NCBI GenBank assembly: GCA_029253085.1
Contig: JAQXAF010000148.1
Location: 1 to 56,481, forward strand
Source: Luminiphilus sp.
GTDB taxonomy: Bacteria > Pseudomonadota > Gammaproteobacteria > Pseudomonadales > Halieaceae
DNA: 56,481 nucleotides
Direction of reading: 5' to 3'
A program made the position numbers and the translations under genes. Under the pieces are notes generated by a model. It was not told the DNA's origin, made no database searches, and saw only the letters and a list, made by a program, of their open reading frames with translations. Shown here one piece after another: positions 1 to 56,481 of the stretch (position 1 is its first letter; every line of letters begins with the position of its first letter).

Positions 1-614
1 AGCATGTAAACATCTGTAGGCACGATTCGCTCAGCGACGGTTTGATTGATCATTCCCATGTAGAGCGAGTGATGCGTATGCAATGCGCCCTTGGAAAGCC
101 CGGTGGTGCCCCCCGTGTAAAGGATGAGTACGGGATCGTCGGCAGAAACATGTGCAGCTGCAGACGGTTCATCGCTTGATGCTGCTGCGATCAGACGCTC
201 GTAACCATCCTCAGGTTGGTCCTCAAAAATAAACCAATGATCAATGTCGATTTTCTGTTGTAAGCGTTCAGCCATCTCCCGATATTCGGATGACACAACA
301 ATGACACGAGGTTCACCATCTTCAAGTAGGCGCAGTAATTCCACATCACTAAGACGCCAGTTCAATGGCAATGCGATCAACCCGCAACGGGCGGCACCGT
401 AAAATACTTCCATGTATTGAATACAGTTTTTGGACAGGATGGCCACCCGGTCACCCTTGGACAACCCAAGATCATCCCGAAACGCGTTGGCGAGTCGTCT
501 GACACGCTCGTCTAGATCACCGAAAGTAATTCGACGCGCATTAGGGACATCGACTAATGCCTCTCTCTGAGGCTCTAGGCTCGCGGTTTTTGCGGGGATT
601 CTTCCGATGTTCAT
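1..614 (-). CDS. Acyl-CoA synthetase (AMP-forming), N-terminal part, cut by window edge
   Basis: About 204 N-terminal residues are present; the rest lies left of the window. The protein starts MNIGRIPAKTASLEPQREAL and carries the adenylate-forming-enzyme P-loop LYTGGTTGLSKGALHTHHS near its visible end. The family activates a carboxylic acid to acyl-AMP and then acyl-CoA. The ATG lies 8 bases after a GAGGA ribosome binding site, and the gene begins 10 bases after the stop of the SnoaL-like gene, so it is probably the last visible member of the minus-strand P450 operon. A CoA ligase beside P450s suggests it activates an oxidised carboxylate, but the acid is unknown. Family call is firm; substrate is not inferable. 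Confidence 0.85.
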   Translation of the reverse strand, partial: MNIGRIPAKTASLEPQREALVDVPNARRITFGDLDERVRRLANAFRDDLGLSKGDRVAILSKNCIQYMEVFYGAARCGLIALPLNWRLSDVELLRLLEDGEPRVIVVSSEYREMAERLQQKIDIDHWFIFEDQPEDGYERLIAAASSDEPSAAAHVSADDPVLILYTGGTTGLSKGALHTHHSLYMGMINQTVAERIVPTDVYM

Positions 615-624
615 GCGCGCGTCC

Positions 625-1041
625 TCAGTAAGCGCTGTCGAGATCAACATGGCGACTTGCAATCCGCCATTGATTATCGACCTGACGAACCGTATCGCGA
701 TACAAGCCCGTGCTGAGCAACTTCGTTTTACCGTCTTCAGTAGCAAATAACGTGAGGTTAGACGTCACCTCAACCCTGCTCTCTGACGCTGAAAAAAATA
801 CATTCGATACAACATGTCGCCGAACGTCATTTTGAGACGCCATAGCATCACGGTATAACTGCATAACGTTTTCACGCCCCTCGAAAGGCCCAACAAGGTC
901 ACCACCCGCGACACACAAACTCATGACGGCATCTTCACAGAGGCCTGATTCAAGCAATTCAAGATCACGCTGATCATAGGCATATGACGCCCGCGCGAGT
1001 AATTCGTTAATAGCAATCTTGTCATCAGCAGACAGCATCAT
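625..1041 (-). CDS. SnoaL-like / NTF2-fold protein
   Basis: The 138-residue protein has the small alpha+beta NTF2/SnoaL layout: an N-terminal helix with ARASYAYDQRDLELLESG, a central region with GPFEGRENVMQLYRDAM, and a C-terminal strand with WRIASRHVDLDSAY. Such proteins act as small cyclases, isomerases or ring-hydroxylating dioxygenase beta-like subunits, and many have no known activity. I chose the ATG at 1041 because GGAG lies 6 bases upstream; longer in-frame starts extend deep into the P450 gene. The start overlaps the P450 end by about 17 bases, which suggests translational coupling. It is one of five SnoaL-like proteins in the window. Function unknown. Confidence 0.8.
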   Translation of the reverse strand: MMLSADDKIAINELLARASYAYDQRDLELLESGLCEDAVMSLCVAGGDLVGPFEGRENVMQLYRDAMASQNDVRRHVVSNVFFSASESRVEVTSNLTLFATEDGKTKLLSTGLYRDTVRQVDNQWRIASRHVDLDSAY

Positions 1042-2368
1042 TAGGAACTCCATTTTCTTTGAGGGGATCCACTGTTTCAGAATCAGCGGGTTTAAAAGTG
1101 AGGACAACACGCTGGAAGCCGTGTGAGGCAAAGCTAGGCAGTCGAGTCAAATCAGATTCAGACTCACTTAGCGCCAAACCGGGCAACCTTGCTAAAAGTG
1201 TCTCAAAAGCAACACGCGCTTCTAAGCGCGCTAACTCGGCCCCCACGCAAAAGTGCGGGCCGTAACCAAAGCCCATGTGCGCCCTGACATTTTCTCGATC
1301 AATATCGAAGCGCTCGGGTTGCGGAAATACCGCTGGATCACGATTAGCTCCAGCCCAAAGCGGGATCACCATATCCCCCTCGCTGATGGCCACGTCGCCC
1401 AGGTTAGAATTACGCGTCGTGCGTCGGTAGGTGCAGTGGATAGGCGGATCCCATCGCAGCACCTCTTCTACGAACGCTGGCACAACCGCTGTATCGTCAG
1501 TCAATCGCGCCAACAGCTCAGGTCTGCGGCATAAGATAACGAGACCATTGGTGATTAAGTTGGTGGTTGTCTCGTGGCCCGCAAGAAGGATCTGGTCGAT
1601 TATTGGGAGCAGTTCCTCATCACGCAGCGCAGGCTCTCCATCTATTTCAGCATTCACCAAATCACTTAGGAGATCATCTGTCGGCTGCTGCCTTCGCTGC
1701 TGAATTCTGGGCAGAAAATAAGCATGAAAATCAACGACCGCTCTAGCCACTTCCAGCCGCTGGTTGTGGGTCAACACATCGATATTGCCGGATATCATGA
1801 GATCGCCCCAGCGCTTAAAGGTCCATAGATCTGACTTATCGACCCCGAGAATGTCTGCGATCACCATGACGGGAAGCGGCACTGCAAACTCAGGCAAGAT
1901 GTCCACGACACCCCGCTCAAAAAAAGATTCGATCAAGGCCTCAGTGACTTTGCGAATGCGAGGCTCTAAGGCGCGAATTTTAGTAGTGCTTAGGGCTTTG
2001 CTTACCAACTTACGATGACGGGTGTGAATCGGAGGGTCGGCCGTAAAAAGTGCATTCACCATGGTATGGGCTTCAGTAAAAATAGCCTCTACATCCTCGG
2101 GAACAGAATCTGTGCCCACCCCCATATGGCGGGGACCCTGTCCGTCCTCCGTGATACTGGATGAAAACAGTTCCGTATTTTTGGCGAGCGCGACGAGATC
2201 TTGATACTTGGAAACTATCCAGCCTAGGTTAGGGTCTTTGCCCCTACCTGAATGCTCTTGTAATTCCTCATAGAGGGCATAGGGACATTGAATATGCTCA
2301 CTATCCAGCAGGTCGACCTCCATCACAGTTGATGGCACTGGGGCGTCATTGGAGTCCACAACCGTCAC
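1025..2368 (-). CDS. Cytochrome P450 (bacterial class I type)
   Basis: The protein is 447 residues, normal for a soluble bacterial P450. It has the I-helix oxygen-activation motif AGHETT, the K-helix ExxR in EEVLR, and the heme-ligand loop FGYGPHFCVGAELAR with Cys374 as thiolate ligand. It should hydroxylate a hydrophobic substrate using electrons from a ferredoxin; an adrenodoxin-type ferredoxin is encoded at 22.2 kb. The GTG start at 2368 has no clear ribosome binding site, and an ATG at 2323 is an alternative. A palindrome about 230 bases upstream (2597-2613) may be an operator. The next gene overlaps its 3' end. CYP family and substrate cannot be assigned by eye. Confidence 0.92.
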   Translation of the reverse strand: MTVVDSNDAPVPSTVMEVDLLDSEHIQCPYALYEELQEHSGRGKDPNLGWIVSKYQDLVALAKNTELFSSSITEDGQGPRHMGVGTDSVPEDVEAIFTEAHTMVNALFTADPPIHTRHRKLVSKALSTTKIRALEPRIRKVTEALIESFFERGVVDILPEFAVPLPVMVIADILGVDKSDLWTFKRWGDLMISGNIDVLTHNQRLEVARAVVDFHAYFLPRIQQRRQQPTDDLLSDLVNAEIDGEPALRDEELLPIIDQILLAGHETTTNLITNGLVILCRRPELLARLTDDTAVVPAFVEEVLRWDPPIHCTYRRTTRNSNLGDVAISEGDMVIPLWAGANRDPAVFPQPERFDIDRENVRAHMGFGYGPHFCVGAELARLEARVAFETLLARLPGLALSESESDLTRLPSFASHGFQRVVLTFKPADSETVDPLKENGVPNDAVC

Positions 2369-2673
2369 CCGGTTATGCCCAGCGGCGCTACCTGGCCAGA
2401 GGCAACAGGGTTGTTTTTGGCTATCTCGCCGAATTCAGACACCTACTGCAATCCTCAGTAATGGCCGGGCCCACGCACCTAGCGGTATCGGGACCATTTT
2501 TATTTCAGGGCCCCAGCCCTCGCTAGACTTAAGCCCCAAGACCGACATTCTTCATCAACAGAACAGCCGGCAGTTGCTCACAAGAGTATTACGGTTACTT
2601 GTGCCGAACAAGTCTTATAGGGAAGTCGATCTAGCGGCCCAGCGACAGGGGCCTGCAGAACTCGGAGGCTTGA
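2369..2673. other. 305-base noncoding gap inside the minus-strand P450 cluster
   Basis: No convincing gene is seen on either strand; the open frames here lack domain-like sequence and ribosome binding sites. The gap separates the VOC gene from the first P450 in a run whose other junctions are mostly tight, so a separate promoter is likely. The one structured element seen is the inverted repeat at 2597-2613. Confidence 0.5.
2597..2613. promoter_or_regulatory. Inverted repeat, type-2 operator-like site
   Basis: The 17-base element ACTTGTGCCGAACAAGT has 6-base arms (ACTTGT/ACAAGT) around 5 bases. It differs at two positions from the centre of the 29-bp palindrome at 39357-39385. It lies upstream of the P450 gene that starts at 2368. 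By analogy with TetR operators it is probably bound by the regulator encoded at 35206-35862, which is inference. Confidence 0.55.
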
Positions 2674-3138
2674 TTATTCGGTTGCGGTTACCCACTCAGC
2701 GATCACCGGCTGTAGTGCCGTACCGACTAACTCGATGATCAAACCCCCATTGGGTGGCATCAAATAGCAGATAAGGCCATACCCATCATCGGGTGAGGCA
2801 CCGGCGGCTAGCACCCGCCAACCCTGGGATTGCAGGGTATTGGCGGCGTCAGCCAAGTCCTCGGTCCAAAAACCGATATGACGACTGTCCGGCAACTGAG
2901 CGGGATCGTAAAAAGGTGAGCTGCCCTGACATAGCTCGAGATGCACCGGGCCTTCTCTGCTGTAGCAAGCATGGACGACTATTTCGTGCTCTCCTGCTTC
3001 AGGCGTCCAAAAAGGCAGTGGATCAAAGCTCCGCACTGGACTCCATTCGACGCCTAGGCTCTGACCGAGAGAATCTCGCGCCGAATGGATATCAGCTACT
3101 GCGATACCGTTGTGGAAACAATCGCTCATTTTTAACAT
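2674..3138 (-). CDS. VOC (glyoxalase/dioxygenase fold) family protein
   Basis: The 154-residue protein shows vicinal-oxygen-chelate features: an N-terminal strand with FHNGIAVADIHSARDSLGQ, a mid region HLELCQGSSPFYDP, and HIGFWTEDLADAANTLQSQG followed by GGLIIELVG. Candidate metal ligands are the His of FHNG, the Glu of HLEL, the His of RHIGF and the Glu of IIELV. The family includes glyoxalases, epimerases and ring-cleavage dioxygenases. The ATG at 3138 is preceded by a GAGGAGGGG ribosome binding site 6-8 bases away; the upstream ATG (3165) is less likely. It sits 42 bases after the second P450, so it is probably co-transcribed with it. Specific reaction unknown. Confidence 0.8.
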   Translation of the reverse strand: MLKMSDCFHNGIAVADIHSARDSLGQSLGVEWSPVRSFDPLPFWTPEAGEHEIVVHACYSREGPVHLELCQGSSPFYDPAQLPDSRHIGFWTEDLADAANTLQSQGWRVLAAGASPDDGYGLICYLMPPNGGLIIELVGTALQPVIAEWVTATE

Positions 3139-3180
3139 ACATCCCCTCCTCGGGATCGCCATCATTACTTTACGAAGGAA

Positions 3181-4398
3181 TTACTGGGCCGCCCAATGGA
3201 GATCAACCGGCAGAGCGTCTAGGCCCATTGTTGTTCCCCCGTGACCGATAATTTTGCGGTCTGAACTCAGGGAAACCGAGCCGACCCTCCGACAAAACTC
3301 CTCAAGGACCACTCTGACTTCTAGTTTTGCCAGGTGTAACCCAACACATTTGTGTGCTCCGGCGCCAAAAGCATGATGCCGATTTTGCTCTCCACGACTT
3401 CGGTTGGAATCAAAGGTGTCGGGCGCTCCAAATACTTGGGGATCGCGGGACGTAATCGCACTGGGAACCACCACGTTATCACCCGCCTTAATCAGCACAC
3501 CCTCAATTTCGATATCTTGTTCACAAATACGATTCAAACTGATAAACGCATTTAAACGCAGAAACTCTTCAACTGAAGCCGCGACCTTTTCCGGGTCCTC
3601 GTGCAACTGCGCGTACTGATGCGGATTGCGGGCTAGCTGCAGAATGGTAAAGGAGAGCATAGATGCCACTGTATCGATACCGGCCAGAAATAGTAGGTAA
3701 GCAATACCCTGAACTTCCTCAGCGGTTAGTCGCTCGCCTTCTACCTCCGCGGCCAGCAGTAAATCGACAATATTACCTGCACCCGGTTGCTTCTGATGCT
3801 GCTCTACTACCTGCTGCAGATGCAGCGCTATTTGCTGACCACAGGCAAGTCGTTCTTCGAGTGTAGGCGCTCGGTAGAAACCTGTCTCCCAAGCGTAGAA
3901 TTGGGGTAGCATCGTAGATTCCAAACCCATCTGTTCGGCAAAAACCCGCGTCGGAATGGGCTTGGCGATATCACTCAGAAAGTCAATTTTATCGTTACCC
4001 ATCACTGCATCTAGAACAGCACAAGCGTGAGCTCGAACGCTCGACTCCATTGTTTTCACGACATCAGGCTGAAATACCGGCAGTAGCAAGCGTCGGTAAC
4101 GTCGATGTTCATCGGGTCCGCTTTCGAGTGGGATCAATCGTGGACGTTGCTGATAGTTAGCCGGAACACCGATAGGGAAAGAGCCAAAGTTTTTGGCATC
4201 GCAAAGCACTTGATGGGCCAACTTGTGAGTAAAGATAATCCAGTGGCCATCGTTGTGCGGGGTGTAGGCCAAGGAGCGCTGCTCTTGGGCCAACCAGGCC
4301 AACATACAAGCCTGAGGATCCTGACTCAGCGCAGAATCTGCGACGATATCGATGTCACAACGCAGGCTTTCCGGCACTTCACTCCAGTTAGTCGGCAT
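3181..4398 (-). CDS. Cytochrome P450
   Basis: The protein is 405 residues and has all P450 landmarks: I-helix LFLAGIDTVAS, ExxR in EEFLR, and heme loop FGAGAHKCVGLHLAK with Cys351. A region PLESGPDEHRRYRRLLLPVF matches the C-helix segment that contacts a heme propionate. It diverges clearly from the P450 at 1025-2368, so the two probably oxidise different positions or substrates. The gene starts 4 bases after the end of the MDR reductase gene, implying one transcript. Electron donors are not encoded next to it. Confidence 0.92.
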   Translation of the reverse strand: MPTNWSEVPESLRCDIDIVADSALSQDPQACMLAWLAQEQRSLAYTPHNDGHWIIFTHKLAHQVLCDAKNFGSFPIGVPANYQQRPRLIPLESGPDEHRRYRRLLLPVFQPDVVKTMESSVRAHACAVLDAVMGNDKIDFLSDIAKPIPTRVFAEQMGLESTMLPQFYAWETGFYRAPTLEERLACGQQIALHLQQVVEQHQKQPGAGNIVDLLLAAEVEGERLTAEEVQGIAYLLFLAGIDTVASMLSFTILQLARNPHQYAQLHEDPEKVAASVEEFLRLNAFISLNRICEQDIEIEGVLIKAGDNVVVPSAITSRDPQVFGAPDTFDSNRSRGEQNRHHAFGAGAHKCVGLHLAKLEVRVVLEEFCRRVGSVSLSSDRKIIGHGGTTMGLDALPVDLHWAAQ

Positions 4399-4402
4399 AT
4401 TA

Positions 4403-5410
4403 CTAACCCTCCAATATGACCAAGCATTTGCCCCGGGAGGCTCCGCTCATCATGTCGCAAAATGCGATGGGGGTTTCTTCGATACCTTGGTAGCGCTGAT
4501 CAAAGGTCTTTAACTCACCCGTTCTTAATTGCGCTTCAAGCGCCTCAATCACCGCAGGAAATTCATGGGTATAATCTGAAAACATAAATCCTTCCATGCG
4601 GGCACGCTTGGTAATGAGCTCCCAGGTGTGCGTCACCGGCTCTACATCCGACTCGTATTGCGATATAGCACCGCATAGCACCAGCCTTGCACCCTCTTGC
4701 AACTGCTGCATCACAGTGTTCAACACCGAGCCACCCACATTATCAAAAAACAGGTCAACCCCATTCGGTGCCGCTTCGGCCAAAGCCTGTGCGAGGTCAG
4801 GCTGCGCTTCTCTCGAGATTGCCAGGTCGTAACCCACCTCTTCAGTGAGCCATTGCGCCTTCTCTGTCGAACTCACCAAACCAATGGTGCGACAACCTGC
4901 AGCTTTTGCCAGCTGCCCCACAATGGTACCCACAGCACCACCCGCGGCACTAACGACAACAACATCTCCAGATTTTGGCTGACCAATACGAAACAAACCA
5001 AGCCAAGCAGTCATGCCGGTTGGCCCCAATGTCGACATATACTCAGACAGTGCTAGATCATCTGCTGCCACCAGCGGTGAACAAAGATCAGACCCGTCCA
5101 ACACGCTCATTTCCTCCCACGCCGTTCGGGCATTGACTAACGTTCCTACCGCATAGTCAGGGTGTCGAGACTCAACAACCTCGCCCAAGACAATACTTTG
5201 CACCGGTTCGTTAAGCTGCATTCCTGTAAGGTAGTTGTCTCCTGCACCTGCAGACATCCACTGCCTAAAACCCGCATCTAACGAAAACACTCGATTTTTA
5301 ATGAGAAACCAACCGTCAGGTACCTCTGGGCGTGGCACATCAACAACCTCAAAATCGCCCGGCGTAACAGCTCCAGCGGGATGTCTAATTAAATTGACGG
5401 ATCGCGGCAT
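4403..5410 (-). CDS. NADP-dependent MDR-family reductase (zinc-independent, PTGR/CurA-like)
   Basis: The 335-residue protein belongs to the medium-chain dehydrogenase/reductase superfamily, in the zinc-free branch that reduces activated double bonds with NADPH. The nucleotide-binding glycine motif AAGGAVGTIVGQLAK starts near residue 155, and VDLFFDNVGGSVLNTVM is the usual downstream signature. No cluster of zinc-ligand cysteines is present. A GAGGA ribosome binding site lies 8-9 bases before the ATG. It heads the minus-strand operon with the P450s and is paralogous to the proteins at 7691-8701 and 29934-30953. An inverted repeat (5482-5503) lies about 72 bases upstream. Substrate unknown; enone or enoyl-CoA reduction is a family-based guess. 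Confidence 0.87.
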   Translation of the reverse strand: MPRSVNLIRHPAGAVTPGDFEVVDVPRPEVPDGWFLIKNRVFSLDAGFRQWMSAGAGDNYLTGMQLNEPVQSIVLGEVVESRHPDYAVGTLVNARTAWEEMSVLDGSDLCSPLVAADDLALSEYMSTLGPTGMTAWLGLFRIGQPKSGDVVVVSAAGGAVGTIVGQLAKAAGCRTIGLVSSTEKAQWLTEEVGYDLAISREAQPDLAQALAEAAPNGVDLFFDNVGGSVLNTVMQQLQEGARLVLCGAISQYESDVEPVTHTWELITKRARMEGFMFSDYTHEFPAVIEALEAQLRTGELKTFDQRYQGIEETPIAFCDMMSGASRGKCLVILEG

Positions 5411-5791
5411 AATGTTTCTTCCTCGGGTTACGTTGTGTTTTCACGTGAGGCTTGAGAATATCGCACAGGGTATATTCAATAACAAACAGATTTGTATGTT
5501 TGTATTTTTATACTGACCAAAAAATCAAGTCAAAGAACATAGTGCAGACTCGAATTTGCGCAACCCAAATCTACCTTTGCCGGCGGCCTATGACCTCCGC
5601 CGATCGCGTATTGATCGCTTTATTTCATTGCAATACCCGATCAGTCAATGCACAGTCGTGGCGTATTAGCCCCGAATTAAGCCACTCAATATGGCCCGAG
5701 TAGACACACGCCACCGCGCTAACCGCGGCAGCTTTTAACACTTGCTTTTGGACGCTAAGCGCCCCAGAAACAATAAAACGAGGAGACAATT
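5411..5791. other. 381-base divergent intergenic region (MDR reductase / GFA protein)
   Basis: No gene is supported; short open frames here have no recognisable protein. The region separates divergent operons and should hold promoters for both. It contains the inverted repeat at 5482-5503 and a CACGTG hexamer near 5442. Confidence 0.5.
5482..5503. promoter_or_regulatory. Inverted repeat ACAAACA-N8-TGTTTGT, type-1 operator-like site
   Basis: Two perfect 7-base arms are separated by 8 bases. The half-sites match those at 7612, 13976 and 22695, which have a 4-base spacer, so this copy has atypical spacing. It lies in the divergent promoter region between the MDR reductase and the GFA gene. Binding by TetR regulator 1 (13177-13884) is inferred from recurrence. 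Confidence 0.5.
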
Positions 5792-6199
5792 ATGGCTAGC
5801 GGCGGTTGTTTATGCGGAGATGTCACTTACGAATATGAACAAGAAAAATCCACCGCTGCGCTGCACTGCCACTGTCGCGACTGTCAGAAAGTCACGGGGT
5901 CAGGCAAAGCCACTATCGCGCTCTTCCCAGAGGACGCTGTACAAATTACAGGTACTTTCAAACAGTACGGCACCCTCGGTTCCGATGGATCCCACGTCAA
6001 TCGCGGCTTTTGCTCCCGCTGTGGCAGCCAGATGTTTACCCACATCGACGAGATGCCGGGGTTCATCTTCGTTAAGGCAGGCACTTTAAACGATTCATCG
6101 TGGGTGACAGCATCACTCAACTGCTGGGAATCGACAGCGTCACCTTGGTCACCGGCAGACAGCACACTACCCGGCGCGGAAAGAAATCCAAACCTTTGA
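5792..6199 (+). CDS. GFA/CENP-V family zinc protein
   Basis: The 135-residue protein has the zinc-binding pattern of the glutathione-dependent formaldehyde-activating (GFA) fold: GGCLCGDVTY, then HCHCRDCQKVTGSG, then RGFCSRCGSQMF. The characteristic KAGTLNDSSW and SPWSPADSTLPGAERNP follow, so the C-terminus is intact. Most members are not true formaldehyde-glutathione synthases, and the real substrate is generally unknown. A strong GAGGAG lies 6 bases before the ATG. It opens the plus-strand side of the divergent region and is followed by an SDR gene. Confidence 0.85.
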   Translation: MASGGCLCGDVTYEYEQEKSTAALHCHCRDCQKVTGSGKATIALFPEDAVQITGTFKQYGTLGSDGSHVNRGFCSRCGSQMFTHIDEMPGFIFVKAGTLNDSSWVTASLNCWESTASPWSPADSTLPGAERNPNL

Positions 6200-6354
6200 C
6201 GGCTAATGAGCACAACTCATCCAAGCCTGTGCAGCAAAGGCCACGCAGCATCCATACGCAAGGTATAAGAATTCACCGCCAAGTATTTTTACCCGGGCCT
6301 TAAAAATTTAAAGCTCAAGGTCTCACGAGCAATGTGGAACAAAGGAATGTCACT

Positions 6355-7110
6355 ATGTATTCAGAGTTAAAAGGGAAAGTCGCTGTTGTGACAGGTGGCG
6401 GAGCTGGTATCGGCCGCGCCTGCGCCGCACGACTTGCAGAGTCTGGTGTCGCAGTAGGCATCGCTGATATTGATGGCGACGCAGCAGACCAAGCCGCTGA
6501 AGAGTTAATGTCCCAAGGTCATCGTTGCGTGGCGATAGTTACTGATGTCAGTAAAGCCGAGGACGTTGAACGATTGTTTCAAATGACCAGCGAAGCCTTT
6601 GGCCCCATAGGTATCGCAGTCAATAATGCGGGGGTTGGCTCGCCACTAATACCGCTTGGTGATACTGAGGAAACGGATTTTGACCGAGTCATGGCCGTCA
6701 ATCTGAAAGGGGTCTGGCTGTGCATGAGAGCGGCCTTGCGTCACATGACACCGCTAAAATCCGGCTCTATTATCAATATGGCCTCGGCTCTGAGCACCAC
6801 CACTTTCCCGGGCAGCAGCCTTTACACAGCTAGCAAGCACGGCGTCGCTGGGCTGACTCGAAGCGCCGCCGTCGAGTATGGGGAGAGTGGCATTCGCATT
6901 AATGCGATTTGCCCTGGCTTTATTTCTACGCCCCTACTACACAGCACGGTTACTGAAGAGGCAGCCAAAGCAATGGCTGCGAGACACCCGATGAACCGGC
7001 TGGGCACGCCTACAGAAATCGCTGACGCGGTGGCTTACTTGGCATCAGATGCCTCGTCCTTTGTTACCGGCAGCCTATTCTCAATTGATGGCGGCTGGAC
7101 AGCGACTTAA
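6355..7110 (+). CDS. SDR-family oxidoreductase
   Basis: The 251-residue classical short-chain dehydrogenase has TGGGAGIG for cofactor binding near residue 12, NNAG, the serine in ASALSTTTFPGSS, the YTASK active site, and a C-terminal VTGSLFSIDGGW. It should oxidise an alcohol or reduce a ketone with NAD(P). I chose the ATG at 6355 because AAAGGA lies 8 bases upstream and the glycine motif then falls at the usual distance; a GTG at 6334 would add 7 residues. It is one of seven SDRs here. Substrate unknown. Confidence 0.88.
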   Translation: MYSELKGKVAVVTGGGAGIGRACAARLAESGVAVGIADIDGDAADQAAEELMSQGHRCVAIVTDVSKAEDVERLFQMTSEAFGPIGIAVNNAGVGSPLIPLGDTEETDFDRVMAVNLKGVWLCMRAALRHMTPLKSGSIINMASALSTTTFPGSSLYTASKHGVAGLTRSAAVEYGESGIRINAICPGFISTPLLHSTVTEEAAKAMAARHPMNRLGTPTEIADAVAYLASDASSFVTGSLFSIDGGWTAT

Positions 7111-7234
7111 AGGAAACACCCGCTTGCAAGCAAGTCGGCTAAGGTTCCGGGGAATGATTCAAATGGGCTGAGGAAATTGAGGAGAGCGTCCAAGGGGGCG
7201 CATGAACGTCACGCCGCTGCTACTCGAGTATTTC

Positions 7235-7546
7235 TTACCCGGCTTTTACGCCAATCATGCCAGCTTCAACCTGCACATCGAAGGTTTTCAAAGCCACTCG
7301 CGTTAACTGGCCAACGGGCTCGCCTGTTCGAAGATTGAAGCGCACACCATGCAACGGACAAGACACATGGCCTCGGCGAATACGGCCCCCTGCAAGGGGT
7401 TCCTGCTGGTGCGTACAGCGACTTTCAATGGCAAATACCTCGCCATCAGCATTACATAGCAAGACCTCACAGCCATTGACCGTCACCACCTCACTGCTGT
7501 TTGGTGCCAAGGCCTGCAGCTCCAACACTGGTATGTAATCACCCAT
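7235..7546 (-). CDS. Rieske-type [2Fe-2S] ferredoxin
   Basis: The 103-residue protein is a stand-alone Rieske domain. The cluster ligands are Cys44/His46 in RCTHQQEPL and Cys63/His66 in VSCPLHGVRF. It would carry electrons to a terminal Rieske oxygenase, of which three are encoded nearby. The ATG at 7546 gives the normal length; an upstream TTG at 7618 is unlikely. Its ribosome binding site is weak. It is divergent from the MDR reductase at 7691, with the type-1 inverted repeat between them. No ferredoxin reductase was found in the window. Confidence 0.9.
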   Translation of the reverse strand: MGDYIPVLELQALAPNSSEVVTVNGCEVLLCNADGEVFAIESRCTHQQEPLAGGRIRRGHVSCPLHGVRFNLRTGEPVGQLTRVALKTFDVQVEAGMIGVKAG

Positions 7547-7611
7547 CAACTTACGACTCTCTGAAAATACGCGTGGCTGACAAAGATAAGCAACGCAAGC
7601 CGTAATAGCAA

Positions 7612-7627
7612 CAAACAAACGTGCTTG
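7612..7627. promoter_or_regulatory. Inverted repeat CAAACA-N4-TGCTTG, type-1 operator-like site
   Basis: The site lies between the divergent Rieske ferredoxin (start 7546) and MDR reductase (start 7691), about 65 bases from each start. Half-sites and the 4-base spacing match those at 13976-13991 and 22696-22711. Its role as an operator is inferred from position and recurrence. Confidence 0.6.
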
Positions 7628-7690
7628 CTTCTTTTCTAAACCACAGCTAGCTTAGTAGCACCTTTAAAATATATTTGGAGCGAATACGCC

Positions 7691-8701
7691 GTGCTACCGA
7701 TAACAAAACAACAATGGACCCTAAAAGCGCGTCCACAAGGAATACCTGATCGAAGCGAAGTTGATATCGAAACCCGCACAATTGATCATGTGCCAGACGA
7801 ACATTTACTTATTGAATGCCTCTATTTTTCTATGGATCCCGCAATCAGAGGATGGATGTCGGACGTACCCAATTATCTGCCGCCTATTCCCATAGGGGAC
7901 TCCGTTCGCTCATCGGTCGTTGGAAAAGTATTGCAGAGTGAGGCAGACGGCTTTGCAGCCGGTGATCTTGTTGTTGGAACGGGCGGCTGGGAAACTCATG
8001 GCGTGGTGCCTGCGGCCTACTTCGCCGTCATCCCCGCAGACAGCCCATTTCCCACTCACTACTATCTGAGCGCCCTCGGCGCTGTGGGCCTAACGCCCTA
8101 CTTCGGTCTACTTCGAGCGGGAAAAGCTGCCGCAGGGCAAACGTTGCTGATGAGTGCAGCAGCAGGTGCTGTGGGGTCGATTGGCGGACAGATTGGCAAA
8201 ATTCTAGGGCTGCGAGTTGTTGGCATCGCCGGCAGCGATGAAAAATGCCAATGGGTGACTGACGAGCTGGGGTTTGATGGCTGCATCAATTACAAAACCT
8301 GCGGCGATATGGAGACGGCGATTCGAGATGCTTGCCCGGAAGGGGTCGACCTGTTTTTTGATAACGTCGGCGGCGAGATACTAGATGCCGCGCTGATGAA
8401 TTTAAATAAAGACGCCAATATTGTTTTCTGCGGCAGCATCAGCAATTACAACGCGACTGAGCCTGTGCCCGGACCCTACAATTGGTGGCAGGTGCTGGCT
8501 AGAAGCGTGACTGTTCAGGGCTATCTTATCAGCGACTATCTGTCCGAGTTCCCCGAGGGGCAGGCACAAATTTCGGAGTGGATTAACGCAGGACAACTTA
8601 AATTCAAGGAGCATATCGTCGATGGGTTCGAAAATACCCTTGACGCCTATAACCTGCTGTTCGAAGGCAAAAATGACGGCAAGTTGATGGTCAAAGTCTA
8701 G
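7691..8701 (+). CDS. NADP-dependent MDR-family reductase (zinc-independent)
   Basis: The 336-residue protein resembles the MDR reductases at 4403-5410 and 29934-30953. It has the glycine motif SAAAGAVGSIGGQIGK and VDLFFDNVGGEILDAAL, and lacks a zinc-ligand cluster. The start is a GTG with TTGGAG about 10 bases upstream. The gene stands alone on the plus strand between a divergent promoter carrying an inverted repeat and a strong bidirectional terminator. Reduction of an unsaturated ketone or CoA thioester is the likely role by family. Confidence 0.87.
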   Translation: MLPITKQQWTLKARPQGIPDRSEVDIETRTIDHVPDEHLLIECLYFSMDPAIRGWMSDVPNYLPPIPIGDSVRSSVVGKVLQSEADGFAAGDLVVGTGGWETHGVVPAAYFAVIPADSPFPTHYYLSALGAVGLTPYFGLLRAGKAAAGQTLLMSAAAGAVGSIGGQIGKILGLRVVGIAGSDEKCQWVTDELGFDGCINYKTCGDMETAIRDACPEGVDLFFDNVGGEILDAALMNLNKDANIVFCGSISNYNATEPVPGPYNWWQVLARSVTVQGYLISDYLSEFPEGQAQISEWINAGQLKFKEHIVDGFENTLDAYNLLFEGKNDGKLMVKV

Positions 8702-8706
8702 CTATA

Positions 8707-8733
8707 TGGGGGAGTTTATCTCCCCCAAATTTT
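8707..8733. terminator. Bidirectional intrinsic terminator
   Basis: A perfect 8-bp stem (TGGGGGAG / CTCCCCCA) with a 5-base loop is followed by AATTTTCT. It lies between the convergent ends of the MDR reductase and the Rieske oxygenase and could stop transcription from both sides. Confidence 0.8.
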
Positions 8734-9906
8734 CTACAACTTTGGAAATTCACCCTCGCCGCCCTCGGCGTAATACTGAATGCAGCGATGAGCAAATTGG
8801 TTGCCGCTTTCGTTCTTGCCAAAAATAACGTCCGCCAAATGGCCTGACTGCAAACCGCGCTGCACCTGCAAGCCCACCTGGTAATCTTCTTCGTCGACAA
8901 CTTGCATAAGCCAATCGGCCATCTGCTCCAAAGCTGCAACCTCCTCTGCATCTTTTGGCTTCGTATGGTGGATAAAGTGCAGCACGGTTGTATTTTCAAG
9001 CGGCCCAGGGCCAGGGATCAACTGAGCGATCTGAGTGATTTCAGGCGCCACAAAAATCGAGACGTTGGGAAAGAATAGGCGGATAAAATCGTAGCCATCG
9101 TTTTCATGCTGCCACAGCTCATCCTTTGGAATATCTTTTAACTTCTCAATCGTTTTAGCCGGGTAACCTACCAGCATATGCGGGCCATAAGCCTCAAATG
9201 CCATAACGTTCGTATAGGTCCTCGGGGCAATTGTCTCAGGATGAGCTGCTTGAAAATGATACCCCTCCAAGTAACCATCCAGTGCCACCTTCCAGTTGGC
9301 ACCATGAATCACACGCTGGCCCACGTAGTACCAACCGTCAAACTGCTTCTCTGCAATATCGTCCATCATCTCACCGAGGAAGCCACGGATATCACATTCG
9401 GAAGCAGGATCGAGCACCGCAAAAATTAGCCCACCCTCCTCATGACACGGAAAAGCGATGAGGTCTCGATCGCCTCGACAATCTTCTCCAAACTTAACCA
9501 TGTCGGCGACGCCTCTCAGGCGGCCATCACCGCCATAAGTCCAAGCATGATAGGGACAGCTGAAGGTCTTTTTATTGCCCGATGGCCTAGATTCGAGAAT
9601 CATGCCCCTGTGGCTGCATACATTCATGAGAACCCTGGCGGAGCCATCGGCTTGCCGGCAAATCAGCAAAGGTGTGCCTAAAATATCGAGCGTTTTGAAG
9701 TCTCCCTTTTCGGGAATTTCATGTGAAAGCCCCACTAGAATTGGCAGACTCTGAAATATGCCATCCATTTCCTGTTGCCAAACATCGGTATCGGTGTATT
9801 GCGTGGCAGGAACCCGCAGCGTATCCGCAGCGTAGTCGGTGGTCCCATTAGCGACGTGATCGCGTAATCGGGCTGCCATCTGATTGTAAAGTGCGTGCCT
9901 GTCCAT
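8734..9906 (-). CDS. Rieske non-heme iron oxygenase, alpha subunit
   Basis: The 390-residue protein has a Rieske domain with Cys97/His99 (NVCSHRGM) and Cys117/His120 (SCPYHAWTY). The catalytic domain has the mononuclear iron ligands His217 and His222 in GYHFQAAHPE and the bridging Asp210 (NWKVALDGYLEGYH). It should hydroxylate a ring or aliphatic carbon using O2 and electrons from a ferredoxin. The ATG at 9906 follows GGGAG by 7 bases. It is divergent from the SDR at 10163, with a palindrome between them. No classical beta subunit is adjacent, although a SnoaL-fold protein (the beta-subunit fold) is encoded at 10981. Confidence 0.92.
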   Translation of the reverse strand: MDRHALYNQMAARLRDHVANGTTDYAADTLRVPATQYTDTDVWQQEMDGIFQSLPILVGLSHEIPEKGDFKTLDILGTPLLICRQADGSARVLMNVCSHRGMILESRPSGNKKTFSCPYHAWTYGGDGRLRGVADMVKFGEDCRGDRDLIAFPCHEEGGLIFAVLDPASECDIRGFLGEMMDDIAEKQFDGWYYVGQRVIHGANWKVALDGYLEGYHFQAAHPETIAPRTYTNVMAFEAYGPHMLVGYPAKTIEKLKDIPKDELWQHENDGYDFIRLFFPNVSIFVAPEITQIAQLIPGPGPLENTTVLHFIHHTKPKDAEEVAALEQMADWLMQVVDEEDYQVGLQVQRGLQSGHLADVIFGKNESGNQFAHRCIQYYAEGGEGEFPKL

Positions 9907-10021
9907 TGCCGACTCCCGACTTATTATCAAAAGAAACTCACCAAACGGCACTTTTGTGTGTCGAGCACACACGCTCACCGCTTATCTAGAACCCGAGGCT
10001 AGAATTGACCCAATAAAAAGT

Positions 10022-10033
10022 CAAGCATGCTTG
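10022..10033. promoter_or_regulatory. Perfect palindrome CAAGCATGCTTG, type-1 operator-like site
   Basis: A 12-base perfect palindrome lies between the divergent Rieske oxygenase (start 9906) and SDR (start 10163). It aligns with the right half of the type-1 sites (CAA-x-C-x-TGYTTGYTT), although the left half-site with 4-base spacing is not conserved. It is probably the same regulatory family. Confidence 0.5.
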
Positions 10034-10162
10034 CTTTTTTCTGGTCGCTTACATACCCTACTGGTCGATCAGCCAATCACACATCGGTTGCGTGACCGCC
10101 AGTACCGTAACATCAATGCGCACGCAGCCAATCTCGCAGCGTGCGCAGCAAAGGACGAACCT

Positions 10163-10948
10163 ATGGGCGACAAACTCGCTGGCAAAGTGGCACTTATCAC
10201 CGGCGGCACCAATGGCATCGGTAAAGCCACCGTAGAGCGCTTCATGGCAGAAGGCGCTGCGGGTGTTGTGTTTACTGGTAACAACATTGAAGCTGGTACT
10301 GCCATTTCTGCAGCAACGGGCGCAGACTTCGTTCAACACGCCGTTCAAGATATTCAGGGCTGGTCAGCGGTAAAAGACTTTATTGGAAATAAGTTTGGTC
10401 GCCTTGATATCGCCTTTGCTAACGCCGGCACCAACACCGGTGACAGCAACATTGAAGATGTGACGCCAGAGGCCTGGCAAAACCTACTCGACATCAATCT
10501 GACAGGGCCCATGATGACGATTAAGGCCGCCGCAGAGCTTATGCGCGCCAACCCTGAAGGTCCGGGAGGGTCGATTGTGCTGAACAGCTCAATCAACGGG
10601 ATTTTAGCCCTTGCAGGCGACGTCACGTATTCAACCACCAAAGGCGCCATGCGTTTACTCGCAAAATCGAGCGCGGTGCATCTTGCCAAAAGCAATACCA
10701 ATATCCGCGTTAACACGATTCATCCCGGGGTCATTGGCACGCCGCTTATTGAGGGAGCCATCAATAGCGCCCCCGACCCATCAGCGGCTCGATCTATGCT
10801 GGAGGGTATCGCACCCATGGGACGACTGGGTCAAATGGAAGAGATCGTCAACCTCCTGATTTATCTGGGATCAGACGAATCACGCTTCATGACAGGGTCT
10901 GAGTTGGTCATCGACGGAGGATCAACCGCGGGTTTGCCCGGGGTCTAG
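10163..10948 (+). CDS. SDR-family oxidoreductase
   Basis: The 261-residue short-chain dehydrogenase has TGGTNGIG, NAGTNTG in place of the usual NNAG, serines in NSSINGI, the active site YSTTK, and MTGSELVIDGG near the end. I chose the ATG at 10163 because AAGGA lies about 7 bases upstream and the glycine motif is then near residue 13; an open frame extends upstream but would run through the operator region. Substrate unknown. Confidence 0.87.
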   Translation: MGDKLAGKVALITGGTNGIGKATVERFMAEGAAGVVFTGNNIEAGTAISAATGADFVQHAVQDIQGWSAVKDFIGNKFGRLDIAFANAGTNTGDSNIEDVTPEAWQNLLDINLTGPMMTIKAAAELMRANPEGPGGSIVLNSSINGILALAGDVTYSTTKGAMRLLAKSSAVHLAKSNTNIRVNTIHPGVIGTPLIEGAINSAPDPSAARSMLEGIAPMGRLGQMEEIVNLLIYLGSDESRFMTGSELVIDGGSTAGLPGV

Positions 10949-10980
10949 ATCCGCAAGCAGCACCTCACCGATTGCTCCTA

Positions 10981-11382
10981 CTACTCGCCGTGGAGCACGC
11001 GAAAACGTCTTAAGGCGAATTTCCACTCACCCTGCTCACGGACGCACTCATCCTCGTACTCGCCTCTGGGCTCAATTTGGGTGCCATCCTGCATGACAGC
11101 AACCTCACTGGTGTAGCTGCGCATGACTGCATGGTCTCCATCAACGGAGATATAACCCGGTTGTGCCATCATGTTGACAAAGGGAAAGAGTTGCATCGCT
11201 TCTAACCATGCCGAAACAATGTTCTCCCGCCCGGTGATGCCGGACATCTCTAGATGAGGCAACTCCCAGACCGCGTTATCCGCCCAGGTACTACCCCAGA
11301 TGGTAGCATCGCGTTGGTTTACACCATCGCAGTAGCGCTCTAGCAAGGCGCGAATCTCTAGATGATCCTGAAAATCTTTCAT
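10981..11382 (-). CDS. SnoaL-like / NTF2-fold protein
   Basis: The 133-residue protein starts MKDFQDHLEIRALLERYCDG and has WADNAVWELPHLEMSGITG in the core and WKFALRRFRVLHGE at the end, typical of SnoaL-like domains. GGAG lies 5 bases before the ATG at 11382. It follows the SDR at 11462-12226 on the same strand, so it is the last gene of a short SDR-SDR-SnoaL run. The fold is that of cyclases, isomerases and dioxygenase small subunits. Exact function unknown. Confidence 0.8.
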   Translation of the reverse strand: MKDFQDHLEIRALLERYCDGVNQRDATIWGSTWADNAVWELPHLEMSGITGRENIVSAWLEAMQLFPFVNMMAQPGYISVDGDHAVMRSYTSEVAVMQDGTQIEPRGEYEDECVREQGEWKFALRRFRVLHGE

Positions 11383-11461
11383 AGGTTCTCCAAATAATTC
11401 CGGCGAAGTCACCCGCCCACGCCGCCACAAACAGTTACATTGGCCGTCGGCACTCCAACCT

Positions 11462-12226
11462 TTATTGGTTGATCAAGCCACCATCAACAACCAATTGTGT
11501 TCCCGTAATATAGGCCGACAGATCGCTCGCCAAAAACAGTGCCGCGTCGCCGATTGTCTTGGGGGCCCCCATGTAACCCATTGGGATCACCGATACCAGC
11601 AAATCGTATTCGTCGGTATTTTCTGATGATGCCTGCACGTTCATATTAGTCGCGATCATACCGGGGTGGATGGTGTTACAGCGTATACCCTCGGCCGCAG
11701 TTTCCGCCGCGACTGCCTTGGTAAAACCGAGAACCCCGCCTTTACTAGCCGCGTACGCACTGACTCCAATCACACCCACGAGTGCCGCCACTGACGACAT
11801 GTTAATAATAGATCCCTTCGTGCCAGTTTCTCTCATCATTGCGACGGCGGATTGCGTACCTAAAAACAAGCTCGTCATATTCACCACCATCTGGCGGTTA
11901 TAATCTTCGAGGGTGATGTCCTCCAGCTTTTTAAGGACTGCAATCCCCGCGTTATTTACGAGAGTATCAATGCGCCCATGATCGTCCCTAATACGGCCCA
12001 TCGTAGCCTGCCATCCCTCGGGGTCGGTGACATCTTGACGCCAGGCCGTTGCTGAACCTCCCGCCGCGTTAATACTTTCAGCCGTAGCATTGGCACCATC
12101 GAGGTCGACATCAGTCGCAATAACAGTCGCACCTTCTGCACCGAAACAGTGTGCGATCGCATGCCCCAACCCTGGATTTGAAGCTGCACCTGTTACCAGA
12201 CAAACTTTGCCGCTTAGTAACCCCAT
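11462..12226 (-). CDS. SDR-family oxidoreductase
   Basis: The 254-residue protein has the variant glycine motif TGAASNPGLG, NNAG, MSSVAAL, the active site YAASK, and YITGTQLVVDGG. It is a classical NAD(P)-dependent alcohol dehydrogenase or ketoreductase. GGGAG lies 9 bases before the ATG. It follows the SDR at 12271-13086 by 44 bases and is probably co-transcribed with it. Confidence 0.87.
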   Translation of the reverse strand: MGLLSGKVCLVTGAASNPGLGHAIAHCFGAEGATVIATDVDLDGANATAESINAAGGSATAWRQDVTDPEGWQATMGRIRDDHGRIDTLVNNAGIAVLKKLEDITLEDYNRQMVVNMTSLFLGTQSAVAMMRETGTKGSIINMSSVAALVGVIGVSAYAASKGGVLGFTKAVAAETAAEGIRCNTIHPGMIATNMNVQASSENTDEYDLLVSVIPMGYMGAPKTIGDAALFLASDLSAYITGTQLVVDGGLINQ

Positions 12227-12270
12227 GATGAACTCTCCCTTTATATAAAATTATCAGTTGCTGGAACAAT

Positions 12271-13086
12271 TTATTCTGGCGCAGGTATTTCGCCCGCCGC
12301 GATCATCGCTGCCTCTAATTCGTGGGCACGAGGGTTTCGACGCAAGCACAAGCCACCATTAACCTGTAGGTTTTCGCCCGTCATGAAGCAGTCTTCGCTC
12401 GCCAAGAAAAGCGCGGCAGCGGCAATATCATCTGAAGTGCCGTAGCGTTCCAAGGGGTAACACTGCGCGAAGGCCTGCGCCAATGCTGGGCTTTGCAATG
12501 CGTCAGCAGTCATGGGCGTATCGGTCAGTCCGGGAGAAATGGTGTTGGCCCGAATACCTTTCGCGCCAAACTCATTGGCGACGGTACGAATAACATGATC
12601 GATACCCGCCTTCGTGCCCATATAGGCCGCATGATTGTCCAACATGATCTTTGCCGTAGCAGAAGATATTTGAATAATACAGCCTTGCGTCTGAGCCGAC
12701 ATGACCTCAACTAAACGTTGCAGCCAGATGAACGGCCCCTTAAATTGAAGGTCAATCATGCGGTCGAGTTCATCTTCGGTAGTTTCACAAAACCCATTCA
12801 GCAGCCCCCAGCCTGTGGCGTTAATCGCCACATCAATAGCCCCATGCCGCTTCTGAATCTCGTTCACCATATGACCGATAGAAGCACGATCACAGAAATC
12901 ACAAGCAACCCAATCACCGTCGATCGATGACGCAAGATCAGCCAAGACATCGGTTCGACGACCAGACACGACGACCTTAGCGCCCGCCTCTGCAAAACGG
13001 CGCGCCATAATCTGCCCCATGTTGCCGGGAGATCCTGCCCCCACAATAGAAACGACTTTGCCTGCGCCAGAGAAACTTCCAAACAT
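12271..13086 (-). CDS. SDR-family oxidoreductase with atypical cofactor motifs
   Basis: The 271-residue protein is an SDR with an unusual N-terminus: SIVGAGSPGNMG replaces the canonical TGxxxGxG, and NATGW replaces NNAG. The catalytic serine (ISSATAK) and YMGTK are kept, as is MTGENLQVNGG. It may use its cofactor differently or have diverged in function. GGAG lies 5 bases before the ATG at 13086, which I prefer over the ATG at 13101. It lies downstream of TetR regulator 1 on the same strand with a gap of about 90 bases. Confidence 0.83.
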   Translation of the reverse strand: MFGSFSGAGKVVSIVGAGSPGNMGQIMARRFAEAGAKVVVSGRRTDVLADLASSIDGDWVACDFCDRASIGHMVNEIQKRHGAIDVAINATGWGLLNGFCETTEDELDRMIDLQFKGPFIWLQRLVEVMSAQTQGCIIQISSATAKIMLDNHAAYMGTKAGIDHVIRTVANEFGAKGIRANTISPGLTDTPMTADALQSPALAQAFAQCYPLERYGTSDDIAAAALFLASEDCFMTGENLQVNGGLCLRRNPRAHELEAAMIAAGEIPAPE

Positions 13087-13176
13087 ACGCACTCCGCTCA
13101 ATGACTTTGGTAAATCAAAAAATTCAAAACACTGTGTCTGCTAGCAAAACAAAGCCGTTGGCGAGACAGCGCCCCA

Positions 13177-13884
13177 TCACGTCTCCAGCTTGTAAATCGA
13201 TACCAACTGATCGGTGACCAAATCGATGATGCTTTCAGCCCGCTTCTTTCTCTTGCTGCACCGATAAGTTGTCGCCATACCATGCATAGCAAAATGCACC
13301 AAATCATGGGCTGCCTGCAATGACTTAACGCCGCGCCACTGAGGAAAAACCGTCTTAGCCGTCAGCAAGAATTGCTTCTCAAAGTCCTTTTCGAATTCTT
13401 CGATAACCTCACCCAGTTCGTCATCAGTGCGAGCCGCAGATACCAGCTCCTGGTAAGCAACAAACGAGGGTAAGTTGTGGTATTCCCACGCGGCTTCAAC
13501 CGAACGCCGAACGTCGGCCCTAGTGATTTTTTTAGCGATATTTTTCTCGCCCATGAGTTGACGGTACTCATCCAGCCGCCGCTCATGCAAGAAGGCAATC
13601 ACCACCTTGATTACCTCCGCTCTGGCGGAGAAGTGATGCATCATTGCACCTCTGGAAACACCCGCCTCTGAGGCAATCATCGCGGTTGTCGTTTTGTTAT
13701 AGCCCTCTTGGACTAAACAGCGGACGGCCGCCTCAAGGATGGCTCTCCGGGTCATCGCGCTTTTCTCTGCTTGCCAGCCATCGCCCGTTCGGGTTCCATT
13801 TGAGGCTGCTGGTATCTTTTTCTTCAGCGACGCCTTGGTTCGCTTTATCGCGCTCGAGCCAAGAGAATTTGTTGTTTTACTCAT
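13177..13884 (-). CDS. TetR-family transcriptional regulator 1
   Basis: The 235-residue protein has a basic N-terminal extension of about 40 residues (KRTKASLKKK) before a TetR DNA-binding domain: ILEAAVRCLVQEGYNKTT, then IASEAGVSRGAMMHHF. The C-terminal half is helical and divergent, as expected for a ligand-binding domain. The type-1 inverted repeat 92 bases upstream (13976-13991) suggests autoregulation, and similar sites occur in four other divergent promoters nearby, so this is the candidate regulator of the 5-23 kb genes. The ribosome binding site is weak. The ligand may be a pathway CoA thioester (inference). Confidence 0.9.
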   Translation of the reverse strand: MSKTTNSLGSSAIKRTKASLKKKIPAASNGTRTGDGWQAEKSAMTRRAILEAAVRCLVQEGYNKTTTAMIASEAGVSRGAMMHHFSARAEVIKVVIAFLHERRLDEYRQLMGEKNIAKKITRADVRRSVEAAWEYHNLPSFVAYQELVSAARTDDELGEVIEEFEKDFEKQFLLTAKTVFPQWRGVKSLQAAHDLVHFAMHGMATTYRCSKRKKRAESIIDLVTDQLVSIYKLET

Positions 13885-14227
13885 AATAATTTCGCAAGTC
13901 TAGCCACTGTTGTTGGCGATCCAGATTGAGAATCCTATAAAGTGCGGTGAAACGCAATGGATGGAGAGATAATATCAAACAAACCTGCTTGCTTTTTTTT
14001 ATAAGCGTTCCTAGTATCACCCTGAAGCAACAAAAATGTCATGGTAAAGCGGCAGCCTGTGAACGTTCTCCGAACTGACTGGCTGCCCAACTCAGAAACC
14101 GAACGGGGCGCGTGCAGGGCTCGGATAACACGCTAAACGCCATTTAGAAATAATCTGTGACCTTGACCACTAGCTATAAGAAAGAATACGCGAGTAAGCG
14201 TGGTCGCAAGCACATAAGGGTAAGAAG
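13885..14227. other. 343-base divergent intergenic region (TetR 1 / DUF35 operon)
   Basis: No gene is supported. The region carries the inverted repeat at 13976-13991, followed by an 8-base T run. It should hold promoters for the regulator and for the plus-strand operon starting at 14228. Confidence 0.5.
13976..13991. promoter_or_regulatory. Inverted repeat CAAACA-N4-TGCTTG, type-1 operator-like site
   Basis: The site lies 92 bases upstream of TetR 1 and 236 bases upstream of the divergent DUF35 gene. Half-sites and spacing match the site at 7612-7627. Placement in the regulator's own promoter region supports it as the cognate operator. Confidence 0.62.
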
Positions 14228-14659
14228 ATGCAGACTCAACAACCGCTTCATCCCGGCTTGTTTAGCTGGCCAGGCTCATCGCCACAGCTACTGGGAAGCC
14301 GCTGCAAAGACTGTGGTGAACATGCTTTTCCCAGCCAGCACAGCTGCCGTGCCTGCGGCAGTGAACGTACTGAGGTTGTGGAACTGGGCAATGCCGGCAC
14401 GCTCTGGACATGGACAATACAAAGCTTTATGCCCAAAGCCCCCTATTTAACCGATGAGACCCCCGAGAATTTCCGCCCTTATGGCGTGGGTTATGTGGAG
14501 CTCGCTTGCGGCATCAAGGTTGAGAGTCGATTGCATGAAAATTCAGCCAATGCCTTGCGGATTGGCCTACCCATGAAGCTTGAGATCGTTCCTGTACGCC
14601 TCGATAACGACGGCAACCAATTAGTGACCTTTCAATTTCGAAGTGCGGAGGCGTTATGA
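14228..14659 (+). CDS. DUF35 zinc-ribbon/OB-fold acyl-CoA-associated protein
   Basis: The 143-residue protein has an N-terminal rubredoxin-like zinc ribbon with Cys26, Cys29, Cys40 and Cys43 (RCKDCG and SCRACG), followed by an OB fold containing WTIQSF and YGVGYVEL. Such proteins pair with thiolase-fold partners; in actinobacterial steroid side-chain degradation the DUF35 domain of ChsH2 binds the retro-aldolase Ltp2. The stop overlaps the start of the thiolase-like gene by 4 bases, which supports a complex. It is the first gene of the plus-strand operon running to the DUF3604 gene. Confidence 0.87.
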   Translation: MQTQQPLHPGLFSWPGSSPQLLGSRCKDCGEHAFPSQHSCRACGSERTEVVELGNAGTLWTWTIQSFMPKAPYLTDETPENFRPYGVGYVELACGIKVESRLHENSANALRIGLPMKLEIVPVRLDNDGNQLVTFQFRSAEAL

Positions 14660-15801
14660 CAGACGTAGCCATTGTTGGATTAGGACTGCATCCGTTTGGT
14701 CGTAGCCCCAGCCTTTCGGGTTTAGAACAGGGCGCGATTGCCGCCAGAGCGGCGATTGCCGATGCAGGCACTGAGTTCAAAGCGATGGAATTTGCATTTG
14801 GTGGGAGCCAAGATGGTGGCAACGCTGACTCGCTGGTGAACCTGCTGGGTTTAACGGGCCTGCAATTTACCAACATTTGGAATGGCTGCGCGACCGGTGG
14901 CAGCTCGCTAAATGCCGCTTACTCAGCGATCAAGTCTGGTCAGTACGATATGGGGCTTGTTGTCGGCTTTGATAAGCATGCTCGCGGCGCGTTCAATCCC
15001 CAACCAAAAGACTGGGGGCTTGACGACTGGTATGGGGAAACGGGGCTAATGCTGACTACGCAATACTTCGCTATGAAAATCCAGCGCTATATGCATGACT
15101 ATGATATCTCCCGCGAAACCTTAGTCCGGGTTGCAGAAAAAGCTTTTCGTAACGGATCAATCACACCGACCGCTTGGCGACAGACCGCGTTGTCTACCGA
15201 AGAGATCGAGCAAGCCCCAATGGTAAGCGAACCCCTCAATAAATATATGTTTTGCTCACCGGCCGAAGGTGGATGCGCTCTTGTGCTTTGTCGCGCTGAT
15301 ATCGCCCAAAAATTTACGAAAAATCCGGTGCTTCTAAGAAGCGCGGTGGTTCGATCACGCCACTACGGAAGTTTTGAGGTATTTAGCCCCTCACAAGCAC
15401 CCGCGGTTGCTCCCTCACCCACTGTTACCGCATCACACGCAGCCTTTGAATTTGCAGGTATCGGGCCTAAAGATGTCGACGTCGCGCAACTTCAAGATAC
15501 CGAGGTCGGCGCCGAAATCATGCATCTCGCAGAAAATGGATTCTGTGAACACGGTGAACAAGAACGGTGGATAAATGAAGGTGCCACAGAGATCAATGGG
15601 ATACTCCCAGTCAATACCGACGGCGGTTGTTTAGCTAATGGGGAGCCCGTAGGTGCTTCGGGTTTAAGGCAGGTCTATGAAATTTGTCACCAGCTGCGTG
15701 GCACTGCAGGCAAACGCCAGGTTCCCAATGCGCCCAAAGTGGGTTACACCCATGTCTACGGTGCGCCCGGTATCAGTGGGGTCAATATTCTGACAACCTG
15801 A
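14656..15801 (+). CDS. Thiolase-fold protein, likely lipid-transfer type retro-aldolase
   Basis: The 381-residue protein has the SCPx/Ltp thiolase fold: NGCATGGSS with Cys78, and NTDGGCLANGEPVGASG near residue 330. Catalytic positions deviate from true thiolases. The usual GHPxGASG has Glu330 instead of His, and the C-terminal motif GAPGISG has no cysteine. Tyr364 and Tyr368 (GYTHVYGAPG) sit where Ltp2-type aldolases carry functional tyrosines, although I cannot align them exactly. Together with the overlapping DUF35 gene this suggests C-C cleavage of a beta-hydroxyacyl-CoA by retro-aldol reaction rather than thiolysis. The family is clear; the reaction is inferred. Confidence 0.82.
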   Translation: MTDVAIVGLGLHPFGRSPSLSGLEQGAIAARAAIADAGTEFKAMEFAFGGSQDGGNADSLVNLLGLTGLQFTNIWNGCATGGSSLNAAYSAIKSGQYDMGLVVGFDKHARGAFNPQPKDWGLDDWYGETGLMLTTQYFAMKIQRYMHDYDISRETLVRVAEKAFRNGSITPTAWRQTALSTEEIEQAPMVSEPLNKYMFCSPAEGGCALVLCRADIAQKFTKNPVLLRSAVVRSRHYGSFEVFSPSQAPAVAPSPTVTASHAAFEFAGIGPKDVDVAQLQDTEVGAEIMHLAENGFCEHGEQERWINEGATEINGILPVNTDGGCLANGEPVGASGLRQVYEICHQLRGTAGKRQVPNAPKVGYTHVYGAPGISGVNILTT

Positions 15802-15837
15802 GGGCTGTCATACAAACGGATCGATCAGGAGAGGTCT

Positions 15838-17220
15838 ATGAACAAAGCAGAAGATAAGAAACAGGGCGATGGCGGCCGCTTTCAAGGCACGACATTTCAG
15901 GATCTTCTAGACCAGGAAACTGTTGAAGTTCCAGAATTCTTGCGATTGCAAAGCAATCCACCTCTGGGCGATGAGGATTTATCTGTAGATCGCTATATCA
16001 GCCGAGACTTTTTTGAACTTGAAAAAAATCGCATGTGGTCCAAAGTCTGGCAAATGGCTTGCCGAGAAGAGGACATCGCCGAGCCGGGGGACCATCATGT
16101 CTACAATATCATCGACAATAGCGTCATTATCACCCGAACACCCTCTCTCTCAATTCGAGGATACATAAACAGCTGTCTGCATCGCGGACGCTGCCTGCGC
16201 GATGAGTCGGGGTCTGTGACTGAGTTCCGCTGCCCCTTCCACGGCGCCACTTGGAACCTTGATGGGGAGTTTCAAGGCATCCCCTGCCAGTGGGATTTTG
16301 ATCACCTTGCTGACCGCGATATGGCCCTTCCCGAAGTGAAAACTGCCACGTGGGGCGGCTTTGTATTTATCAACTTTGATCCTGACTGCGCGCCCCTCGA
16401 GAGCTACATGGAGGTGATGCCTGAACATTTCTCTCGCTACCCCCTCGAGAAGTACTTTAAAGGTGTGCACGTTCAGCGCGTCATGAAGTGTAATTGGAAG
16501 GTCGGTGCGGAAGCTTTTATGGAGTCCTGGCATACCCTCGAAACGCACAAACAAATCCTTACATTTACCGGTGACGAAAACTCCCAATACGACACCTTTG
16601 GCGATAATGTCAGCCGCTCCGTAACCCCAATGGCCGTTCATAGCCCTCACTTAGATAACATTTCTGATGAAGCCATTATCAGAGATATTCTCAAGCTGTC
16701 AGGGCGCATGGCATTGGATAGTGATGAAGGTGTAGAAATGCCTGAGGGAATCTCTGCCCGCCGCTATGTCGCCGACATGAATCGAGAAATGTTTGAGGAA
16801 GCCTCAGGTCAAGATCTCTCAGACGCCACCATGGCGGAGCTGGAAGATGCGATTCTATATAGCCTGTTTCCTAATTTCCAAGTTTGGGTAGGTTACAACG
16901 GCAATATTGTTTATCGGTTTCTCCCCAATGGAGATGATCCCCACAGCTGTATTTTTGATGTCATGATTCTGTTGCGCTACCCGGAGGGTGGCGAACGGCC
17001 AGACCCCGCGGATTGCATTGTAATTCCTGAAACTGAGTCTTTTTCATCGGTTCCTGAATTGGGCGCGTTAGGCCCTGTTTTCGATCAGGATGATGCCAAC
17101 TTACCTGCGGTACAACGGGGTATGAAGGCCTCAAAAAAGGGCGCCGTTAGCTTGGCGAGCTATCAAGAAAGTCGCATACGACATTTACACGCCACTCTCG
17201 ATAACTATCTTAACTCCTGA
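15838..17220 (+). CDS. Rieske non-heme iron oxygenase, alpha subunit
   Basis: The 460-residue protein has Rieske ligands Cys113/His115 (SCLHRGR) and Cys132/His135 (RCPFHGATW), and iron ligands His232 and His237 in MESWHTLETHK. The bridging acidic residue between Rieske and iron centres is Glu225 (NWKVGAEAFMESWH) instead of the more common Asp. GGAGAGG lies just upstream of the ATG. It follows the thiolase-like gene by 36 bases and precedes the ThuA-like gene by 10, so it is firmly part of this operon. Substrate unknown. Confidence 0.9.
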   Translation: MNKAEDKKQGDGGRFQGTTFQDLLDQETVEVPEFLRLQSNPPLGDEDLSVDRYISRDFFELEKNRMWSKVWQMACREEDIAEPGDHHVYNIIDNSVIITRTPSLSIRGYINSCLHRGRCLRDESGSVTEFRCPFHGATWNLDGEFQGIPCQWDFDHLADRDMALPEVKTATWGGFVFINFDPDCAPLESYMEVMPEHFSRYPLEKYFKGVHVQRVMKCNWKVGAEAFMESWHTLETHKQILTFTGDENSQYDTFGDNVSRSVTPMAVHSPHLDNISDEAIIRDILKLSGRMALDSDEGVEMPEGISARRYVADMNREMFEEASGQDLSDATMAELEDAILYSLFPNFQVWVGYNGNIVYRFLPNGDDPHSCIFDVMILLRYPEGGERPDPADCIVIPETESFSSVPELGALGPVFDQDDANLPAVQRGMKASKKGAVSLASYQESRIRHLHATLDNYLNS

Positions 17221-17230
17221 GGAGGTCTTC

Positions 17231-18040
17231 ATGAGTGACGCTCGAACAGCCGGTCGCATCAATGGCATCTTAGTGGCTAGCGGCTCTTGGCATGATATCG
17301 ATTTTGCTCGCCTTGAACTGCTTAAGTTACTTGCCGAGTTTGATCGTGTTCGAATCCGAGTGTTTGAGGATTATGAGAACCTCGAGGCCCTTTCAGAAGC
17401 TGACTTTTTGGTCAGCTATACCTGCAATGTGGTGCCCTCTCTACCGGCTCAGGAAGCGCTGAAAACCTGGGTTCAGGAGGGTGGGCGCTGGTATGCACTC
17501 CATGGCACCAACTCCATTATCAGACTGATGTCAGACGGTATATTTGAGACACCCGATTGGGCGCCACTCTTTGTCGATACTCTGGGCTCAATGTTTCGGT
17601 CACATCCGCCCATTGAGCCCTACAGGGTGACGGTGGCTGATACCGACCATCCGCTGGTGGCAGGCCTAGAGTCCTTTGAAGCCACTGATGAGCAGTACTT
17701 GATGAAGACTTTTGGCGATCTCAAAGTGCTCCTAGAAACTGAGTATGGCGGCGATGCGCCGGGTTTCCGAGAGGATCATTGGGAAAAGACAAAACACCCG
17801 GTGTTTTACATAAAGGAACAAGGCAAAGGCGCCGTGTTGTATCTAACCCTCGGTCACTGCCGCCACCATTACGATATGCAGCCACTGATGGACTACTGGC
17901 CCAACATCGAACGTTGTGCTTGGGATACACCCCAATTTTATGAGCTGCTCCGACGGGGCTTGGAGTGGGCGATGGAGCCGGTTGATCAGGCTAGCTTAGC
18001 TGCCGCTGAAGAGGCTCGAAAAAATGCTCCAGAGCTCTAA
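17231..18040 (+). CDS. ThuA-like domain protein
   Basis: The 269-residue protein resembles ThuA-type glutamine-amidotransferase-like folds: ILVASGSWHDIDFARLELLK at the N-terminus, ADFLVSYTC and GGRWYALHGTNS in the middle, HPLVAGLESFEATDEQYLM, and GAVLYLTLGHCRHHYD. ThuA was named from trehalose utilisation; homologues also occur in sugar-modification pathways, and most are uncharacterised. A perfect GAGGAGGT precedes the ATG. It sits directly after a Rieske oxygenase, an arrangement repeated at 27.6-29.9 kb. Its 3' end overlaps the DUF3604 gene by 17 bases. Enzymatic role unknown. Confidence 0.85.
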   Translation: MSDARTAGRINGILVASGSWHDIDFARLELLKLLAEFDRVRIRVFEDYENLEALSEADFLVSYTCNVVPSLPAQEALKTWVQEGGRWYALHGTNSIIRLMSDGIFETPDWAPLFVDTLGSMFRSHPPIEPYRVTVADTDHPLVAGLESFEATDEQYLMKTFGDLKVLLETEYGGDAPGFREDHWEKTKHPVFYIKEQGKGAVLYLTLGHCRHHYDMQPLMDYWPNIERCAWDTPQFYELLRRGLEWAMEPVDQASLAAAEEARKNAPEL

Positions 18041-19958
18041 CCAATACTTAGCCGAGACTATCCCAGCATCGGCGTCTACGCGACGCCTTAAAAAGCGTCT
18101 TACTGCAATCTGGACTGGGCTTGCGATCGTTACCGCTATGGCTCAGGCATTCGCATCAACCCCAGCTGATACACCAGAACCTTCATCCGCTTACTCCGCG
18201 CCAATCGCCACAAATGAGCGTCAGCTTTTATGGGGTGATACGCACCTACACTCCAATGTCTCAGCAGATGCCTTTACCCTGGGCTCGCGATTGGGGCCCG
18301 ATCAAGCCTACCGTTTCGCTATGGGGTTGCCGGTCACCAATGAGCTAGGACAGACTGCACGACTGCATGCCCCCCTCGATTTCCTCGCAGTCACCGACCA
18401 TGCGGAATACCACGGCGTATTTCCGCTACTCGAAGAACGCGACTCCCACCTAAACGGCTGGCCCCTAGGCCAGCAAATGGCGGATCTGCTTCAGGCCGAC
18501 AAAAATATAGAGCTGGCCAAGTTATTTTCCGATGCAATCCAAAGTACCGATTCGGCACTTCGAACGCCACAGCCACTCGTTGAAAGCGCTTGGCGCGCCA
18601 GTATTGACGCCGCTGATGCCGCGTATACTCCCGGAGTTTTTACAACCTTGATCGGGTACGAGTGGACCTCGATGGTAACGGGTGACAACCTACACCGAGT
18701 GGTACTGTTTCGTGACGGCTCTGAACGCACTCGGCAAGTTATTCCTTTTTCCGCTCAGGACAGCACCGACCCGGAGGCACTCTGGTCAGCGCTTTCAGAC
18801 TATGAAGCGGCAACCGGTGGGCGGGCCATGGCCATTCCCCACAATGGCAATTTGAGTAATGGCCGCATGTTTTCTCCCATGCGTAACAACGGTGGCATGA
18901 TCGATACCGACTACGCCAAACGGAGGCGTTACTGGGAGCCACTCTATGAGATGACTCAAGTTAAAGGCGACTCCGAAACACACCCCACCCTATCGCCTGA
19001 TGATCCCTTTGCAGACTTTGAAACGTGGGACGACGGCAATATCACCTTGACCACCGCCAAAGAGCCCCAGATGTTGCCTTATGAATACGCACGCTCGGCA
19101 TTGGGATTAGGTCTTGCTCATCGTGAGCAACTGGGCGTAAACCCCTTCGATTTTGGCATGATTGGCTCCAGCGACATCCACACCGCATTGGCCACAACCG
19201 AAGAAGACAATTACTTTGGAAAGTTTATTCATGACGGCCCTGCCCCGGGTCGCACCGAATTAAAAATGGCGGGCCAACTGCAACAAATTTGGCGCATGGT
19301 CTCATCGGGGCTTGCCGGAGTTTGGTCAACGCAAAATACCCGCGAGGCGATTTTTGATGCCATGCAACGCAAAGAAGTTTTCGCAACTACCGGCAGCCGA
19401 ATTCGAGTGCGTTTTTTTGCCGGCTGGAACTTTGATAGCGCCACCCTGCAGGATTCACAGTGGACTCAAAAAGGCTATGCCCAAGGGGTTCCCATGGGCG
19501 GTCAATTACCGGCCATACAGGATAGTGACCTTGCACCCACCCTCATGATCAAGGCGCAAAAAGATCCTAATGCAGCACACCTTGATCGTATTCAAGTGAT
19601 TAAAGGTTGGTTAGACCCCGAAGGAAAACACCAAGAAAGAATTTATGATGTTGTGGCTTCAGGGACCCGCAAGCGAAACCCCTCGAGCGGCCTTTTTGAG
19701 CCAGTTATCGACACAACTAATCTCGCCACGGCAACCTACAGCAATACCGAAGGCGCACCTCAACTCGAGGGCGTTTGGCGCGACCCAGATTTTGAATTGC
19801 AACAAGCCGCATTTTACTACGTCCGAGTACTTGAAATACCGACACCTCGCTGGACCAGCTATGACGCTGTACGCTTTGAAGAGGAGCGAATCGCTGGAGA
19901 CGAGGGGAAACTTCAAGAGCGCGCCTATACGTCAGCTGTCTGGTACTACCCGCAGTAA
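18024..19958 (+). CDS. Secreted DUF3604 protein with PHP-like metal site
   Basis: The 644-residue protein starts with a signal peptide: basic RRLKKR, a hydrophobic stretch, and a likely cut after QAFA near residue 44. The mature part has the DUF3604 motifs LLWGDTHLHSN (Asp72, His74, His76) and TDHAEYHG (Asp125, His126), which look like PHP-type metal ligands, plus MAIPHNGNLSNG and GSSDIHTAL. It probably acts in the periplasm as a metal-dependent hydrolase, but the family has no established reaction. It overlaps the ThuA-like gene by 17 bases and is translated from AAAAATG after GAGG. It closes the plus-strand operon. Confidence 0.87.
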   Translation: MLQSSNQYLAETIPASASTRRLKKRLTAIWTGLAIVTAMAQAFASTPADTPEPSSAYSAPIATNERQLLWGDTHLHSNVSADAFTLGSRLGPDQAYRFAMGLPVTNELGQTARLHAPLDFLAVTDHAEYHGVFPLLEERDSHLNGWPLGQQMADLLQADKNIELAKLFSDAIQSTDSALRTPQPLVESAWRASIDAADAAYTPGVFTTLIGYEWTSMVTGDNLHRVVLFRDGSERTRQVIPFSAQDSTDPEALWSALSDYEAATGGRAMAIPHNGNLSNGRMFSPMRNNGGMIDTDYAKRRRYWEPLYEMTQVKGDSETHPTLSPDDPFADFETWDDGNITLTTAKEPQMLPYEYARSALGLGLAHREQLGVNPFDFGMIGSSDIHTALATTEEDNYFGKFIHDGPAPGRTELKMAGQLQQIWRMVSSGLAGVWSTQNTREAIFDAMQRKEVFATTGSRIRVRFFAGWNFDSATLQDSQWTQKGYAQGVPMGGQLPAIQDSDLAPTLMIKAQKDPNAAHLDRIQVIKGWLDPEGKHQERIYDVVASGTRKRNPSSGLFEPVIDTTNLATATYSNTEGAPQLEGVWRDPDFELQQAAFYYVRVLEIPTPRWTSYDAVRFEEERIAGDEGKLQERAYTSAVWYYPQ

Positions 19959-20281
19959 AAATTGAAATCATTCAACGAAGTTCCAAATCCTACGCTTTGA
20001 ATGGCGATTGGACCGCCGCTTAAATGCAAAACCTTGATCAAAAAGCTTCGCAGCGGTATTGGAATATAAATCTTGATCCACAGAACTTGCGATGTAAATC
20101 TCTAGAGCGCGATTTAGAACTAAAGTGGAAGTTCTATGCCTGTGACGAACAACACTTTGCAACGCGTCACATGCCACCGTTGGAGGGCAAAGCGTGTCTA
20201 GAGCCAAGGGTACGGAGGGTAAAGGGAAGCAACCACTACGTCGCTCCCAGTCCCCGAAAGTGAAGAAATTACCGTCGCCAC
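19959..20281. other. 323-base convergent intergenic region
   Basis: The region lies between the converging DUF3604 and SnoaL-like genes. Short open frames exist on both strands but have no ribosome binding site or recognisable sequence. I see no clear terminator hairpin with a T tract. Confidence 0.4.
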
Positions 20282-20689
20282 CTAGCCCTTATGCTTGTTC
20301 TTGAATGCCTCATGAGCCGCTCTCAAGGGTGCCGCATCAAAATAGTAGGGCCTGATTTCACAAACCTTGCCGTCCCGGAACCTGAACAACTCGCATAAAT
20401 GCGCCGGTTCGAGACCGTCAGCGAATTCAAAATGGAGGATGGTCACCACATAATCACCGCCACTGGTGATTTCCGTGCGTACCACGTTGGTGACCTCAAT
20501 CATGCCAAACACTTGGGCGTAGAGATCCCGTAGCGCAGTTATACCGGTGAAAGTGCCGGCCATGGGCGTATCTGCAGCCTCTACGATAAAAAAATCGTCC
20601 GTCAATAAAGTTTCGCAGGTGTCAAAATCTCCCACTGCAGAGCTTTCATACAGTCGGTTCACGATGGCTACTTTCTCGTCGTCTGTCAT
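20282..20689 (-). CDS. SnoaL-like / NTF2-fold protein
   Basis: The 135-residue protein starts MTDDEKVAIVNRLYESSAVG and has LLTDDFFIVEAADTPMAGTF and ELFRFRDGKVCEIRPYYFDA, typical of SnoaL-like/ketosteroid-isomerase-type folds. The ATG at 20689 follows GAGGA by about 10 bases and lies 13 bases after the acyl-CoA dehydrogenase stop, so the two genes form an operon. Unlike the other SnoaL-like copies it sits beside a beta-oxidation gene. Function unknown. Confidence 0.8.
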   Translation of the reverse strand: MTDDEKVAIVNRLYESSAVGDFDTCETLLTDDFFIVEAADTPMAGTFTGITALRDLYAQVFGMIEVTNVVRTEITSGGDYVVTILHFEFADGLEPAHLCELFRFRDGKVCEIRPYYFDAAPLRAAHEAFKNKHKG

Positions 20690-20702
20690 ATCTAACTTAT
20701 CC

Positions 20703-21926
20703 TCACTGGTTGGAAAATCGCTCAATAATTTGTTTGCCCAAGGCCATTTGATGGACCTCATCGGGGCCATCGGCCTGACGACACCAACGTGCGTAATTGA
20801 AGTTCTCTGCCATAGACCAATCTTCCGTCAGCCCGCCAGCACCATGCATCTGCATACACCGATCAATCACAGTTTGTATAACGAGAGGCACGGTTGTTTT
20901 TGTCGATGCAATCATTGGAATGGAGGCTTTTACCCCCTGATTGTCGATCGTCCAACAGGTTTTCTGAACCAGCAAACGTGCCATCTCTATTTCTGAGAAA
21001 CATTTGGAAATATTTTCCCGGATCGACTGATGCTTACTCAGAGGACGGCCAAAAGTCTGTCGGTCGGTAACCCGTTGGCAAGCATTTTCTAAGGCCTGCT
21101 GACCCGCACCAATCAAACGCATGCAGTGGTGCATACGTCCGGGCGCCAAACGGGTTTGAGCAATTTCAAAACCACGCCCCTCCCCTGCAAGAACATTGTC
21201 CAATGGCACCCTCACCTCGTCGAACACAATTTCTGCATGACCCAAAGGCGCATCATCGTAACCCAGTGTCGTGAGCGGCCTGATGATGTTCACCCCGGGC
21301 ATGTCTTTGGGCACCAAAACTTGGCTCTGCTGAAGGTGACGATTGCTGTTCTCCGGATCACTTTTGCCCATCACGATGAGAATTTTGCAGCGCTCATAGA
21401 GGGCGCCGGTGATAAACCATTTCCTGCCATTTAGCACCCAGGAGTCGCCGTCTCTGCGAATACTCAGCTGTACATTGGTGGCGTCGCTGGAGGCAACTTG
21501 AGGCTCTGTCATCGCGTAGGACGATCGGATTTCACCAGCCAGCAAAGGGGTCAACCACTCGGCTTTCTGCGCCTCGGTGCCAAAGTTCATGAACACTTCC
21601 ATGTTGCCCGTATCGGGAGCATTACAGTTAAAAACCTCCGCGGACCAAATGACGCGCCCCATCTCCTCTGCCAAAGGGGCATATTCTAAAAAGCTTAAAC
21701 CGCCCTGCTCACTAAATTCAGCATGGTCAGGCGGCACAAACAAATTCCACAGTCCCTGATCTCTCGCCTTGCGCTTGAGCTCATCCATGAGCGGCAAGGG
21801 TGCAAACCGGTTCTCGGCAGAAGCCAACCCATGCCGATAAGCGACCTCGTTAGGAAAAATAAATTCGGCCATGAAGGCCTTAAGGCTTGCCAATAAGGCT
21901 TCAGATTTTTCGGAAACAGTATGCAT
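20703..21926 (-). CDS. Acyl-CoA dehydrogenase
   Basis: The 407-residue flavoprotein has SYAMTEPQVASSDATN and WVLNGRKWFITGA in the middle domain, RQTFGRPLSKHQS, and MQMHGAGGLTEDW in the C-terminal domain. It should introduce an alpha,beta double bond into an acyl-CoA and pass electrons to ETF. I prefer the ATG at 21926, matching the usual N-terminus (MHTVSEKSEALLASLKAFM); an ATG at 21992 would add 22 unlike residues. The dehydrogenase at 39619-40914 is a similar single-gene type. The SnoaL-like gene follows. Confidence 0.9.
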   Translation of the reverse strand: MHTVSEKSEALLASLKAFMAEFIFPNEVAYRHGLASAENRFAPLPLMDELKRKARDQGLWNLFVPPDHAEFSEQGGLSFLEYAPLAEEMGRVIWSAEVFNCNAPDTGNMEVFMNFGTEAQKAEWLTPLLAGEIRSSYAMTEPQVASSDATNVQLSIRRDGDSWVLNGRKWFITGALYERCKILIVMGKSDPENSNRHLQQSQVLVPKDMPGVNIIRPLTTLGYDDAPLGHAEIVFDEVRVPLDNVLAGEGRGFEIAQTRLAPGRMHHCMRLIGAGQQALENACQRVTDRQTFGRPLSKHQSIRENISKCFSEIEMARLLVQKTCWTIDNQGVKASIPMIASTKTTVPLVIQTVIDRCMQMHGAGGLTEDWSMAENFNYARWCRQADGPDEVHQMALGKQIIERFSNQ

Positions 21927-22101
21927 AGTCGTTTGAACAACCCTCGTTATTACGCTGTGTTTTGGCGATTGAGTAGCATGTTTCGTCAACATCCCACTGG
22001 ACTCGCCATCTTATCGTCAACTTATCGTAATGGCCTAAAATTCTGAAGGCCATCGCTATATCTCTACTTATATCTCACAGTCGGCGACAAGCACTCTGAA
22101 A

Positions 22102-22126
22102 GGGTAAAACCCTGATGGCTTTACCC
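22102..22126 (-). terminator. Possible weak terminator after the ferredoxin gene
   Basis: Seven-base arms GGGTAAA/TTTACCC enclose an 11-base loop. Read on the minus strand the hairpin is followed by a short T-rich run. It lies between the ferredoxin end and the acyl-CoA dehydrogenase start in a 280-base gap that otherwise shows only short direct repeats such as CTTATCGT. Confidence 0.35.
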
Positions 22127-22208
22127 CTAACCGCTTTTTAGCACAAACTCGATCGGTCAGAACTTTGCTGTCGCCAACGATCACAGCATCAATGTTTTGC
22201 CGTATCGT

Positions 22209-22538
22209 TTATTCCTCCGGCGCTACTTCTAGAACTAAACCATGCAACTCAGAAGTCATGGATATCTGACAGCTCAGGCGTGATCGATCTTTGTCGAAAT
22301 GATCTGAATACGCGAGTAATAAATCTTCAACCTGTTCACGAGGGGGCAAACGCGACACCCATTCCTCAGCAATATAAACGTGACAGGTGGCACAAGACGC
22401 ACAACCACCGCAGGCCGCTTCCACCCCTTGATCATTTTCAAAGAGCAGTTGCATCAAGGTGGCCTGCCCGGCACTTTGTTCTAGCGTGTCGGTTACGCCA
22501 TCGCGCGAAATGACCGTAATTTTCGTTAAATCAGACAT
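22209..22538 (-). CDS. Adrenodoxin-type [2Fe-2S] ferredoxin
   Basis: The 109-residue protein has the plant/vertebrate-type cluster motif C-x5-C-x2-C in AACGGCASCATCHVY (Cys43, Cys49, Cys52) with the fourth ligand Cys90 (RLSCQI). The acidic helix region EDLLLAYSDHFDKDRSRL matches ferredoxins that serve P450s, so it is the best candidate donor for the two P450s at 1-4.4 kb. GGGAG lies 11 bases before the ATG. It is divergent from the CoA ligase at 22821, with a type-1 inverted repeat between them. No cognate reductase is in the window. Confidence 0.92.
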   Translation of the reverse strand: MSDLTKITVISRDGVTDTLEQSAGQATLMQLLFENDQGVEAACGGCASCATCHVYIAEEWVSRLPPREQVEDLLLAYSDHFDKDRSRLSCQISMTSELHGLVLEVAPEE

Positions 22539-22694
22539 CGTAAAATATCTCCCAAATAGTAAGCATCAGTATCAAAGCCATAATCAGAGCCCCTGCAGGA
22601 CCACCTATTCACCATGCAGACCCGGGACACCTGCGCCGTTTCAGGCAACGCGCAATTTTTAATAATCGGTGGCACAATGCCATTGTTCGTTAAC

Positions 22695-22712
22695 ACAAAC
22701 AATCCTGTTTGT
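22695..22712. promoter_or_regulatory. Inverted repeat ACAAACA-N4-TGTTTGT, type-1 operator-like site
   Basis: Two perfect 7-base arms with a 4-base spacer lie in the 282-base region between the divergent ferredoxin (start 22538) and CoA ligase (start 22821). This is the most symmetric of the type-1 sites. No gene is supported in the rest of this gap. Confidence 0.62.
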
Positions 22713-22820
22713 TTGCTTCGTACATATTGTTATATTCTCAGAACGGCATTGCATTGCGGACGGGGCCTTAGGTACATCTCCAAGAGCAATAAAAGCAACC
22801 AAATACGTAACTGGAGTCTC

Positions 22821-24410
22821 ATGCCACGGCACACATACCGAAATACGACGCTAGCCAGAGCAGCCCTGAAACTATCTCAGAACTGCCCTGAGGCCACTGC
22901 TATTCACTTTGACGACGGTTCCTCTATAAGCTACGGCGAAGCATGGACATCTGGTGCAGCACTGGCCTCTGCGTTACTCGCAAGAGGAACCCATCCCGGT
23001 GATACGCTAAGCTTTCAGCTTCCCAATGGCCGATATGCTGTTATCGTCATGCTGGCTGCCGCTATTGGAGGGTTCGTAATCAATCCCATCGTGCCCATCT
23101 ACCGCGGTAAAGAGGTTCGATACATCCTCCGCCATGCAGAAACTCGCGTTCTTTTTATCCCTGCTGAACTACGTGGCTTTAATTACGTCGCCATGATGGA
23201 ACAGCTTATAGACGACTGCCCCGACCTACGTCAGGTGATTTATTTAGGTGAATCACAACATTTATCCGAAAAATTTGAAGCCTTTGACCTGGTACTTGAA
23301 TCTGGAAAGGAGCAATTCCCAGAGCCCGCCCAAGCCGATCCAGACGATACCAAAATACTGCTCTACACCTCGGGGACAACCGGTAACCCCAAGCAAGTAC
23401 GTCACAGCCATAATACGCTCAACGCCGCCCTTGATAACGGCGTCGACGGCTGGCAGCTAACAGACCAAGACCTCATGCTGATGCCGTCTCCCGTGACTCA
23501 CATTACGGGCTACGTCAATGGTATGGAGATGCCTTTTTTCACCGGCGTAAAGACGCTGCTTATGTCTCAATGGGATGTGAATGAAGCCATCAAACTGATT
23601 GAAAATTATGGCGTCACGGCTTGCGTTAGCGCGACGCCATTTCTCAAGGAGCTGGTGGATACCTGCCAAGAAAAGGGCAAGACCTTACCGGGCTTTCGTT
23701 TGTTTGCCTGCGGTGGCGCCTCGGTGCCATCGGCCTTGATTCATTCTGCTTGGGATACGCTTGATGCTTGCCGGGCCGTGCGCGTTTATGGCTCAACCGA
23801 AGTTCCTTTAGTTACCGTTGGCTTCTTGGACGCTGAACAAAGAAGTCTTGCCGCCGAGACTGATGGCCGGGTTGCCAACTATGACGTCATTATTGTCGAC
23901 GATCATGGTAACGATCAGGGCTTAGACACCGACGGTGAGATTTTAGCCAAGGGACCGGCCATGATGCTGGGCTACAGTGACAACGAACAAAATCGCGACG
24001 CTTTTACGCCATCGGGCTATTTTCGAACCGGCGATATCGGCCGCCTATTGGCCTCGGGGGCTCTGGTTATTTCCGATCGAAAAAAAGACATCATCATTCG
24101 GGGCGGAGAAAATATAGCTGCTAGAGAGCTTGAGGATACCCTATTATTGTCTAACGCTATTGCAGAGGTCGCAATTGTTGCTGTACCCCACAGTCGCCTG
24201 GGCGAAGGCGTGGGGGCTTGTGTTGTGCCTGCGGCAGGATCTCAAGTAGACATGAACACCCTGCGTGAGATTCTGGCAGAGAGTGGCTTAGCCAAACAGA
24301 AATGGCCGCAGTATTTGGAGTTGTTTTCTGCGTTACCCAAAACAGCCTCAGGCAAGGTCCAAAAAGACAAATTGAGACAAAGCATTCGTCAGCAAGGGGT
24401 CAGCCTATGA
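22821..24410 (+). CDS. Acyl-CoA synthetase (AMP-forming)
   Basis: The 529-residue adenylate-forming ligase has the P-loop [51 protein letters not shown], and the C-terminal catalytic lysine in PKTASGKVQKDKL. It should convert a carboxylate to its CoA thioester. I chose the ATG at 22821 (MPRHTYRNTT) because GGAG precedes it and the open frame upstream runs through the operator. The two acyl-CoA dehydrogenases that follow probably act on its product after further steps. Acid specificity unknown. Confidence 0.9.
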   Translation: MPRHTYRNTTLARAALKLSQNCPEATAIHFDDGSSISYGEAWTSGAALASALLARGTHPGDTLSFQLPNGRYAVIVMLAAAIGGFVINPIVPIYRGKEVRYILRHAETRVLFIPAELRGFNYVAMMEQLIDDCPDLRQVIYLGESQHLSEKFEAFDLVLESGKEQFPEPAQADPDDTKILLYTSGTTGNPKQVRHSHNTLNAALDNGVDGWQLTDQDLMLMPSPVTHITGYVNGMEMPFFTGVKTLLMSQWDVNEAIKLIENYGVTACVSATPFLKELVDTCQEKGKTLPGFRLFACGGASVPSALIHSAWDTLDACRAVRVYGSTEVPLVTVGFLDAEQRSLAAETDGRVANYDVIIVDDHGNDQGLDTDGEILAKGPAMMLGYSDNEQNRDAFTPSGYFRTGDIGRLLASGALVISDRKKDIIIRGGENIAARELEDTLLLSNAIAEVAIVAVPHSRLGEGVGACVVPAAGSQVDMNTLREILAESGLAKQKWPQYLELFSALPKTASGKVQKDKLRQSIRQQGVSL

Positions 24411-24456
24411 AGCCACAAATTTTTCCCACCGATAACAAAAAAAACGGGGTGGCTTC

Positions 24457-25644
24457 GTGATCGACTATGAGAATTTCCGGGAGTCTGTCAAAAGTTTTTT
24501 AGCGGAAGCTCTTACACCAGAATTGCGGCGTGCCGGCAAACTAACCACCTCCGTATTCTCAGATTTTAAGGCGGCGCTGGCTTGGCAGAAAAAACTGCAC
24601 GCCCAAGGTTGGATAGCACCCGATTGGCCTACTGAATTTGGAGGGCCCGGCTGGGATATCCAGCAGCGTTATATTTTTCAGGAAGAGTGCAAACGCGCCA
24701 ATGCACCCAGTGTTGTGATGATGGGAATTCAGATGCTGGGCCCCATGCTGATGCATTACGGTACCGAGGAACAAAAGCAGCATTACCTGCCAAGAATGCT
24801 ATCGGGGGAGGATATCTGGTGTCAGGGCTACTCAGAGCCCGGCGCGGGCTCTGACCTTGCATCGTTGAAAGCCAGCGCCATTCGCGACGGCGATGACTAC
24901 ATTGTTAACGGCACCAAAATATGGACCAGCATGGCGCATCATGCCAACCAAATTTTTTGTCTGGTGCGCACAGATAAAGACGTGAAACCCCAAGCGGGTA
25001 TCAGCTTTCTGCTCATTGACCTTGCGACGCCCGGCATTACGATTACACCCATCGTTAGCCTCGACGGTCAGGTCGAGCAATGTCAGGTCTTCTTCGACGC
25101 CGTTAGGGTCCCCTGTGCAAACCTGTTGGGCGCCGAAAATGACGGTTGGTCCGTGGCTAAGTCTTTGCTCGAATTTGAGCGCGGCGGGCATAATTTCACC
25201 ATTGACGTCAAAAAACAGCTGCGCAAAATTCATGACCAGACCAAGCTCACGCCTTGGGGTGAAAAAACCCGCGCAGACGACCCTGTTTTTAGACATCGCC
25301 TTGCTGAGGCAGAAATCGATGCGATAGCGCTGGAACAAACTGAACTCAGAATTAAGGGGACTGTTGAGGCCGGTGGCAACCCAGGTGCCCTATCCTCTTT
25401 AGTCAAGATCGTAGGCACGGAACTGGGGCAGCGCCTCAATGAGTTAAGCATGGATTTAGTCGGGCCAGCTGCGGGCCCTCAGTGTTTAGATTCACTTGAC
25501 CCCTATTATGAGGGTAATGCGCCAGTTCCGGATCACGCACTCACCGCCATGGCCGAATACATTAATAACAGAGCCGCAACCATCTACGGCGGCACTGCCG
25601 AAATACAGCGCACGATTATCGCCAAAAAGGTGCTGGGACTATGA
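24457..25644 (+). CDS. Acyl-CoA dehydrogenase, first of a tandem pair
   Basis: The 395-residue protein has WPTEFGGPGW, YSEPGAGSDLASLKASA, YIVNGTKIWTSMAHHA and the terminal YGGTAEIQRTIIAKKVLGL, all typical of the family. The start is a GTG after GGGGTGG. The next gene encodes a second, more divergent dehydrogenase after only 27 bases. Such tandem pairs in steroid catabolism (ChsE-type) form heterotetramers with one complete FAD/active site per pair, and the same could apply here. Substrate is probably the ligase product or a derivative. Confidence 0.9.
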   Translation: MIDYENFRESVKSFLAEALTPELRRAGKLTTSVFSDFKAALAWQKKLHAQGWIAPDWPTEFGGPGWDIQQRYIFQEECKRANAPSVVMMGIQMLGPMLMHYGTEEQKQHYLPRMLSGEDIWCQGYSEPGAGSDLASLKASAIRDGDDYIVNGTKIWTSMAHHANQIFCLVRTDKDVKPQAGISFLLIDLATPGITITPIVSLDGQVEQCQVFFDAVRVPCANLLGAENDGWSVAKSLLEFERGGHNFTIDVKKQLRKIHDQTKLTPWGEKTRADDPVFRHRLAEAEIDAIALEQTELRIKGTVEAGGNPGALSSLVKIVGTELGQRLNELSMDLVGPAAGPQCLDSLDPYYEGNAPVPDHALTAMAEYINNRAATIYGGTAEIQRTIIAKKVLGL

Positions 25645-25671
25645 CCCCTCAAATTCAAATGAGGCTTAACC

Positions 25672-26748
25672 GTGACCGATGAACAAAAAATGTTACAGGA
25701 CAGTGCAGAGCGCTACCTCAGGGAAAATTATGAGTTCGCCAATAGGCAGAATGCTGTAGACAGCGGTAACGCAATTGATGACGAGCGCTGGCGGGCCTTT
25801 ACTGACATGGGGTGGGCTGCAATGACTGCTCCTGAGGATGCAGACGGCTTTGGCTTTGGACTCGCTGATATCGCGCCGGTTATAGAATCATTCGGCTATT
25901 ACCTCGTTCGCGAACCCTTGCTGGAATCTGCTGTCCTTGCCGGGGGCGTTATTGCAGCGGGAAGCGAAACCACCAAAGCGCAATATCTACCGGGAATCAT
26001 TGATGGCTCCATAATTGCCACAATTCCTCAGAGAGACACCGTGCCATTGACTATTCAGGCCGTCGACGGAGCGGACCGCCTGCAGGGAGATCTTCAATTC
26101 GTACCCTCCGGCGGCGCTGCCAGCCACGTTCTGGCACCCATTGAGCATGACAATCAAAACCACTGGACGATCATTGATTTATCCCTATCTGGGACTTCAC
26201 GGGTTGTTTATCAAAGCCACGATGGGCGGCAAGGTGCGCATATTACTATCGACATGCCCTTCGATAGCGGCTGTATTTTATTGTCGGGAGCTGACGCAGA
26301 CGCAGCGACTGAGGCACTGTATACCCGCGCCATGCTAATAGCTGCGGCCGAAGGCGTTGGCGCTATGCAGGGTGCCTTAGATTCCACCGTTGAATACACG
26401 CAACAGCGCGAGCAATTTGGCCAGCCCCTGTCTTCCTTTCAGGCACTGCAACACCGAATGGCAGATATGCTGATACAGACCGAATTGGCCCGCTCTCTGG
26501 TACTCGCTGCCTGCCAGGCTTGGGATACTCAAGCTAACAATGCATCAACACTGGCCCTCGCAGCAAAAGCTAAAGTTGATTTGGCAGCGCGCAGCGTGAC
26601 CCAAGAAGCCATTCAAATGCACGGTGGGATCGCAACCACCAACGAGTACAAAGTAGGCCATTATTTCAAACGTGTCGCTTTACTCGAAAGCTGGCCACAA
26701 CACCGTGATGCACTGATTGCAGAATTCATTCAGCGCCGAGAAGCGTGA
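25672..26748 (+). CDS. Acyl-CoA dehydrogenase-like protein, second of a tandem pair
   Basis: The 358-residue protein is shorter and more diverged than its upstream neighbour. The C-terminal domain keeps TQQREQFGQPLSSFQALQHR and IQMHGGIATTNEYKVGHYF, while the middle domain lacks the conserved TEPxxGSD-type motif. This fits the partner subunit of a heteromeric acyl-CoA dehydrogenase. The GTG start follows GAGG. Alone it may be inactive, but this is inference. Confidence 0.87.
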   Translation: MTDEQKMLQDSAERYLRENYEFANRQNAVDSGNAIDDERWRAFTDMGWAAMTAPEDADGFGFGLADIAPVIESFGYYLVREPLLESAVLAGGVIAAGSETTKAQYLPGIIDGSIIATIPQRDTVPLTIQAVDGADRLQGDLQFVPSGGAASHVLAPIEHDNQNHWTIIDLSLSGTSRVVYQSHDGRQGAHITIDMPFDSGCILLSGADADAATEALYTRAMLIAAAEGVGAMQGALDSTVEYTQQREQFGQPLSSFQALQHRMADMLIQTELARSLVLAACQAWDTQANNASTLALAAKAKVDLAARSVTQEAIQMHGGIATTNEYKVGHYFKRVALLESWPQHRDALIAEFIQRREA

Positions 26749-26809
26749 GTCACGTCAAACCAAACCAAACCAACATTAATAACAAGTTAGTCCCAACAGG
26801 AGAAATATC

Positions 26810-27571
26810 ATGGACCTAGAGCTCAACGGAAAAGTGGCCTTAATTACTGGATCGACCAAAGGTATCGGTCGTGGAATTGCTGAGCGACTCGCGGCGGAAG
26901 GCTGCCATGTCGGTATCTGTGCCCGTAATGAAGCAGAAGTCACTGCGGCCATCAGCGAACTCGAAGCCCACGGCGTTAAAGTCGCAGGCGCCGCCGTGGA
27001 CGTCGCCAGTGCCGATTCAATGCAGGCTTGGGTGGACCATTGTGTCGCCACCTTAGGTGGCGTCGATATTTTTGTCTCCAACGTATCGGCCGGCGGTGCG
27101 GATGCCTCCGAAGACGGATGGCGCGCAAACTTTGAGGTCGACATGCTCGCTACGTGGCGCGGCGTACAGCAGGTGACACCGCATCTAGAGAAGTCCGACG
27201 CGGGCAGCATTGTTGTCATCTCATCCACGGCTGCCCTTGAGGCCTTTGCAGGCGCTGTGCCTTACAGCGCCGTGAAAGCTGCCCTTCTCAACTACGCGGG
27301 CAATCTCGCTCAAGATATGGCGCCCAAAGGCATCCGAGTCAACTCGGTCAGCCCGGGACCCGTCTTTATTGATGGGGGGGCTTGGGACAACATTAAGCAG
27401 GCAATGCCCGAGATTTATGAAGGAACAGTCGCCGCTATCCCCATGGGACGTATGGGCAGTGCAGCAGAAGTCGCTGACGCCGTGGCCTTCCTAGCGAGTC
27501 CGCGCTCAGGGTTCACCACAGGCACCAACATGGTACTCGACGGCGGCTTTACCAAGCGTCTACAATTCTAG
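26810..27571 (+). CDS. SDR-family oxidoreductase
   Basis: The 253-residue short-chain dehydrogenase has TGSTKGIG, SNVSAGG in place of NNAG, ISSTAAL, the active site YSAVK, and FTTGTNMVLDGG. GGAG lies about 8 bases before the ATG. It ends the ligase/dehydrogenase run and is followed by a strong hairpin. In this position it could act as a hydroxyacyl-CoA dehydrogenase, but no feature proves that. Confidence 0.87.
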   Translation: MDLELNGKVALITGSTKGIGRGIAERLAAEGCHVGICARNEAEVTAAISELEAHGVKVAGAAVDVASADSMQAWVDHCVATLGGVDIFVSNVSAGGADASEDGWRANFEVDMLATWRGVQQVTPHLEKSDAGSIVVISSTAALEAFAGAVPYSAVKAALLNYAGNLAQDMAPKGIRVNSVSPGPVFIDGGAWDNIKQAMPEIYEGTVAAIPMGRMGSAAEVADAVAFLASPRSGFTTGTNMVLDGGFTKRLQF

Positions 27572-27581
27572 GTCTGATCGA

Positions 27582-27609
27582 CGCGGTGTGGGAGTAAATC
27601 CACACCGCG
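27582..27609. terminator. Strong hairpin between convergent genes
   Basis: A perfect 10-bp stem (CGCGGTGTGG / CCACACCGCG) has an 8-base loop. It lies between the convergent ends of the SDR and the Rieske oxygenase. There is no long T tract, so it may protect transcript ends as much as terminate. Confidence 0.6.
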
Positions 27610-27631
27610 CTAGCGTTACCGACAAGTCTAG

Positions 27632-28969
27632 TTAGGGTGAAGCCATAAGATCATTTAGGTGCTCGTGAAACGCCTGCACTCGCCGCTCTTGGTCTGGCAT
27701 CCAAAATCCCTGAAATCCCGATGACGCCAAGCCCGCTTGCTGGGCTCTGGCAATACTCAAATCCTGATCAGCGGTAGTACCAAGGGTTTGCTCCCCGTAC
27801 GTAACATACTCATGTTCGGCATCTGTAACCGGCAGATCAGGCCCCCCTGCGGGTGATGGCGTCATCGTTTGACCATCGACGCGGTTCACTAACCACCAGT
27901 GATCAAAATAACAGCGGCCCGCTTGTGTCGGATGCGGTCTCGGCCTCAGTAACTGTACGCCATCAGGGCCTACTGTGATGACGTTATTGGGAAAAATGTT
28001 GTAGATCACATAATCAGTGAGCTGATAATTGGACCGATAAGCGTAATGTAAAAAGCCCCGCTCAGCTCCCAACTCACGCTTGGACTTCTGTATCGAGATA
28101 CGAAGATCACTCCATGTTTCCCTCCCTTGGTAGTCATCACTATCAACTCCCCAAGCTTCTGCCATCGATTTAAGCGGCTCGCCGATAACTTCAGATCCGT
28201 ATTGCTGTGAGGGCATGAAGGCAGGAAACCACCCTCGGTTATGGCCACTGGGAAAAAGATCAAATTGACAGTCTTGATAATCCGCCGCGATGTAGGGGAT
28301 CAGCTCCGGGTGAAGCACTTTGACGTGGTACGCCTCGTTAAAATTATCCGTGATGATCTTCCAGTTAGACTCAGATTCCGCCGTAATATCCAACACCCGG
28401 ACCATATCTTCCATACGGTGGGAATCAATCTCCCGGGTAATCTGTTCCCCCAAAAAGGCCTCCAATGAAGTGGCATCTAAATCGAGGTTGTACCAAATAA
28501 GACCAAAGCGTTCCTGACATAACACCTCTCGCAGCCGCGCTCGACCACAAGGACTTTCGCGATAATCTTCTTCGTCAGGTACCGCAACCACGGCGCCCTC
28601 CCAGTCAAATTGCCAACCATGGTAAGGGCATTGGAATCGCTCTACCGCGCCTTCGGTAGATTCGGTAATACGTGTACCGCGATGGGGGCACACATTGAGA
28701 AACGCCTTAGCACTGCCATCGGCCTGCCGCACAAGAATAACCGACTCATGACCAATTTCAGCGGTAAGATAATCGCCAGGCTCGGTCATTTGATAAGACA
28801 CGCCGCCAATATTCCAAACCCGGCGCCATACCTGCTCTAGCTCGCGCTGCAGATAATCATTAGAGGTGTAACGATCGGCAGTGATAGAGTCTCCCCTGAG
28901 TGCAGGCTCAGTTTGCTTCGGCGGTCGATCGAGCTCTAGTGGCAAAGTAACGGGCTCATGCACGGTCAT
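27632..28969 (-). CDS. Rieske non-heme iron oxygenase, alpha subunit
   Basis: The 445-residue protein has Rieske ligands Cys94/His96 (NVCPHRGTR) and Cys114/His117 (QCPYHGWQF), bridging Asp208, and iron ligands His215 and His220 in NEAYHVKVLHPE. AAGG lies 7 bases before the ATG at 28969; the longer open frame upstream lacks such a site and would cross the inverted repeat at 29020-29057. It is divergent from a ThuA-like gene 134 bases away, repeating the oxygenase/ThuA pairing of 15.8-18 kb. Substrate unknown. Confidence 0.9.
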   Translation of the reverse strand: MTVHEPVTLPLELDRPPKQTEPALRGDSITADRYTSNDYLQRELEQVWRRVWNIGGVSYQMTEPGDYLTAEIGHESVILVRQADGSAKAFLNVCPHRGTRITESTEGAVERFQCPYHGWQFDWEGAVVAVPDEEDYRESPCGRARLREVLCQERFGLIWYNLDLDATSLEAFLGEQITREIDSHRMEDMVRVLDITAESESNWKIITDNFNEAYHVKVLHPELIPYIAADYQDCQFDLFPSGHNRGWFPAFMPSQQYGSEVIGEPLKSMAEAWGVDSDDYQGRETWSDLRISIQKSKRELGAERGFLHYAYRSNYQLTDYVIYNIFPNNVITVGPDGVQLLRPRPHPTQAGRCYFDHWWLVNRVDGQTMTPSPAGGPDLPVTDAEHEYVTYGEQTLGTTADQDLSIARAQQAGLASSGFQGFWMPDQERRVQAFHEHLNDLMASP

Positions 28970-29019
28970 AAAATTACCTTCATAAATCGCTGATAGAACG
29001 GTATCACCAATGTAACGGG

Positions 29020-29057
29020 GACGTTGAAAAAGACAAGCGAGAAGAATCGTCAACGTC
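29020..29057. promoter_or_regulatory. Inverted repeat GACGTTGA-N22-TCAACGTC in a divergent promoter
   Basis: Perfect 8-base arms are separated by 22 bases between the divergent Rieske oxygenase and ThuA-like genes. The half-sites do not match either operator family described here. It may bind a dimeric regulator, or be coincidental. Confidence 0.35.
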
Positions 29058-29103
29058 GCCACACTAGCTGTTGCTTAAGGGTAGCAAAAGGAGAGCCAAA
29101 ATC

Positions 29104-29901
29104 ATGGGCATTATCAATTATCAGCCAAAACTTAGCGCCCTAGTTGCCACCAAAGGACACCCTTATCCAAGAGATGCTTTTAGCGATTGCCTCGACAGCC
29201 TTGCAGGCATTACCAGCACGATTGTGGAGCAGCCTGCCAGCCAGCAATTTTTAAATCCTAGTTTGGCGGCTCCTTACGATGTACTGGTATTTTACGATAT
29301 GCCGGGAGTCGACTTCAGTACACAACCTCCGACAAGCACTCCGCCTTCGGAACATCTTAAGGAAAATATGAATCTGCTTTTTGAGGCGGGCAAAGGCATG
29401 GTGTTCCTGCACCATGCGCTGGCCTCTTGGCCGATGTGGCCCGAGTTTGGAGAGATTATTGGTGGACGATTTTTCTACAACCCTCAAGACTGTCGCGGTC
29501 GGCCGGCGCTCGATTCAGGCTATCGCCACGAGGTAAAACATGACGTCTCTGTGGCCTCTCCAAATCACCCAATTGCACAAGGGCTGCCCGCCACTTTTCA
29601 ATTATCCGATGAACTCTATTTGTGCGAAGTTTTTGAAGATTCCGTAGAGCCTTTACTTCGCAGTAGTCATGACTTTGTGCGAGAAAATTTCTACTCGGCG
29701 CATCATGCCGTCACGGGAAAAATGTATTGCAATGACAACTGGCACCCTGCGCAAGGCTCATCACTGGTGGGATGGACGCGGCAACACAAGAATAGCCGCA
29801 TCGTATACCTTCAACCCGGCGACGGCACAGCAACTTTTGGAGATCCCAATTATCGATTGCTCCTAGCAAACGCGATTCGCTGGGCAGCCAATACCTTGTA
29901 A
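29104..29901 (+). CDS. ThuA-like domain protein
   Basis: The 265-residue protein has a ThuA-type layout: YDVLVFYDMPG, GKGMVFLHHALASWP, EIIGGRFFYN, HPIAQGLPATFQLSDELYL, and SRIVYLQPGDG. The F-L-H-H and D-E-L-Y-L segments match positions conserved in the other ThuA-like protein (17231-18040), but overall the two are diverged. The ATG at 29104 follows GGAG by about 10 bases. It is divergent from a Rieske oxygenase. Catalytic role unproven; some homologues belong to sugar-oxidation routes. Confidence 0.83.
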   Translation: MGIINYQPKLSALVATKGHPYPRDAFSDCLDSLAGITSTIVEQPASQQFLNPSLAAPYDVLVFYDMPGVDFSTQPPTSTPPSEHLKENMNLLFEAGKGMVFLHHALASWPMWPEFGEIIGGRFFYNPQDCRGRPALDSGYRHEVKHDVSVASPNHPIAQGLPATFQLSDELYLCEVFEDSVEPLLRSSHDFVRENFYSAHHAVTGKMYCNDNWHPAQGSSLVGWTRQHKNSRIVYLQPGDGTATFGDPNYRLLLANAIRWAANTL

Positions 29902-29933
29902 GTCACACCAGCCGTTATCAGGGGAACGTCTGA

Positions 29934-30953
29934 TCATTGGGCTTCATCAACAGAAACTAGGTTTTTACCCATCGTTGTGCCTGCCATCATGGCGCTGTAG
30001 GCGCCGCCGGCCCCAGACAAACCCTCCGTAATATTTTCCAGTGCTTTGAGTCTTCCCGCCGCTAACCAAGACTCCAGCGCGGCAGATGCAGCAGGCAGGG
30101 CATCTAGGTAGCTATACAGCAGAAACCCTTGCAAGGTTAATTGGCGCTCCACAACCTGCCACAGGTTGTATAACGGTGTCGGTTTCGCCGCGTTGTTGTA
30201 GTCGGAAATCATCCCACAGCCTACAATGCGACCGCCCTGAGCCATTGCCATTAAAGCCGCATCCAAGGTTGTGCCACCCACGTTATCAAAGTAAACGTTG
30301 ACCCCCTCAGGACAAGTTCGAGTAAGGGCCGCAGCCAAGTCTGGCTCCGTACGGTAATTAATGGCGGCATCAGCACCCAACTCGTCTCGCACCACCTCAG
30401 ACTTCTCGTCAGTACCGACAATCCCCACCACTCGACAGCCTTCAAGAGCGGCGATTTGGCAGGCCATGCTGCCCGTTGCACCCGCGGCTGCACTCACCAA
30501 AACAGTATTGCCGGACTGAATACCACCAATGCTATGAAGCCCGACATACGCTGTTTGCCCCGACCCACCCAACGCCCCCGCATACAGACTTAGGGGTAAC
30601 ACTGGATTTGGGGTGAGTTTTCTCAGGAGGACGGTATTCGCATCACTCACGGAGTAATCTTCCCATTGGTGCAAACCAAAGATTAGGTCTCCCGGTTTAA
30701 AGCCAGGCAGTTGGGAAGTTTCAACCCGGGCAATAGAGGGCCCTCTGATAGCGCCGCCCAAAGCGATAGGCTCGAAGTAGTTGGCTGTGCCATCCAACCA
30801 GCTGCGAATCGCCGCCTCTAAAGACAGATAAAGATTTCGGACAACCATTTGGCCGGGACCCGCAGTCGGCACCGCTGCCTCAACTAAACGAAAATCACTG
30901 GCCGTAGGCACACCTCGAGGGTGTGCTGCGAGCACAACTTGGCGATTGACCAT
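29934..30953 (-). CDS. NADP-dependent MDR-family reductase (zinc-independent)
   Basis: The 339-residue protein is the third MDR paralogue in the window. It has the glycine motif SAAAGATGSMACQIA and VNVYFDNVGGTTLDAAL, and no zinc-binding cysteine cluster. A strong GGAGG lies upstream of the ATG. It is divergent from the PQQ dehydrogenase at 31086 and converges with the ThuA-like gene across a 32-base gap. Reduction of an activated C=C bond is the family-based expectation. Confidence 0.87.
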   Translation of the reverse strand: MVNRQVVLAAHPRGVPTASDFRLVEAAVPTAGPGQMVVRNLYLSLEAAIRSWLDGTANYFEPIALGGAIRGPSIARVETSQLPGFKPGDLIFGLHQWEDYSVSDANTVLLRKLTPNPVLPLSLYAGALGGSGQTAYVGLHSIGGIQSGNTVLVSAAAGATGSMACQIAALEGCRVVGIVGTDEKSEVVRDELGADAAINYRTEPDLAAALTRTCPEGVNVYFDNVGGTTLDAALMAMAQGGRIVGCGMISDYNNAAKPTPLYNLWQVVERQLTLQGFLLYSYLDALPAASAALESWLAAGRLKALENITEGLSGAGGAYSAMMAGTTMGKNLVSVDEAQ

Positions 30954-31085
30954 AATAAACCTCCTATGACTTTCTACCGATATTTACAGCTGTAGCAACA
31001 AATTACCTTATAATTACCTACTGAAAATAGCAGTCTATAAACACTAACCACGACAATAATAGCGGACGGCTACAGGGGACTTTTT

Positions 31086-33062
31086 ATGCTCAACGAACAG
31101 CTCAGCCCTTTTGATGACCAGCGGCACATCTCTTGGCCGATGGCCCTTACCACCGGCATCCTCTGTGCCATCTTAATGGGCGCCACTCTGGCCCGCGCTG
31201 CAGGTGACGCCGCCGTTCTATCCTCAACTGACGAACTGCAGGCGGGGGGCCAATTTAACGACCGCAACGCACTCCCTGGTGCTGCGCTCTACAACACCCA
31301 CTGTGCCACCTGCCACCTTGGTCAAGTCTACAAGGCGCCGCATCAAACCTGGCTAGAAATGATGCCCCAAAAGGCGCTATATACGACCATGACCGAGGGA
31401 ATTATGGCTCCTCAAGCCGCCCAACTTTCACAGCAACAAAAAATCGATGTTGTTGAGTATCTCACGTCCAAACGCTACACAGCTGAAGCAAAGGCCTTGC
31501 AACCACTTAATCTGTGCACCGGCGACGCCTCAGCTTTTGCATCATGGAACGATCAAGAGATCACCGGCTGGGGGCGAGATACCTCGCGCTTTATTCCCGA
31601 TACGGTTGCAGGTGTAAATAAAGCCGACCTTCCAAAACTGCGACTCAAATGGAGCTTCGGGTATGCAGGAGCGTTTAGAGCACGCTCGCAACCGACAATA
31701 GCAATGGGGACGATTTACACCGGCAGCCAGGACGGTACGGTTTATGCGCTTGATCTCGAGACGGGCTGTGTCCGCTGGTCGTTCTCAGCGAGTGCAGAGG
31801 TGCGCACCGGGGTTATTTTGGGCCAACACGGCAGCACACGTCCCCTCGCTTTTTTTGGCGACATCATTGCTAACCTCTACGCTGTCGACGCAGTGACAGG
31901 AGAGCTGGTTTGGAAGATCAGCGCTGATGATCACCCCAGCGCAACACTCACTGGCACCCCCGCCTACCATGAAGGTGTGCTTTACACTCCGGTATCATCA
32001 CTAGAAGTCACCGCCGCTGCAGATCCGAACTACCCCTGCTGTACCTTCAGAGGCAAGGTGATGGCGATTGATGCGAACTCGGGCACCTCCAAATGGGAAA
32101 GCTATACCGTCCCCAACCCCGCAAGCAAAAAAGGCGTGACACGTGTAGGCACCCCTATACTCGCTCCATCGGGAGCTCCCGTATGGAATAGCCCCACCCT
32201 CGACCCTGATAATAATCGCCTGTTCTTCGGCTCAGGGGAAAATTATTCGTCCCCAGCAGACGGTAACAGCGATGCCATTTTTGCGGTTCGAATGGACACC
32301 GGCGAGAGGCTTTGGACTCGCCAAATTTTTTCAGGGGATGCTTGGAACGTGGGCTGCATGATGTCGGTCAACCACCCCAACTGCCCCCCCGAGCTGGGCC
32401 CGGATTATGATCTGGGCTCAAGTCCATTACTCGTCAAACGGCCAGGGTCCGAAGATGTCATTGTCGCGGGTCACAAAGATGGCAGCGTCATTGCCTACGA
32501 CGCCGCCACCGGGGCACAACGTCAGTGGGTGGCCAAAGTAGGGCGTGGCAGTATTCAAGGCGGCGTTCATTTTGGTATGGCCGCTGAGGGCACACGCGTG
32601 TACGCCCCCATCAATGATATGAATGACACGCGTAACGGCGAAGATCTCGATCCAAAATTAGCCCGTCCCGGTGTTCACGCTATTAACGCCCAAGACGGCG
32701 TCGTGCTATGGAGTCATGTACAAGAGAACACCTGCGGTGAAGACCGTCCCCTGTGTGACCCAGGCGTCTCTGCTCCACTAACCGCATTGACTGGTGCAGT
32801 TATCGCCGGACACCTCGATGGGCACCTCCGCGCCTACGACGGCGAAACAGGTGACGTCATCTGGGACTACGACACCAAGCAAAATTTTGACACTGTCAAT
32901 GGCGTTGCCGCATCCGGCGGTGGCATGAGCGGTGCAGGGGTCACCGTTGCACAAGGTCACGTCGTCGTAAATTCAGGTTATGGCCTTTACTTTCATGAAC
33001 CCGGGAACGCCCTGCTAGTTTTTGCAGTTGACGAAAGCCCGGCATTGACCAGCAGTAAGTGA
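31086..33062 (+). CDS. PQQ-dependent dehydrogenase with N-terminal cytochrome c (polyvinyl-alcohol-dehydrogenase-like)
   Basis: The 658-residue protein has a signal or anchor segment near residues 18-38, a cytochrome c motif CATCH (Cys73, Cys76, His77), then an eight-blade-type PQQ propeller with repeats such as GTVYALDLETGCVRW and GKVMAIDANSG. Vicinal cysteines Cys318-Cys319 (NYPCCTFRG) recall the disulfide ring near PQQ in alcohol dehydrogenases. It should oxidise an alcohol in the periplasm and pass electrons to its own heme. No PQQ synthesis genes are in the window. A strong terminator follows directly. Confidence 0.88.
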   Translation: MLNEQLSPFDDQRHISWPMALTTGILCAILMGATLARAAGDAAVLSSTDELQAGGQFNDRNALPGAALYNTHCATCHLGQVYKAPHQTWLEMMPQKALYTTMTEGIMAPQAAQLSQQQKIDVVEYLTSKRYTAEAKALQPLNLCTGDASAFASWNDQEITGWGRDTSRFIPDTVAGVNKADLPKLRLKWSFGYAGAFRARSQPTIAMGTIYTGSQDGTVYALDLETGCVRWSFSASAEVRTGVILGQHGSTRPLAFFGDIIANLYAVDAVTGELVWKISADDHPSATLTGTPAYHEGVLYTPVSSLEVTAAADPNYPCCTFRGKVMAIDANSGTSKWESYTVPNPASKKGVTRVGTPILAPSGAPVWNSPTLDPDNNRLFFGSGENYSSPADGNSDAIFAVRMDTGERLWTRQIFSGDAWNVGCMMSVNHPNCPPELGPDYDLGSSPLLVKRPGSEDVIVAGHKDGSVIAYDAATGAQRQWVAKVGRGSIQGGVHFGMAAEGTRVYAPINDMNDTRNGEDLDPKLARPGVHAINAQDGVVLWSHVQENTCGEDRPLCDPGVSAPLTALTGAVIAGHLDGHLRAYDGETGDVIWDYDTKQNFDTVNGVAASGGGMSGAGVTVAQGHVVVNSGYGLYFHEPGNALLVFAVDESPALTSSK

Positions 33063-33079
33063 CACACCGCTAGCCACTG

Positions 33080-33118
33080 AAAACCGGGCGTAGCGCGGGA
33101 AGGCGGCTCCCGGTTTTT
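33080..33118 (+). terminator. Intrinsic terminator of the PQQ dehydrogenase gene
   Basis: Perfect 9-base arms AAAACCGGG/CCCGGTTTT flank a 20-base GC-rich loop and end in a T run, 18 bases after the stop codon. Confidence 0.75.
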
Positions 33119-33320
33119 ACCAAGTACTGTGGCGAGACCAAGCAGCGGATTGCAGGGAGATCGGGGAGCTCTACTGCACGAGCTATTGATAGGCAACAAC
33201 GCCCCAGGCCTCGGAGCCATTTATTTCTGCCCTCGACAATCAGGCGGGGCACGGACAGGCACATCGTTTAACCCTTCAACTGAATCGGCCTTGTTGAGGT
33301 GACGACAGCGAAAGCCAAAA

Positions 33321-33346
33321 AAAGCCGGCAGTCGCCGGCTTTCTTC
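33321..33346. terminator. Bidirectional terminator before the convergent luciferase-like gene
   Basis: A perfect 9-bp stem AAAGCCGGC/GCCGGCTTT with a 4-base loop is followed by TTCTT and preceded by an A run, so it works on either strand. Together with the hairpin at 33080 it fills most of the structure in the 313-base gap 33063-33375; no gene is seen there. Confidence 0.8.
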
Positions 33347-33375
33347 CATGAAGCGGTGAGATAAGGCCCTTAAGA

Positions 33376-34380
33376 TTAGTTTCTCAGTCGGGGCAGAACC
33401 TTCTCGGCAATGTAGTTCAGACGACGATTTCCTGATTCAACGCTCTCTCCCGGAAACTGAGCCCAAAAATGAATATCGGAGATCATGGGGTACGCTTCGA
33501 TCATAGCCGAGAGTTTTTCAACGGCCATATCAGCATCCCACAGTTCATACAGGCCATTATCAATCGCCGTCCGCGCATCGGGGAACAAAGGCGTCTGATC
33601 TGGAGGTCCAAAAGCGCCCCAGCGTATGTACTCGTTAGATTGATAGAGAACGTGCTCACCGACGTTAGCCGCCTCAGCCTCAGGATCTTCAGCGATGATC
33701 GCCCAGCACCCCAAAATAATATTGCCCTCTTCCGGCGACTTACCATTATTTTTAAGCGCTTCCACATACACATCCATACCGATACCACCAGTACAAAGAA
33801 AGCCATCGGCAATTCTTGCGGCACGATCAATCGCTGGAGGCGCCATGCCGCCCAACAGGATCTTGGGGGCCCGCTTGGGCGTCGGTGTTATGCAAAGATC
33901 ACCAACGCTAAAACGTTTACCCTCAAAATTTACCGGCTCGCCTGACCAAGCGCGACGCAGGATTTCAATGCCTTCTTCCACCAGGCTAGGCCGATGTGAA
34001 ATTTTTCGACCAAACTGTTCAAACTCAAGCTGTCGATAGCCTATGCCCACACCCAAATCAAAACGGCCCCCTGTCATCAGCGAGAGCGTTGCCGCGTCTT
34101 CAGCAATACGAACGGGGTCGGCGATAGGCAACAACATTAGGTTGGTGCCCAACTTCATATGCTGCGTTCTTGCACCAATTGCCGCGTGAATCATGAGTGG
34201 CGATGGTGTGTAGCCATCGTCGCAAAAGTGATGCTCAGTCAACCAAACCGAATCAAAGCCCATTCCCTCAGCAGCAACAATTTGATCCAGTCGCTCCTGG
34301 TAAAAAACCTCAAAATCAATCTGCCAAGGCTTGGGGTTACGAAAGTCGTACCACAGTCCGAAATCTACTTGGTTAGTCAT
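33376..34380 (-). CDS. Luciferase-like (LLM) flavin/F420-dependent oxidoreductase
   Basis: The 334-residue TIM-barrel protein has VAAEGMGFDSVWLTEHHF, IGARTQHMKLGTNLMLLP, and GRFDLGVGIGYRQLEFEQFG, all standard for the bacterial luciferase-like superfamily. Members use either FMNH2 or F420. An F420 biosynthesis operon lies 16 kb away, so F420 use is plausible, but not provable by eye. GGGAG lies 5 bases before the ATG at 34380. It is the last gene of the operon SDR, APH-like, CoA ligase, TetR 2, hydrolase. Likely role is hydride transfer or monooxygenation of a pathway intermediate. Confidence 0.9.
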   Translation of the reverse strand: MTNQVDFGLWYDFRNPKPWQIDFEVFYQERLDQIVAAEGMGFDSVWLTEHHFCDDGYTPSPLMIHAAIGARTQHMKLGTNLMLLPIADPVRIAEDAATLSLMTGGRFDLGVGIGYRQLEFEQFGRKISHRPSLVEEGIEILRRAWSGEPVNFEGKRFSVGDLCITPTPKRAPKILLGGMAPPAIDRAARIADGFLCTGGIGMDVYVEALKNNGKSPEEGNIILGCWAIIAEDPEAEAANVGEHVLYQSNEYIRWGAFGPPDQTPLFPDARTAIDNGLYELWDADMAVEKLSAMIEAYPMISDIHFWAQFPGESVESGNRRLNYIAEKVLPRLRN

Positions 34381-34399
34381 TAAAACTCCCTGATCTGAT

Positions 34400-35203
34400 C
34401 TACTTGGATTCAACGAAGCGAATCAAACTTTCAAGATAGGCCTCACGTTCTTCAATAAACGGTGCGTGGCCACTCTCAGGAAAATCCACTCCTTCCGCCC
34501 GAGGATGGTTTTCCGCAACCCAGCGTGAAATTTCCGGGGCAACAAAGCCGTCCTGCCCGCAAATATATGAGAGAATAGGAATATCCAGTTCAGCCATAAT
34601 GTCGCGTTGATCGAGATGGGCCAGTTCACCCAAGGTTGAAGATGCCCGCGCTGCCGACCCGATAAAAGTGTCCCCCATCCAAGTGAGTAACGCATCAGAC
34701 ACGGGCTTTGCCGTAACCGCATGGGCGAGACCTGCCAAAAACGTCACGCGATCCGCATTCATTGCCTGAACAATTCCCGCTACATCCTCAGCGTTGCCGC
34801 CTAAAGGCAAGTCGGGCTTTTGCGTGTAAATCGGGCTGGCCCCCGCCGTTAGAATTAGCGCTGCACAACGCGCTCCCAAAGAATGGGCCGCTCGTGTTGC
34901 CACAGCGCCCCCTAGAGACCAGCCATTGAGGTAAACCGTTTTGAGCCCCAGTGAATCGACCAGTGACACGACATCGGATGCAATTGCGTCAATGCTCAAA
35001 TCCGCAAAGTCATGATCGGAACGACCGCAACCCCGATGATCGATAGTGATAACACGCAGGCCTGCGTCTAAAAGAGGGATCAGGACGCCGTCCCAGGCTC
35101 GGCCACTCATACCCCAACCATGAATCAGTATCAGTGCCTTGTCCCCTGCACCCATATCCTCAAAGTAGATGGATTTGTTCCCGTCGACATTTAATCGTGC
35201 CAT
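34400..35203 (-). CDS. Alpha/beta hydrolase
   Basis: The 267-residue protein has the oxyanion region LIHGWGMSGRAWDG, the nucleophile elbow GWSLGG with Ser96, an acid in ICGQDGF, and the histidine in ESGHAPFIEE. It could hydrolyse an ester, lactone or thioester, and a lactone from a Baeyer-Villiger step would fit this pathway. I chose the ATG at 35203 because GAGG lies 8 bases upstream; it starts 2 bases after the TetR 2 stop. A cytoplasmic location is likely since no signal peptide is seen. Confidence 0.88.
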   Translation of the reverse strand: MARLNVDGNKSIYFEDMGAGDKALILIHGWGMSGRAWDGVLIPLLDAGLRVITIDHRGCGRSDHDFADLSIDAIASDVVSLVDSLGLKTVYLNGWSLGGAVATRAAHSLGARCAALILTAGASPIYTQKPDLPLGGNAEDVAGIVQAMNADRVTFLAGLAHAVTAKPVSDALLTWMGDTFIGSAARASSTLGELAHLDQRDIMAELDIPILSYICGQDGFVAPEISRWVAENHPRAEGVDFPESGHAPFIEEREAYLESLIRFVESK

Positions 35204-35205
35204 GT

Positions 35206-35862
35206 TTAGTGCCTCGCGTTGGTTACGTAAAAGGTCAGCATTTGTTCGAGGTAGGCGAAGAATGCATCCAGATCCAAAGCATCTGCCGCAACAACCCATT
35301 GATAGATAGCACCAAACATCATCGAGCAGTAAACCCCCGCCAATTGCTGACAATCGATATCCGCGCTGAAGTCCCCGGCCTCAACCCCCTGCTCCAACCA
35401 CTTGGAGACGTCACGTCGATAAATTTTGTGATGGTGAGCAAGACTAGCTCGAATATCAGAAGCTTCTCCAAGGGACTCGTACCATAAAATGTACATGGCC
35501 CTCAGATAGCCAGATTCCGCTCGAAAAATATCCCGCTGCGCATAAATGGCACAACGCAAAGCGTCTAATCCCGATTTATCCTTAATGTAATCTGCAATAT
35601 GCTGCTTCCAAATATCATCGAACTTGTCGAATAACTCCATCCAAAGACCATCTTTGGAGCCGAAACGGTAACTCGCCAGACCTCGACTGTAGCCCGCGTG
35701 CTCGCCAATATCTTTAAGTGTCGTTTTGGCGGTACCGCGCTCATTAATCAACTCGATAGCGGCTTCAAACATTTTTTTATCAGACTGGGCACTGCGCTCT
35801 GCCTGCTTATTTTTAGCGCCTGATTGCTCCGTGGAAATCGTTTTTACAACACCTTTATTCAT
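35206..35862 (-). CDS. TetR-family transcriptional regulator 2
   Basis: The 218-residue protein has a TetR DNA-binding domain: MFEAAIELINERGTAKTTL followed by IGEHAGYSRGLASYRFGSK. The C-terminal helices form a probable ligand pocket. It lies inside the operon between the CoA ligase and the hydrolase, so it probably controls its own transcript through the 29-bp palindrome at 39357-39385 upstream of the first gene. Related half-sites occur at 2597 and 55705. The ATG at 35862 is used; a TTG at 35868 is possible. Ligand unknown, probably an acyl-CoA by family analogy. Confidence 0.9.
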   Translation of the reverse strand: MNKGVVKTISTEQSGAKNKQAERSAQSDKKMFEAAIELINERGTAKTTLKDIGEHAGYSRGLASYRFGSKDGLWMELFDKFDDIWKQHIADYIKDKSGLDALRCAIYAQRDIFRAESGYLRAMYILWYESLGEASDIRASLAHHHKIYRRDVSKWLEQGVEAGDFSADIDCQQLAGVYCSMMFGAIYQWVVAADALDLDAFFAYLEQMLTFYVTNARH

Positions 35863-35898
35863 GGACAAGCTGCTCTTATTATTTTCTGGCTAATACGT

Positions 35899-37536
35899 TT
35901 AATCACGACAAGCCTCGATGGTTAATTGGTTGTCACTGTGCTCAAAACGGAGCCGCTTTTTATCCAGCTTCCCCACACTAGTTTTGGGTAAGTCAGTGAC
36001 GAAAGACCAGTATTCAGGGACCCAAAATTTGGCTACCCGATCGTGCAAAAACCTTCTGATCTGAGTTGCGGTCGCCGGTTGATCCTCTGTCAGCACAACG
36101 ACCGCGAGGGGCCGCTCTTGCCATCGCTCATCAGCAACGCCAATGACCGCAACCTCAGCCACTCCGGGAGTTTGTAATATGGCATCCTCAAGATCAACCG
36201 AGGATATCCATTCGCCGCCAGACTTAATGACATCCTTCATGCGATCAGTAAGCTGGACGTACCCCTGACGATTAATATGACCCACATCTCCGGTTCTCAA
36301 CCAACCGTCTGCGGTAAAGGCATCGCTTTCAATATCAAGATAACTCCCCGTCACCCAGGCACCGCGCAACTGCAGTTCACCTACCGTTTGTCCATCTTCG
36401 GGCAGTCGCTGATCAGCCTCATCGACGACGCGCACACTAACCCCGGGAACCGGCCGCCCACTTTTTATACGCCATTGTGTTTCTGGCGTATCGGCTAGAT
36501 CTTTTGGCGGATGTGACAACACACACATCGGACTCGTCTCAGTCATCCCCCAGCCCTGAATCACAGGAACTCCCCAGCGGTCTCGGGCGCCCTCAATCAT
36601 AGATGATGGCACGGCAGATCCACCGCACACCAAGGCTCGGAAGGAACCCATATGCTCCTGTGTGAGTGACTCGTCTCGTAGCAGGTCGCCCAAAATCGTC
36701 GGTACCATAGCAGTCAGTGTGGGTTGTGATGCCAGAATCATAGTTTTTAAATGTTCCAGCTGCGTGTGCGGGCCGGGCATGACCATATCGGCACCCGACA
36801 TCCAGCCACTGTAAGGGAAGCCCCACGCATTGGCATGAAACATCGCGGGCAGCATCAGAATGGTATCCCGCTCCTGCACACCAAAACTATCGACAGATCG
36901 CGAGGCCAGAGCATGGAGGTAGGTCGTCTTATGACTGTAAACAACGCCTTTTGGATTGCCGGTGGTACCACTGGTATAGCAAATACCTGCCGCTTGCGTC
37001 TCTGGAGTTTCGGGCCAGTCATATTGGCTCTCTTGATTCTCAAGAAGGCTGTCCAGACTGACAATTCGCTCATCCTCCAGTCCGCCTTGAGGATCACAAA
37101 CAATGATATGCCCAACATTGGGAATTTGACTAAGCACCGGCTGAAACTGTGCTTCTAGGCGACCGTCTACAAAGACACAACGATCGTTCGCATGATTAAT
37201 AATGTAAGCAATCTGATCCGGCGCAAGCCGACAGTTTAGCGTATGAAGCACCGCGCCCATGCCGGGAGCCGCGAGGTAAACCCCCAGATGAGTGACTCCG
37301 TTCCAGAGAAATGTTCCAACACGATCACCGTTGCCCACACCCAACGCCGCGAGCCCATTCGCCAAACGACCCGACAGTGACTCTATCTCTTGGTAAGACC
37401 ACCAATGAAGTTGCTGGCCGTCGTAGTCGGCAACACGACTGCTGGCAAAGTGTCGAGCCCCAAACTTGAGCAGAGTATCTACCCCCAGGGAGGTATGCAT
37501 CATGGTACTCAGCATACTGGGCTCATCGTATGACAT
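35899..37536 (-). CDS. Long/medium-chain acyl-CoA synthetase (AMP-forming)
   Basis: The 545-residue ligase has [52 protein letters not shown], and the catalytic lysine in [15 protein letters not shown]. It resembles fatty acyl-CoA ligases more than the ligase at 22821 does, and could activate a longer carboxylic acid. It follows the APH-like gene by 8 bases. The ribosome binding site before the first ATG is weak, and an ATG 7 codons inside is possible. Confidence 0.9.
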
Positions 37537-37544
37537 AGAAACAG

Positions 37545-38567
37545 CTACCAGTTGCCAGCTGCGGCCTGCTCAGCCTCAGCTAATAATGCAGGGACATCGT
37601 GCTCAAGCCCTGCCGCGTAGGGGGTGTCAACTTTACCCTCTATGTACAGGCCGTATGCACCCTCTATAATTGCCGCAAGCCGCCAAGCTGCGAGCGCTAA
37701 GTAATAACCCATGGCGTCCGTCGAGCGTCCCGTTTCCCTCGACCAAACAGCCGCCAGATGCCTTCGATCGACAACACCCGACAACCGAGAGATCGCCTGC
37801 AAATGCGCAAACGCCGGTGGCTCGCAAGCGCGCTTTTTGCCCCAGAACAATAGCGCAAGCGCCGCGTCCATTGCCGGATCGCCGACGGTCGCAAGCTCCC
37901 AATCGATAATAGCTTTTATCTCTGGCGTTTCAGTACTGACCAAGGTGTTGTCCAAATGGTAATCACCGTGGATCAGCGCCGGACGCTCTGTCTCAGGCAT
38001 ATTGTCCCGCAGCCACGAACCCAATTCAAAGAACAAAGGAAGCTCTCTCACAGACTGGTCTTTACGAACGGCCAGCCAGCGCTCTATCTGGCGACTAACA
38101 AAATTATCTGGACGCCCTAGCGACGACAAACCCTCATTAGGCCAAGCAATGCTGTGCACGTCAGATAGCTTTCGCATCATGTCCTCACCCAACGCGTTGG
38201 CCGCACTGATTGGATCCCAATCAGGGTTAGGAAGCGTCTCAGTCACCGAACGGCCATCGATCCATTCTTGAACCAAGAAACAGCGCCCCATCACGTTAAG
38301 GTCATCGCACCAAGCAAGTAACTTCGGCGCCTTCACAACACCTTGAACGAGCTTTAACACCTTAGACTCCCGCTCAATACCTCTGGCAGAGTTAGGCGAG
38401 ATCGCCTCGTCTGGCGTTGTCCTGACAACGCAAGATTGCTCATTGGAAGAAAAATGCCACGTTAGATTTGAGTTACCGCCACTCAAAGGCCCCAAAAATT
38501 GAACATCAGACCAGTTAAGGTTTTCCTCAAGCCAGTGACAAACGGCATCCTGAGGCGCTGTACTCAT
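37545..38567 (-). CDS. APH-like phosphotransferase (ACAD10/11 N-domain type)
   Basis: The 340-residue protein has the kinase-like motif LIHGDYHLDN and IIDWELATVGDP, hallmarks of the aminoglycoside-phosphotransferase fold. Homologues of this type occur beside acyl-CoA dehydrogenase genes and are fused to them in animal ACAD10/11, where the pair phosphorylates 4-hydroxy acids and removes the phosphate. The single-gene acyl-CoA dehydrogenase at 39619 is divergent and close by, so a similar use in hydroxyacyl-CoA catabolism is reasonable but inferred. The start overlaps the SDR stop by 4 bases. Confidence 0.87.
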   Translation of the reverse strand: MSTAPQDAVCHWLEENLNWSDVQFLGPLSGGNSNLTWHFSSNEQSCVVRTTPDEAISPNSARGIERESKVLKLVQGVVKAPKLLAWCDDLNVMGRCFLVQEWIDGRSVTETLPNPDWDPISAANALGEDMMRKLSDVHSIAWPNEGLSSLGRPDNFVSRQIERWLAVRKDQSVRELPLFFELGSWLRDNMPETERPALIHGDYHLDNTLVSTETPEIKAIIDWELATVGDPAMDAALALLFWGKKRACEPPAFAHLQAISRLSGVVDRRHLAAVWSRETGRSTDAMGYYLALAAWRLAAIIEGAYGLYIEGKVDTPYAAGLEHDVPALLAEAEQAAAGNW

Positions 38568-39310
38568 GGGCTAACAACCCCAAAGCTGCACATGAGTCCG
38601 CCATCGACCGGCACAGTGGCTCCTGTCATATAGCGACTCTGACTGACCCAATAAACAACTTCAGCAACCTCACTGTCCTGGCCAAGCCGCCCCATGGGTA
38701 TCTTGGCTTTCATATTATCCATCGCCGCATCACTCAGGCCCGATGTCATGTCAGTCAACACCAGACCCGGAATAACCAGATTGACCGTTATCCCCTGCTT
38801 AGCCATTTCAATCGCCAGAGCATTGGTCATGCCCGACAGGCCCGCCTTGGACGACGCGTAAGCCACGTCTCCTGGGAAACCACGAAAGCCCACGACGGCA
38901 CCAATGTTAATAATACTGGATCCCGACGCCATATGAGGCTTTGCCGCCCTAATCATATTGAGGGCCCCCGTGAGATTGACGTTGAGAACAGTTTGCCAAT
39001 CTTCGGGGCTGAGCCGCTCCACTTTACCGCCGCGATGCACTCCGGCGTTATTAACCACTACGTCGATGCGTCCGAATGTCGCTATGGTTTCGTCAATCGC
39101 ACCTTGGGCAGCCTCAACGTCACTTACGTCGGCCTGAATCGCAATGGCACCTGGACCCAAACGGCCAGCGGTCGTAACCGCTTCCTCTCCTCTAGCAACC
39201 ACCACCACGCGGCATCCCTGGTCGTGGGCTCGGGAGGCAATTGCAGCGCCAATACCTCGGGATGCGCCAGTGACCAGCCATACCGGTTGATTGCTAGGGT
39301 CACCGCTCAT
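38564..39310 (-). CDS. SDR-family oxidoreductase (FabG-like)
   Basis: The 248-residue protein is a canonical SDR with TGASRGIG, NNAG, IGAVVGF in the catalytic-serine region (the usual Ser position reads Gly or Ala here), YASSK, and MTGATVPVDGG. GGAG lies 7-8 bases before the ATG. It is the first gene of the operon reaching to the luciferase-like gene, and the 29-bp palindrome lies 47 bases upstream of its start. Confidence 0.87.
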   Translation of the reverse strand: MSGDPSNQPVWLVTGASRGIGAAIASRAHDQGCRVVVVARGEEAVTTAGRLGPGAIAIQADVSDVEAAQGAIDETIATFGRIDVVVNNAGVHRGGKVERLSPEDWQTVLNVNLTGALNMIRAAKPHMASGSSIINIGAVVGFRGFPGDVAYASSKAGLSGMTNALAIEMAKQGITVNLVIPGLVLTDMTSGLSDAAMDNMKAKIPMGRLGQDSEVAEVVYWVSQSRYMTGATVPVDGGLMCSFGVVSP

Positions 39311-39618
39311 TTTCTTTCTCCAATTCCACCACTATGGTGTTTTCAAGTTCTTATTGGTTTAAACTTGTTCGGAACAAGTTTAAACTAGCTAGCAACTTAA
39401 ACAACCCCATTTAGTGCATCAAATTCTTCGCCGGAGCCTGCAGGTCCTGCAAAGAACACAATTCAAGGACTCTGCTGTACGTTGCTTGTTTGCGTTCAGC
39501 AAGTCTACACTTATCATTACATAACACCGGCCCGGCCGCACCTTTGAACGACAGAGACCCGTCTGTAAGCTCGATAGAGGCGAACCCGGCACAACGCGAT
39601 AGATTGAGGAGAGAACCC
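39311..39618. other. 308-base divergent intergenic region (SDR operon / acyl-CoA dehydrogenase)
   Basis: No gene is supported. Besides the perfect palindrome at 39357-39385 the region holds TGCTTGTTTG near 39483, which resembles one type-1 half-site without its partner. Confidence 0.5.
39357..39385. promoter_or_regulatory. Perfect 29-bp palindrome, type-2 operator
   Basis: Arms of 14 bases (GTTTAAACTTGTTC and its exact complement) flank a single central base. It lies 47 bases upstream of the SDR that heads the operon containing TetR regulator 2, and 233 bases upstream of the divergent acyl-CoA dehydrogenase. Length and symmetry are those of a high-affinity TetR operator. Autoregulation by TetR 2 is inferred. 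Confidence 0.8.
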
Positions 39619-40914
39619 ATGACATGGTCGTTTGAAACAGACGCCGACTTCCAAGAGTCACTCGATTGGATTGACACGTTTACCAAGGAAGAAATTGAGC
39701 CTCTGGATTTGGTCTTTCGTGAGCCCGGGGATCCCTGGGACCCCAACTCACCGGCGGCGGCGGCCATGGCGCCACTGCGTGAGATTGTTAAAAGCAAACG
39801 CCTCTGGGCATGTCACCTCGAGCCTGAACTCGGCGGACAGGGCTATGGTCAAGTTGCCCTGGGCCTCATGAATGAAATCCTGGGAAGAAGCCGCTTTGGC
39901 CCCAGTGTTTTTGGGTGTCAGGCGCCCGATTCCGGTAACGCTGAGATACTGGCGAAGTTTGGTACAGATGACCAAAAGGAAAGGTTTCTCAAGCCCCTTC
40001 TAAATGCCGAAATCGCTTCTTGCTATTCAATGACAGAGCCTCAAGCCGGCGCCGATCCCGGAGAGTTTTTATGCACGGCAACCCGCGATGGCGATGAGTG
40101 GGTAATCAATGGCGAAAAATGGTTCGCCTCCCATGCGCGTTTCAGCGCCTTTTTATTAGTCATGGTTGTGACCAACCCCGACGCACCCATCCACAAGGGC
40201 GCCTCAATATTTTTGGTGGAACAGGGTACACCGGGCATGGATATTATCCGCAACTCGGCTGTGGGCCCCTACGTAGAACAAGGCGATGGCGTTCACGCTT
40301 ACATCGAATTTAAAAACTGCCGTGTTCCGGCAAACAATCTACTGGGTGAAGAAGGCGATGGCTTTTTAGTCGCCCAAACGCGCCTCGGTGGCGGGCGCGT
40401 ACACCATGCTATGCGCAGCGTTGGCGTCATTCGCAAGGCGATCGACATGATGTGTGAACGCGCTTTGAGTCGCAAAACAAAAGGAGAACTCCTTGCCGAC
40501 AAGCAGATGACCCAAGAAAAAATAGCCGATGCCTACACCATTATGATGCAGTACCGGCTTCATGTTTTATATACGGCTTGGCTTATCGACAAGCACAAGG
40601 AATACAACCGCGAGGTGCGTAAGGAAATTGCTGCCATTAAAGCCGCCACGCCAAAAGTGCTGTTAGAGGTGGTCTCTCGTGCCATGCACCTCCACGGCAG
40701 TTTGGGCAGCTCTGACGAAACCCCGCTGGCACACATGTGGGCGAATATTCCTGAATTAGGTGTTGTTGATGGACCGACGGAAGTTCATAAGATAGCCGTC
40801 GCCAAAGGCGTGCTGCGCGATTACGCGCCGTACGATGATTTATTCCCGTCGTACCATACCCCAACACAACGCGCTAAAGCTTTAGAGAAGTATGGCCATT
40901 ATCTAGAGGGCTAA
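39619..40914 (+). CDS. Acyl-CoA dehydrogenase
   Basis: The 431-residue protein has YSMTEPQAGADPGEF, WVINGEKWFASHARF, and MHLHGSLGSSDETPLAHMW, in a longer version of the family resembling ACAD10/11-type dehydrogenases. I chose the ATG at 39619 because GAGGAG precedes it; the in-frame extension upstream reads as noncoding. It is divergent from the SDR/APH-like operon, with the shared palindrome between. Likely reaction is alpha,beta-dehydrogenation, perhaps coupled to phosphate removal from a 4-phospho acyl-CoA as in ACAD10/11. Confidence 0.9.
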   Translation: MTWSFETDADFQESLDWIDTFTKEEIEPLDLVFREPGDPWDPNSPAAAAMAPLREIVKSKRLWACHLEPELGGQGYGQVALGLMNEILGRSRFGPSVFGCQAPDSGNAEILAKFGTDDQKERFLKPLLNAEIASCYSMTEPQAGADPGEFLCTATRDGDEWVINGEKWFASHARFSAFLLVMVVTNPDAPIHKGASIFLVEQGTPGMDIIRNSAVGPYVEQGDGVHAYIEFKNCRVPANNLLGEEGDGFLVAQTRLGGGRVHHAMRSVGVIRKAIDMMCERALSRKTKGELLADKQMTQEKIADAYTIMMQYRLHVLYTAWLIDKHKEYNREVRKEIAAIKAATPKVLLEVVSRAMHLHGSLGSSDETPLAHMWANIPELGVVDGPTEVHKIAVAKGVLRDYAPYDDLFPSYHTPTQRAKALEKYGHYLEG

Positions 40915-41045
40915 AGTAACGCACTGGAAGCTGTCGGGTGATTCGATACGCGTGGGCATAGAGCCTGCAGCTTCCAAGTCCCCAACAGTGTAAACAGCAG
41001 CGCTATTGAAATCCCCACCTAATGCCCGAGATCGGAGTTAATACG

Positions 41046-43109
41046 ATGAGCCTGTTCAAACTCATGACGTTTTTTCTGACCGTGCCGACGGTAGTTCAGG
41101 CCTCCCCGGCCGCGGAAGTGTTGTATGAAGAACACTGCGCCTCTTGCCACAGTAGCAGTTTGCGTGGCTCCGCCCATGGCGCGGCATTAGCAGGAAAACC
41201 CTTTCTCGATAAGTGGCGCGAACAAGATGCGCAAGCGCTTCTTAGCCTGAGCATGAGCAGCATGCCCCCCGGAGAATCACACACGCTGTCCCAAGACGAA
41301 CATGTCTCACTGGTTCAATACCTAATTGAGCAAAACGCCCCGTCGCTACAGGACGCCAACTTGCTGGCAAGTGCTGAAGCTCTCAAAGTCAGCAAGGGCG
41401 GTGCAGAACCGGAAGCCGTCGAATTTTCTGGGGCCGATGCCGTCATGGACATGGCGCGAAATGCAGGTCAATTTGAACCACGAACGATTAAGGGCTTTCG
41501 CCCAGTCACCACTGCTGATATCAATACCCCCCCCGACGCCGACTGGCTGAACTGGCGACGCACACCCGATGGTCATGGACACAGCCCACTTCAGGCGATT
41601 AATCGATCCAATGTTCGTCAATTGGGTCTAAGTTGGTCCATCGCCATGCATCAAGGCAGTAACCAGGGAACGCCCCTGGTCAGAGATGGCGTCATGTTTC
41701 TGACCCACCCCAACAACAAAATACAAGCTATCAACGCAGCCACAGGGGATCTTATTTGGGAATATCAATATATGTTCCCCAAGGGTTCTAGGCTGCTTGG
41801 CGGGCCAACACGCAACATAGCCATTTTTGAACATCGCTTATTTCTTGCCACCTATGACGCCGCCGTCGTGGCCATTGATGCACGTAGCGGCCAGCAGTTG
41901 TGGCGCAGCGAAAAAGCCGATTATCGCGAAGCCTTTACCCACAGTGCCGGACCCATTATCGCCGATGGCATCGTGGTAAGCGGCATTAATGGCTGCGAGC
42001 TGTTCACTGATGATGGTTGTTTCATCACAGGGCACGACCCTGCAACCGGCGCAGAGTTGTGGCGCACCTCGACCCTCGCCCTTCCGGGCTCTCCTGAGTT
42101 TGAGAGTTGGGGAGAGATTGCCGCGGATCGGCGAGGCGGCGGTGACATGTGGATTGCGGGTTCCTATGACGCTGAGCTCGAACTCGCAATTTTTGGCACT
42201 TCACAGCCAAAACCCTGGGCGGCGGTGAGTCGAGGGATGTCTACAGGTGATGCAGCGCTCTATACCAACTCCACTTTAGCCATTGATCCCAAAACTGGTG
42301 AAATCGCTTGGTACTTTCAGCACATACCGGGCGAGACCATCGATATGGAGGTCGGGTTTGAGCGAATTTTGGCCACCACTGACGGCGTACCTGTGGTCAT
42401 GACAGTCGGTAAAGACGGCATCCTTTGGAAGCTTGATCGCCGAACCGGTAAGTACATTGACCTCATGGAAACTATGGAACAAAACATATTTACTGTGAAC
42501 CGGGACACCGGTGCTTTGACATACCGCAGCGATATTGCCAACGCGAGCATCGGGGATACCTTCACAGCCTGTCCGGGTATTTACGGTGGTCATAACTGGC
42601 AATCAGCAACCTTTGACGAGACTGCGCAACGGCTTTTTCTACCGGTGCACCAGCTCTGTTCCGACATGACGCCGCGAGCGGTCGATTTAGGGCCCGGTGG
42701 CGGGGGCTACGGTGCTGATGTCGCGACCTATGCCATGCCAGGTAAAGAAAACACAGTGGGTAAACTCATCGCTATTGACGTGGTCAACATGAAACCAGTG
42801 TGGGAGGTCGAGCAGGCGGCCCTATTCTTGAGCGGCGCCCTAACAACCGATGGTGGGCTTCTCTTTATCGGCGATCTCGACCGGAGATTCAAAGCCCTGG
42901 ACACTCAGACAGGCCAGACCCTGTGGTCAACGCGCCTGCCCGCACCGGCACACGGTTACCCCATTACTTATGCAGCCAACGGCCAGCAGTTTGTTGCTAT
43001 TCAGACCGGCATCGGCGTATTTCGGGCCTTGACCGCTGTGCTATTCCCAGAAATCTACCAACCCGCTGATGGGCAGGGACTGTTCGTGTTTTCGCTCAAT
43101 AACCAGTAG
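41046..43109 (+). CDS. PQQ-dependent dehydrogenase with N-terminal cytochrome c
   Basis: The 687-residue protein has a signal peptide (about residues 1-19), a heme motif CASCH (Cys31, Cys34, His35), then WRRTPDGHGHSPL and propeller repeats such as NKIQAINAATGDLIWEY and GKLIAIDVVNMKPVWE. The family oxidises alcohols or related groups in the periplasm. It lacks the adjacent-cysteine pair of classical methanol/ethanol dehydrogenases; two cysteines 8 residues apart (NGCELFTDDGCF) are present instead. GGAG lies 8 bases before the ATG at 41046. A rhodanese-like exported protein is encoded convergently downstream. Confidence 0.88.
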   Translation: MSLFKLMTFFLTVPTVVQASPAAEVLYEEHCASCHSSSLRGSAHGAALAGKPFLDKWREQDAQALLSLSMSSMPPGESHTLSQDEHVSLVQYLIEQNAPSLQDANLLASAEALKVSKGGAEPEAVEFSGADAVMDMARNAGQFEPRTIKGFRPVTTADINTPPDADWLNWRRTPDGHGHSPLQAINRSNVRQLGLSWSIAMHQGSNQGTPLVRDGVMFLTHPNNKIQAINAATGDLIWEYQYMFPKGSRLLGGPTRNIAIFEHRLFLATYDAAVVAIDARSGQQLWRSEKADYREAFTHSAGPIIADGIVVSGINGCELFTDDGCFITGHDPATGAELWRTSTLALPGSPEFESWGEIAADRRGGGDMWIAGSYDAELELAIFGTSQPKPWAAVSRGMSTGDAALYTNSTLAIDPKTGEIAWYFQHIPGETIDMEVGFERILATTDGVPVVMTVGKDGILWKLDRRTGKYIDLMETMEQNIFTVNRDTGALTYRSDIANASIGDTFTACPGIYGGHNWQSATFDETAQRLFLPVHQLCSDMTPRAVDLGPGGGGYGADVATYAMPGKENTVGKLIAIDVVNMKPVWEVEQAALFLSGALTTDGGLLFIGDLDRRFKALDTQTGQTLWSTRLPAPAHGYPITYAANGQQFVAIQTGIGVFRALTAVLFPEIYQPADGQGLFVFSLNNQ

Positions 43110-43200
43110 CCCAAGCTGCGACGTGGCACCGGCATCATGATGGGCCTGATGTCAGACCCCAGGGCAAATGCAACGGCCCTTGTCACTACAATACTCAGCC

Positions 43201-43221
43201 GCGGGCTGGTAATCAGCCCGC
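43201..43221. terminator. Hairpin between convergent PQQ dehydrogenase and rhodanese genes
   Basis: A perfect 8-bp stem GCGGGCTG/CAGCCCGC has a 5-base loop. No T tract follows, so termination is uncertain. Confidence 0.4.
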
Positions 43222-43327
43222 CATGCTCGGTTAAAACCTAAGGCCCTTCACAAATCGAGCTCAAGGCGTGGAGTGCCAAATAACCGTCTGGGCCACAGGC
43301 GGGTTTAACCTCCAACTAACACAGCGA

Positions 43328-43894
43328 CTAAAAATCACCCTCGACAGTCGTCAGACCTAAGGCGTCCCAGTCCAGCATACCGCCGCGGTAGTAGTAGATT
43401 TTGTCCGCAGGAAAACCGTCTCGAATCATGGCGCGCATCGCTGTTGGGCTTTGGGGGCAAACGGGACCGTTACAAAACCCCACTACATTCATGGCACCCG
43501 CGCAGTCCCAACCTGCTGCGCCTTTACTACAACCGAGCTCATCCATGCGCATGGCCACTTCGGTGTAAGGAATATTCACAGCGCCGGGAATCGTGGCGTC
43601 TGAAAACCAGTCTTCAGTGCGCATATCGACCAAAATAAAACCGGGGTCATTGATGGCATTGAGCACCTCAATTTCCGTCACCGGCACAATGCCTGGCTCG
43701 GGCACCAGCGGCTGCAACCAGCCTTTGTTTTTGGCACAAGGGGTCATTTGCCGAGTAACTGACACCTCCTTTCCCGAGGCGAGAGTGACAACAAACGCTT
43801 TGTCTTCACCTACAATCCTTAAATTGTCTGCCTGCACCGAACCCCCTGATACGGCGGTACTGAACAGCATGATTACCGCAATTAATCGTCTCAT
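43328..43894 (-). CDS. Exported rhodanese-like domain protein
   Basis: The 188-residue protein has a signal peptide (MRRLIAVIMLFSTAVSGG) and a rhodanese-like domain: FILVDMRTEDWFSDATIPGA and the active loop GFCNGPVCPQS with Cys141 and Cys146. It resembles the rhodanese-like exported proteins associated with PQQ-dependent catabolism, although the CXXCW motif of that family is not exact here. Its convergent position after a PQQ dehydrogenase supports a periplasmic accessory role. GGAG lies 8 bases before the ATG at 43894. Confidence 0.83.
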   Translation of the reverse strand: MRRLIAVIMLFSTAVSGGSVQADNLRIVGEDKAFVVTLASGKEVSVTRQMTPCAKNKGWLQPLVPEPGIVPVTEIEVLNAINDPGFILVDMRTEDWFSDATIPGAVNIPYTEVAMRMDELGCSKGAAGWDCAGAMNVVGFCNGPVCPQSPTAMRAMIRDGFPADKIYYYRGGMLDWDALGLTTVEGDF

Positions 43895-44263
43895 CAAAAG
43901 ATCTCCTATCAAGACTCAAACGAGTCGCCATCCAAAAAGGTTATTTATTTTTAGTCTTAAGATATAACATAAAAGCATAATGGATTAATCGGGTAAACCC
44001 ACGCAAACCGATCATTTACAAGCTCTCTGACTGTGCCCCAAAACACAATGACTAAAATTCAACCCCACCACCTTTTGAACGATCCGTTTTGCAAAGGCCA
44101 GTAACCATGAAGGTATGGGGTGTTAAACTAGCCCCGCCAATAACGCCGAGGCCCTGTCGTTGCTGAACTTACTGACCACTCATAATTTTTGTGCAATCGT
44201 TGTTAAGGCTGGTTACTGCCACCTTTTTTATTCTAAAAAAGCGTCCAGTAAAGGGTCAAAGCG
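43895..44263. other. 369-base divergent intergenic region
   Basis: The region lies between the rhodanese-like and O-antigen-ligase-like genes and is AT-rich near 43945-43980. It should contain both promoters, but no motif can be assigned and no gene is supported. Confidence 0.4.
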
Positions 44264-45511
44264 ATGGTAATAACGCGACTACTCAAGTACTCGCTGGCTT
44301 TGTTTGCCATCTCGCCTTTGATTAACGTGGGGCCCGTCAATGTCACCGCGCTATTACTCCTTCTCGCCAGTGCCCTGCAGCTGTCCACCCAACCACAACA
44401 GTTTTCTGTGTTCTGGAGGCAATACTGGGTTTTCATGCTGACGATGGTGGCCCTGACGAGTGCATTTCTGCTATCAAACCTGCTCAACAACAACCCAAGC
44501 ACCTTGGACGCAACTTTTGCACAGAGCCGGTGGTTTCTGCTGCTCGCGGTTGCATCACCTGCCGTTGTTTGCAATCTCAACACCAGAGACTGGGGCGACC
44601 TTGGTTATTTTTCCGCATCGATAGCACTTTTGTTGACTGCAGTTTATCTTGTCGATGCATTCACCTACCTGACACTTGGGTCCAATTTTATACTTGACCT
44701 CATCGATGCGCAGCGCGGTGACCCACTCCGACCTTCTTGGGTTTTCAACCCTCATCCGTTTTCTAGAACGTTACTTGCCGCCATGCTGCTGTTGCTCGGG
44801 TGTATCCTCGTATCCAACCGTCGAGCATTGCGCGCCATATGCTGTTTTGGAGTCCTTGGCCTTGGAGCTTTACTGGTTCTAGGCGCCGTGCGAACCGCAT
44901 TCATTGCGGTCGCCGTACTGGCCTGCTTGGGCGTATTTTTTTACCGAGATAAGAAACTGTTGAGCAGTTTGAGCGTGGGCCTGCTTCTCAGCGCTCTGGG
45001 GCTCTGGTTTAGGAGCCAACTCTTTCCACTTGCCCAGACAGATAAAAGCCTTGGACTCCGTGAAGCACTCTTTGAACAGGGCGTAGATACTTTTTTGGCT
45101 GCCCCTTGGTTTGGTGGTGGCTATCAGGCGGCTCGAGCCATTAGCTGGCCCTCTGAACTACAAAAATTCACTGGCGCTCAAACCCTGGAAACCACCAACA
45201 CCCATGTGCAGTGGCTGGAAATGTTAGTCAGCTACGGACTGCTAGGCGGCCTACTTTTTACAGCGCTTTGGCTGCTAAGCGGGTGGCTGGTGTTCAGGGT
45301 ATCTTCTCAGTGCAGCGGCACTCGAAAACTTGCTGGGGTTCTGCTCTTCCTTAATTGGACCAGCCTAACAATCGCAAGCTTCACCACAGTTTACCGTGAG
45401 TCAGAGTGGGCGCTTTGGCTCCTAACGCTGCTCGCATCACTGAGCCTGATTGAGCAGCAAAAAAAATCGAATGACGAAACGCACACCACGAGCGGCGCCG
45501 CTGGCCTTTAG
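44264..45511 (+). CDS. O-antigen ligase-like polytopic membrane protein
   Basis: The 415-residue protein has about ten hydrophobic segments, a large periplasmic-type loop near residues 255-315 (TFLAAPWFGGGYQAARAI and TNTHVQWLEMLVSYGLLGG), and the GxG/NxHxxxLE-like pattern of the O-antigen ligase/polymerase (Wzy_C) family. It would act in the inner membrane in cell-surface polysaccharide assembly. AAGGG lies 8 bases before the ATG. It has no evident link to the catabolic genes and may mark a module boundary. Exact role is unclear because this family is highly divergent. Confidence 0.78.
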   Translation: MVITRLLKYSLALFAISPLINVGPVNVTALLLLLASALQLSTQPQQFSVFWRQYWVFMLTMVALTSAFLLSNLLNNNPSTLDATFAQSRWFLLLAVASPAVVCNLNTRDWGDLGYFSASIALLLTAVYLVDAFTYLTLGSNFILDLIDAQRGDPLRPSWVFNPHPFSRTLLAAMLLLLGCILVSNRRALRAICCFGVLGLGALLVLGAVRTAFIAVAVLACLGVFFYRDKKLLSSLSVGLLLSALGLWFRSQLFPLAQTDKSLGLREALFEQGVDTFLAAPWFGGGYQAARAISWPSELQKFTGAQTLETTNTHVQWLEMLVSYGLLGGLLFTALWLLSGWLVFRVSSQCSGTRKLAGVLLFLNWTSLTIASFTTVYRESEWALWLLTLLASLSLIEQQKKSNDETHTTSGAAGL

Positions 45512-45587
45512 GGCCGTTCAGCACGCTGCGAAAGCTCAATCAGAACAAAGGCGGCTCTTAGACCCATCAGCGTCGCCAATGCCTACC

Positions 45588-45623
45588 GTTACCGACGCCG
45601 TTACCGACGCCGCTACCGACACC
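45588..45623. repeat. Three tandem copies of a 12-base unit
   Basis: GTTACCGACGCC occurs twice exactly and once with two changes, in the 192-base gap between the convergent O-antigen-ligase-like and SDR genes. It could be a slipped-strand repeat; no function is visible. Confidence 0.6.
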
Positions 45624-45703
45624 CCCTCACTAAGGTTAAAGGCAACTGAAAGTGCTTCGTGCGCCCGCAGAGCTGCCCCATGGTGGTCTGCTAAAGCGCC
45701 AGC

Positions 45704-46540
45704 CTACAACCCACTCTTTCCCGCCTCGCGGAGAATGGGCTGGTACTCGGCAAAGTTAGGATCCCCGGGCTTCGACCCCGTCGTGAGCCCCGCATCAATT
45801 GCAATGGTTTGACCATTCACATAACCCGACTCCTCTGATGCCAGCCAAAGCACGGCATTGGCGACATCCTCAGGCATGCCCGCGCGCCCCGGAAGCGGTG
45901 ATAATTCCGCAAAGGTAGGGAGAGCTTGTTCAACGCCATCAGGATCACCCACAGTGGCCGCTGCCGCCAATGGTGTGGCTATGAGCCCCGGCGCCAAACA
46001 ATTGACCCGCACACCAAAAGCACAAGCCTCTGCTGCTAAGTTTTTCGTGAGGCCTACTACGGCATGTTTAGCCGCCGCATAGGCATGAGGCCCAAGCCCG
46101 CCCATCACGCCCGCTGTGCTGCTCATACTGACAATCGATCCGCGGCCAGCACGTTTCATGTGACCCGAGGCGTGCTTCATGCCATAAAAAACGCCGTTTA
46201 AAAGAATGTCTAAGGTGAATTTCCACTCGTCAGTGGGCGTGGTGTCCATGGGGCCAATAGCTCCCACAATGCCCGCATTATTAAACATCACATCAATGCG
46301 CCCGTGAGTCGTAATGGCCGCCTCAACCAAACCTTTCACGTCCTCCTCTCGAGTGACATCGCAGCGCAAACCGATCGCTCGGCCATTGAGCGATTCGACA
46401 AAAGCGGCTAAGCGATCTTCTTGGATATCGCCCAGTACGACTTGGGCACCATGGGCAACTAATTTTTCTGCCGTCGCCGCGCCAATGCCACTAGCACCGC
46501 CAGTGATGACAGCCACCTGACCTTCCAGTCGTCTTTCCAT
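45704..46540 (-). CDS. SDR-family oxidoreductase
   Basis: The 278-residue protein has TGGASGIG, NNAG, SMSSTAG, YAAAK, and VNGQTIAIDAGLTTG, a canonical SDR with a C-terminal extension (KPGDPNFAEYQPILREAG). GGAG lies 8 bases before the ATG. It follows the SnoaL-like gene by 35 bases and is the last gene of the TonB receptor/SnoaL/SDR run, so it may process an imported substrate. Confidence 0.88.
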   Translation of the reverse strand: MERRLEGQVAVITGGASGIGAATAEKLVAHGAQVVLGDIQEDRLAAFVESLNGRAIGLRCDVTREEDVKGLVEAAITTHGRIDVMFNNAGIVGAIGPMDTTPTDEWKFTLDILLNGVFYGMKHASGHMKRAGRGSIVSMSSTAGVMGGLGPHAYAAAKHAVVGLTKNLAAEACAFGVRVNCLAPGLIATPLAAAATVGDPDGVEQALPTFAELSPLPGRAGMPEDVANAVLWLASEESGYVNGQTIAIDAGLTTGSKPGDPNFAEYQPILREAGKSGL

Positions 46541-46575
46541 TTACTGCACTCCTAAATCTTGGCAGTCATCGCTGA

Positions 46576-47160
46576 CTACACTGAGGGTAGTTGATAGACA
46601 AAGTCATCTGGAAAACGCTGACCCACAACACTGGCATGTAGGGCAGACATGCCCCGTGCCGAGGGTGGGTCAAGACGCATCCAATCGGTCATGCCGGTAC
46701 GGTGGATAATTTTCCAACAACCATGACGCAGCTCAAATTTATCGAGATATCGACCTCCGACAAAAAAATCCATTTCGGTATCAAAAGCATCAGGCCCTGC
46801 TAGAGGGTCACCCGCCCCACGCATCTTGTGAAACGCCGTGAAATACGTCTCGACGTGGGCCGTCGTGTCGCCCGTCAGCTCGATCAGCGTATTCCCCAAC
46901 TGATGGTGTGTTCGCGCATGGGTCTTCAAAACTGCCATCGCGTAGCGCACAAAATCCCCGGGGTCGTCGTCAGTAGCCAATCTATCCGGAGCCGAAGACG
47001 GCCCCTGATAGAAGTGGTTATGCGCTGACTCAGGATGAAATAGTGTCCTCAACAGCGCCTCATCTAGGCGGTCAATGGCCCGTGCGTAACGGACCACCAC
47101 CTCGAGAATTTCCTGCTTCGCCAATAACTGGGAAAGAGCGTCGCTCACGACCTCACTCAC
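46576..47160 (-). CDS. SnoaL-like / NTF2-fold protein
   Basis: The 194-residue protein has LLAKQEILEVVVRYARAIDR, LFHPESAHNHFYQG, THHQLGNTLIEL, and GCWKIIHRTGMTDW, typical of larger SnoaL-like proteins. I place the start at a GTG (47160) that overlaps the end of the TonB receptor gene by 8 bases; the open frame extends upstream but only inside the receptor. The start is uncertain within about 12 bases. The overlap suggests translational coupling with the receptor. Function unknown. Confidence 0.75.
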   Translation of the reverse strand: MSEVVSDALSQLLAKQEILEVVVRYARAIDRLDEALLRTLFHPESAHNHFYQGPSSAPDRLATDDDPGDFVRYAMAVLKTHARTHHQLGNTLIELTGDTTAHVETYFTAFHKMRGAGDPLAGPDAFDTEMDFFVGGRYLDKFELRHGCWKIIHRTGMTDWMRLDPPSARGMSALHASVVGQRFPDDFVYQLPSV

Positions 47161-49381
47161 CAAAGTTCCAGACGATTTCGGCGCCAATGGTTCTTGGTGG
47201 GCGAGTTGCTGCATATGACCATAGACCTGCCACATCGTAACCGTGGGTATAACCGTCCTCATCTGAGAGATTGCGTCCAAACACGCTCAAGCGAAGATCG
47301 TTAATTTCCCAGTTAACCGACGCATCGAGCAGATGCTGACCATCATTCTTGAGCTCAGGCGCATTTGTCACGTTAACGTAATGCTCGCCTAAGTAATGGT
47401 AGGCTCCGCGAACCCAGATACGACCACTCGCCGTTGGCCACTCGTAGGTCGCATCGACGGTGCCGGTTAAGTCGGGTGCACGACGAAACTCAAGGTAGCT
47501 AAAGTCGACCTCTTGACCGCTTTGTAAATCGGTATAACCGAAGCTGTCATATTCGGTATCGAGATAACCCACGTTGGCTCGCAATGTCAGACCTTCACCA
47601 ATGATCGCCTGGGCTTCCAGCTCTACACCCCAAATCTCAGCTTCCGACGCATTGGTAACAACCGTCTTTTGCCCCGTACCGGTATCGGAAGGCAGCTGTA
47701 ACTCTTCCTGCTTATCATCGTAAACCATGTAGAACACAGCACCGTTAAATCGCAGCCGATTGTCAGAACTCTGATGCTTAAAACCGAGTTCGAAGTTATT
47801 AACCGTCTCTGGATCGTATGGTTGTGTCGCCTCCTCCGGTGAGTTGACCCGGCCGTTGAATCCACCCGACCGGTAACCCGACGAGTAAGTCGCATAGGTC
47901 ATCAGACTATCACTCAGCTCATAACGCAGGCTCGCACGTGGCGTAAACTCACTCCAAGATTCGTCAGCACTCGCCGTTACGTTGCCCGTTTGCTGAGTGC
48001 TCTTTTCGTCTTTCGTGTAACGCCCGCCAAAGTTCAACGTCAAAGCGTCAGTAATGCGCCAGTCGACATCCGCGAAAAGGGCTTGAGACTCGCTGTCTTG
48101 TTGCGTTTTCTGCAAGATATCGAGAATAGTGCCGGGAACGACAAAGCCCACCCAAGAACGTAACGGAATCTCATACTCAGAGTCCCAGAGATAAGCACCG
48201 ACCACAGCGTTAACGGCACCGCCGTTATCCCACCCCAACCGAAGCTCGTGGGACTTTTGCTCGTAGGTCGCTGGGCGAGTCGTTCCATACAAAAAGTCAG
48301 GCGTACCATCCCAGTTAGAAATGATCGTCTCGTCAGATTCGTAGCTGCCAAAAACATAATCGACGCTGATAGCGTCGGTTGCCTGCCAGCGCGCTTCAAT
48401 GATGTGCGTATCAGCATCGAATGTGGCCGCCATCTCGGATTCTACGGCCTGCCCAGGGGTAGAAAAAGCAATAATCTGATCGCCCGGATCGGGTGGAATG
48501 AAACCCACATTGGCGGTTTTGCGTCGATCACCCGTGATGGTTGAATCTACGCTGGGAGAGCAATAACCATAACCTGAGCAGAAAACGTGACGTGCCTGAC
48601 CGGTATTCAGCAGCGGTGGCGTGTCTTGGTCGGTTTCCTCAAACTGCCCCGTGTATTCGAGCTCGAGATTATCCGTAGGTGTCCAAAGAATGTTTGCACC
48701 AAATGATTGGTAATCATTGCGGCCGACATCGCGGCCGATTTCATCATTGTCGTAGTAGCCTTTACTCTGGTCGCGCTTCGCCGCAGACAACTTCACACCG
48801 ACGTTTTCACCCAGGCCAAAGTTAAAAATACCATCCATGTAATATGTATCGTACTCCTCGTAGCCTGCGCGAATCTTGCCGCCCAATTCTCCAGTGGGCT
48901 TGCTGCGAGTGATATTGATGATGCCGCCAATCGTATTGCGGCCAAACAGCGTGCCTTGTGGGCCCCTGAGCACTTCCATGCTTTCTATGTCGATGCTGCG
49001 CAGTAAACTACCGGCATTTGAACCGATAAACATGCCATCAACAATCACACCAACAGCGGGGTCAAAGTTTTTCTCAACATCGGCAACACCCACACCGCGG
49101 ATAAAGATTGCAGCAACCCCACCGGGCCCTTGAGCGGTATCATCAATGACAATGTTGGGTGAAATATTGGCAAGATCTGTTATGTCTCTAGCGAACTGCC
49201 CTTCAATTTCAGACTTGGTCAGTGCGCTCACAGAAAAGCCAACATCCTGTAAGTTCTCAGAGCGCTTTCGAGCTGTAACGACCACCTCTTCGAGGGCCAT
49301 TTCCTGCGCTTTTAATTCTACCGTTGCCGTTGCTGAAACAATGCCAGCGAGTACTGCAATTGCTAAGGGATGCTTTTTCAT
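47153..49381 (-). CDS. TonB-dependent outer-membrane receptor
   Basis: The 742-residue protein has a signal peptide (MKKHPLAIAVLAGIVSATAT), a TonB-box-like EEVVVTARKR, a plug domain with GVIVDGMFIG and MEVLRGPQGTLFGRNTIGG, and a long beta-barrel ending in an aromatic-rich strand (IVWNF). It imports a bulky ligand across the outer membrane. GGAG lies 7 bases before the ATG. The overlapping SnoaL-like gene and the SDR downstream suggest uptake of an organic catabolic substrate rather than iron, but this is inference. Confidence 0.92.
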   Translation of the reverse strand: MKKHPLAIAVLAGIVSATATVELKAQEMALEEVVVTARKRSENLQDVGFSVSALTKSEIEGQFARDITDLANISPNIVIDDTAQGPGGVAAIFIRGVGVADVEKNFDPAVGVIVDGMFIGSNAGSLLRSIDIESMEVLRGPQGTLFGRNTIGGIINITRSKPTGELGGKIRAGYEEYDTYYMDGIFNFGLGENVGVKLSAAKRDQSKGYYDNDEIGRDVGRNDYQSFGANILWTPTDNLELEYTGQFEETDQDTPPLLNTGQARHVFCSGYGYCSPSVDSTITGDRRKTANVGFIPPDPGDQIIAFSTPGQAVESEMAATFDADTHIIEARWQATDAISVDYVFGSYESDETIISNWDGTPDFLYGTTRPATYEQKSHELRLGWDNGGAVNAVVGAYLWDSEYEIPLRSWVGFVVPGTILDILQKTQQDSESQALFADVDWRITDALTLNFGGRYTKDEKSTQQTGNVTASADESWSEFTPRASLRYELSDSLMTYATYSSGYRSGGFNGRVNSPEEATQPYDPETVNNFELGFKHQSSDNRLRFNGAVFYMVYDDKQEELQLPSDTGTGQKTVVTNASEAEIWGVELEAQAIIGEGLTLRANVGYLDTEYDSFGYTDLQSGQEVDFSYLEFRRAPDLTGTVDATYEWPTASGRIWVRGAYHYLGEHYVNVTNAPELKNDGQHLLDASVNWEINDLRLSVFGRNLSDEDGYTHGYDVAGLWSYAATRPPRTIGAEIVWNFGE

Positions 49382-49487
49382 GTCGTTGCTCCGGTGATAA
49401 TTTTATTTATAGATTATAGTTTTCGTGTGATCTTGGTCTTTTAGCCTGCTTAAAAATAATGCCCCCGTAAGTCAGTGGGCGCTGTCT

Positions 49488-49955
49488 TTATTCTGGTTTG
49501 CTGAGTGTGTCTCCCTCAAAACTATTGAAATAATGGATGACAACATCGCGCCGGCGGATCTTCCAAACACCCTGACGACGCTCCACCTGATCGGTATACG
49601 TGGCTCCCACAAACGTCGCATCAGCACTACCCGCTAATAGGCCGGTACAGTCCACGTCGCAGCATGCTGTCGCGTGATCGGGATCAGAGAATTCCACGAC
49701 TTGATTGGAGGTAATGTGTTGACTCATATCCCACGCTGGCCATAGCACATCGTGAAGTGCACTCAGAATACCGCCATGCCCAGCGAAATCACCGAAGGGC
49801 GGGCCGATAGCCCAAACGCAGTCTTCCCACCATATACTCAGAAAGCGCGCTTCATCGCGTTTATCAAAACCGTGGCAGTAGAGTGAGGCGAGGTCCTCAA
49901 TCGCTTGACGGCTTTCTAACCGGTCAATCTTTGACTGCAATTCGTCAATATCCAC
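49488..49955 (-). CDS. SnoaL-like / NTF2-fold protein
   Basis: The 155-residue protein has LESRQAIEDLASLYCHGFDK, WWEDCVWAIGPPFGDFAGHG, and WKIRRRDVVIHYF, a SnoaL-like domain. I chose the GTG at 49955 because GAGGGGG lies 8 bases upstream; the longer open frame has no such site. It lies about 190 bases downstream of the F420 operon and 106 bases upstream of the TonB receptor. It could belong to either transcript. Function unknown. Confidence 0.78.
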   Translation of the reverse strand: MDIDELQSKIDRLESRQAIEDLASLYCHGFDKRDEARFLSIWWEDCVWAIGPPFGDFAGHGGILSALHDVLWPAWDMSQHITSNQVVEFSDPDHATACCDVDCTGLLAGSADATFVGATYTDQVERRQGVWKIRRRDVVIHYFNSFEGDTLSKPE

Positions 49956-50141
49956 TGCGATGGCCCCCTCATGTCTGACCCAGCACACGTCTGCCACATT
50001 CTCTTTGTAGCATGATGCTTCTAGCACCCTGCTTCCTAACAGCTTGGCGGTATTTTTATTTGGCCGCCGCCGCGTTGAGCGGCTTGTTTGTCACTAGCAA
50101 GCTAAAAAAAAGCGAGACTGTCGTCAACCCCTCTTTAGCCT

Positions 50142-52514
50142 TCAGGCCAGCTTTTTTTCTGCTTTTATTTTTGCCACCGGCTGTTCAAGGGGCAAAATCT
50201 GCAAAATCTCTGGCTGCATTTGCGCTTTTCGCTCATCGGGAGGCGATCCATAAAGTGTTGTTCGCTGTAACGGCAAGCGATCCGCCTCAAGGATTGCTGA
50301 TTGCATGGCCGCTGGCGACCAGCACTGACCATGGCCCGCCCCGGCAGCACGAGAAATACTTTCATTCATAAGGCAGCCGCCGAGGTCATTTACGCCGAGC
50401 TCCAGACAATGCAGAGCCTCTGTTGGTCCCAGCTTTGTCCAGGAGGCCTGAATATTCTGAATGACATCACCAAGAACTATTCGCGCGATGGCATGCATAC
50501 CCCGCGACTCCTCCCTCGTGGGCCCCGGTCGAGCCTGCCCTCGACGATAAAGGGGCGCCTCCCGAGCCACGAAAGGCAGTGGTACAAATTCTGTAAAGCC
50601 CCCTGTTTGAAGTTGTAACTGACGTACCGCTAACAAATGCGTCGCCCAATGCTCTGCATGGTCTACATGCCCGAACATAATTGTTGCTGTGGAGCGCAGC
50701 CCGACCCGGTGTGCGGCCGCCATAGTATCCAACCACTGGCGGGCACTGAGCTTGTCAGGGCAAATTTTCGCGCGCACCTGATCGTCTAATATTTCCGCCG
50801 CGGTCCCGGGAACGGTATCTAATCCAGCTTTCATCAAAATCCGCAGGTAATCATCAATACCCAGCCCAAGCGTCTGAGCCCCATGGTGCAATTCGAGGGG
50901 GGAAAAGGCATGCACATGTAAACCAGGCTCAGCAGCTTTCACCGCCTCTACGATTGTGCGGTACGTATTGCCGTCGTACCCAGGATGAATTCCTCCCTGC
51001 AAGCAAACCTCCGTGGCCCCCAGGTCCCAGGCCTCAGAAGCTCGGCGGGCTAACTCGTGGCCCGTTATATCGTAAGGGCGCTCTCGCCCCTCTGACTTAG
51101 GAAGTCCTTTTGAAAACGCGCAGAACGCGCAGCTGTATTTACACACATTAGTATAGTTAATATTACGATTAACGACGAAAGTAACTGTCTCCCCTACCTG
51201 CTCCGAACGCAGCTCATTTGCGCACTCATAAACCGCTTCTCGATCTATATCAACGGTCTGAAACAGACGAACAACATCACCGTGCTCCAAAGCTTCACCG
51301 CGGCGTCGGCGACCGAGTAGTTTCAGAATCTCACGATCCTGAGTCAGCAGAACAGGACTCATCGAGACCGATTGGGAACCTAATTCAGGCTCGCCGGGGC
51401 GCCATTTATCCGAGCGTACTCGCCCCTCAGAATCTGTGACCTCTAAACATCGAGGACGTATGCGGTCGTCTAGCCAGCTGGGGTCATTGAGATATTTAGC
51501 ATAAACCGGCAACCGCGCCTTCAATATTTTTCCTGCCGCCTCCGTGGCCGCTGACAGTCGGATAATTTCCGGCCAAGGTGCCTCGGGATTGACGTGATCG
51601 GGAGTTACAGGTGAAACACCACCCCAATCGTTTAACCCTGAGTCCGCGAGCTCTTGAAGGTCTTTCGGAGACAAATTGGGAGGAACTTGAATGCTGATAT
51701 CAGCTGGCAAAATCAATCGAGCAGCCGCAATTGTCCAAAGCAATTCCTGTATCGAGACATCGGGCCAACTTGCCATTCGAGTCCCGCTTTTGGCACGGAA
51801 ATTTTGAATAATAACTTCTTGAATGTGTCCATACTGGGCATGCAACCGCGCAATACTTTTTAAATCACTAATGCGCTGAGTGCGGTTCTCACCGATGCCC
51901 AAAAGCAGCCCCGTCGTAGTGGGTATTTTTAGGCGCCCCGCGCGAGCAAGTGTTGCCAGCCGTCGCCAGGGATTTTTATCGGGGGAGCCAAAGTGCGCAC
52001 CATCCCGCGCCAGCAGCGCGGGTGAACCCGACTCAAGCATCAAGCCAAAAGACCCCATGACTGGGCGTAACTGTGCTAACTCAGTACGAGAGAGTGTCCC
52101 CGCGTTCACGTGTGGAATTAACGTTGTCTCTTTGATGATGAGTTTACAAGCAGCAACGACATACTCAACCGTACTTGAGTAACCGTTTTCCTTCAGCCAC
52201 TCCCGAGCCGCCTTATAACGGAGCTCAGGTTTTTCACCGAGCGTGAGTAACGCCTCAGTGCACCCTGCAGCTTGCCCTTCCCGGGCCACCGCCAAAACCT
52301 CATCAAGGGTCATATAAGCCGCTTTCAGCCGACTCGGAGGCTGCGCAAACGTGCAGTAATGACAAACATCGCGGCAGAGTTGCGTGAGTGGTATGAACAC
52401 TTTGGGGCTGTAGGTAATCACTCGACCAAAACTGTCATCGCGCAGTTCCCGCGCATGACTGATCATGGCGGCAAGCTCTGTCGTTGCCTCAACGGACACA
52501 GCTCTATCCCACAC
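50142..52514 (-). CDS. fbiC: FO synthase, fused CofG/CofH (FbiC-type)
   Basis: The 790-residue protein joins two radical-SAM domains in the actinobacterial FbiC order. The N-terminal CofG-like half has Cys47, Cys51 and Cys54 (LCRDVCHYCTF), and the C-terminal CofH-like half has Cys458, Cys462 and Cys465 (VCKYSCAFCAFSKG). It makes the deazaflavin FO, the F420 chromophore, from tyrosine and a flavin-pathway intermediate. I place the start at a GTG (52514) with AAGGGA upstream, 17 bases after the cofC stop; further upstream frame lies within cofC. It is the last gene of the F420 operon. In many bacteria the two halves are separate genes. Confidence 0.93.
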   Translation of the reverse strand: MWDRAVSVEATTELAAMISHARELRDDSFGRVITYSPKVFIPLTQLCRDVCHYCTFAQPPSRLKAAYMTLDEVLAVAREGQAAGCTEALLTLGEKPELRYKAAREWLKENGYSSTVEYVVAACKLIIKETTLIPHVNAGTLSRTELAQLRPVMGSFGLMLESGSPALLARDGAHFGSPDKNPWRRLATLARAGRLKIPTTTGLLLGIGENRTQRISDLKSIARLHAQYGHIQEVIIQNFRAKSGTRMASWPDVSIQELLWTIAAARLILPADISIQVPPNLSPKDLQELADSGLNDWGGVSPVTPDHVNPEAPWPEIIRLSAATEAAGKILKARLPVYAKYLNDPSWLDDRIRPRCLEVTDSEGRVRSDKWRPGEPELGSQSVSMSPVLLTQDREILKLLGRRRRGEALEHGDVVRLFQTVDIDREAVYECANELRSEQVGETVTFVVNRNINYTNVCKYSCAFCAFSKGLPKSEGRERPYDITGHELARRASEAWDLGATEVCLQGGIHPGYDGNTYRTIVEAVKAAEPGLHVHAFSPLELHHGAQTLGLGIDDYLRILMKAGLDTVPGTAAEILDDQVRAKICPDKLSARQWLDTMAAAHRVGLRSTATIMFGHVDHAEHWATHLLAVRQLQLQTGGFTEFVPLPFVAREAPLYRRGQARPGPTREESRGMHAIARIVLGDVIQNIQASWTKLGPTEALHCLELGVNDLGGCLMNESISRAAGAGHGQCWSPAAMQSAILEADRLPLQRTTLYGSPPDERKAQMQPEILQILPLEQPVAKIKAEKKLA

Positions 52515-52531
52515 CCGACTTTCCCTTGGCC

Positions 52532-53233
52532 TCAACACGATATGTTCGCATTTTGCTGAGTAGCGACGGGAGCTTGTATCCGCCACATCACGCCTGAACT
52601 GCGTGCCGCTAACACCCATTTTTGTGTTGCTGGACCTAAAGACATCGCCGCATTTCGGCCCCACAACAGCGCATGCAATCCAGCCGGCGTATCTACATCA
52701 AAGGACAAGCCGGGCCTTTCCAGAACGACACGACGGTCGCTGCAAATGTTGCGCCTATATTCTCGAAAGCTGTTACCACCAAAACGAAAGACTGGTATGT
52801 CATCAGCGCTGAACGCCACAGCATTGGTCCCGACATTTTGATCATCGGGACAAATCACCGTCTTGCCTTTATCAAAAGCGGTGCTTAACGCCTCCAAGTC
52901 CGCAGCAGCTAGCCCCGGCAAATCACCAAATACAACAATAATCCGTTCGCCAAAAAGCCTATCGATACCCGCAGCGAGGATCTCGTTAAGACCAACACCG
53001 CCACACTCGTCCTCTCGGATAACTTGCAATTTTGACGCCGCAGGCAGCATAGGTGGCCAACCAGGCCCCTGAAGAATAGTGAGTGAACGGCAATCAGACC
53101 AAGCGAGCAATGTTACGACCACATCTTGTACCATCGCCAACATCAAGTCGCTACGCTGACTATTAGTCAGCACATCAGCAAGGCGGCTCTTAGCCTTGGG
53201 CAACGCCTTCAGGGGCAACACTACGTCAAACAA
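52532..53233 (-). CDS. cofC: CofC/FbiD-type phospholactate (or PEP/3-phosphoglycerate) guanylyltransferase
   Basis: The 233-residue protein has the nucleotidyltransferase motifs LPLKALPKAKSRL, FGDLP, GTNAVAF, FRFGGNSF and DVDTPAGL, all typical of CofC. It attaches GMP to a 3-carbon phosphoacid for transfer to FO. Known homologues differ in using 2-phospholactate, phosphoenolpyruvate or 3-phosphoglycerate, and the sequence does not settle which applies here. It overlaps the cofD end by 8 bases. The C-terminal 40 residues extend past the usual fold and look less conserved. Confidence 0.92.
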   Translation of the reverse strand: MFDVVLPLKALPKAKSRLADVLTNSQRSDLMLAMVQDVVVTLLAWSDCRSLTILQGPGWPPMLPAASKLQVIREDECGGVGLNEILAAGIDRLFGERIIVVFGDLPGLAAADLEALSTAFDKGKTVICPDDQNVGTNAVAFSADDIPVFRFGGNSFREYRRNICSDRRVVLERPGLSFDVDTPAGLHALLWGRNAAMSLGPATQKWVLAARSSGVMWRIQAPVATQQNANISC

Positions 53234-54188
53234 AACGTTTTACTTCCTCAATCAGCTGGCCAGCCAGCGCTATTTTTTGTGTCGTATCTGTCATCATGGT
53301 GTCACATGTAAATACACGTTCACCGCGTAACCGTAGCACCTCCGCGGCGTCTTGATCTCGTCTGTCTAAAACCCAAAGGTCAACCAGTCCTGGATGCAAT
53401 GTCTTCATTTCATCCACCCACGATAACGCGGTCGGCTCCAGCCCTCGGTCAGCCATCATTTTTGCGAGAGGCCCTTTAATAGCCGCTCCATCAACAATGG
53501 GAGCGACTGCCACAACCTGAGCAGCACGCGTCAACGCTTCAACAATACCCGAAATGGCCAACATAGGGGCCAGACTGAGATAAGGGTTTGACGGACCCAA
53601 AATAACGCAGTCGCAACCTGCTTGGAGAAAAGCAAGCAAATCAGGCGCTGGAGCGGCCTCGATCGCGCCTTGATATTCTAGCGATTCGACCTTGGGCTCA
53701 CACCGGCGCCCAACAAAATAAGATTGAAAGTCTAAGTCACCCTCCGCCGTTGTAAGAACCGTACGAACTGATTGTTCTGAAGCGGGCACAATCTGAAGTC
53801 CTCGAATACCGAGTCTCTCAGCAAGATTGCCTGTAATGCATGTCAAACTTTGCCCCGCATCTAGCCCTTCACGACGCAAAAGGTGCATGGCAATATCACG
53901 ATCGCCCAACTGAAACCAGCTAGGCCCCCCTAAGCGCTCCACCTCGGCAAGCACCGACCAGCTCTCACTCTCACGCCCCCAGCCACGTTGCGCATCAATC
54001 GCGTCCGAAACTGCGTACAGAACACTGTCGGTATCGGGGCATACCAGCAACCCAAGATGCTCGAAGTCATCACCCGGATTCGTAAGTACTAAAGTTTCGG
54101 CGTGTTGCACAAGCCCATAGAAACCCCGAGCCAATCTGGCACCACCCCCGCCACCCGCTAGGAGCACTGTCCTAAGCCGCGGACTCAT
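53226..54188 (-). CDS. cofD: CofD/FbiA-type 2-phospho-L-lactate transferase
   Basis: The 320-residue protein has the family N-terminus VLLAGGGGGARLARGF, NPGDDFEHLGL, WFQLGDRDIAMHLLR, LTCITGNLAERLGI, and GPSNPYLSLAPMLAISGI. It transfers the activated phosphoacid to FO, giving F420-0 or dehydro-F420-0. The usual LAGGVGGAKL reads LAGGGGGARL here, a mild change. The stop overlaps cofC by 8 bases and the start overlaps cofE by 4, a tight operon. Confidence 0.93.
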   Translation of the reverse strand: MSPRLRTVLLAGGGGGARLARGFYGLVQHAETLVLTNPGDDFEHLGLLVCPDTDSVLYAVSDAIDAQRGWGRESESWSVLAEVERLGGPSWFQLGDRDIAMHLLRREGLDAGQSLTCITGNLAERLGIRGLQIVPASEQSVRTVLTTAEGDLDFQSYFVGRRCEPKVESLEYQGAIEAAPAPDLLAFLQAGCDCVILGPSNPYLSLAPMLAISGIVEALTRAAQVVAVAPIVDGAAIKGPLAKMMADRGLEPTALSWVDEMKTLHPGLVDLWVLDRRDQDAAEVLRLRGERVFTCDTMMTDTTQKIALAGQLIEEVKRFV

Positions 54189-54952
54189 CGAAACATATCT
54201 GCCGAATGAGGGCGCAATAAGGCACGCGAACTCCGCGGTTCACCAGAAGATCGTGAACAGCCTCGAATCCAGACAACCGGATTTCCCTCAGCAGCCTCGC
54301 CCTGCACTAGCGCAGCTGCAGCGGCGAGACCATCTGCCGTAGCGGGTTCAGTCACTCGAAGCTCATTGCCATAAAGATCCCGTTCGCCAACCTGATTCCA
54401 GAGCGGGTCAAGACCCGCAACGCCGATCGCATGACCCGTCGTTCCCAGGCGCCACGCCCGGCCCATACTGTCGTTAATAATGACCGGAACTTCAAATCCG
54501 TAGTTCTTGGAAAACCGCTGATTAAGACCAGAGGCACTGGCGTCTGGGTCTTGGGGCCATAACAAAACCCGCTCCTCGTCATCCTGAGCAATATTTGAGG
54601 CATCGATGCCAGCGTTTGCAAGCACGTGCCCACAGCAGTGCTCTGCAATAATAAGGCCGGGACGAGACCGTACAATTGTTCTCGATTCCGACAAAATGAG
54701 CTCTACCAAGCGCGCATCCTTCCCCGTCTCAGCCGCGAGATCAGTCGCTGCAACACCCGGTGAAACTGATGCCAAGGCGACCAATCGATCCTCAGCCTTT
54801 GACACTATTTTCTGGGCGATCACTAAGATATCGCCGGGCTCGGGTGCGAGCGCTTGCCGCGCAGTCGCAGAAACAATCAGAGCCACCAGATCGTCACCTG
54901 CAGTCACCTTGGGCAAATGCTCAACCGCTGTAAGAGTAAGCGTTGCTGGCAT
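54185..54952 (-). CDS. cofE: CofE-type F420-0:gamma-glutamyl ligase
   Basis: The 255-residue protein has GDILVIAQKIVSKAEDR, NAGIDASN and INDSMGRAWRLGTTGHAIGVAG, the family's GTP/metal and substrate motifs. It adds glutamates to F420-0. It is a single-domain protein without the C-terminal nitroreductase-like domain of mycobacterial FbiB. That domain reduces dehydro-F420, so another enzyme may do so here or the precursor is already reduced. The ATG start follows npdG by 7 bases. Confidence 0.93.
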   Translation of the reverse strand: MPATLTLTAVEHLPKVTAGDDLVALIVSATARQALAPEPGDILVIAQKIVSKAEDRLVALASVSPGVAATDLAAETGKDARLVELILSESRTIVRSRPGLIIAEHCCGHVLANAGIDASNIAQDDEERVLLWPQDPDASASGLNQRFSKNYGFEVPVIINDSMGRAWRLGTTGHAIGVAGLDPLWNQVGERDLYGNELRVTEPATADGLAAAAALVQGEAAEGNPVVWIRGCSRSSGEPRSSRALLRPHSADMFR

Positions 54953-54959
54953 TAGGCCA

Positions 54960-55631
54960 TCAAACCCCAGTTATACGAATGCCTGCATGGGTTTTATACT
55001 GCTTATTGATGTTGATGAGTATAGACGTCAGCGCCTCAGCCGCGGCGGCGTTATTGATCATGCCCGCGTGAAAGCCCCTCACATCAATAATTTGGAGAAT
55101 ATCAATTACCTGTTGCCGGGCCTCTTTGTTGTTGCCAGTAACGAGAACATCACAGTCTATAGTGTCGTCACTATTGAGGTGTGCTGCCGCCACGTTCTGC
55201 ATTGCACTGACGACCCGAACATTGTCGCCTAGCGCGACTTGCGCCAACTGGCCTGCACTACCGCCCTCGGGCAGCTGCACTCTTGCCACTTTTGGGGGCA
55301 CCAGAGGCACGGTCACATCAACCACAACTTTGCCCTGAACAGCCTCATGTATGCTCTCTAATGTAGCGCTATGTGCGGGAAAAGGTACCGTGACAAACAC
55401 TAGGTCTGCTGCAGTTGCCGCTTCAGAATTGCTAGCGCCCGATACCTGTAGCGCTCCCCATCCAGAGGTCTCCCCTAAGTTTTTAAGCGCTTCGGCAGCA
55501 CCCTGTGCTCCACTTTCATTGCGGGAGCCGACAATGACTCTAAATCCTGCTCTGGCCAATCGACGAGCTAAACCCGTACCAAGATCGCCGGTGCCACCAA
55601 TGATGCCCACCGTTATTGCACTTGTTTCCAC
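54960..55631 (-). CDS. npdG: F420:NADPH oxidoreductase
   Basis: The 223-residue protein has the N-terminal NADP-binding motif VGIIGGTGDLGTGLARRLA followed by GSRNE, then LVFVTVPFPAH, VVDVTVPLVPP, VSAMQNVAAAHL and NNAAAAEALTSILININ, as in Fno/NpdG enzymes. It exchanges hydride between NADPH and F420, so reduced F420 can be supplied without a hydrogenase. I place the start at a GTG (55631) with GAGGG 8 bases upstream. It leads the F420 operon. A weak type-2 inverted repeat lies about 75-90 bases upstream. Confidence 0.9.
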   Translation of the reverse strand: METSAITVGIIGGTGDLGTGLARRLARAGFRVIVGSRNESGAQGAAEALKNLGETSGWGALQVSGASNSEAATAADLVFVTVPFPAHSATLESIHEAVQGKVVVDVTVPLVPPKVARVQLPEGGSAGQLAQVALGDNVRVVSAMQNVAAAHLNSDDTIDCDVLVTGNNKEARQQVIDILQIIDVRGFHAGMINNAAAAEALTSILININKQYKTHAGIRITGV

Positions 55632-55956
55632 GATAAAACCCTCTACTTGACCTGCTATGGTTGACAAGCGCTAACGGCTTGCAGTTGTATAGTGTTACCA
55701 AGAGACTTGCTGAACACAAGTAAGTTTAGCAAACTCCACCTTAGGTCAGCCAATTCGCCAGACATTATAATGGGCCCGCGGCAGGAAAGAGATGGCAGCG
55801 AGCAACCTAAACACTGCTGTAACCGCTGCAAGCTAACGATGTAAACCAGACTTATCCTTCGGTGCCATCGTTTTCACTAAATGCCACATTGGATCGACTT
55901 GAAGAATCAACAACACTGCCCATGACAAAGCAGAGATTTTCACGAGGGAACGAAGA
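55632..55956. other. 325-base divergent intergenic region (F420 operon / Baeyer-Villiger monooxygenase)
   Basis: No gene is supported; the region should hold promoters for both directions. It contains the inverted repeat at 55705-55721. Confidence 0.5.
55705..55721. promoter_or_regulatory. Inverted repeat ACTTG-N7-CAAGT, weak type-2 operator-like site
   Basis: The 17-base element has the same arms and spacing as the sites at 2597 and 39363, but the inner 7 bases differ at most positions. It lies 74 bases upstream of npdG. By eye these three are the only ACTTG-N7-CAAGT matches in the window, and all are intergenic. Confidence 0.4.
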
Positions 55957-56481
55957 ATGCAATCATCACAAACCACTGATTTTGACGCCATTGTCGTAGG
56001 TGCAGGCTTCGCAGGTGTAGCGCTCACCCACTACTTACGCGAGGCCGGACTCACCCTCAAAGTGTTTGATCGTGCTCCCGATATCGGCGGCACTTGGGCC
56101 TGGAACAAATACCCGGGCGCAGCAACCGATAGCGAGGGTTATTACTATTGCCTAACCTTCTCAAAGGAGGTGCTTGAGGAGTGGACCTGGTCCAAGCGCT
56201 ACCCCGGATGGGAGGAAACTCAAAATTATCTTCGCTTCGTAGCCGATAAGTTTGATATGTGGCCACACCTGCAATTCAATACCGAAATAACCCGCGCAGA
56301 ATATCAAGCGGACCGTGGGATTTGGATTGTTACTACGGGCGACGGCGCGACCCATACCTGCCGATTTTTCATTAGTGGTATGGGCATGATTTCACAACCG
56401 CAGATCCCTAACATTCCCGGCCAAGCCACCTTCAAAGGTCCCTGTTTTCATTCTTCTCGTTGGCCTGAGGGACTTGAATTT
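55957..56481 (+). CDS. Baeyer-Villiger type flavin monooxygenase, N-terminal part, cut by window edge
   Basis: The first 175 residues are present. They show the FAD-binding motif VVGAGFAGVALTHYL near residue 14, IGGTWAWNKYPGAATDSE, and the type I Baeyer-Villiger fingerprint FxGxxxHxxxW in FKGPCFHSSRWPEG. The family inserts oxygen into a ketone to give an ester or lactone using NADPH. GAGGG lies 9 bases before the ATG. It is divergent from the F420 operon. An ester or lactone product would fit the alpha/beta hydrolase at 34.4 kb, but that link is inference. Confidence 0.92.
   Translation, partial: MQSSQTTDFDAIVVGAGFAGVALTHYLREAGLTLKVFDRAPDIGGTWAWNKYPGAATDSEGYYYCLTFSKEVLEEWTWSKRYPGWEETQNYLRFVADKFDMWPHLQFNTEITRAEYQADRGIWIVTTGDGATHTCRFFISGMGMISQPQIPNIPGQATFKGPCFHSSRWPEGLEF

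What the first reader, a model, noticed from the sequence alone, without database searches (positions are those of the whole stretch)
50142..55631. Complete coenzyme F420 operon in a Gram-negative-looking catabolic region
npdG, cofE, cofD, cofC and fused fbiC lie in one tight run with 4- to 17-base junctions or overlaps. F420 is best known from archaea and actinobacteria; proteobacterial carriers are known but sparse. The surroundings (TonB receptor, PQQ dehydrogenases, Rieske oxygenases) suggest F420H2 serves xenobiotic or steroid-like catabolism here.
Basis: partly seen in the sequence, partly recalled or inferred. Interest (0 to 1): 0.78.

Follow-up and report, generated by a model that had tools for sequence, protein, structure and literature searches.

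The report
Coenzyme F420 operon in marine Halieaceae
A marine Gram-negative bacterium carries a complete gene set for the rare redox cofactor F420 beside a degradation gene cluster, and comparison with relatives points to one neighbouring enzyme that probably uses the cofactor.

Summary
In detail: npdG, cofE, cofD, cofC and fused fbiC form one tight minus-strand operon, open and under purifying selection. It is not actinobacterial contamination by context: the block is collinear in a sister species and, with small gene losses, in two named Halieaceae MAGs. Nor is F420 sparse here: CofH passes its cut-off in 47 of 61 sampled genomes of the family and 80 of 293 of the order. The operon itself is a new member of a known kind.

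The catabolic reading is partly supported and can be sharpened. The neighbouring catabolic cluster also exists in two F420-less genomes, so most of it does not need F420. But the luciferase-like oxidoreductase (LLM, 33376-34413) at its end is present in 15 of 15 F420+ and 0 of 2 F420- carriers of the cluster's marker gene, and its predicted fold ranks nearest to F420-dependent enzymes. It is the best candidate F420 enzyme. CofC has the 2-PL/PEP-type residue and CofE lacks a dehydro-F420 reductase domain, so that step is unassigned.

Unexpected: the operon block is 93-99% identical to the sister species while the flanks are 74-93%, suggesting recent exchange of the operon (assembly chimera not excluded). 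No F420 has been measured; the operon's deeper origin is unresolved.

The parts
54960..55667 (-). npdG, NADPH-dependent F420 reductase (likely start GTG 55631)
   Evidence: TIGR01915 190.4 bits, cut-off 149.8; start context
54185..54952 (-). cofE, F420-0:L-glutamate ligase, single domain, no FbiB-type nitroreductase domain
   Evidence: TIGR01916 266.9 bits, cut-off 180.65; 255 aa; the FbiB model PRK13294 matches only at its positions 11-243 of 449
53226..54188 (-). cofD, transfers the phospho-C3 unit to FO
   Evidence: PF01933 118.2 bits; TIGR01819 248.5 bits, just under its 257.45 cut-off
52532..53233 (-). cofC, guanylyltransferase; Gly at the position that is Ser in 3PG-activating enzymes
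   Evidence: TIGR03552 110.2 bits, cut-off 105; residue table
50142..52664 (-). fbiC, fused CofG-CofH FO synthase (likely start GTG 52514)
   Evidence: TIGR03550 484.1 and TIGR03551 526.8 bits, both over cut-off; the cysteines of both radical SAM motifs are invariant in alignment A1 of 9 sequences
33376..34413 (-). LLM (luciferase-like oxidoreductase), proposed F420 enzyme; most aligned orthologues start at about residue 12 of this ORF
   Evidence: PF00296 180.9 bits; co-occurrence with F420; fold ranking; TIGR03619 136.7 bits, under its 166.9 cut-off
34400..50027 (.). conserved catabolic cluster: ABH, TetR, AMP ligase, APH, SDR, ACAD, PQQ dehydrogenase, SDR, SnoaL2, TonB receptor, SnoaL1 (rhodanese and O-antigen-ligase genes lie within it)
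   Evidence: Pfam; collinear in F420+ and F420- genomes
55957..56481 (+). start of a divergent Baeyer-Villiger-type flavin monooxygenase (FMO), cut by the window end
   Evidence: PF00743; the full gene in sister G280 is nearest to cyclohexanone monooxygenase
49500..56481 (.). block of raised identity to the sister species G280, centred on the F420 operon
   Evidence: 500-base windows 93.4-99.4% v 74.2-92.6% over 24.0-49.5 kb; dS

Best explanation
This is a working F420 biosynthesis operon of a marine gammaproteobacterium (Halieaceae, named through its relatives). FbiC makes FO from the riboflavin intermediate and tyrosine; CofC activates a phospho-C3 acid (2-phospholactate or phosphoenolpyruvate rather than 3-phosphoglycerate) with GTP; CofD joins it to FO; CofE adds the glutamate tail; NpdG passes hydride between NADPH and F420. 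If phosphoenolpyruvate is the substrate, a dehydro-F420 reductase outside the FbiB type must exist. A main user of F420 in this genus is most likely the LLM at the far end of the neighbouring catabolic cluster, acting on an intermediate of a terpenoid-, alicyclic- or steroid-like substrate. Shown: the genes, their openness and constraint, the synteny, the co-occurrence of LLM and F420, the fold ranking. Inferred: cofactor production, the C3 acid, LLM cofactor, direction and substrate. The confidence given is for the operon; for the LLM step alone I put about 0.65.
For: Family models; dN/dS 0.06-0.23 against the C122 allele; CofH over cut-off in 47 of 61 family genomes. PF04075, a family of F420H2-dependent reductases, is in 43 of 47 CofH+ and 1 of 14 CofH- genomes (G329 again). 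The window LLM's orthologue is in 19 of 61 genomes, all CofH+; among the 17 carriers of the full-length ACAD marker at 78% identity or more, 15 of 15 CofH+ have it (14 on the same contig, 4.3-5.1 kb from the ACAD) and 0 of 2 CofH-. In F420-less G301 the cluster runs collinear to the hydrolase and stops where the LLM would be. The LLM's predicted fold (mean pLDDT 79.3) ranks first with FGD1; 11 of the first 13 Foldseek rows, chains of 7 entries, are F420-dependent enzymes. LLM genes recur beside F420 operons: two clusters represented by PF00296 proteins occur in 25 and 20 of 81 loci. G000 and its sister G280 have no PF04075, and G000's one PF01243 protein is PdxH.
Confidence: 0.8

Rival explanations
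1. The operon makes F420, but the LLM beside the catabolic cluster is FMN-dependent; F420 serves other enzymes (such as the TIGR03619 protein on contig C64) and sits here only by linkage.
For: PDB sequence ranking favours luciferase-type chains; the C64 LLM is over the TIGR03619 cut-off, 171 v 166.9; a RutA-like LLM (C33) is likewise shared by G000, G280, G342 and G344; in G106 the cluster and the operon are on different contigs.
Against: LLM orthologue found only in CofH+ genomes (19 of 19) and missing in both F420- marker carriers. Fold ranking led by F420 enzymes. The C64 protein has a close match (96%) only in G280; none over 32% among the LLMs of G342 and G344.
Confidence: 0.25
2. The raised identity of the operon block to G280 is an assembly chimera: a G280-like strain's operon was joined to this genome's flank, and contig C122 holds the true local allele.
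For: The MAG holds two alleles of the locus (C108 and C122, 85% nt) and has 3.19% estimated contamination. C122 against G280 gives 85.2% over 11.7 kb in one alignment.
Against: The edges are graded rather than abrupt: 100-base windows of 87-100% over more than 1 kb at the npdG/FMO side and 73-100% near 49.2-50.2 kb. The block itself differs from G280 by 1-2% in its middle.
Confidence: 0.4
3. The operon came into this genus from outside the family (a second F420 lineage in Halieaceae) rather than by descent.
For: The clade of window, G280, UBA4452 and AH-287-B15 stands apart from other Halieaceae in the CofD, CofGH and concatenated trees; two congeners lack F420.
Against: One-clade tests with other Halieaceae are not rejected (AU p 0.758, 0.278, 0.499), and in two of the three the held tree had the higher likelihood; nor is one clade with the wider Pseudomonadales block (p 0.492). 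Long branches may cause the split: at like RpoB divergence (89.8 v 89.1%) F420 proteins differ more in this genus.
Confidence: 0.4
4. Contaminating actinobacterial DNA binned into a proteobacterial MAG.
For: AU tests do not reject grouping with Actinomycetota (p 0.423, 0.317).
Against: One contig with a TonB receptor and O-antigen ligase gene; collinear in G280 and, with small losses, in UBA4452 and AH-287-B15; even GC of 0.498-0.551 along the window. In the trees Nonomuraea, Rhodococcus opacus and Paenarthrobacter branch elsewhere; only Miltoncostaea and Rhodococcus sp. ZPP come near the base of the proteobacterial rows.
Confidence: 0.01

Closest known systems
Proteobacterial F420 operons, e.g. 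Croceicoccus marinus pCME4A9I, Aromatoleum aromaticum EbN1 plasmid 2, Paraburkholderia sprentiae plasmid
   Same: fused-length FO synthase with npdG, cofE, cofD, cofC in one run or close by; Croceicoccus also has LLMs, an SDR and NTF2-like genes beside it
   Different: Gene order differs (fbiC last here); CofD identity 39.0% (Aromatoleum), 44.2% (Paraburkholderia), 47.2% (Croceicoccus, over 71% of the query); those three are on plasmids
Actinobacterial F420 pathway (FbiA, FbiB, FbiC, FbiD)
   Same: fused FbiC; Gly at the CofC/FbiD diagnostic position
   Different: CofE is single-domain, without the FbiB reductase domain; TIGR03553 over cut-off in 0 of 293 order genomes
3PG-F420 pathway of Mycetohabitans (PMC8764529, passages read)
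   Same: betaproteobacterial pathway using CofC/CofD/CofE homologues
   Different: The diagnostic Ser/Thr of CofC is absent here and in all 40 CofC collected
TIGR03619 F420-dependent LLM oxidoreductases and FGD1/Mer-type LLMs
   Same: TIGR03619 is the best NCBIfam match of the window LLM; FGD1 heads the fold ranking
   Different: 136.7 bits, below the 166.9 cut-off; 20-24% identity to FGD1

Membership tests
F420 biosynthesis operon | FO synthase (CofG and CofH activities) | tested here: met
   Both equivalog domains over cut-off; whole-FbiC model 1014.7 v 1018, just under
F420 biosynthesis operon | CofC, CofD and CofE | tested here: met
   CofC and CofE over NCBIfam cut-off; CofD over the Pfam cut-off but 9 bits under TIGR01819
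F420 biosynthesis operon | production of F420 | not testable with these tools
   Needs mass spectrometry
3PG-F420 pathway | Ser/Thr at CofC position 162 (M. rhizoxinica numbering) | tested here: not met
   Gly in the window; 36 Gly, 3 Asp, 1 Asn among 40 CofC ORFs clustered from 81 loci; the other loci gave none in that cluster
Actinobacterial FbiB | C-terminal nitroreductase domain | tested here: not met
   CofE is 255 aa and single-domain
F420-dependent LLM (TIGR03619) | score over curated cut-off | tested here: not met
   136.7 v 166.9; it may still work like one
F420-dependent LLM (TIM-barrel, FGD/Mer type) | fold nearer to F420 enzymes than to FMN enzymes | tested here: inconclusive
   Foldseek led by FGD1 and Mer (11 of first 13 rows), but VIA-align ties FGD1 with 2i7g (27.6, 27.4 v 27.2); sequence ranking led by luciferase-type chains
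F420-dependent LLM | binds and uses F420 | not testable with these tools
   Only co-occurrence tested
Actinobacterial contaminant | actinobacterial context | tested here: not met
   Collinear proteobacterial context in three other genomes

The most novel reading that the evidence does not exclude
F420 synthesis and a new subfamily of F420-dependent LLM form an optional two-part module of a Halieaceae catabolic cluster: the cluster persists without them in some genera. In this genus the operon lies next to the cluster, is exchanged between species by recombination, and evolves unusually fast for its housekeeping divergence.
Probability: 0.35. Interest if true: 0.65.

Novelty: new member of a known kind. 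Interest (0 to 1): 0.45.

Why it matters
F420 is mostly studied in mycobacteria and methanogens. Here most sampled members of a marine bacterial family carry the pathway, with LLM and FDOR-A gene content that rises and falls with it. The F420+ and F420- versions of the same catabolic cluster give a concrete natural experiment: one enzyme and one cofactor to test. It also exposes two open steps in Gram-negative F420 synthesis: which C3 acid is used, and which enzyme, if any, reduces dehydro-F420.

Tried and rejected
Contamination: rejected on contig context, not on trees. 3PG-F420: rejected on the CofC residue. FbiB-type reductase: none over cut-off in 293 order genomes; weak nitroreductase matches are in 257 of 293 and were not followed one by one. 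The nitroreductase beside the third CofD hit (contig C5) belongs to a GAK-system-like locus. Neighbour clustering of 81 loci gave 14 clusters in six or more loci: five are the operon genes, four hold known window proteins (SDR, ACAD, AMP ligase, PQQ); of the other five, representatives were two LLMs, one ABC ATPase and two without a Pfam match, so no nitroreductase by representatives. FDOR-A is absent from G000, G280 and G342. FDOR-B: G000's only PF01243 hit is PdxH. A scan of viral contigs with FbiC found nothing. Phylogenetic origin: unresolved. RpoB of G301 was read in a wrong frame and dropped; G000, G332 and G134 had no RpoB match. G329 (60% complete, partial marker) was left out of the 17-genome count.
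Full report
Observation. The window is contig C108 of a 2.29 Mb MAG, 79% complete and 3.2% contaminated. Five minus-strand genes, npdG-cofE-cofD-cofC-fbiC, lie in one run with gaps or overlaps of 4 to 17 bases. Family models confirm each; the CofD equivalog model and the whole-FbiC model are missed by a few bits, in line with divergence. The frames are open, and against the allele on contig C122 dN/dS is 0.06-0.23, so the genes are under constraint.

Host. UBA4452 (handle G343) and G342, a genome of the window's own genus, have the same LLM places and scores and the same length for the operon's contig, 331492, so I take them as one genome; the family name rests on this. In the order sample CofH passes its cut-off in 80 of 293 genomes, and in 10 of the 12 family members listed, own genome included. 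In a family sample it is 47 of 61. Searches of the open-access library for F420 with Gammaproteobacteria, Halieaceae or Halioglobus listed no paper on it by title or abstract. Passages of two listed papers, PMC9088280 and PMC8359052, do not concern this family's F420. Ney et al. 2017 is not held. The review PMC8498797 (passages, and section 9) calls proteobacterial distribution variable and says F420 production is confirmed in Proteobacteria.

Context. In sister species G280 the block is collinear. In UBA4452 and AH-287-B15 the operon also sits between the divergent flavin monooxygenase and the SDR/PQQ/ACAD/SDR/APH genes; UBA4452 has no SnoaL1 or TonB match there and AH-287-B15 no SnoaL2 match. 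G077, G134, G106, G158, L039 and L047 have the operon with other flanks, by tblastn with 16 window proteins.

Natural experiment. The order SnoaL1-TonB-SnoaL2-SDR-PQQ-ACAD-SDR-APH-AMP ligase-TetR-hydrolase is collinear in F420-less G301, and up to the APH gene, where the contig ends, in F420-less G321. In G301 the hydrolase is followed by an unrelated serine-hydrolase-like ORF on the other strand (named by eye), not by the LLM. Across the 61 genomes the LLM orthologue (E <= 1e-60) occurs in 19, all CofH+ (18 at 71-100% identity, G313 at 55%; G298's match holds one stop; Fisher p 0.0028). Among full-length ACAD-marker carriers at 78% identity or more, 15 of 15 CofH+ and 0 of 2 CofH- have it (p 0.0074). 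G329, with a partial marker and 60% completeness, was left out. The genomes are related, so the p-values overstate independence; G301 and G321 are one genus. Four LLM carriers lack the ACAD marker at the cut-off used.

Wider co-occurrence. PF04075: 43 of 47 against 1 of 14. In the order: 53 genomes with both, 27 CofH only, 12 PF04075 only, 201 neither (lists copied). Within the own genus, G000, G280 and G342 have F420 and 4-5 LLM genes; G319 and G332 (98-100% complete) have neither.

Pathway variant. CofC carries Gly where 3PG-activating enzymes carry Ser (position from PMC8764529, passages), so 2-PL or PEP is expected. [quoted passage not shown] None is recognisable here: CofE is single-domain and no genome of the order sample passes the FbiB C-terminal cut-off.

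Exchange. Between window and G280, 500-base windows are 74.2-92.6% identical from 24.0 to 49.5 kb (short unaligned gaps near 33.1-33.3 and 43.9-44.0 kb) and 93.4-99.4% from 49.5 to 56.5 kb. dS is 0.03-0.05 for cofE to fbiC and 0.17-0.20 for npdG, SnoaL1 and the FMO start, but 0.45-0.95 for SnoaL2, TonB, SDR and WzyC. A second allele on C122 differs by about 15%. Recent replacement of the operon by recombination is the simplest reading; an assembly chimera is not excluded.

Trees. The genus clade with AH-287-B15 is supported (99-100) in all three quick trees but stands on long branches apart from other Halieaceae. Tests reject neither monophyly with Halieaceae (p 0.758, 0.278, 0.499) nor grouping with Actinomycetota (p 0.423, 0.317). 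The origin is open. F420 proteins differ more between G280 and G342 than between G077 and G106 at like RpoB identity (89.8 v 89.1%): CofG 62 v 80%, CofH 63 v 77%, NpdG 65 v 82%, CofE 63 v 67%, CofD 48 v 55%, CofC 31 v 40%.

Verdict. A real, native F420 operon, a new member of a known kind.

Noticed in passing
L120 (own MAG contig C122) 8435-13539: Second allele of the F420 locus in the same bin, 85% nt identical, ending inside fbiC; co-binned strain most likely.
   Followed up: partly
L003 1330-3322 (own MAG contig C5): GAK-system CofD-like gene followed by a nitroreductase; not an F420 locus by family models.
   Followed up: partly
window 44264-45511: O-antigen-ligase-like (Wzy_C) gene inside the catabolic cluster, matched only in G280 among the 12 loci compared.
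   Followed up: no
L019, L031 (other families of the order): Separate cofG and cofH genes that group with Paracoccus and Variovorax in the CofGH tree, so at least two F420 lineages exist in the order.
   Followed up: partly
genome G180, contigs C29 and C4: Extra CofH pieces, one with an in-frame TGA, as well as an intact copy.
   Followed up: no
order sample: 12 of 65 genomes with PF04075 lack CofH over its cut-off; some hold partial CofH matches or are incomplete.
   Followed up: no
window 14228-17220: DUF35-thiolase pair followed by a Rieske oxygenase, an arrangement like acyl-CoA side-chain degradation modules (recalled).
   Followed up: partly
window 17231-19958 and 29071-29901: Two ThuA-like genes and a DUF3604 gene of unclear role inside the catabolic region.
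   Followed up: no
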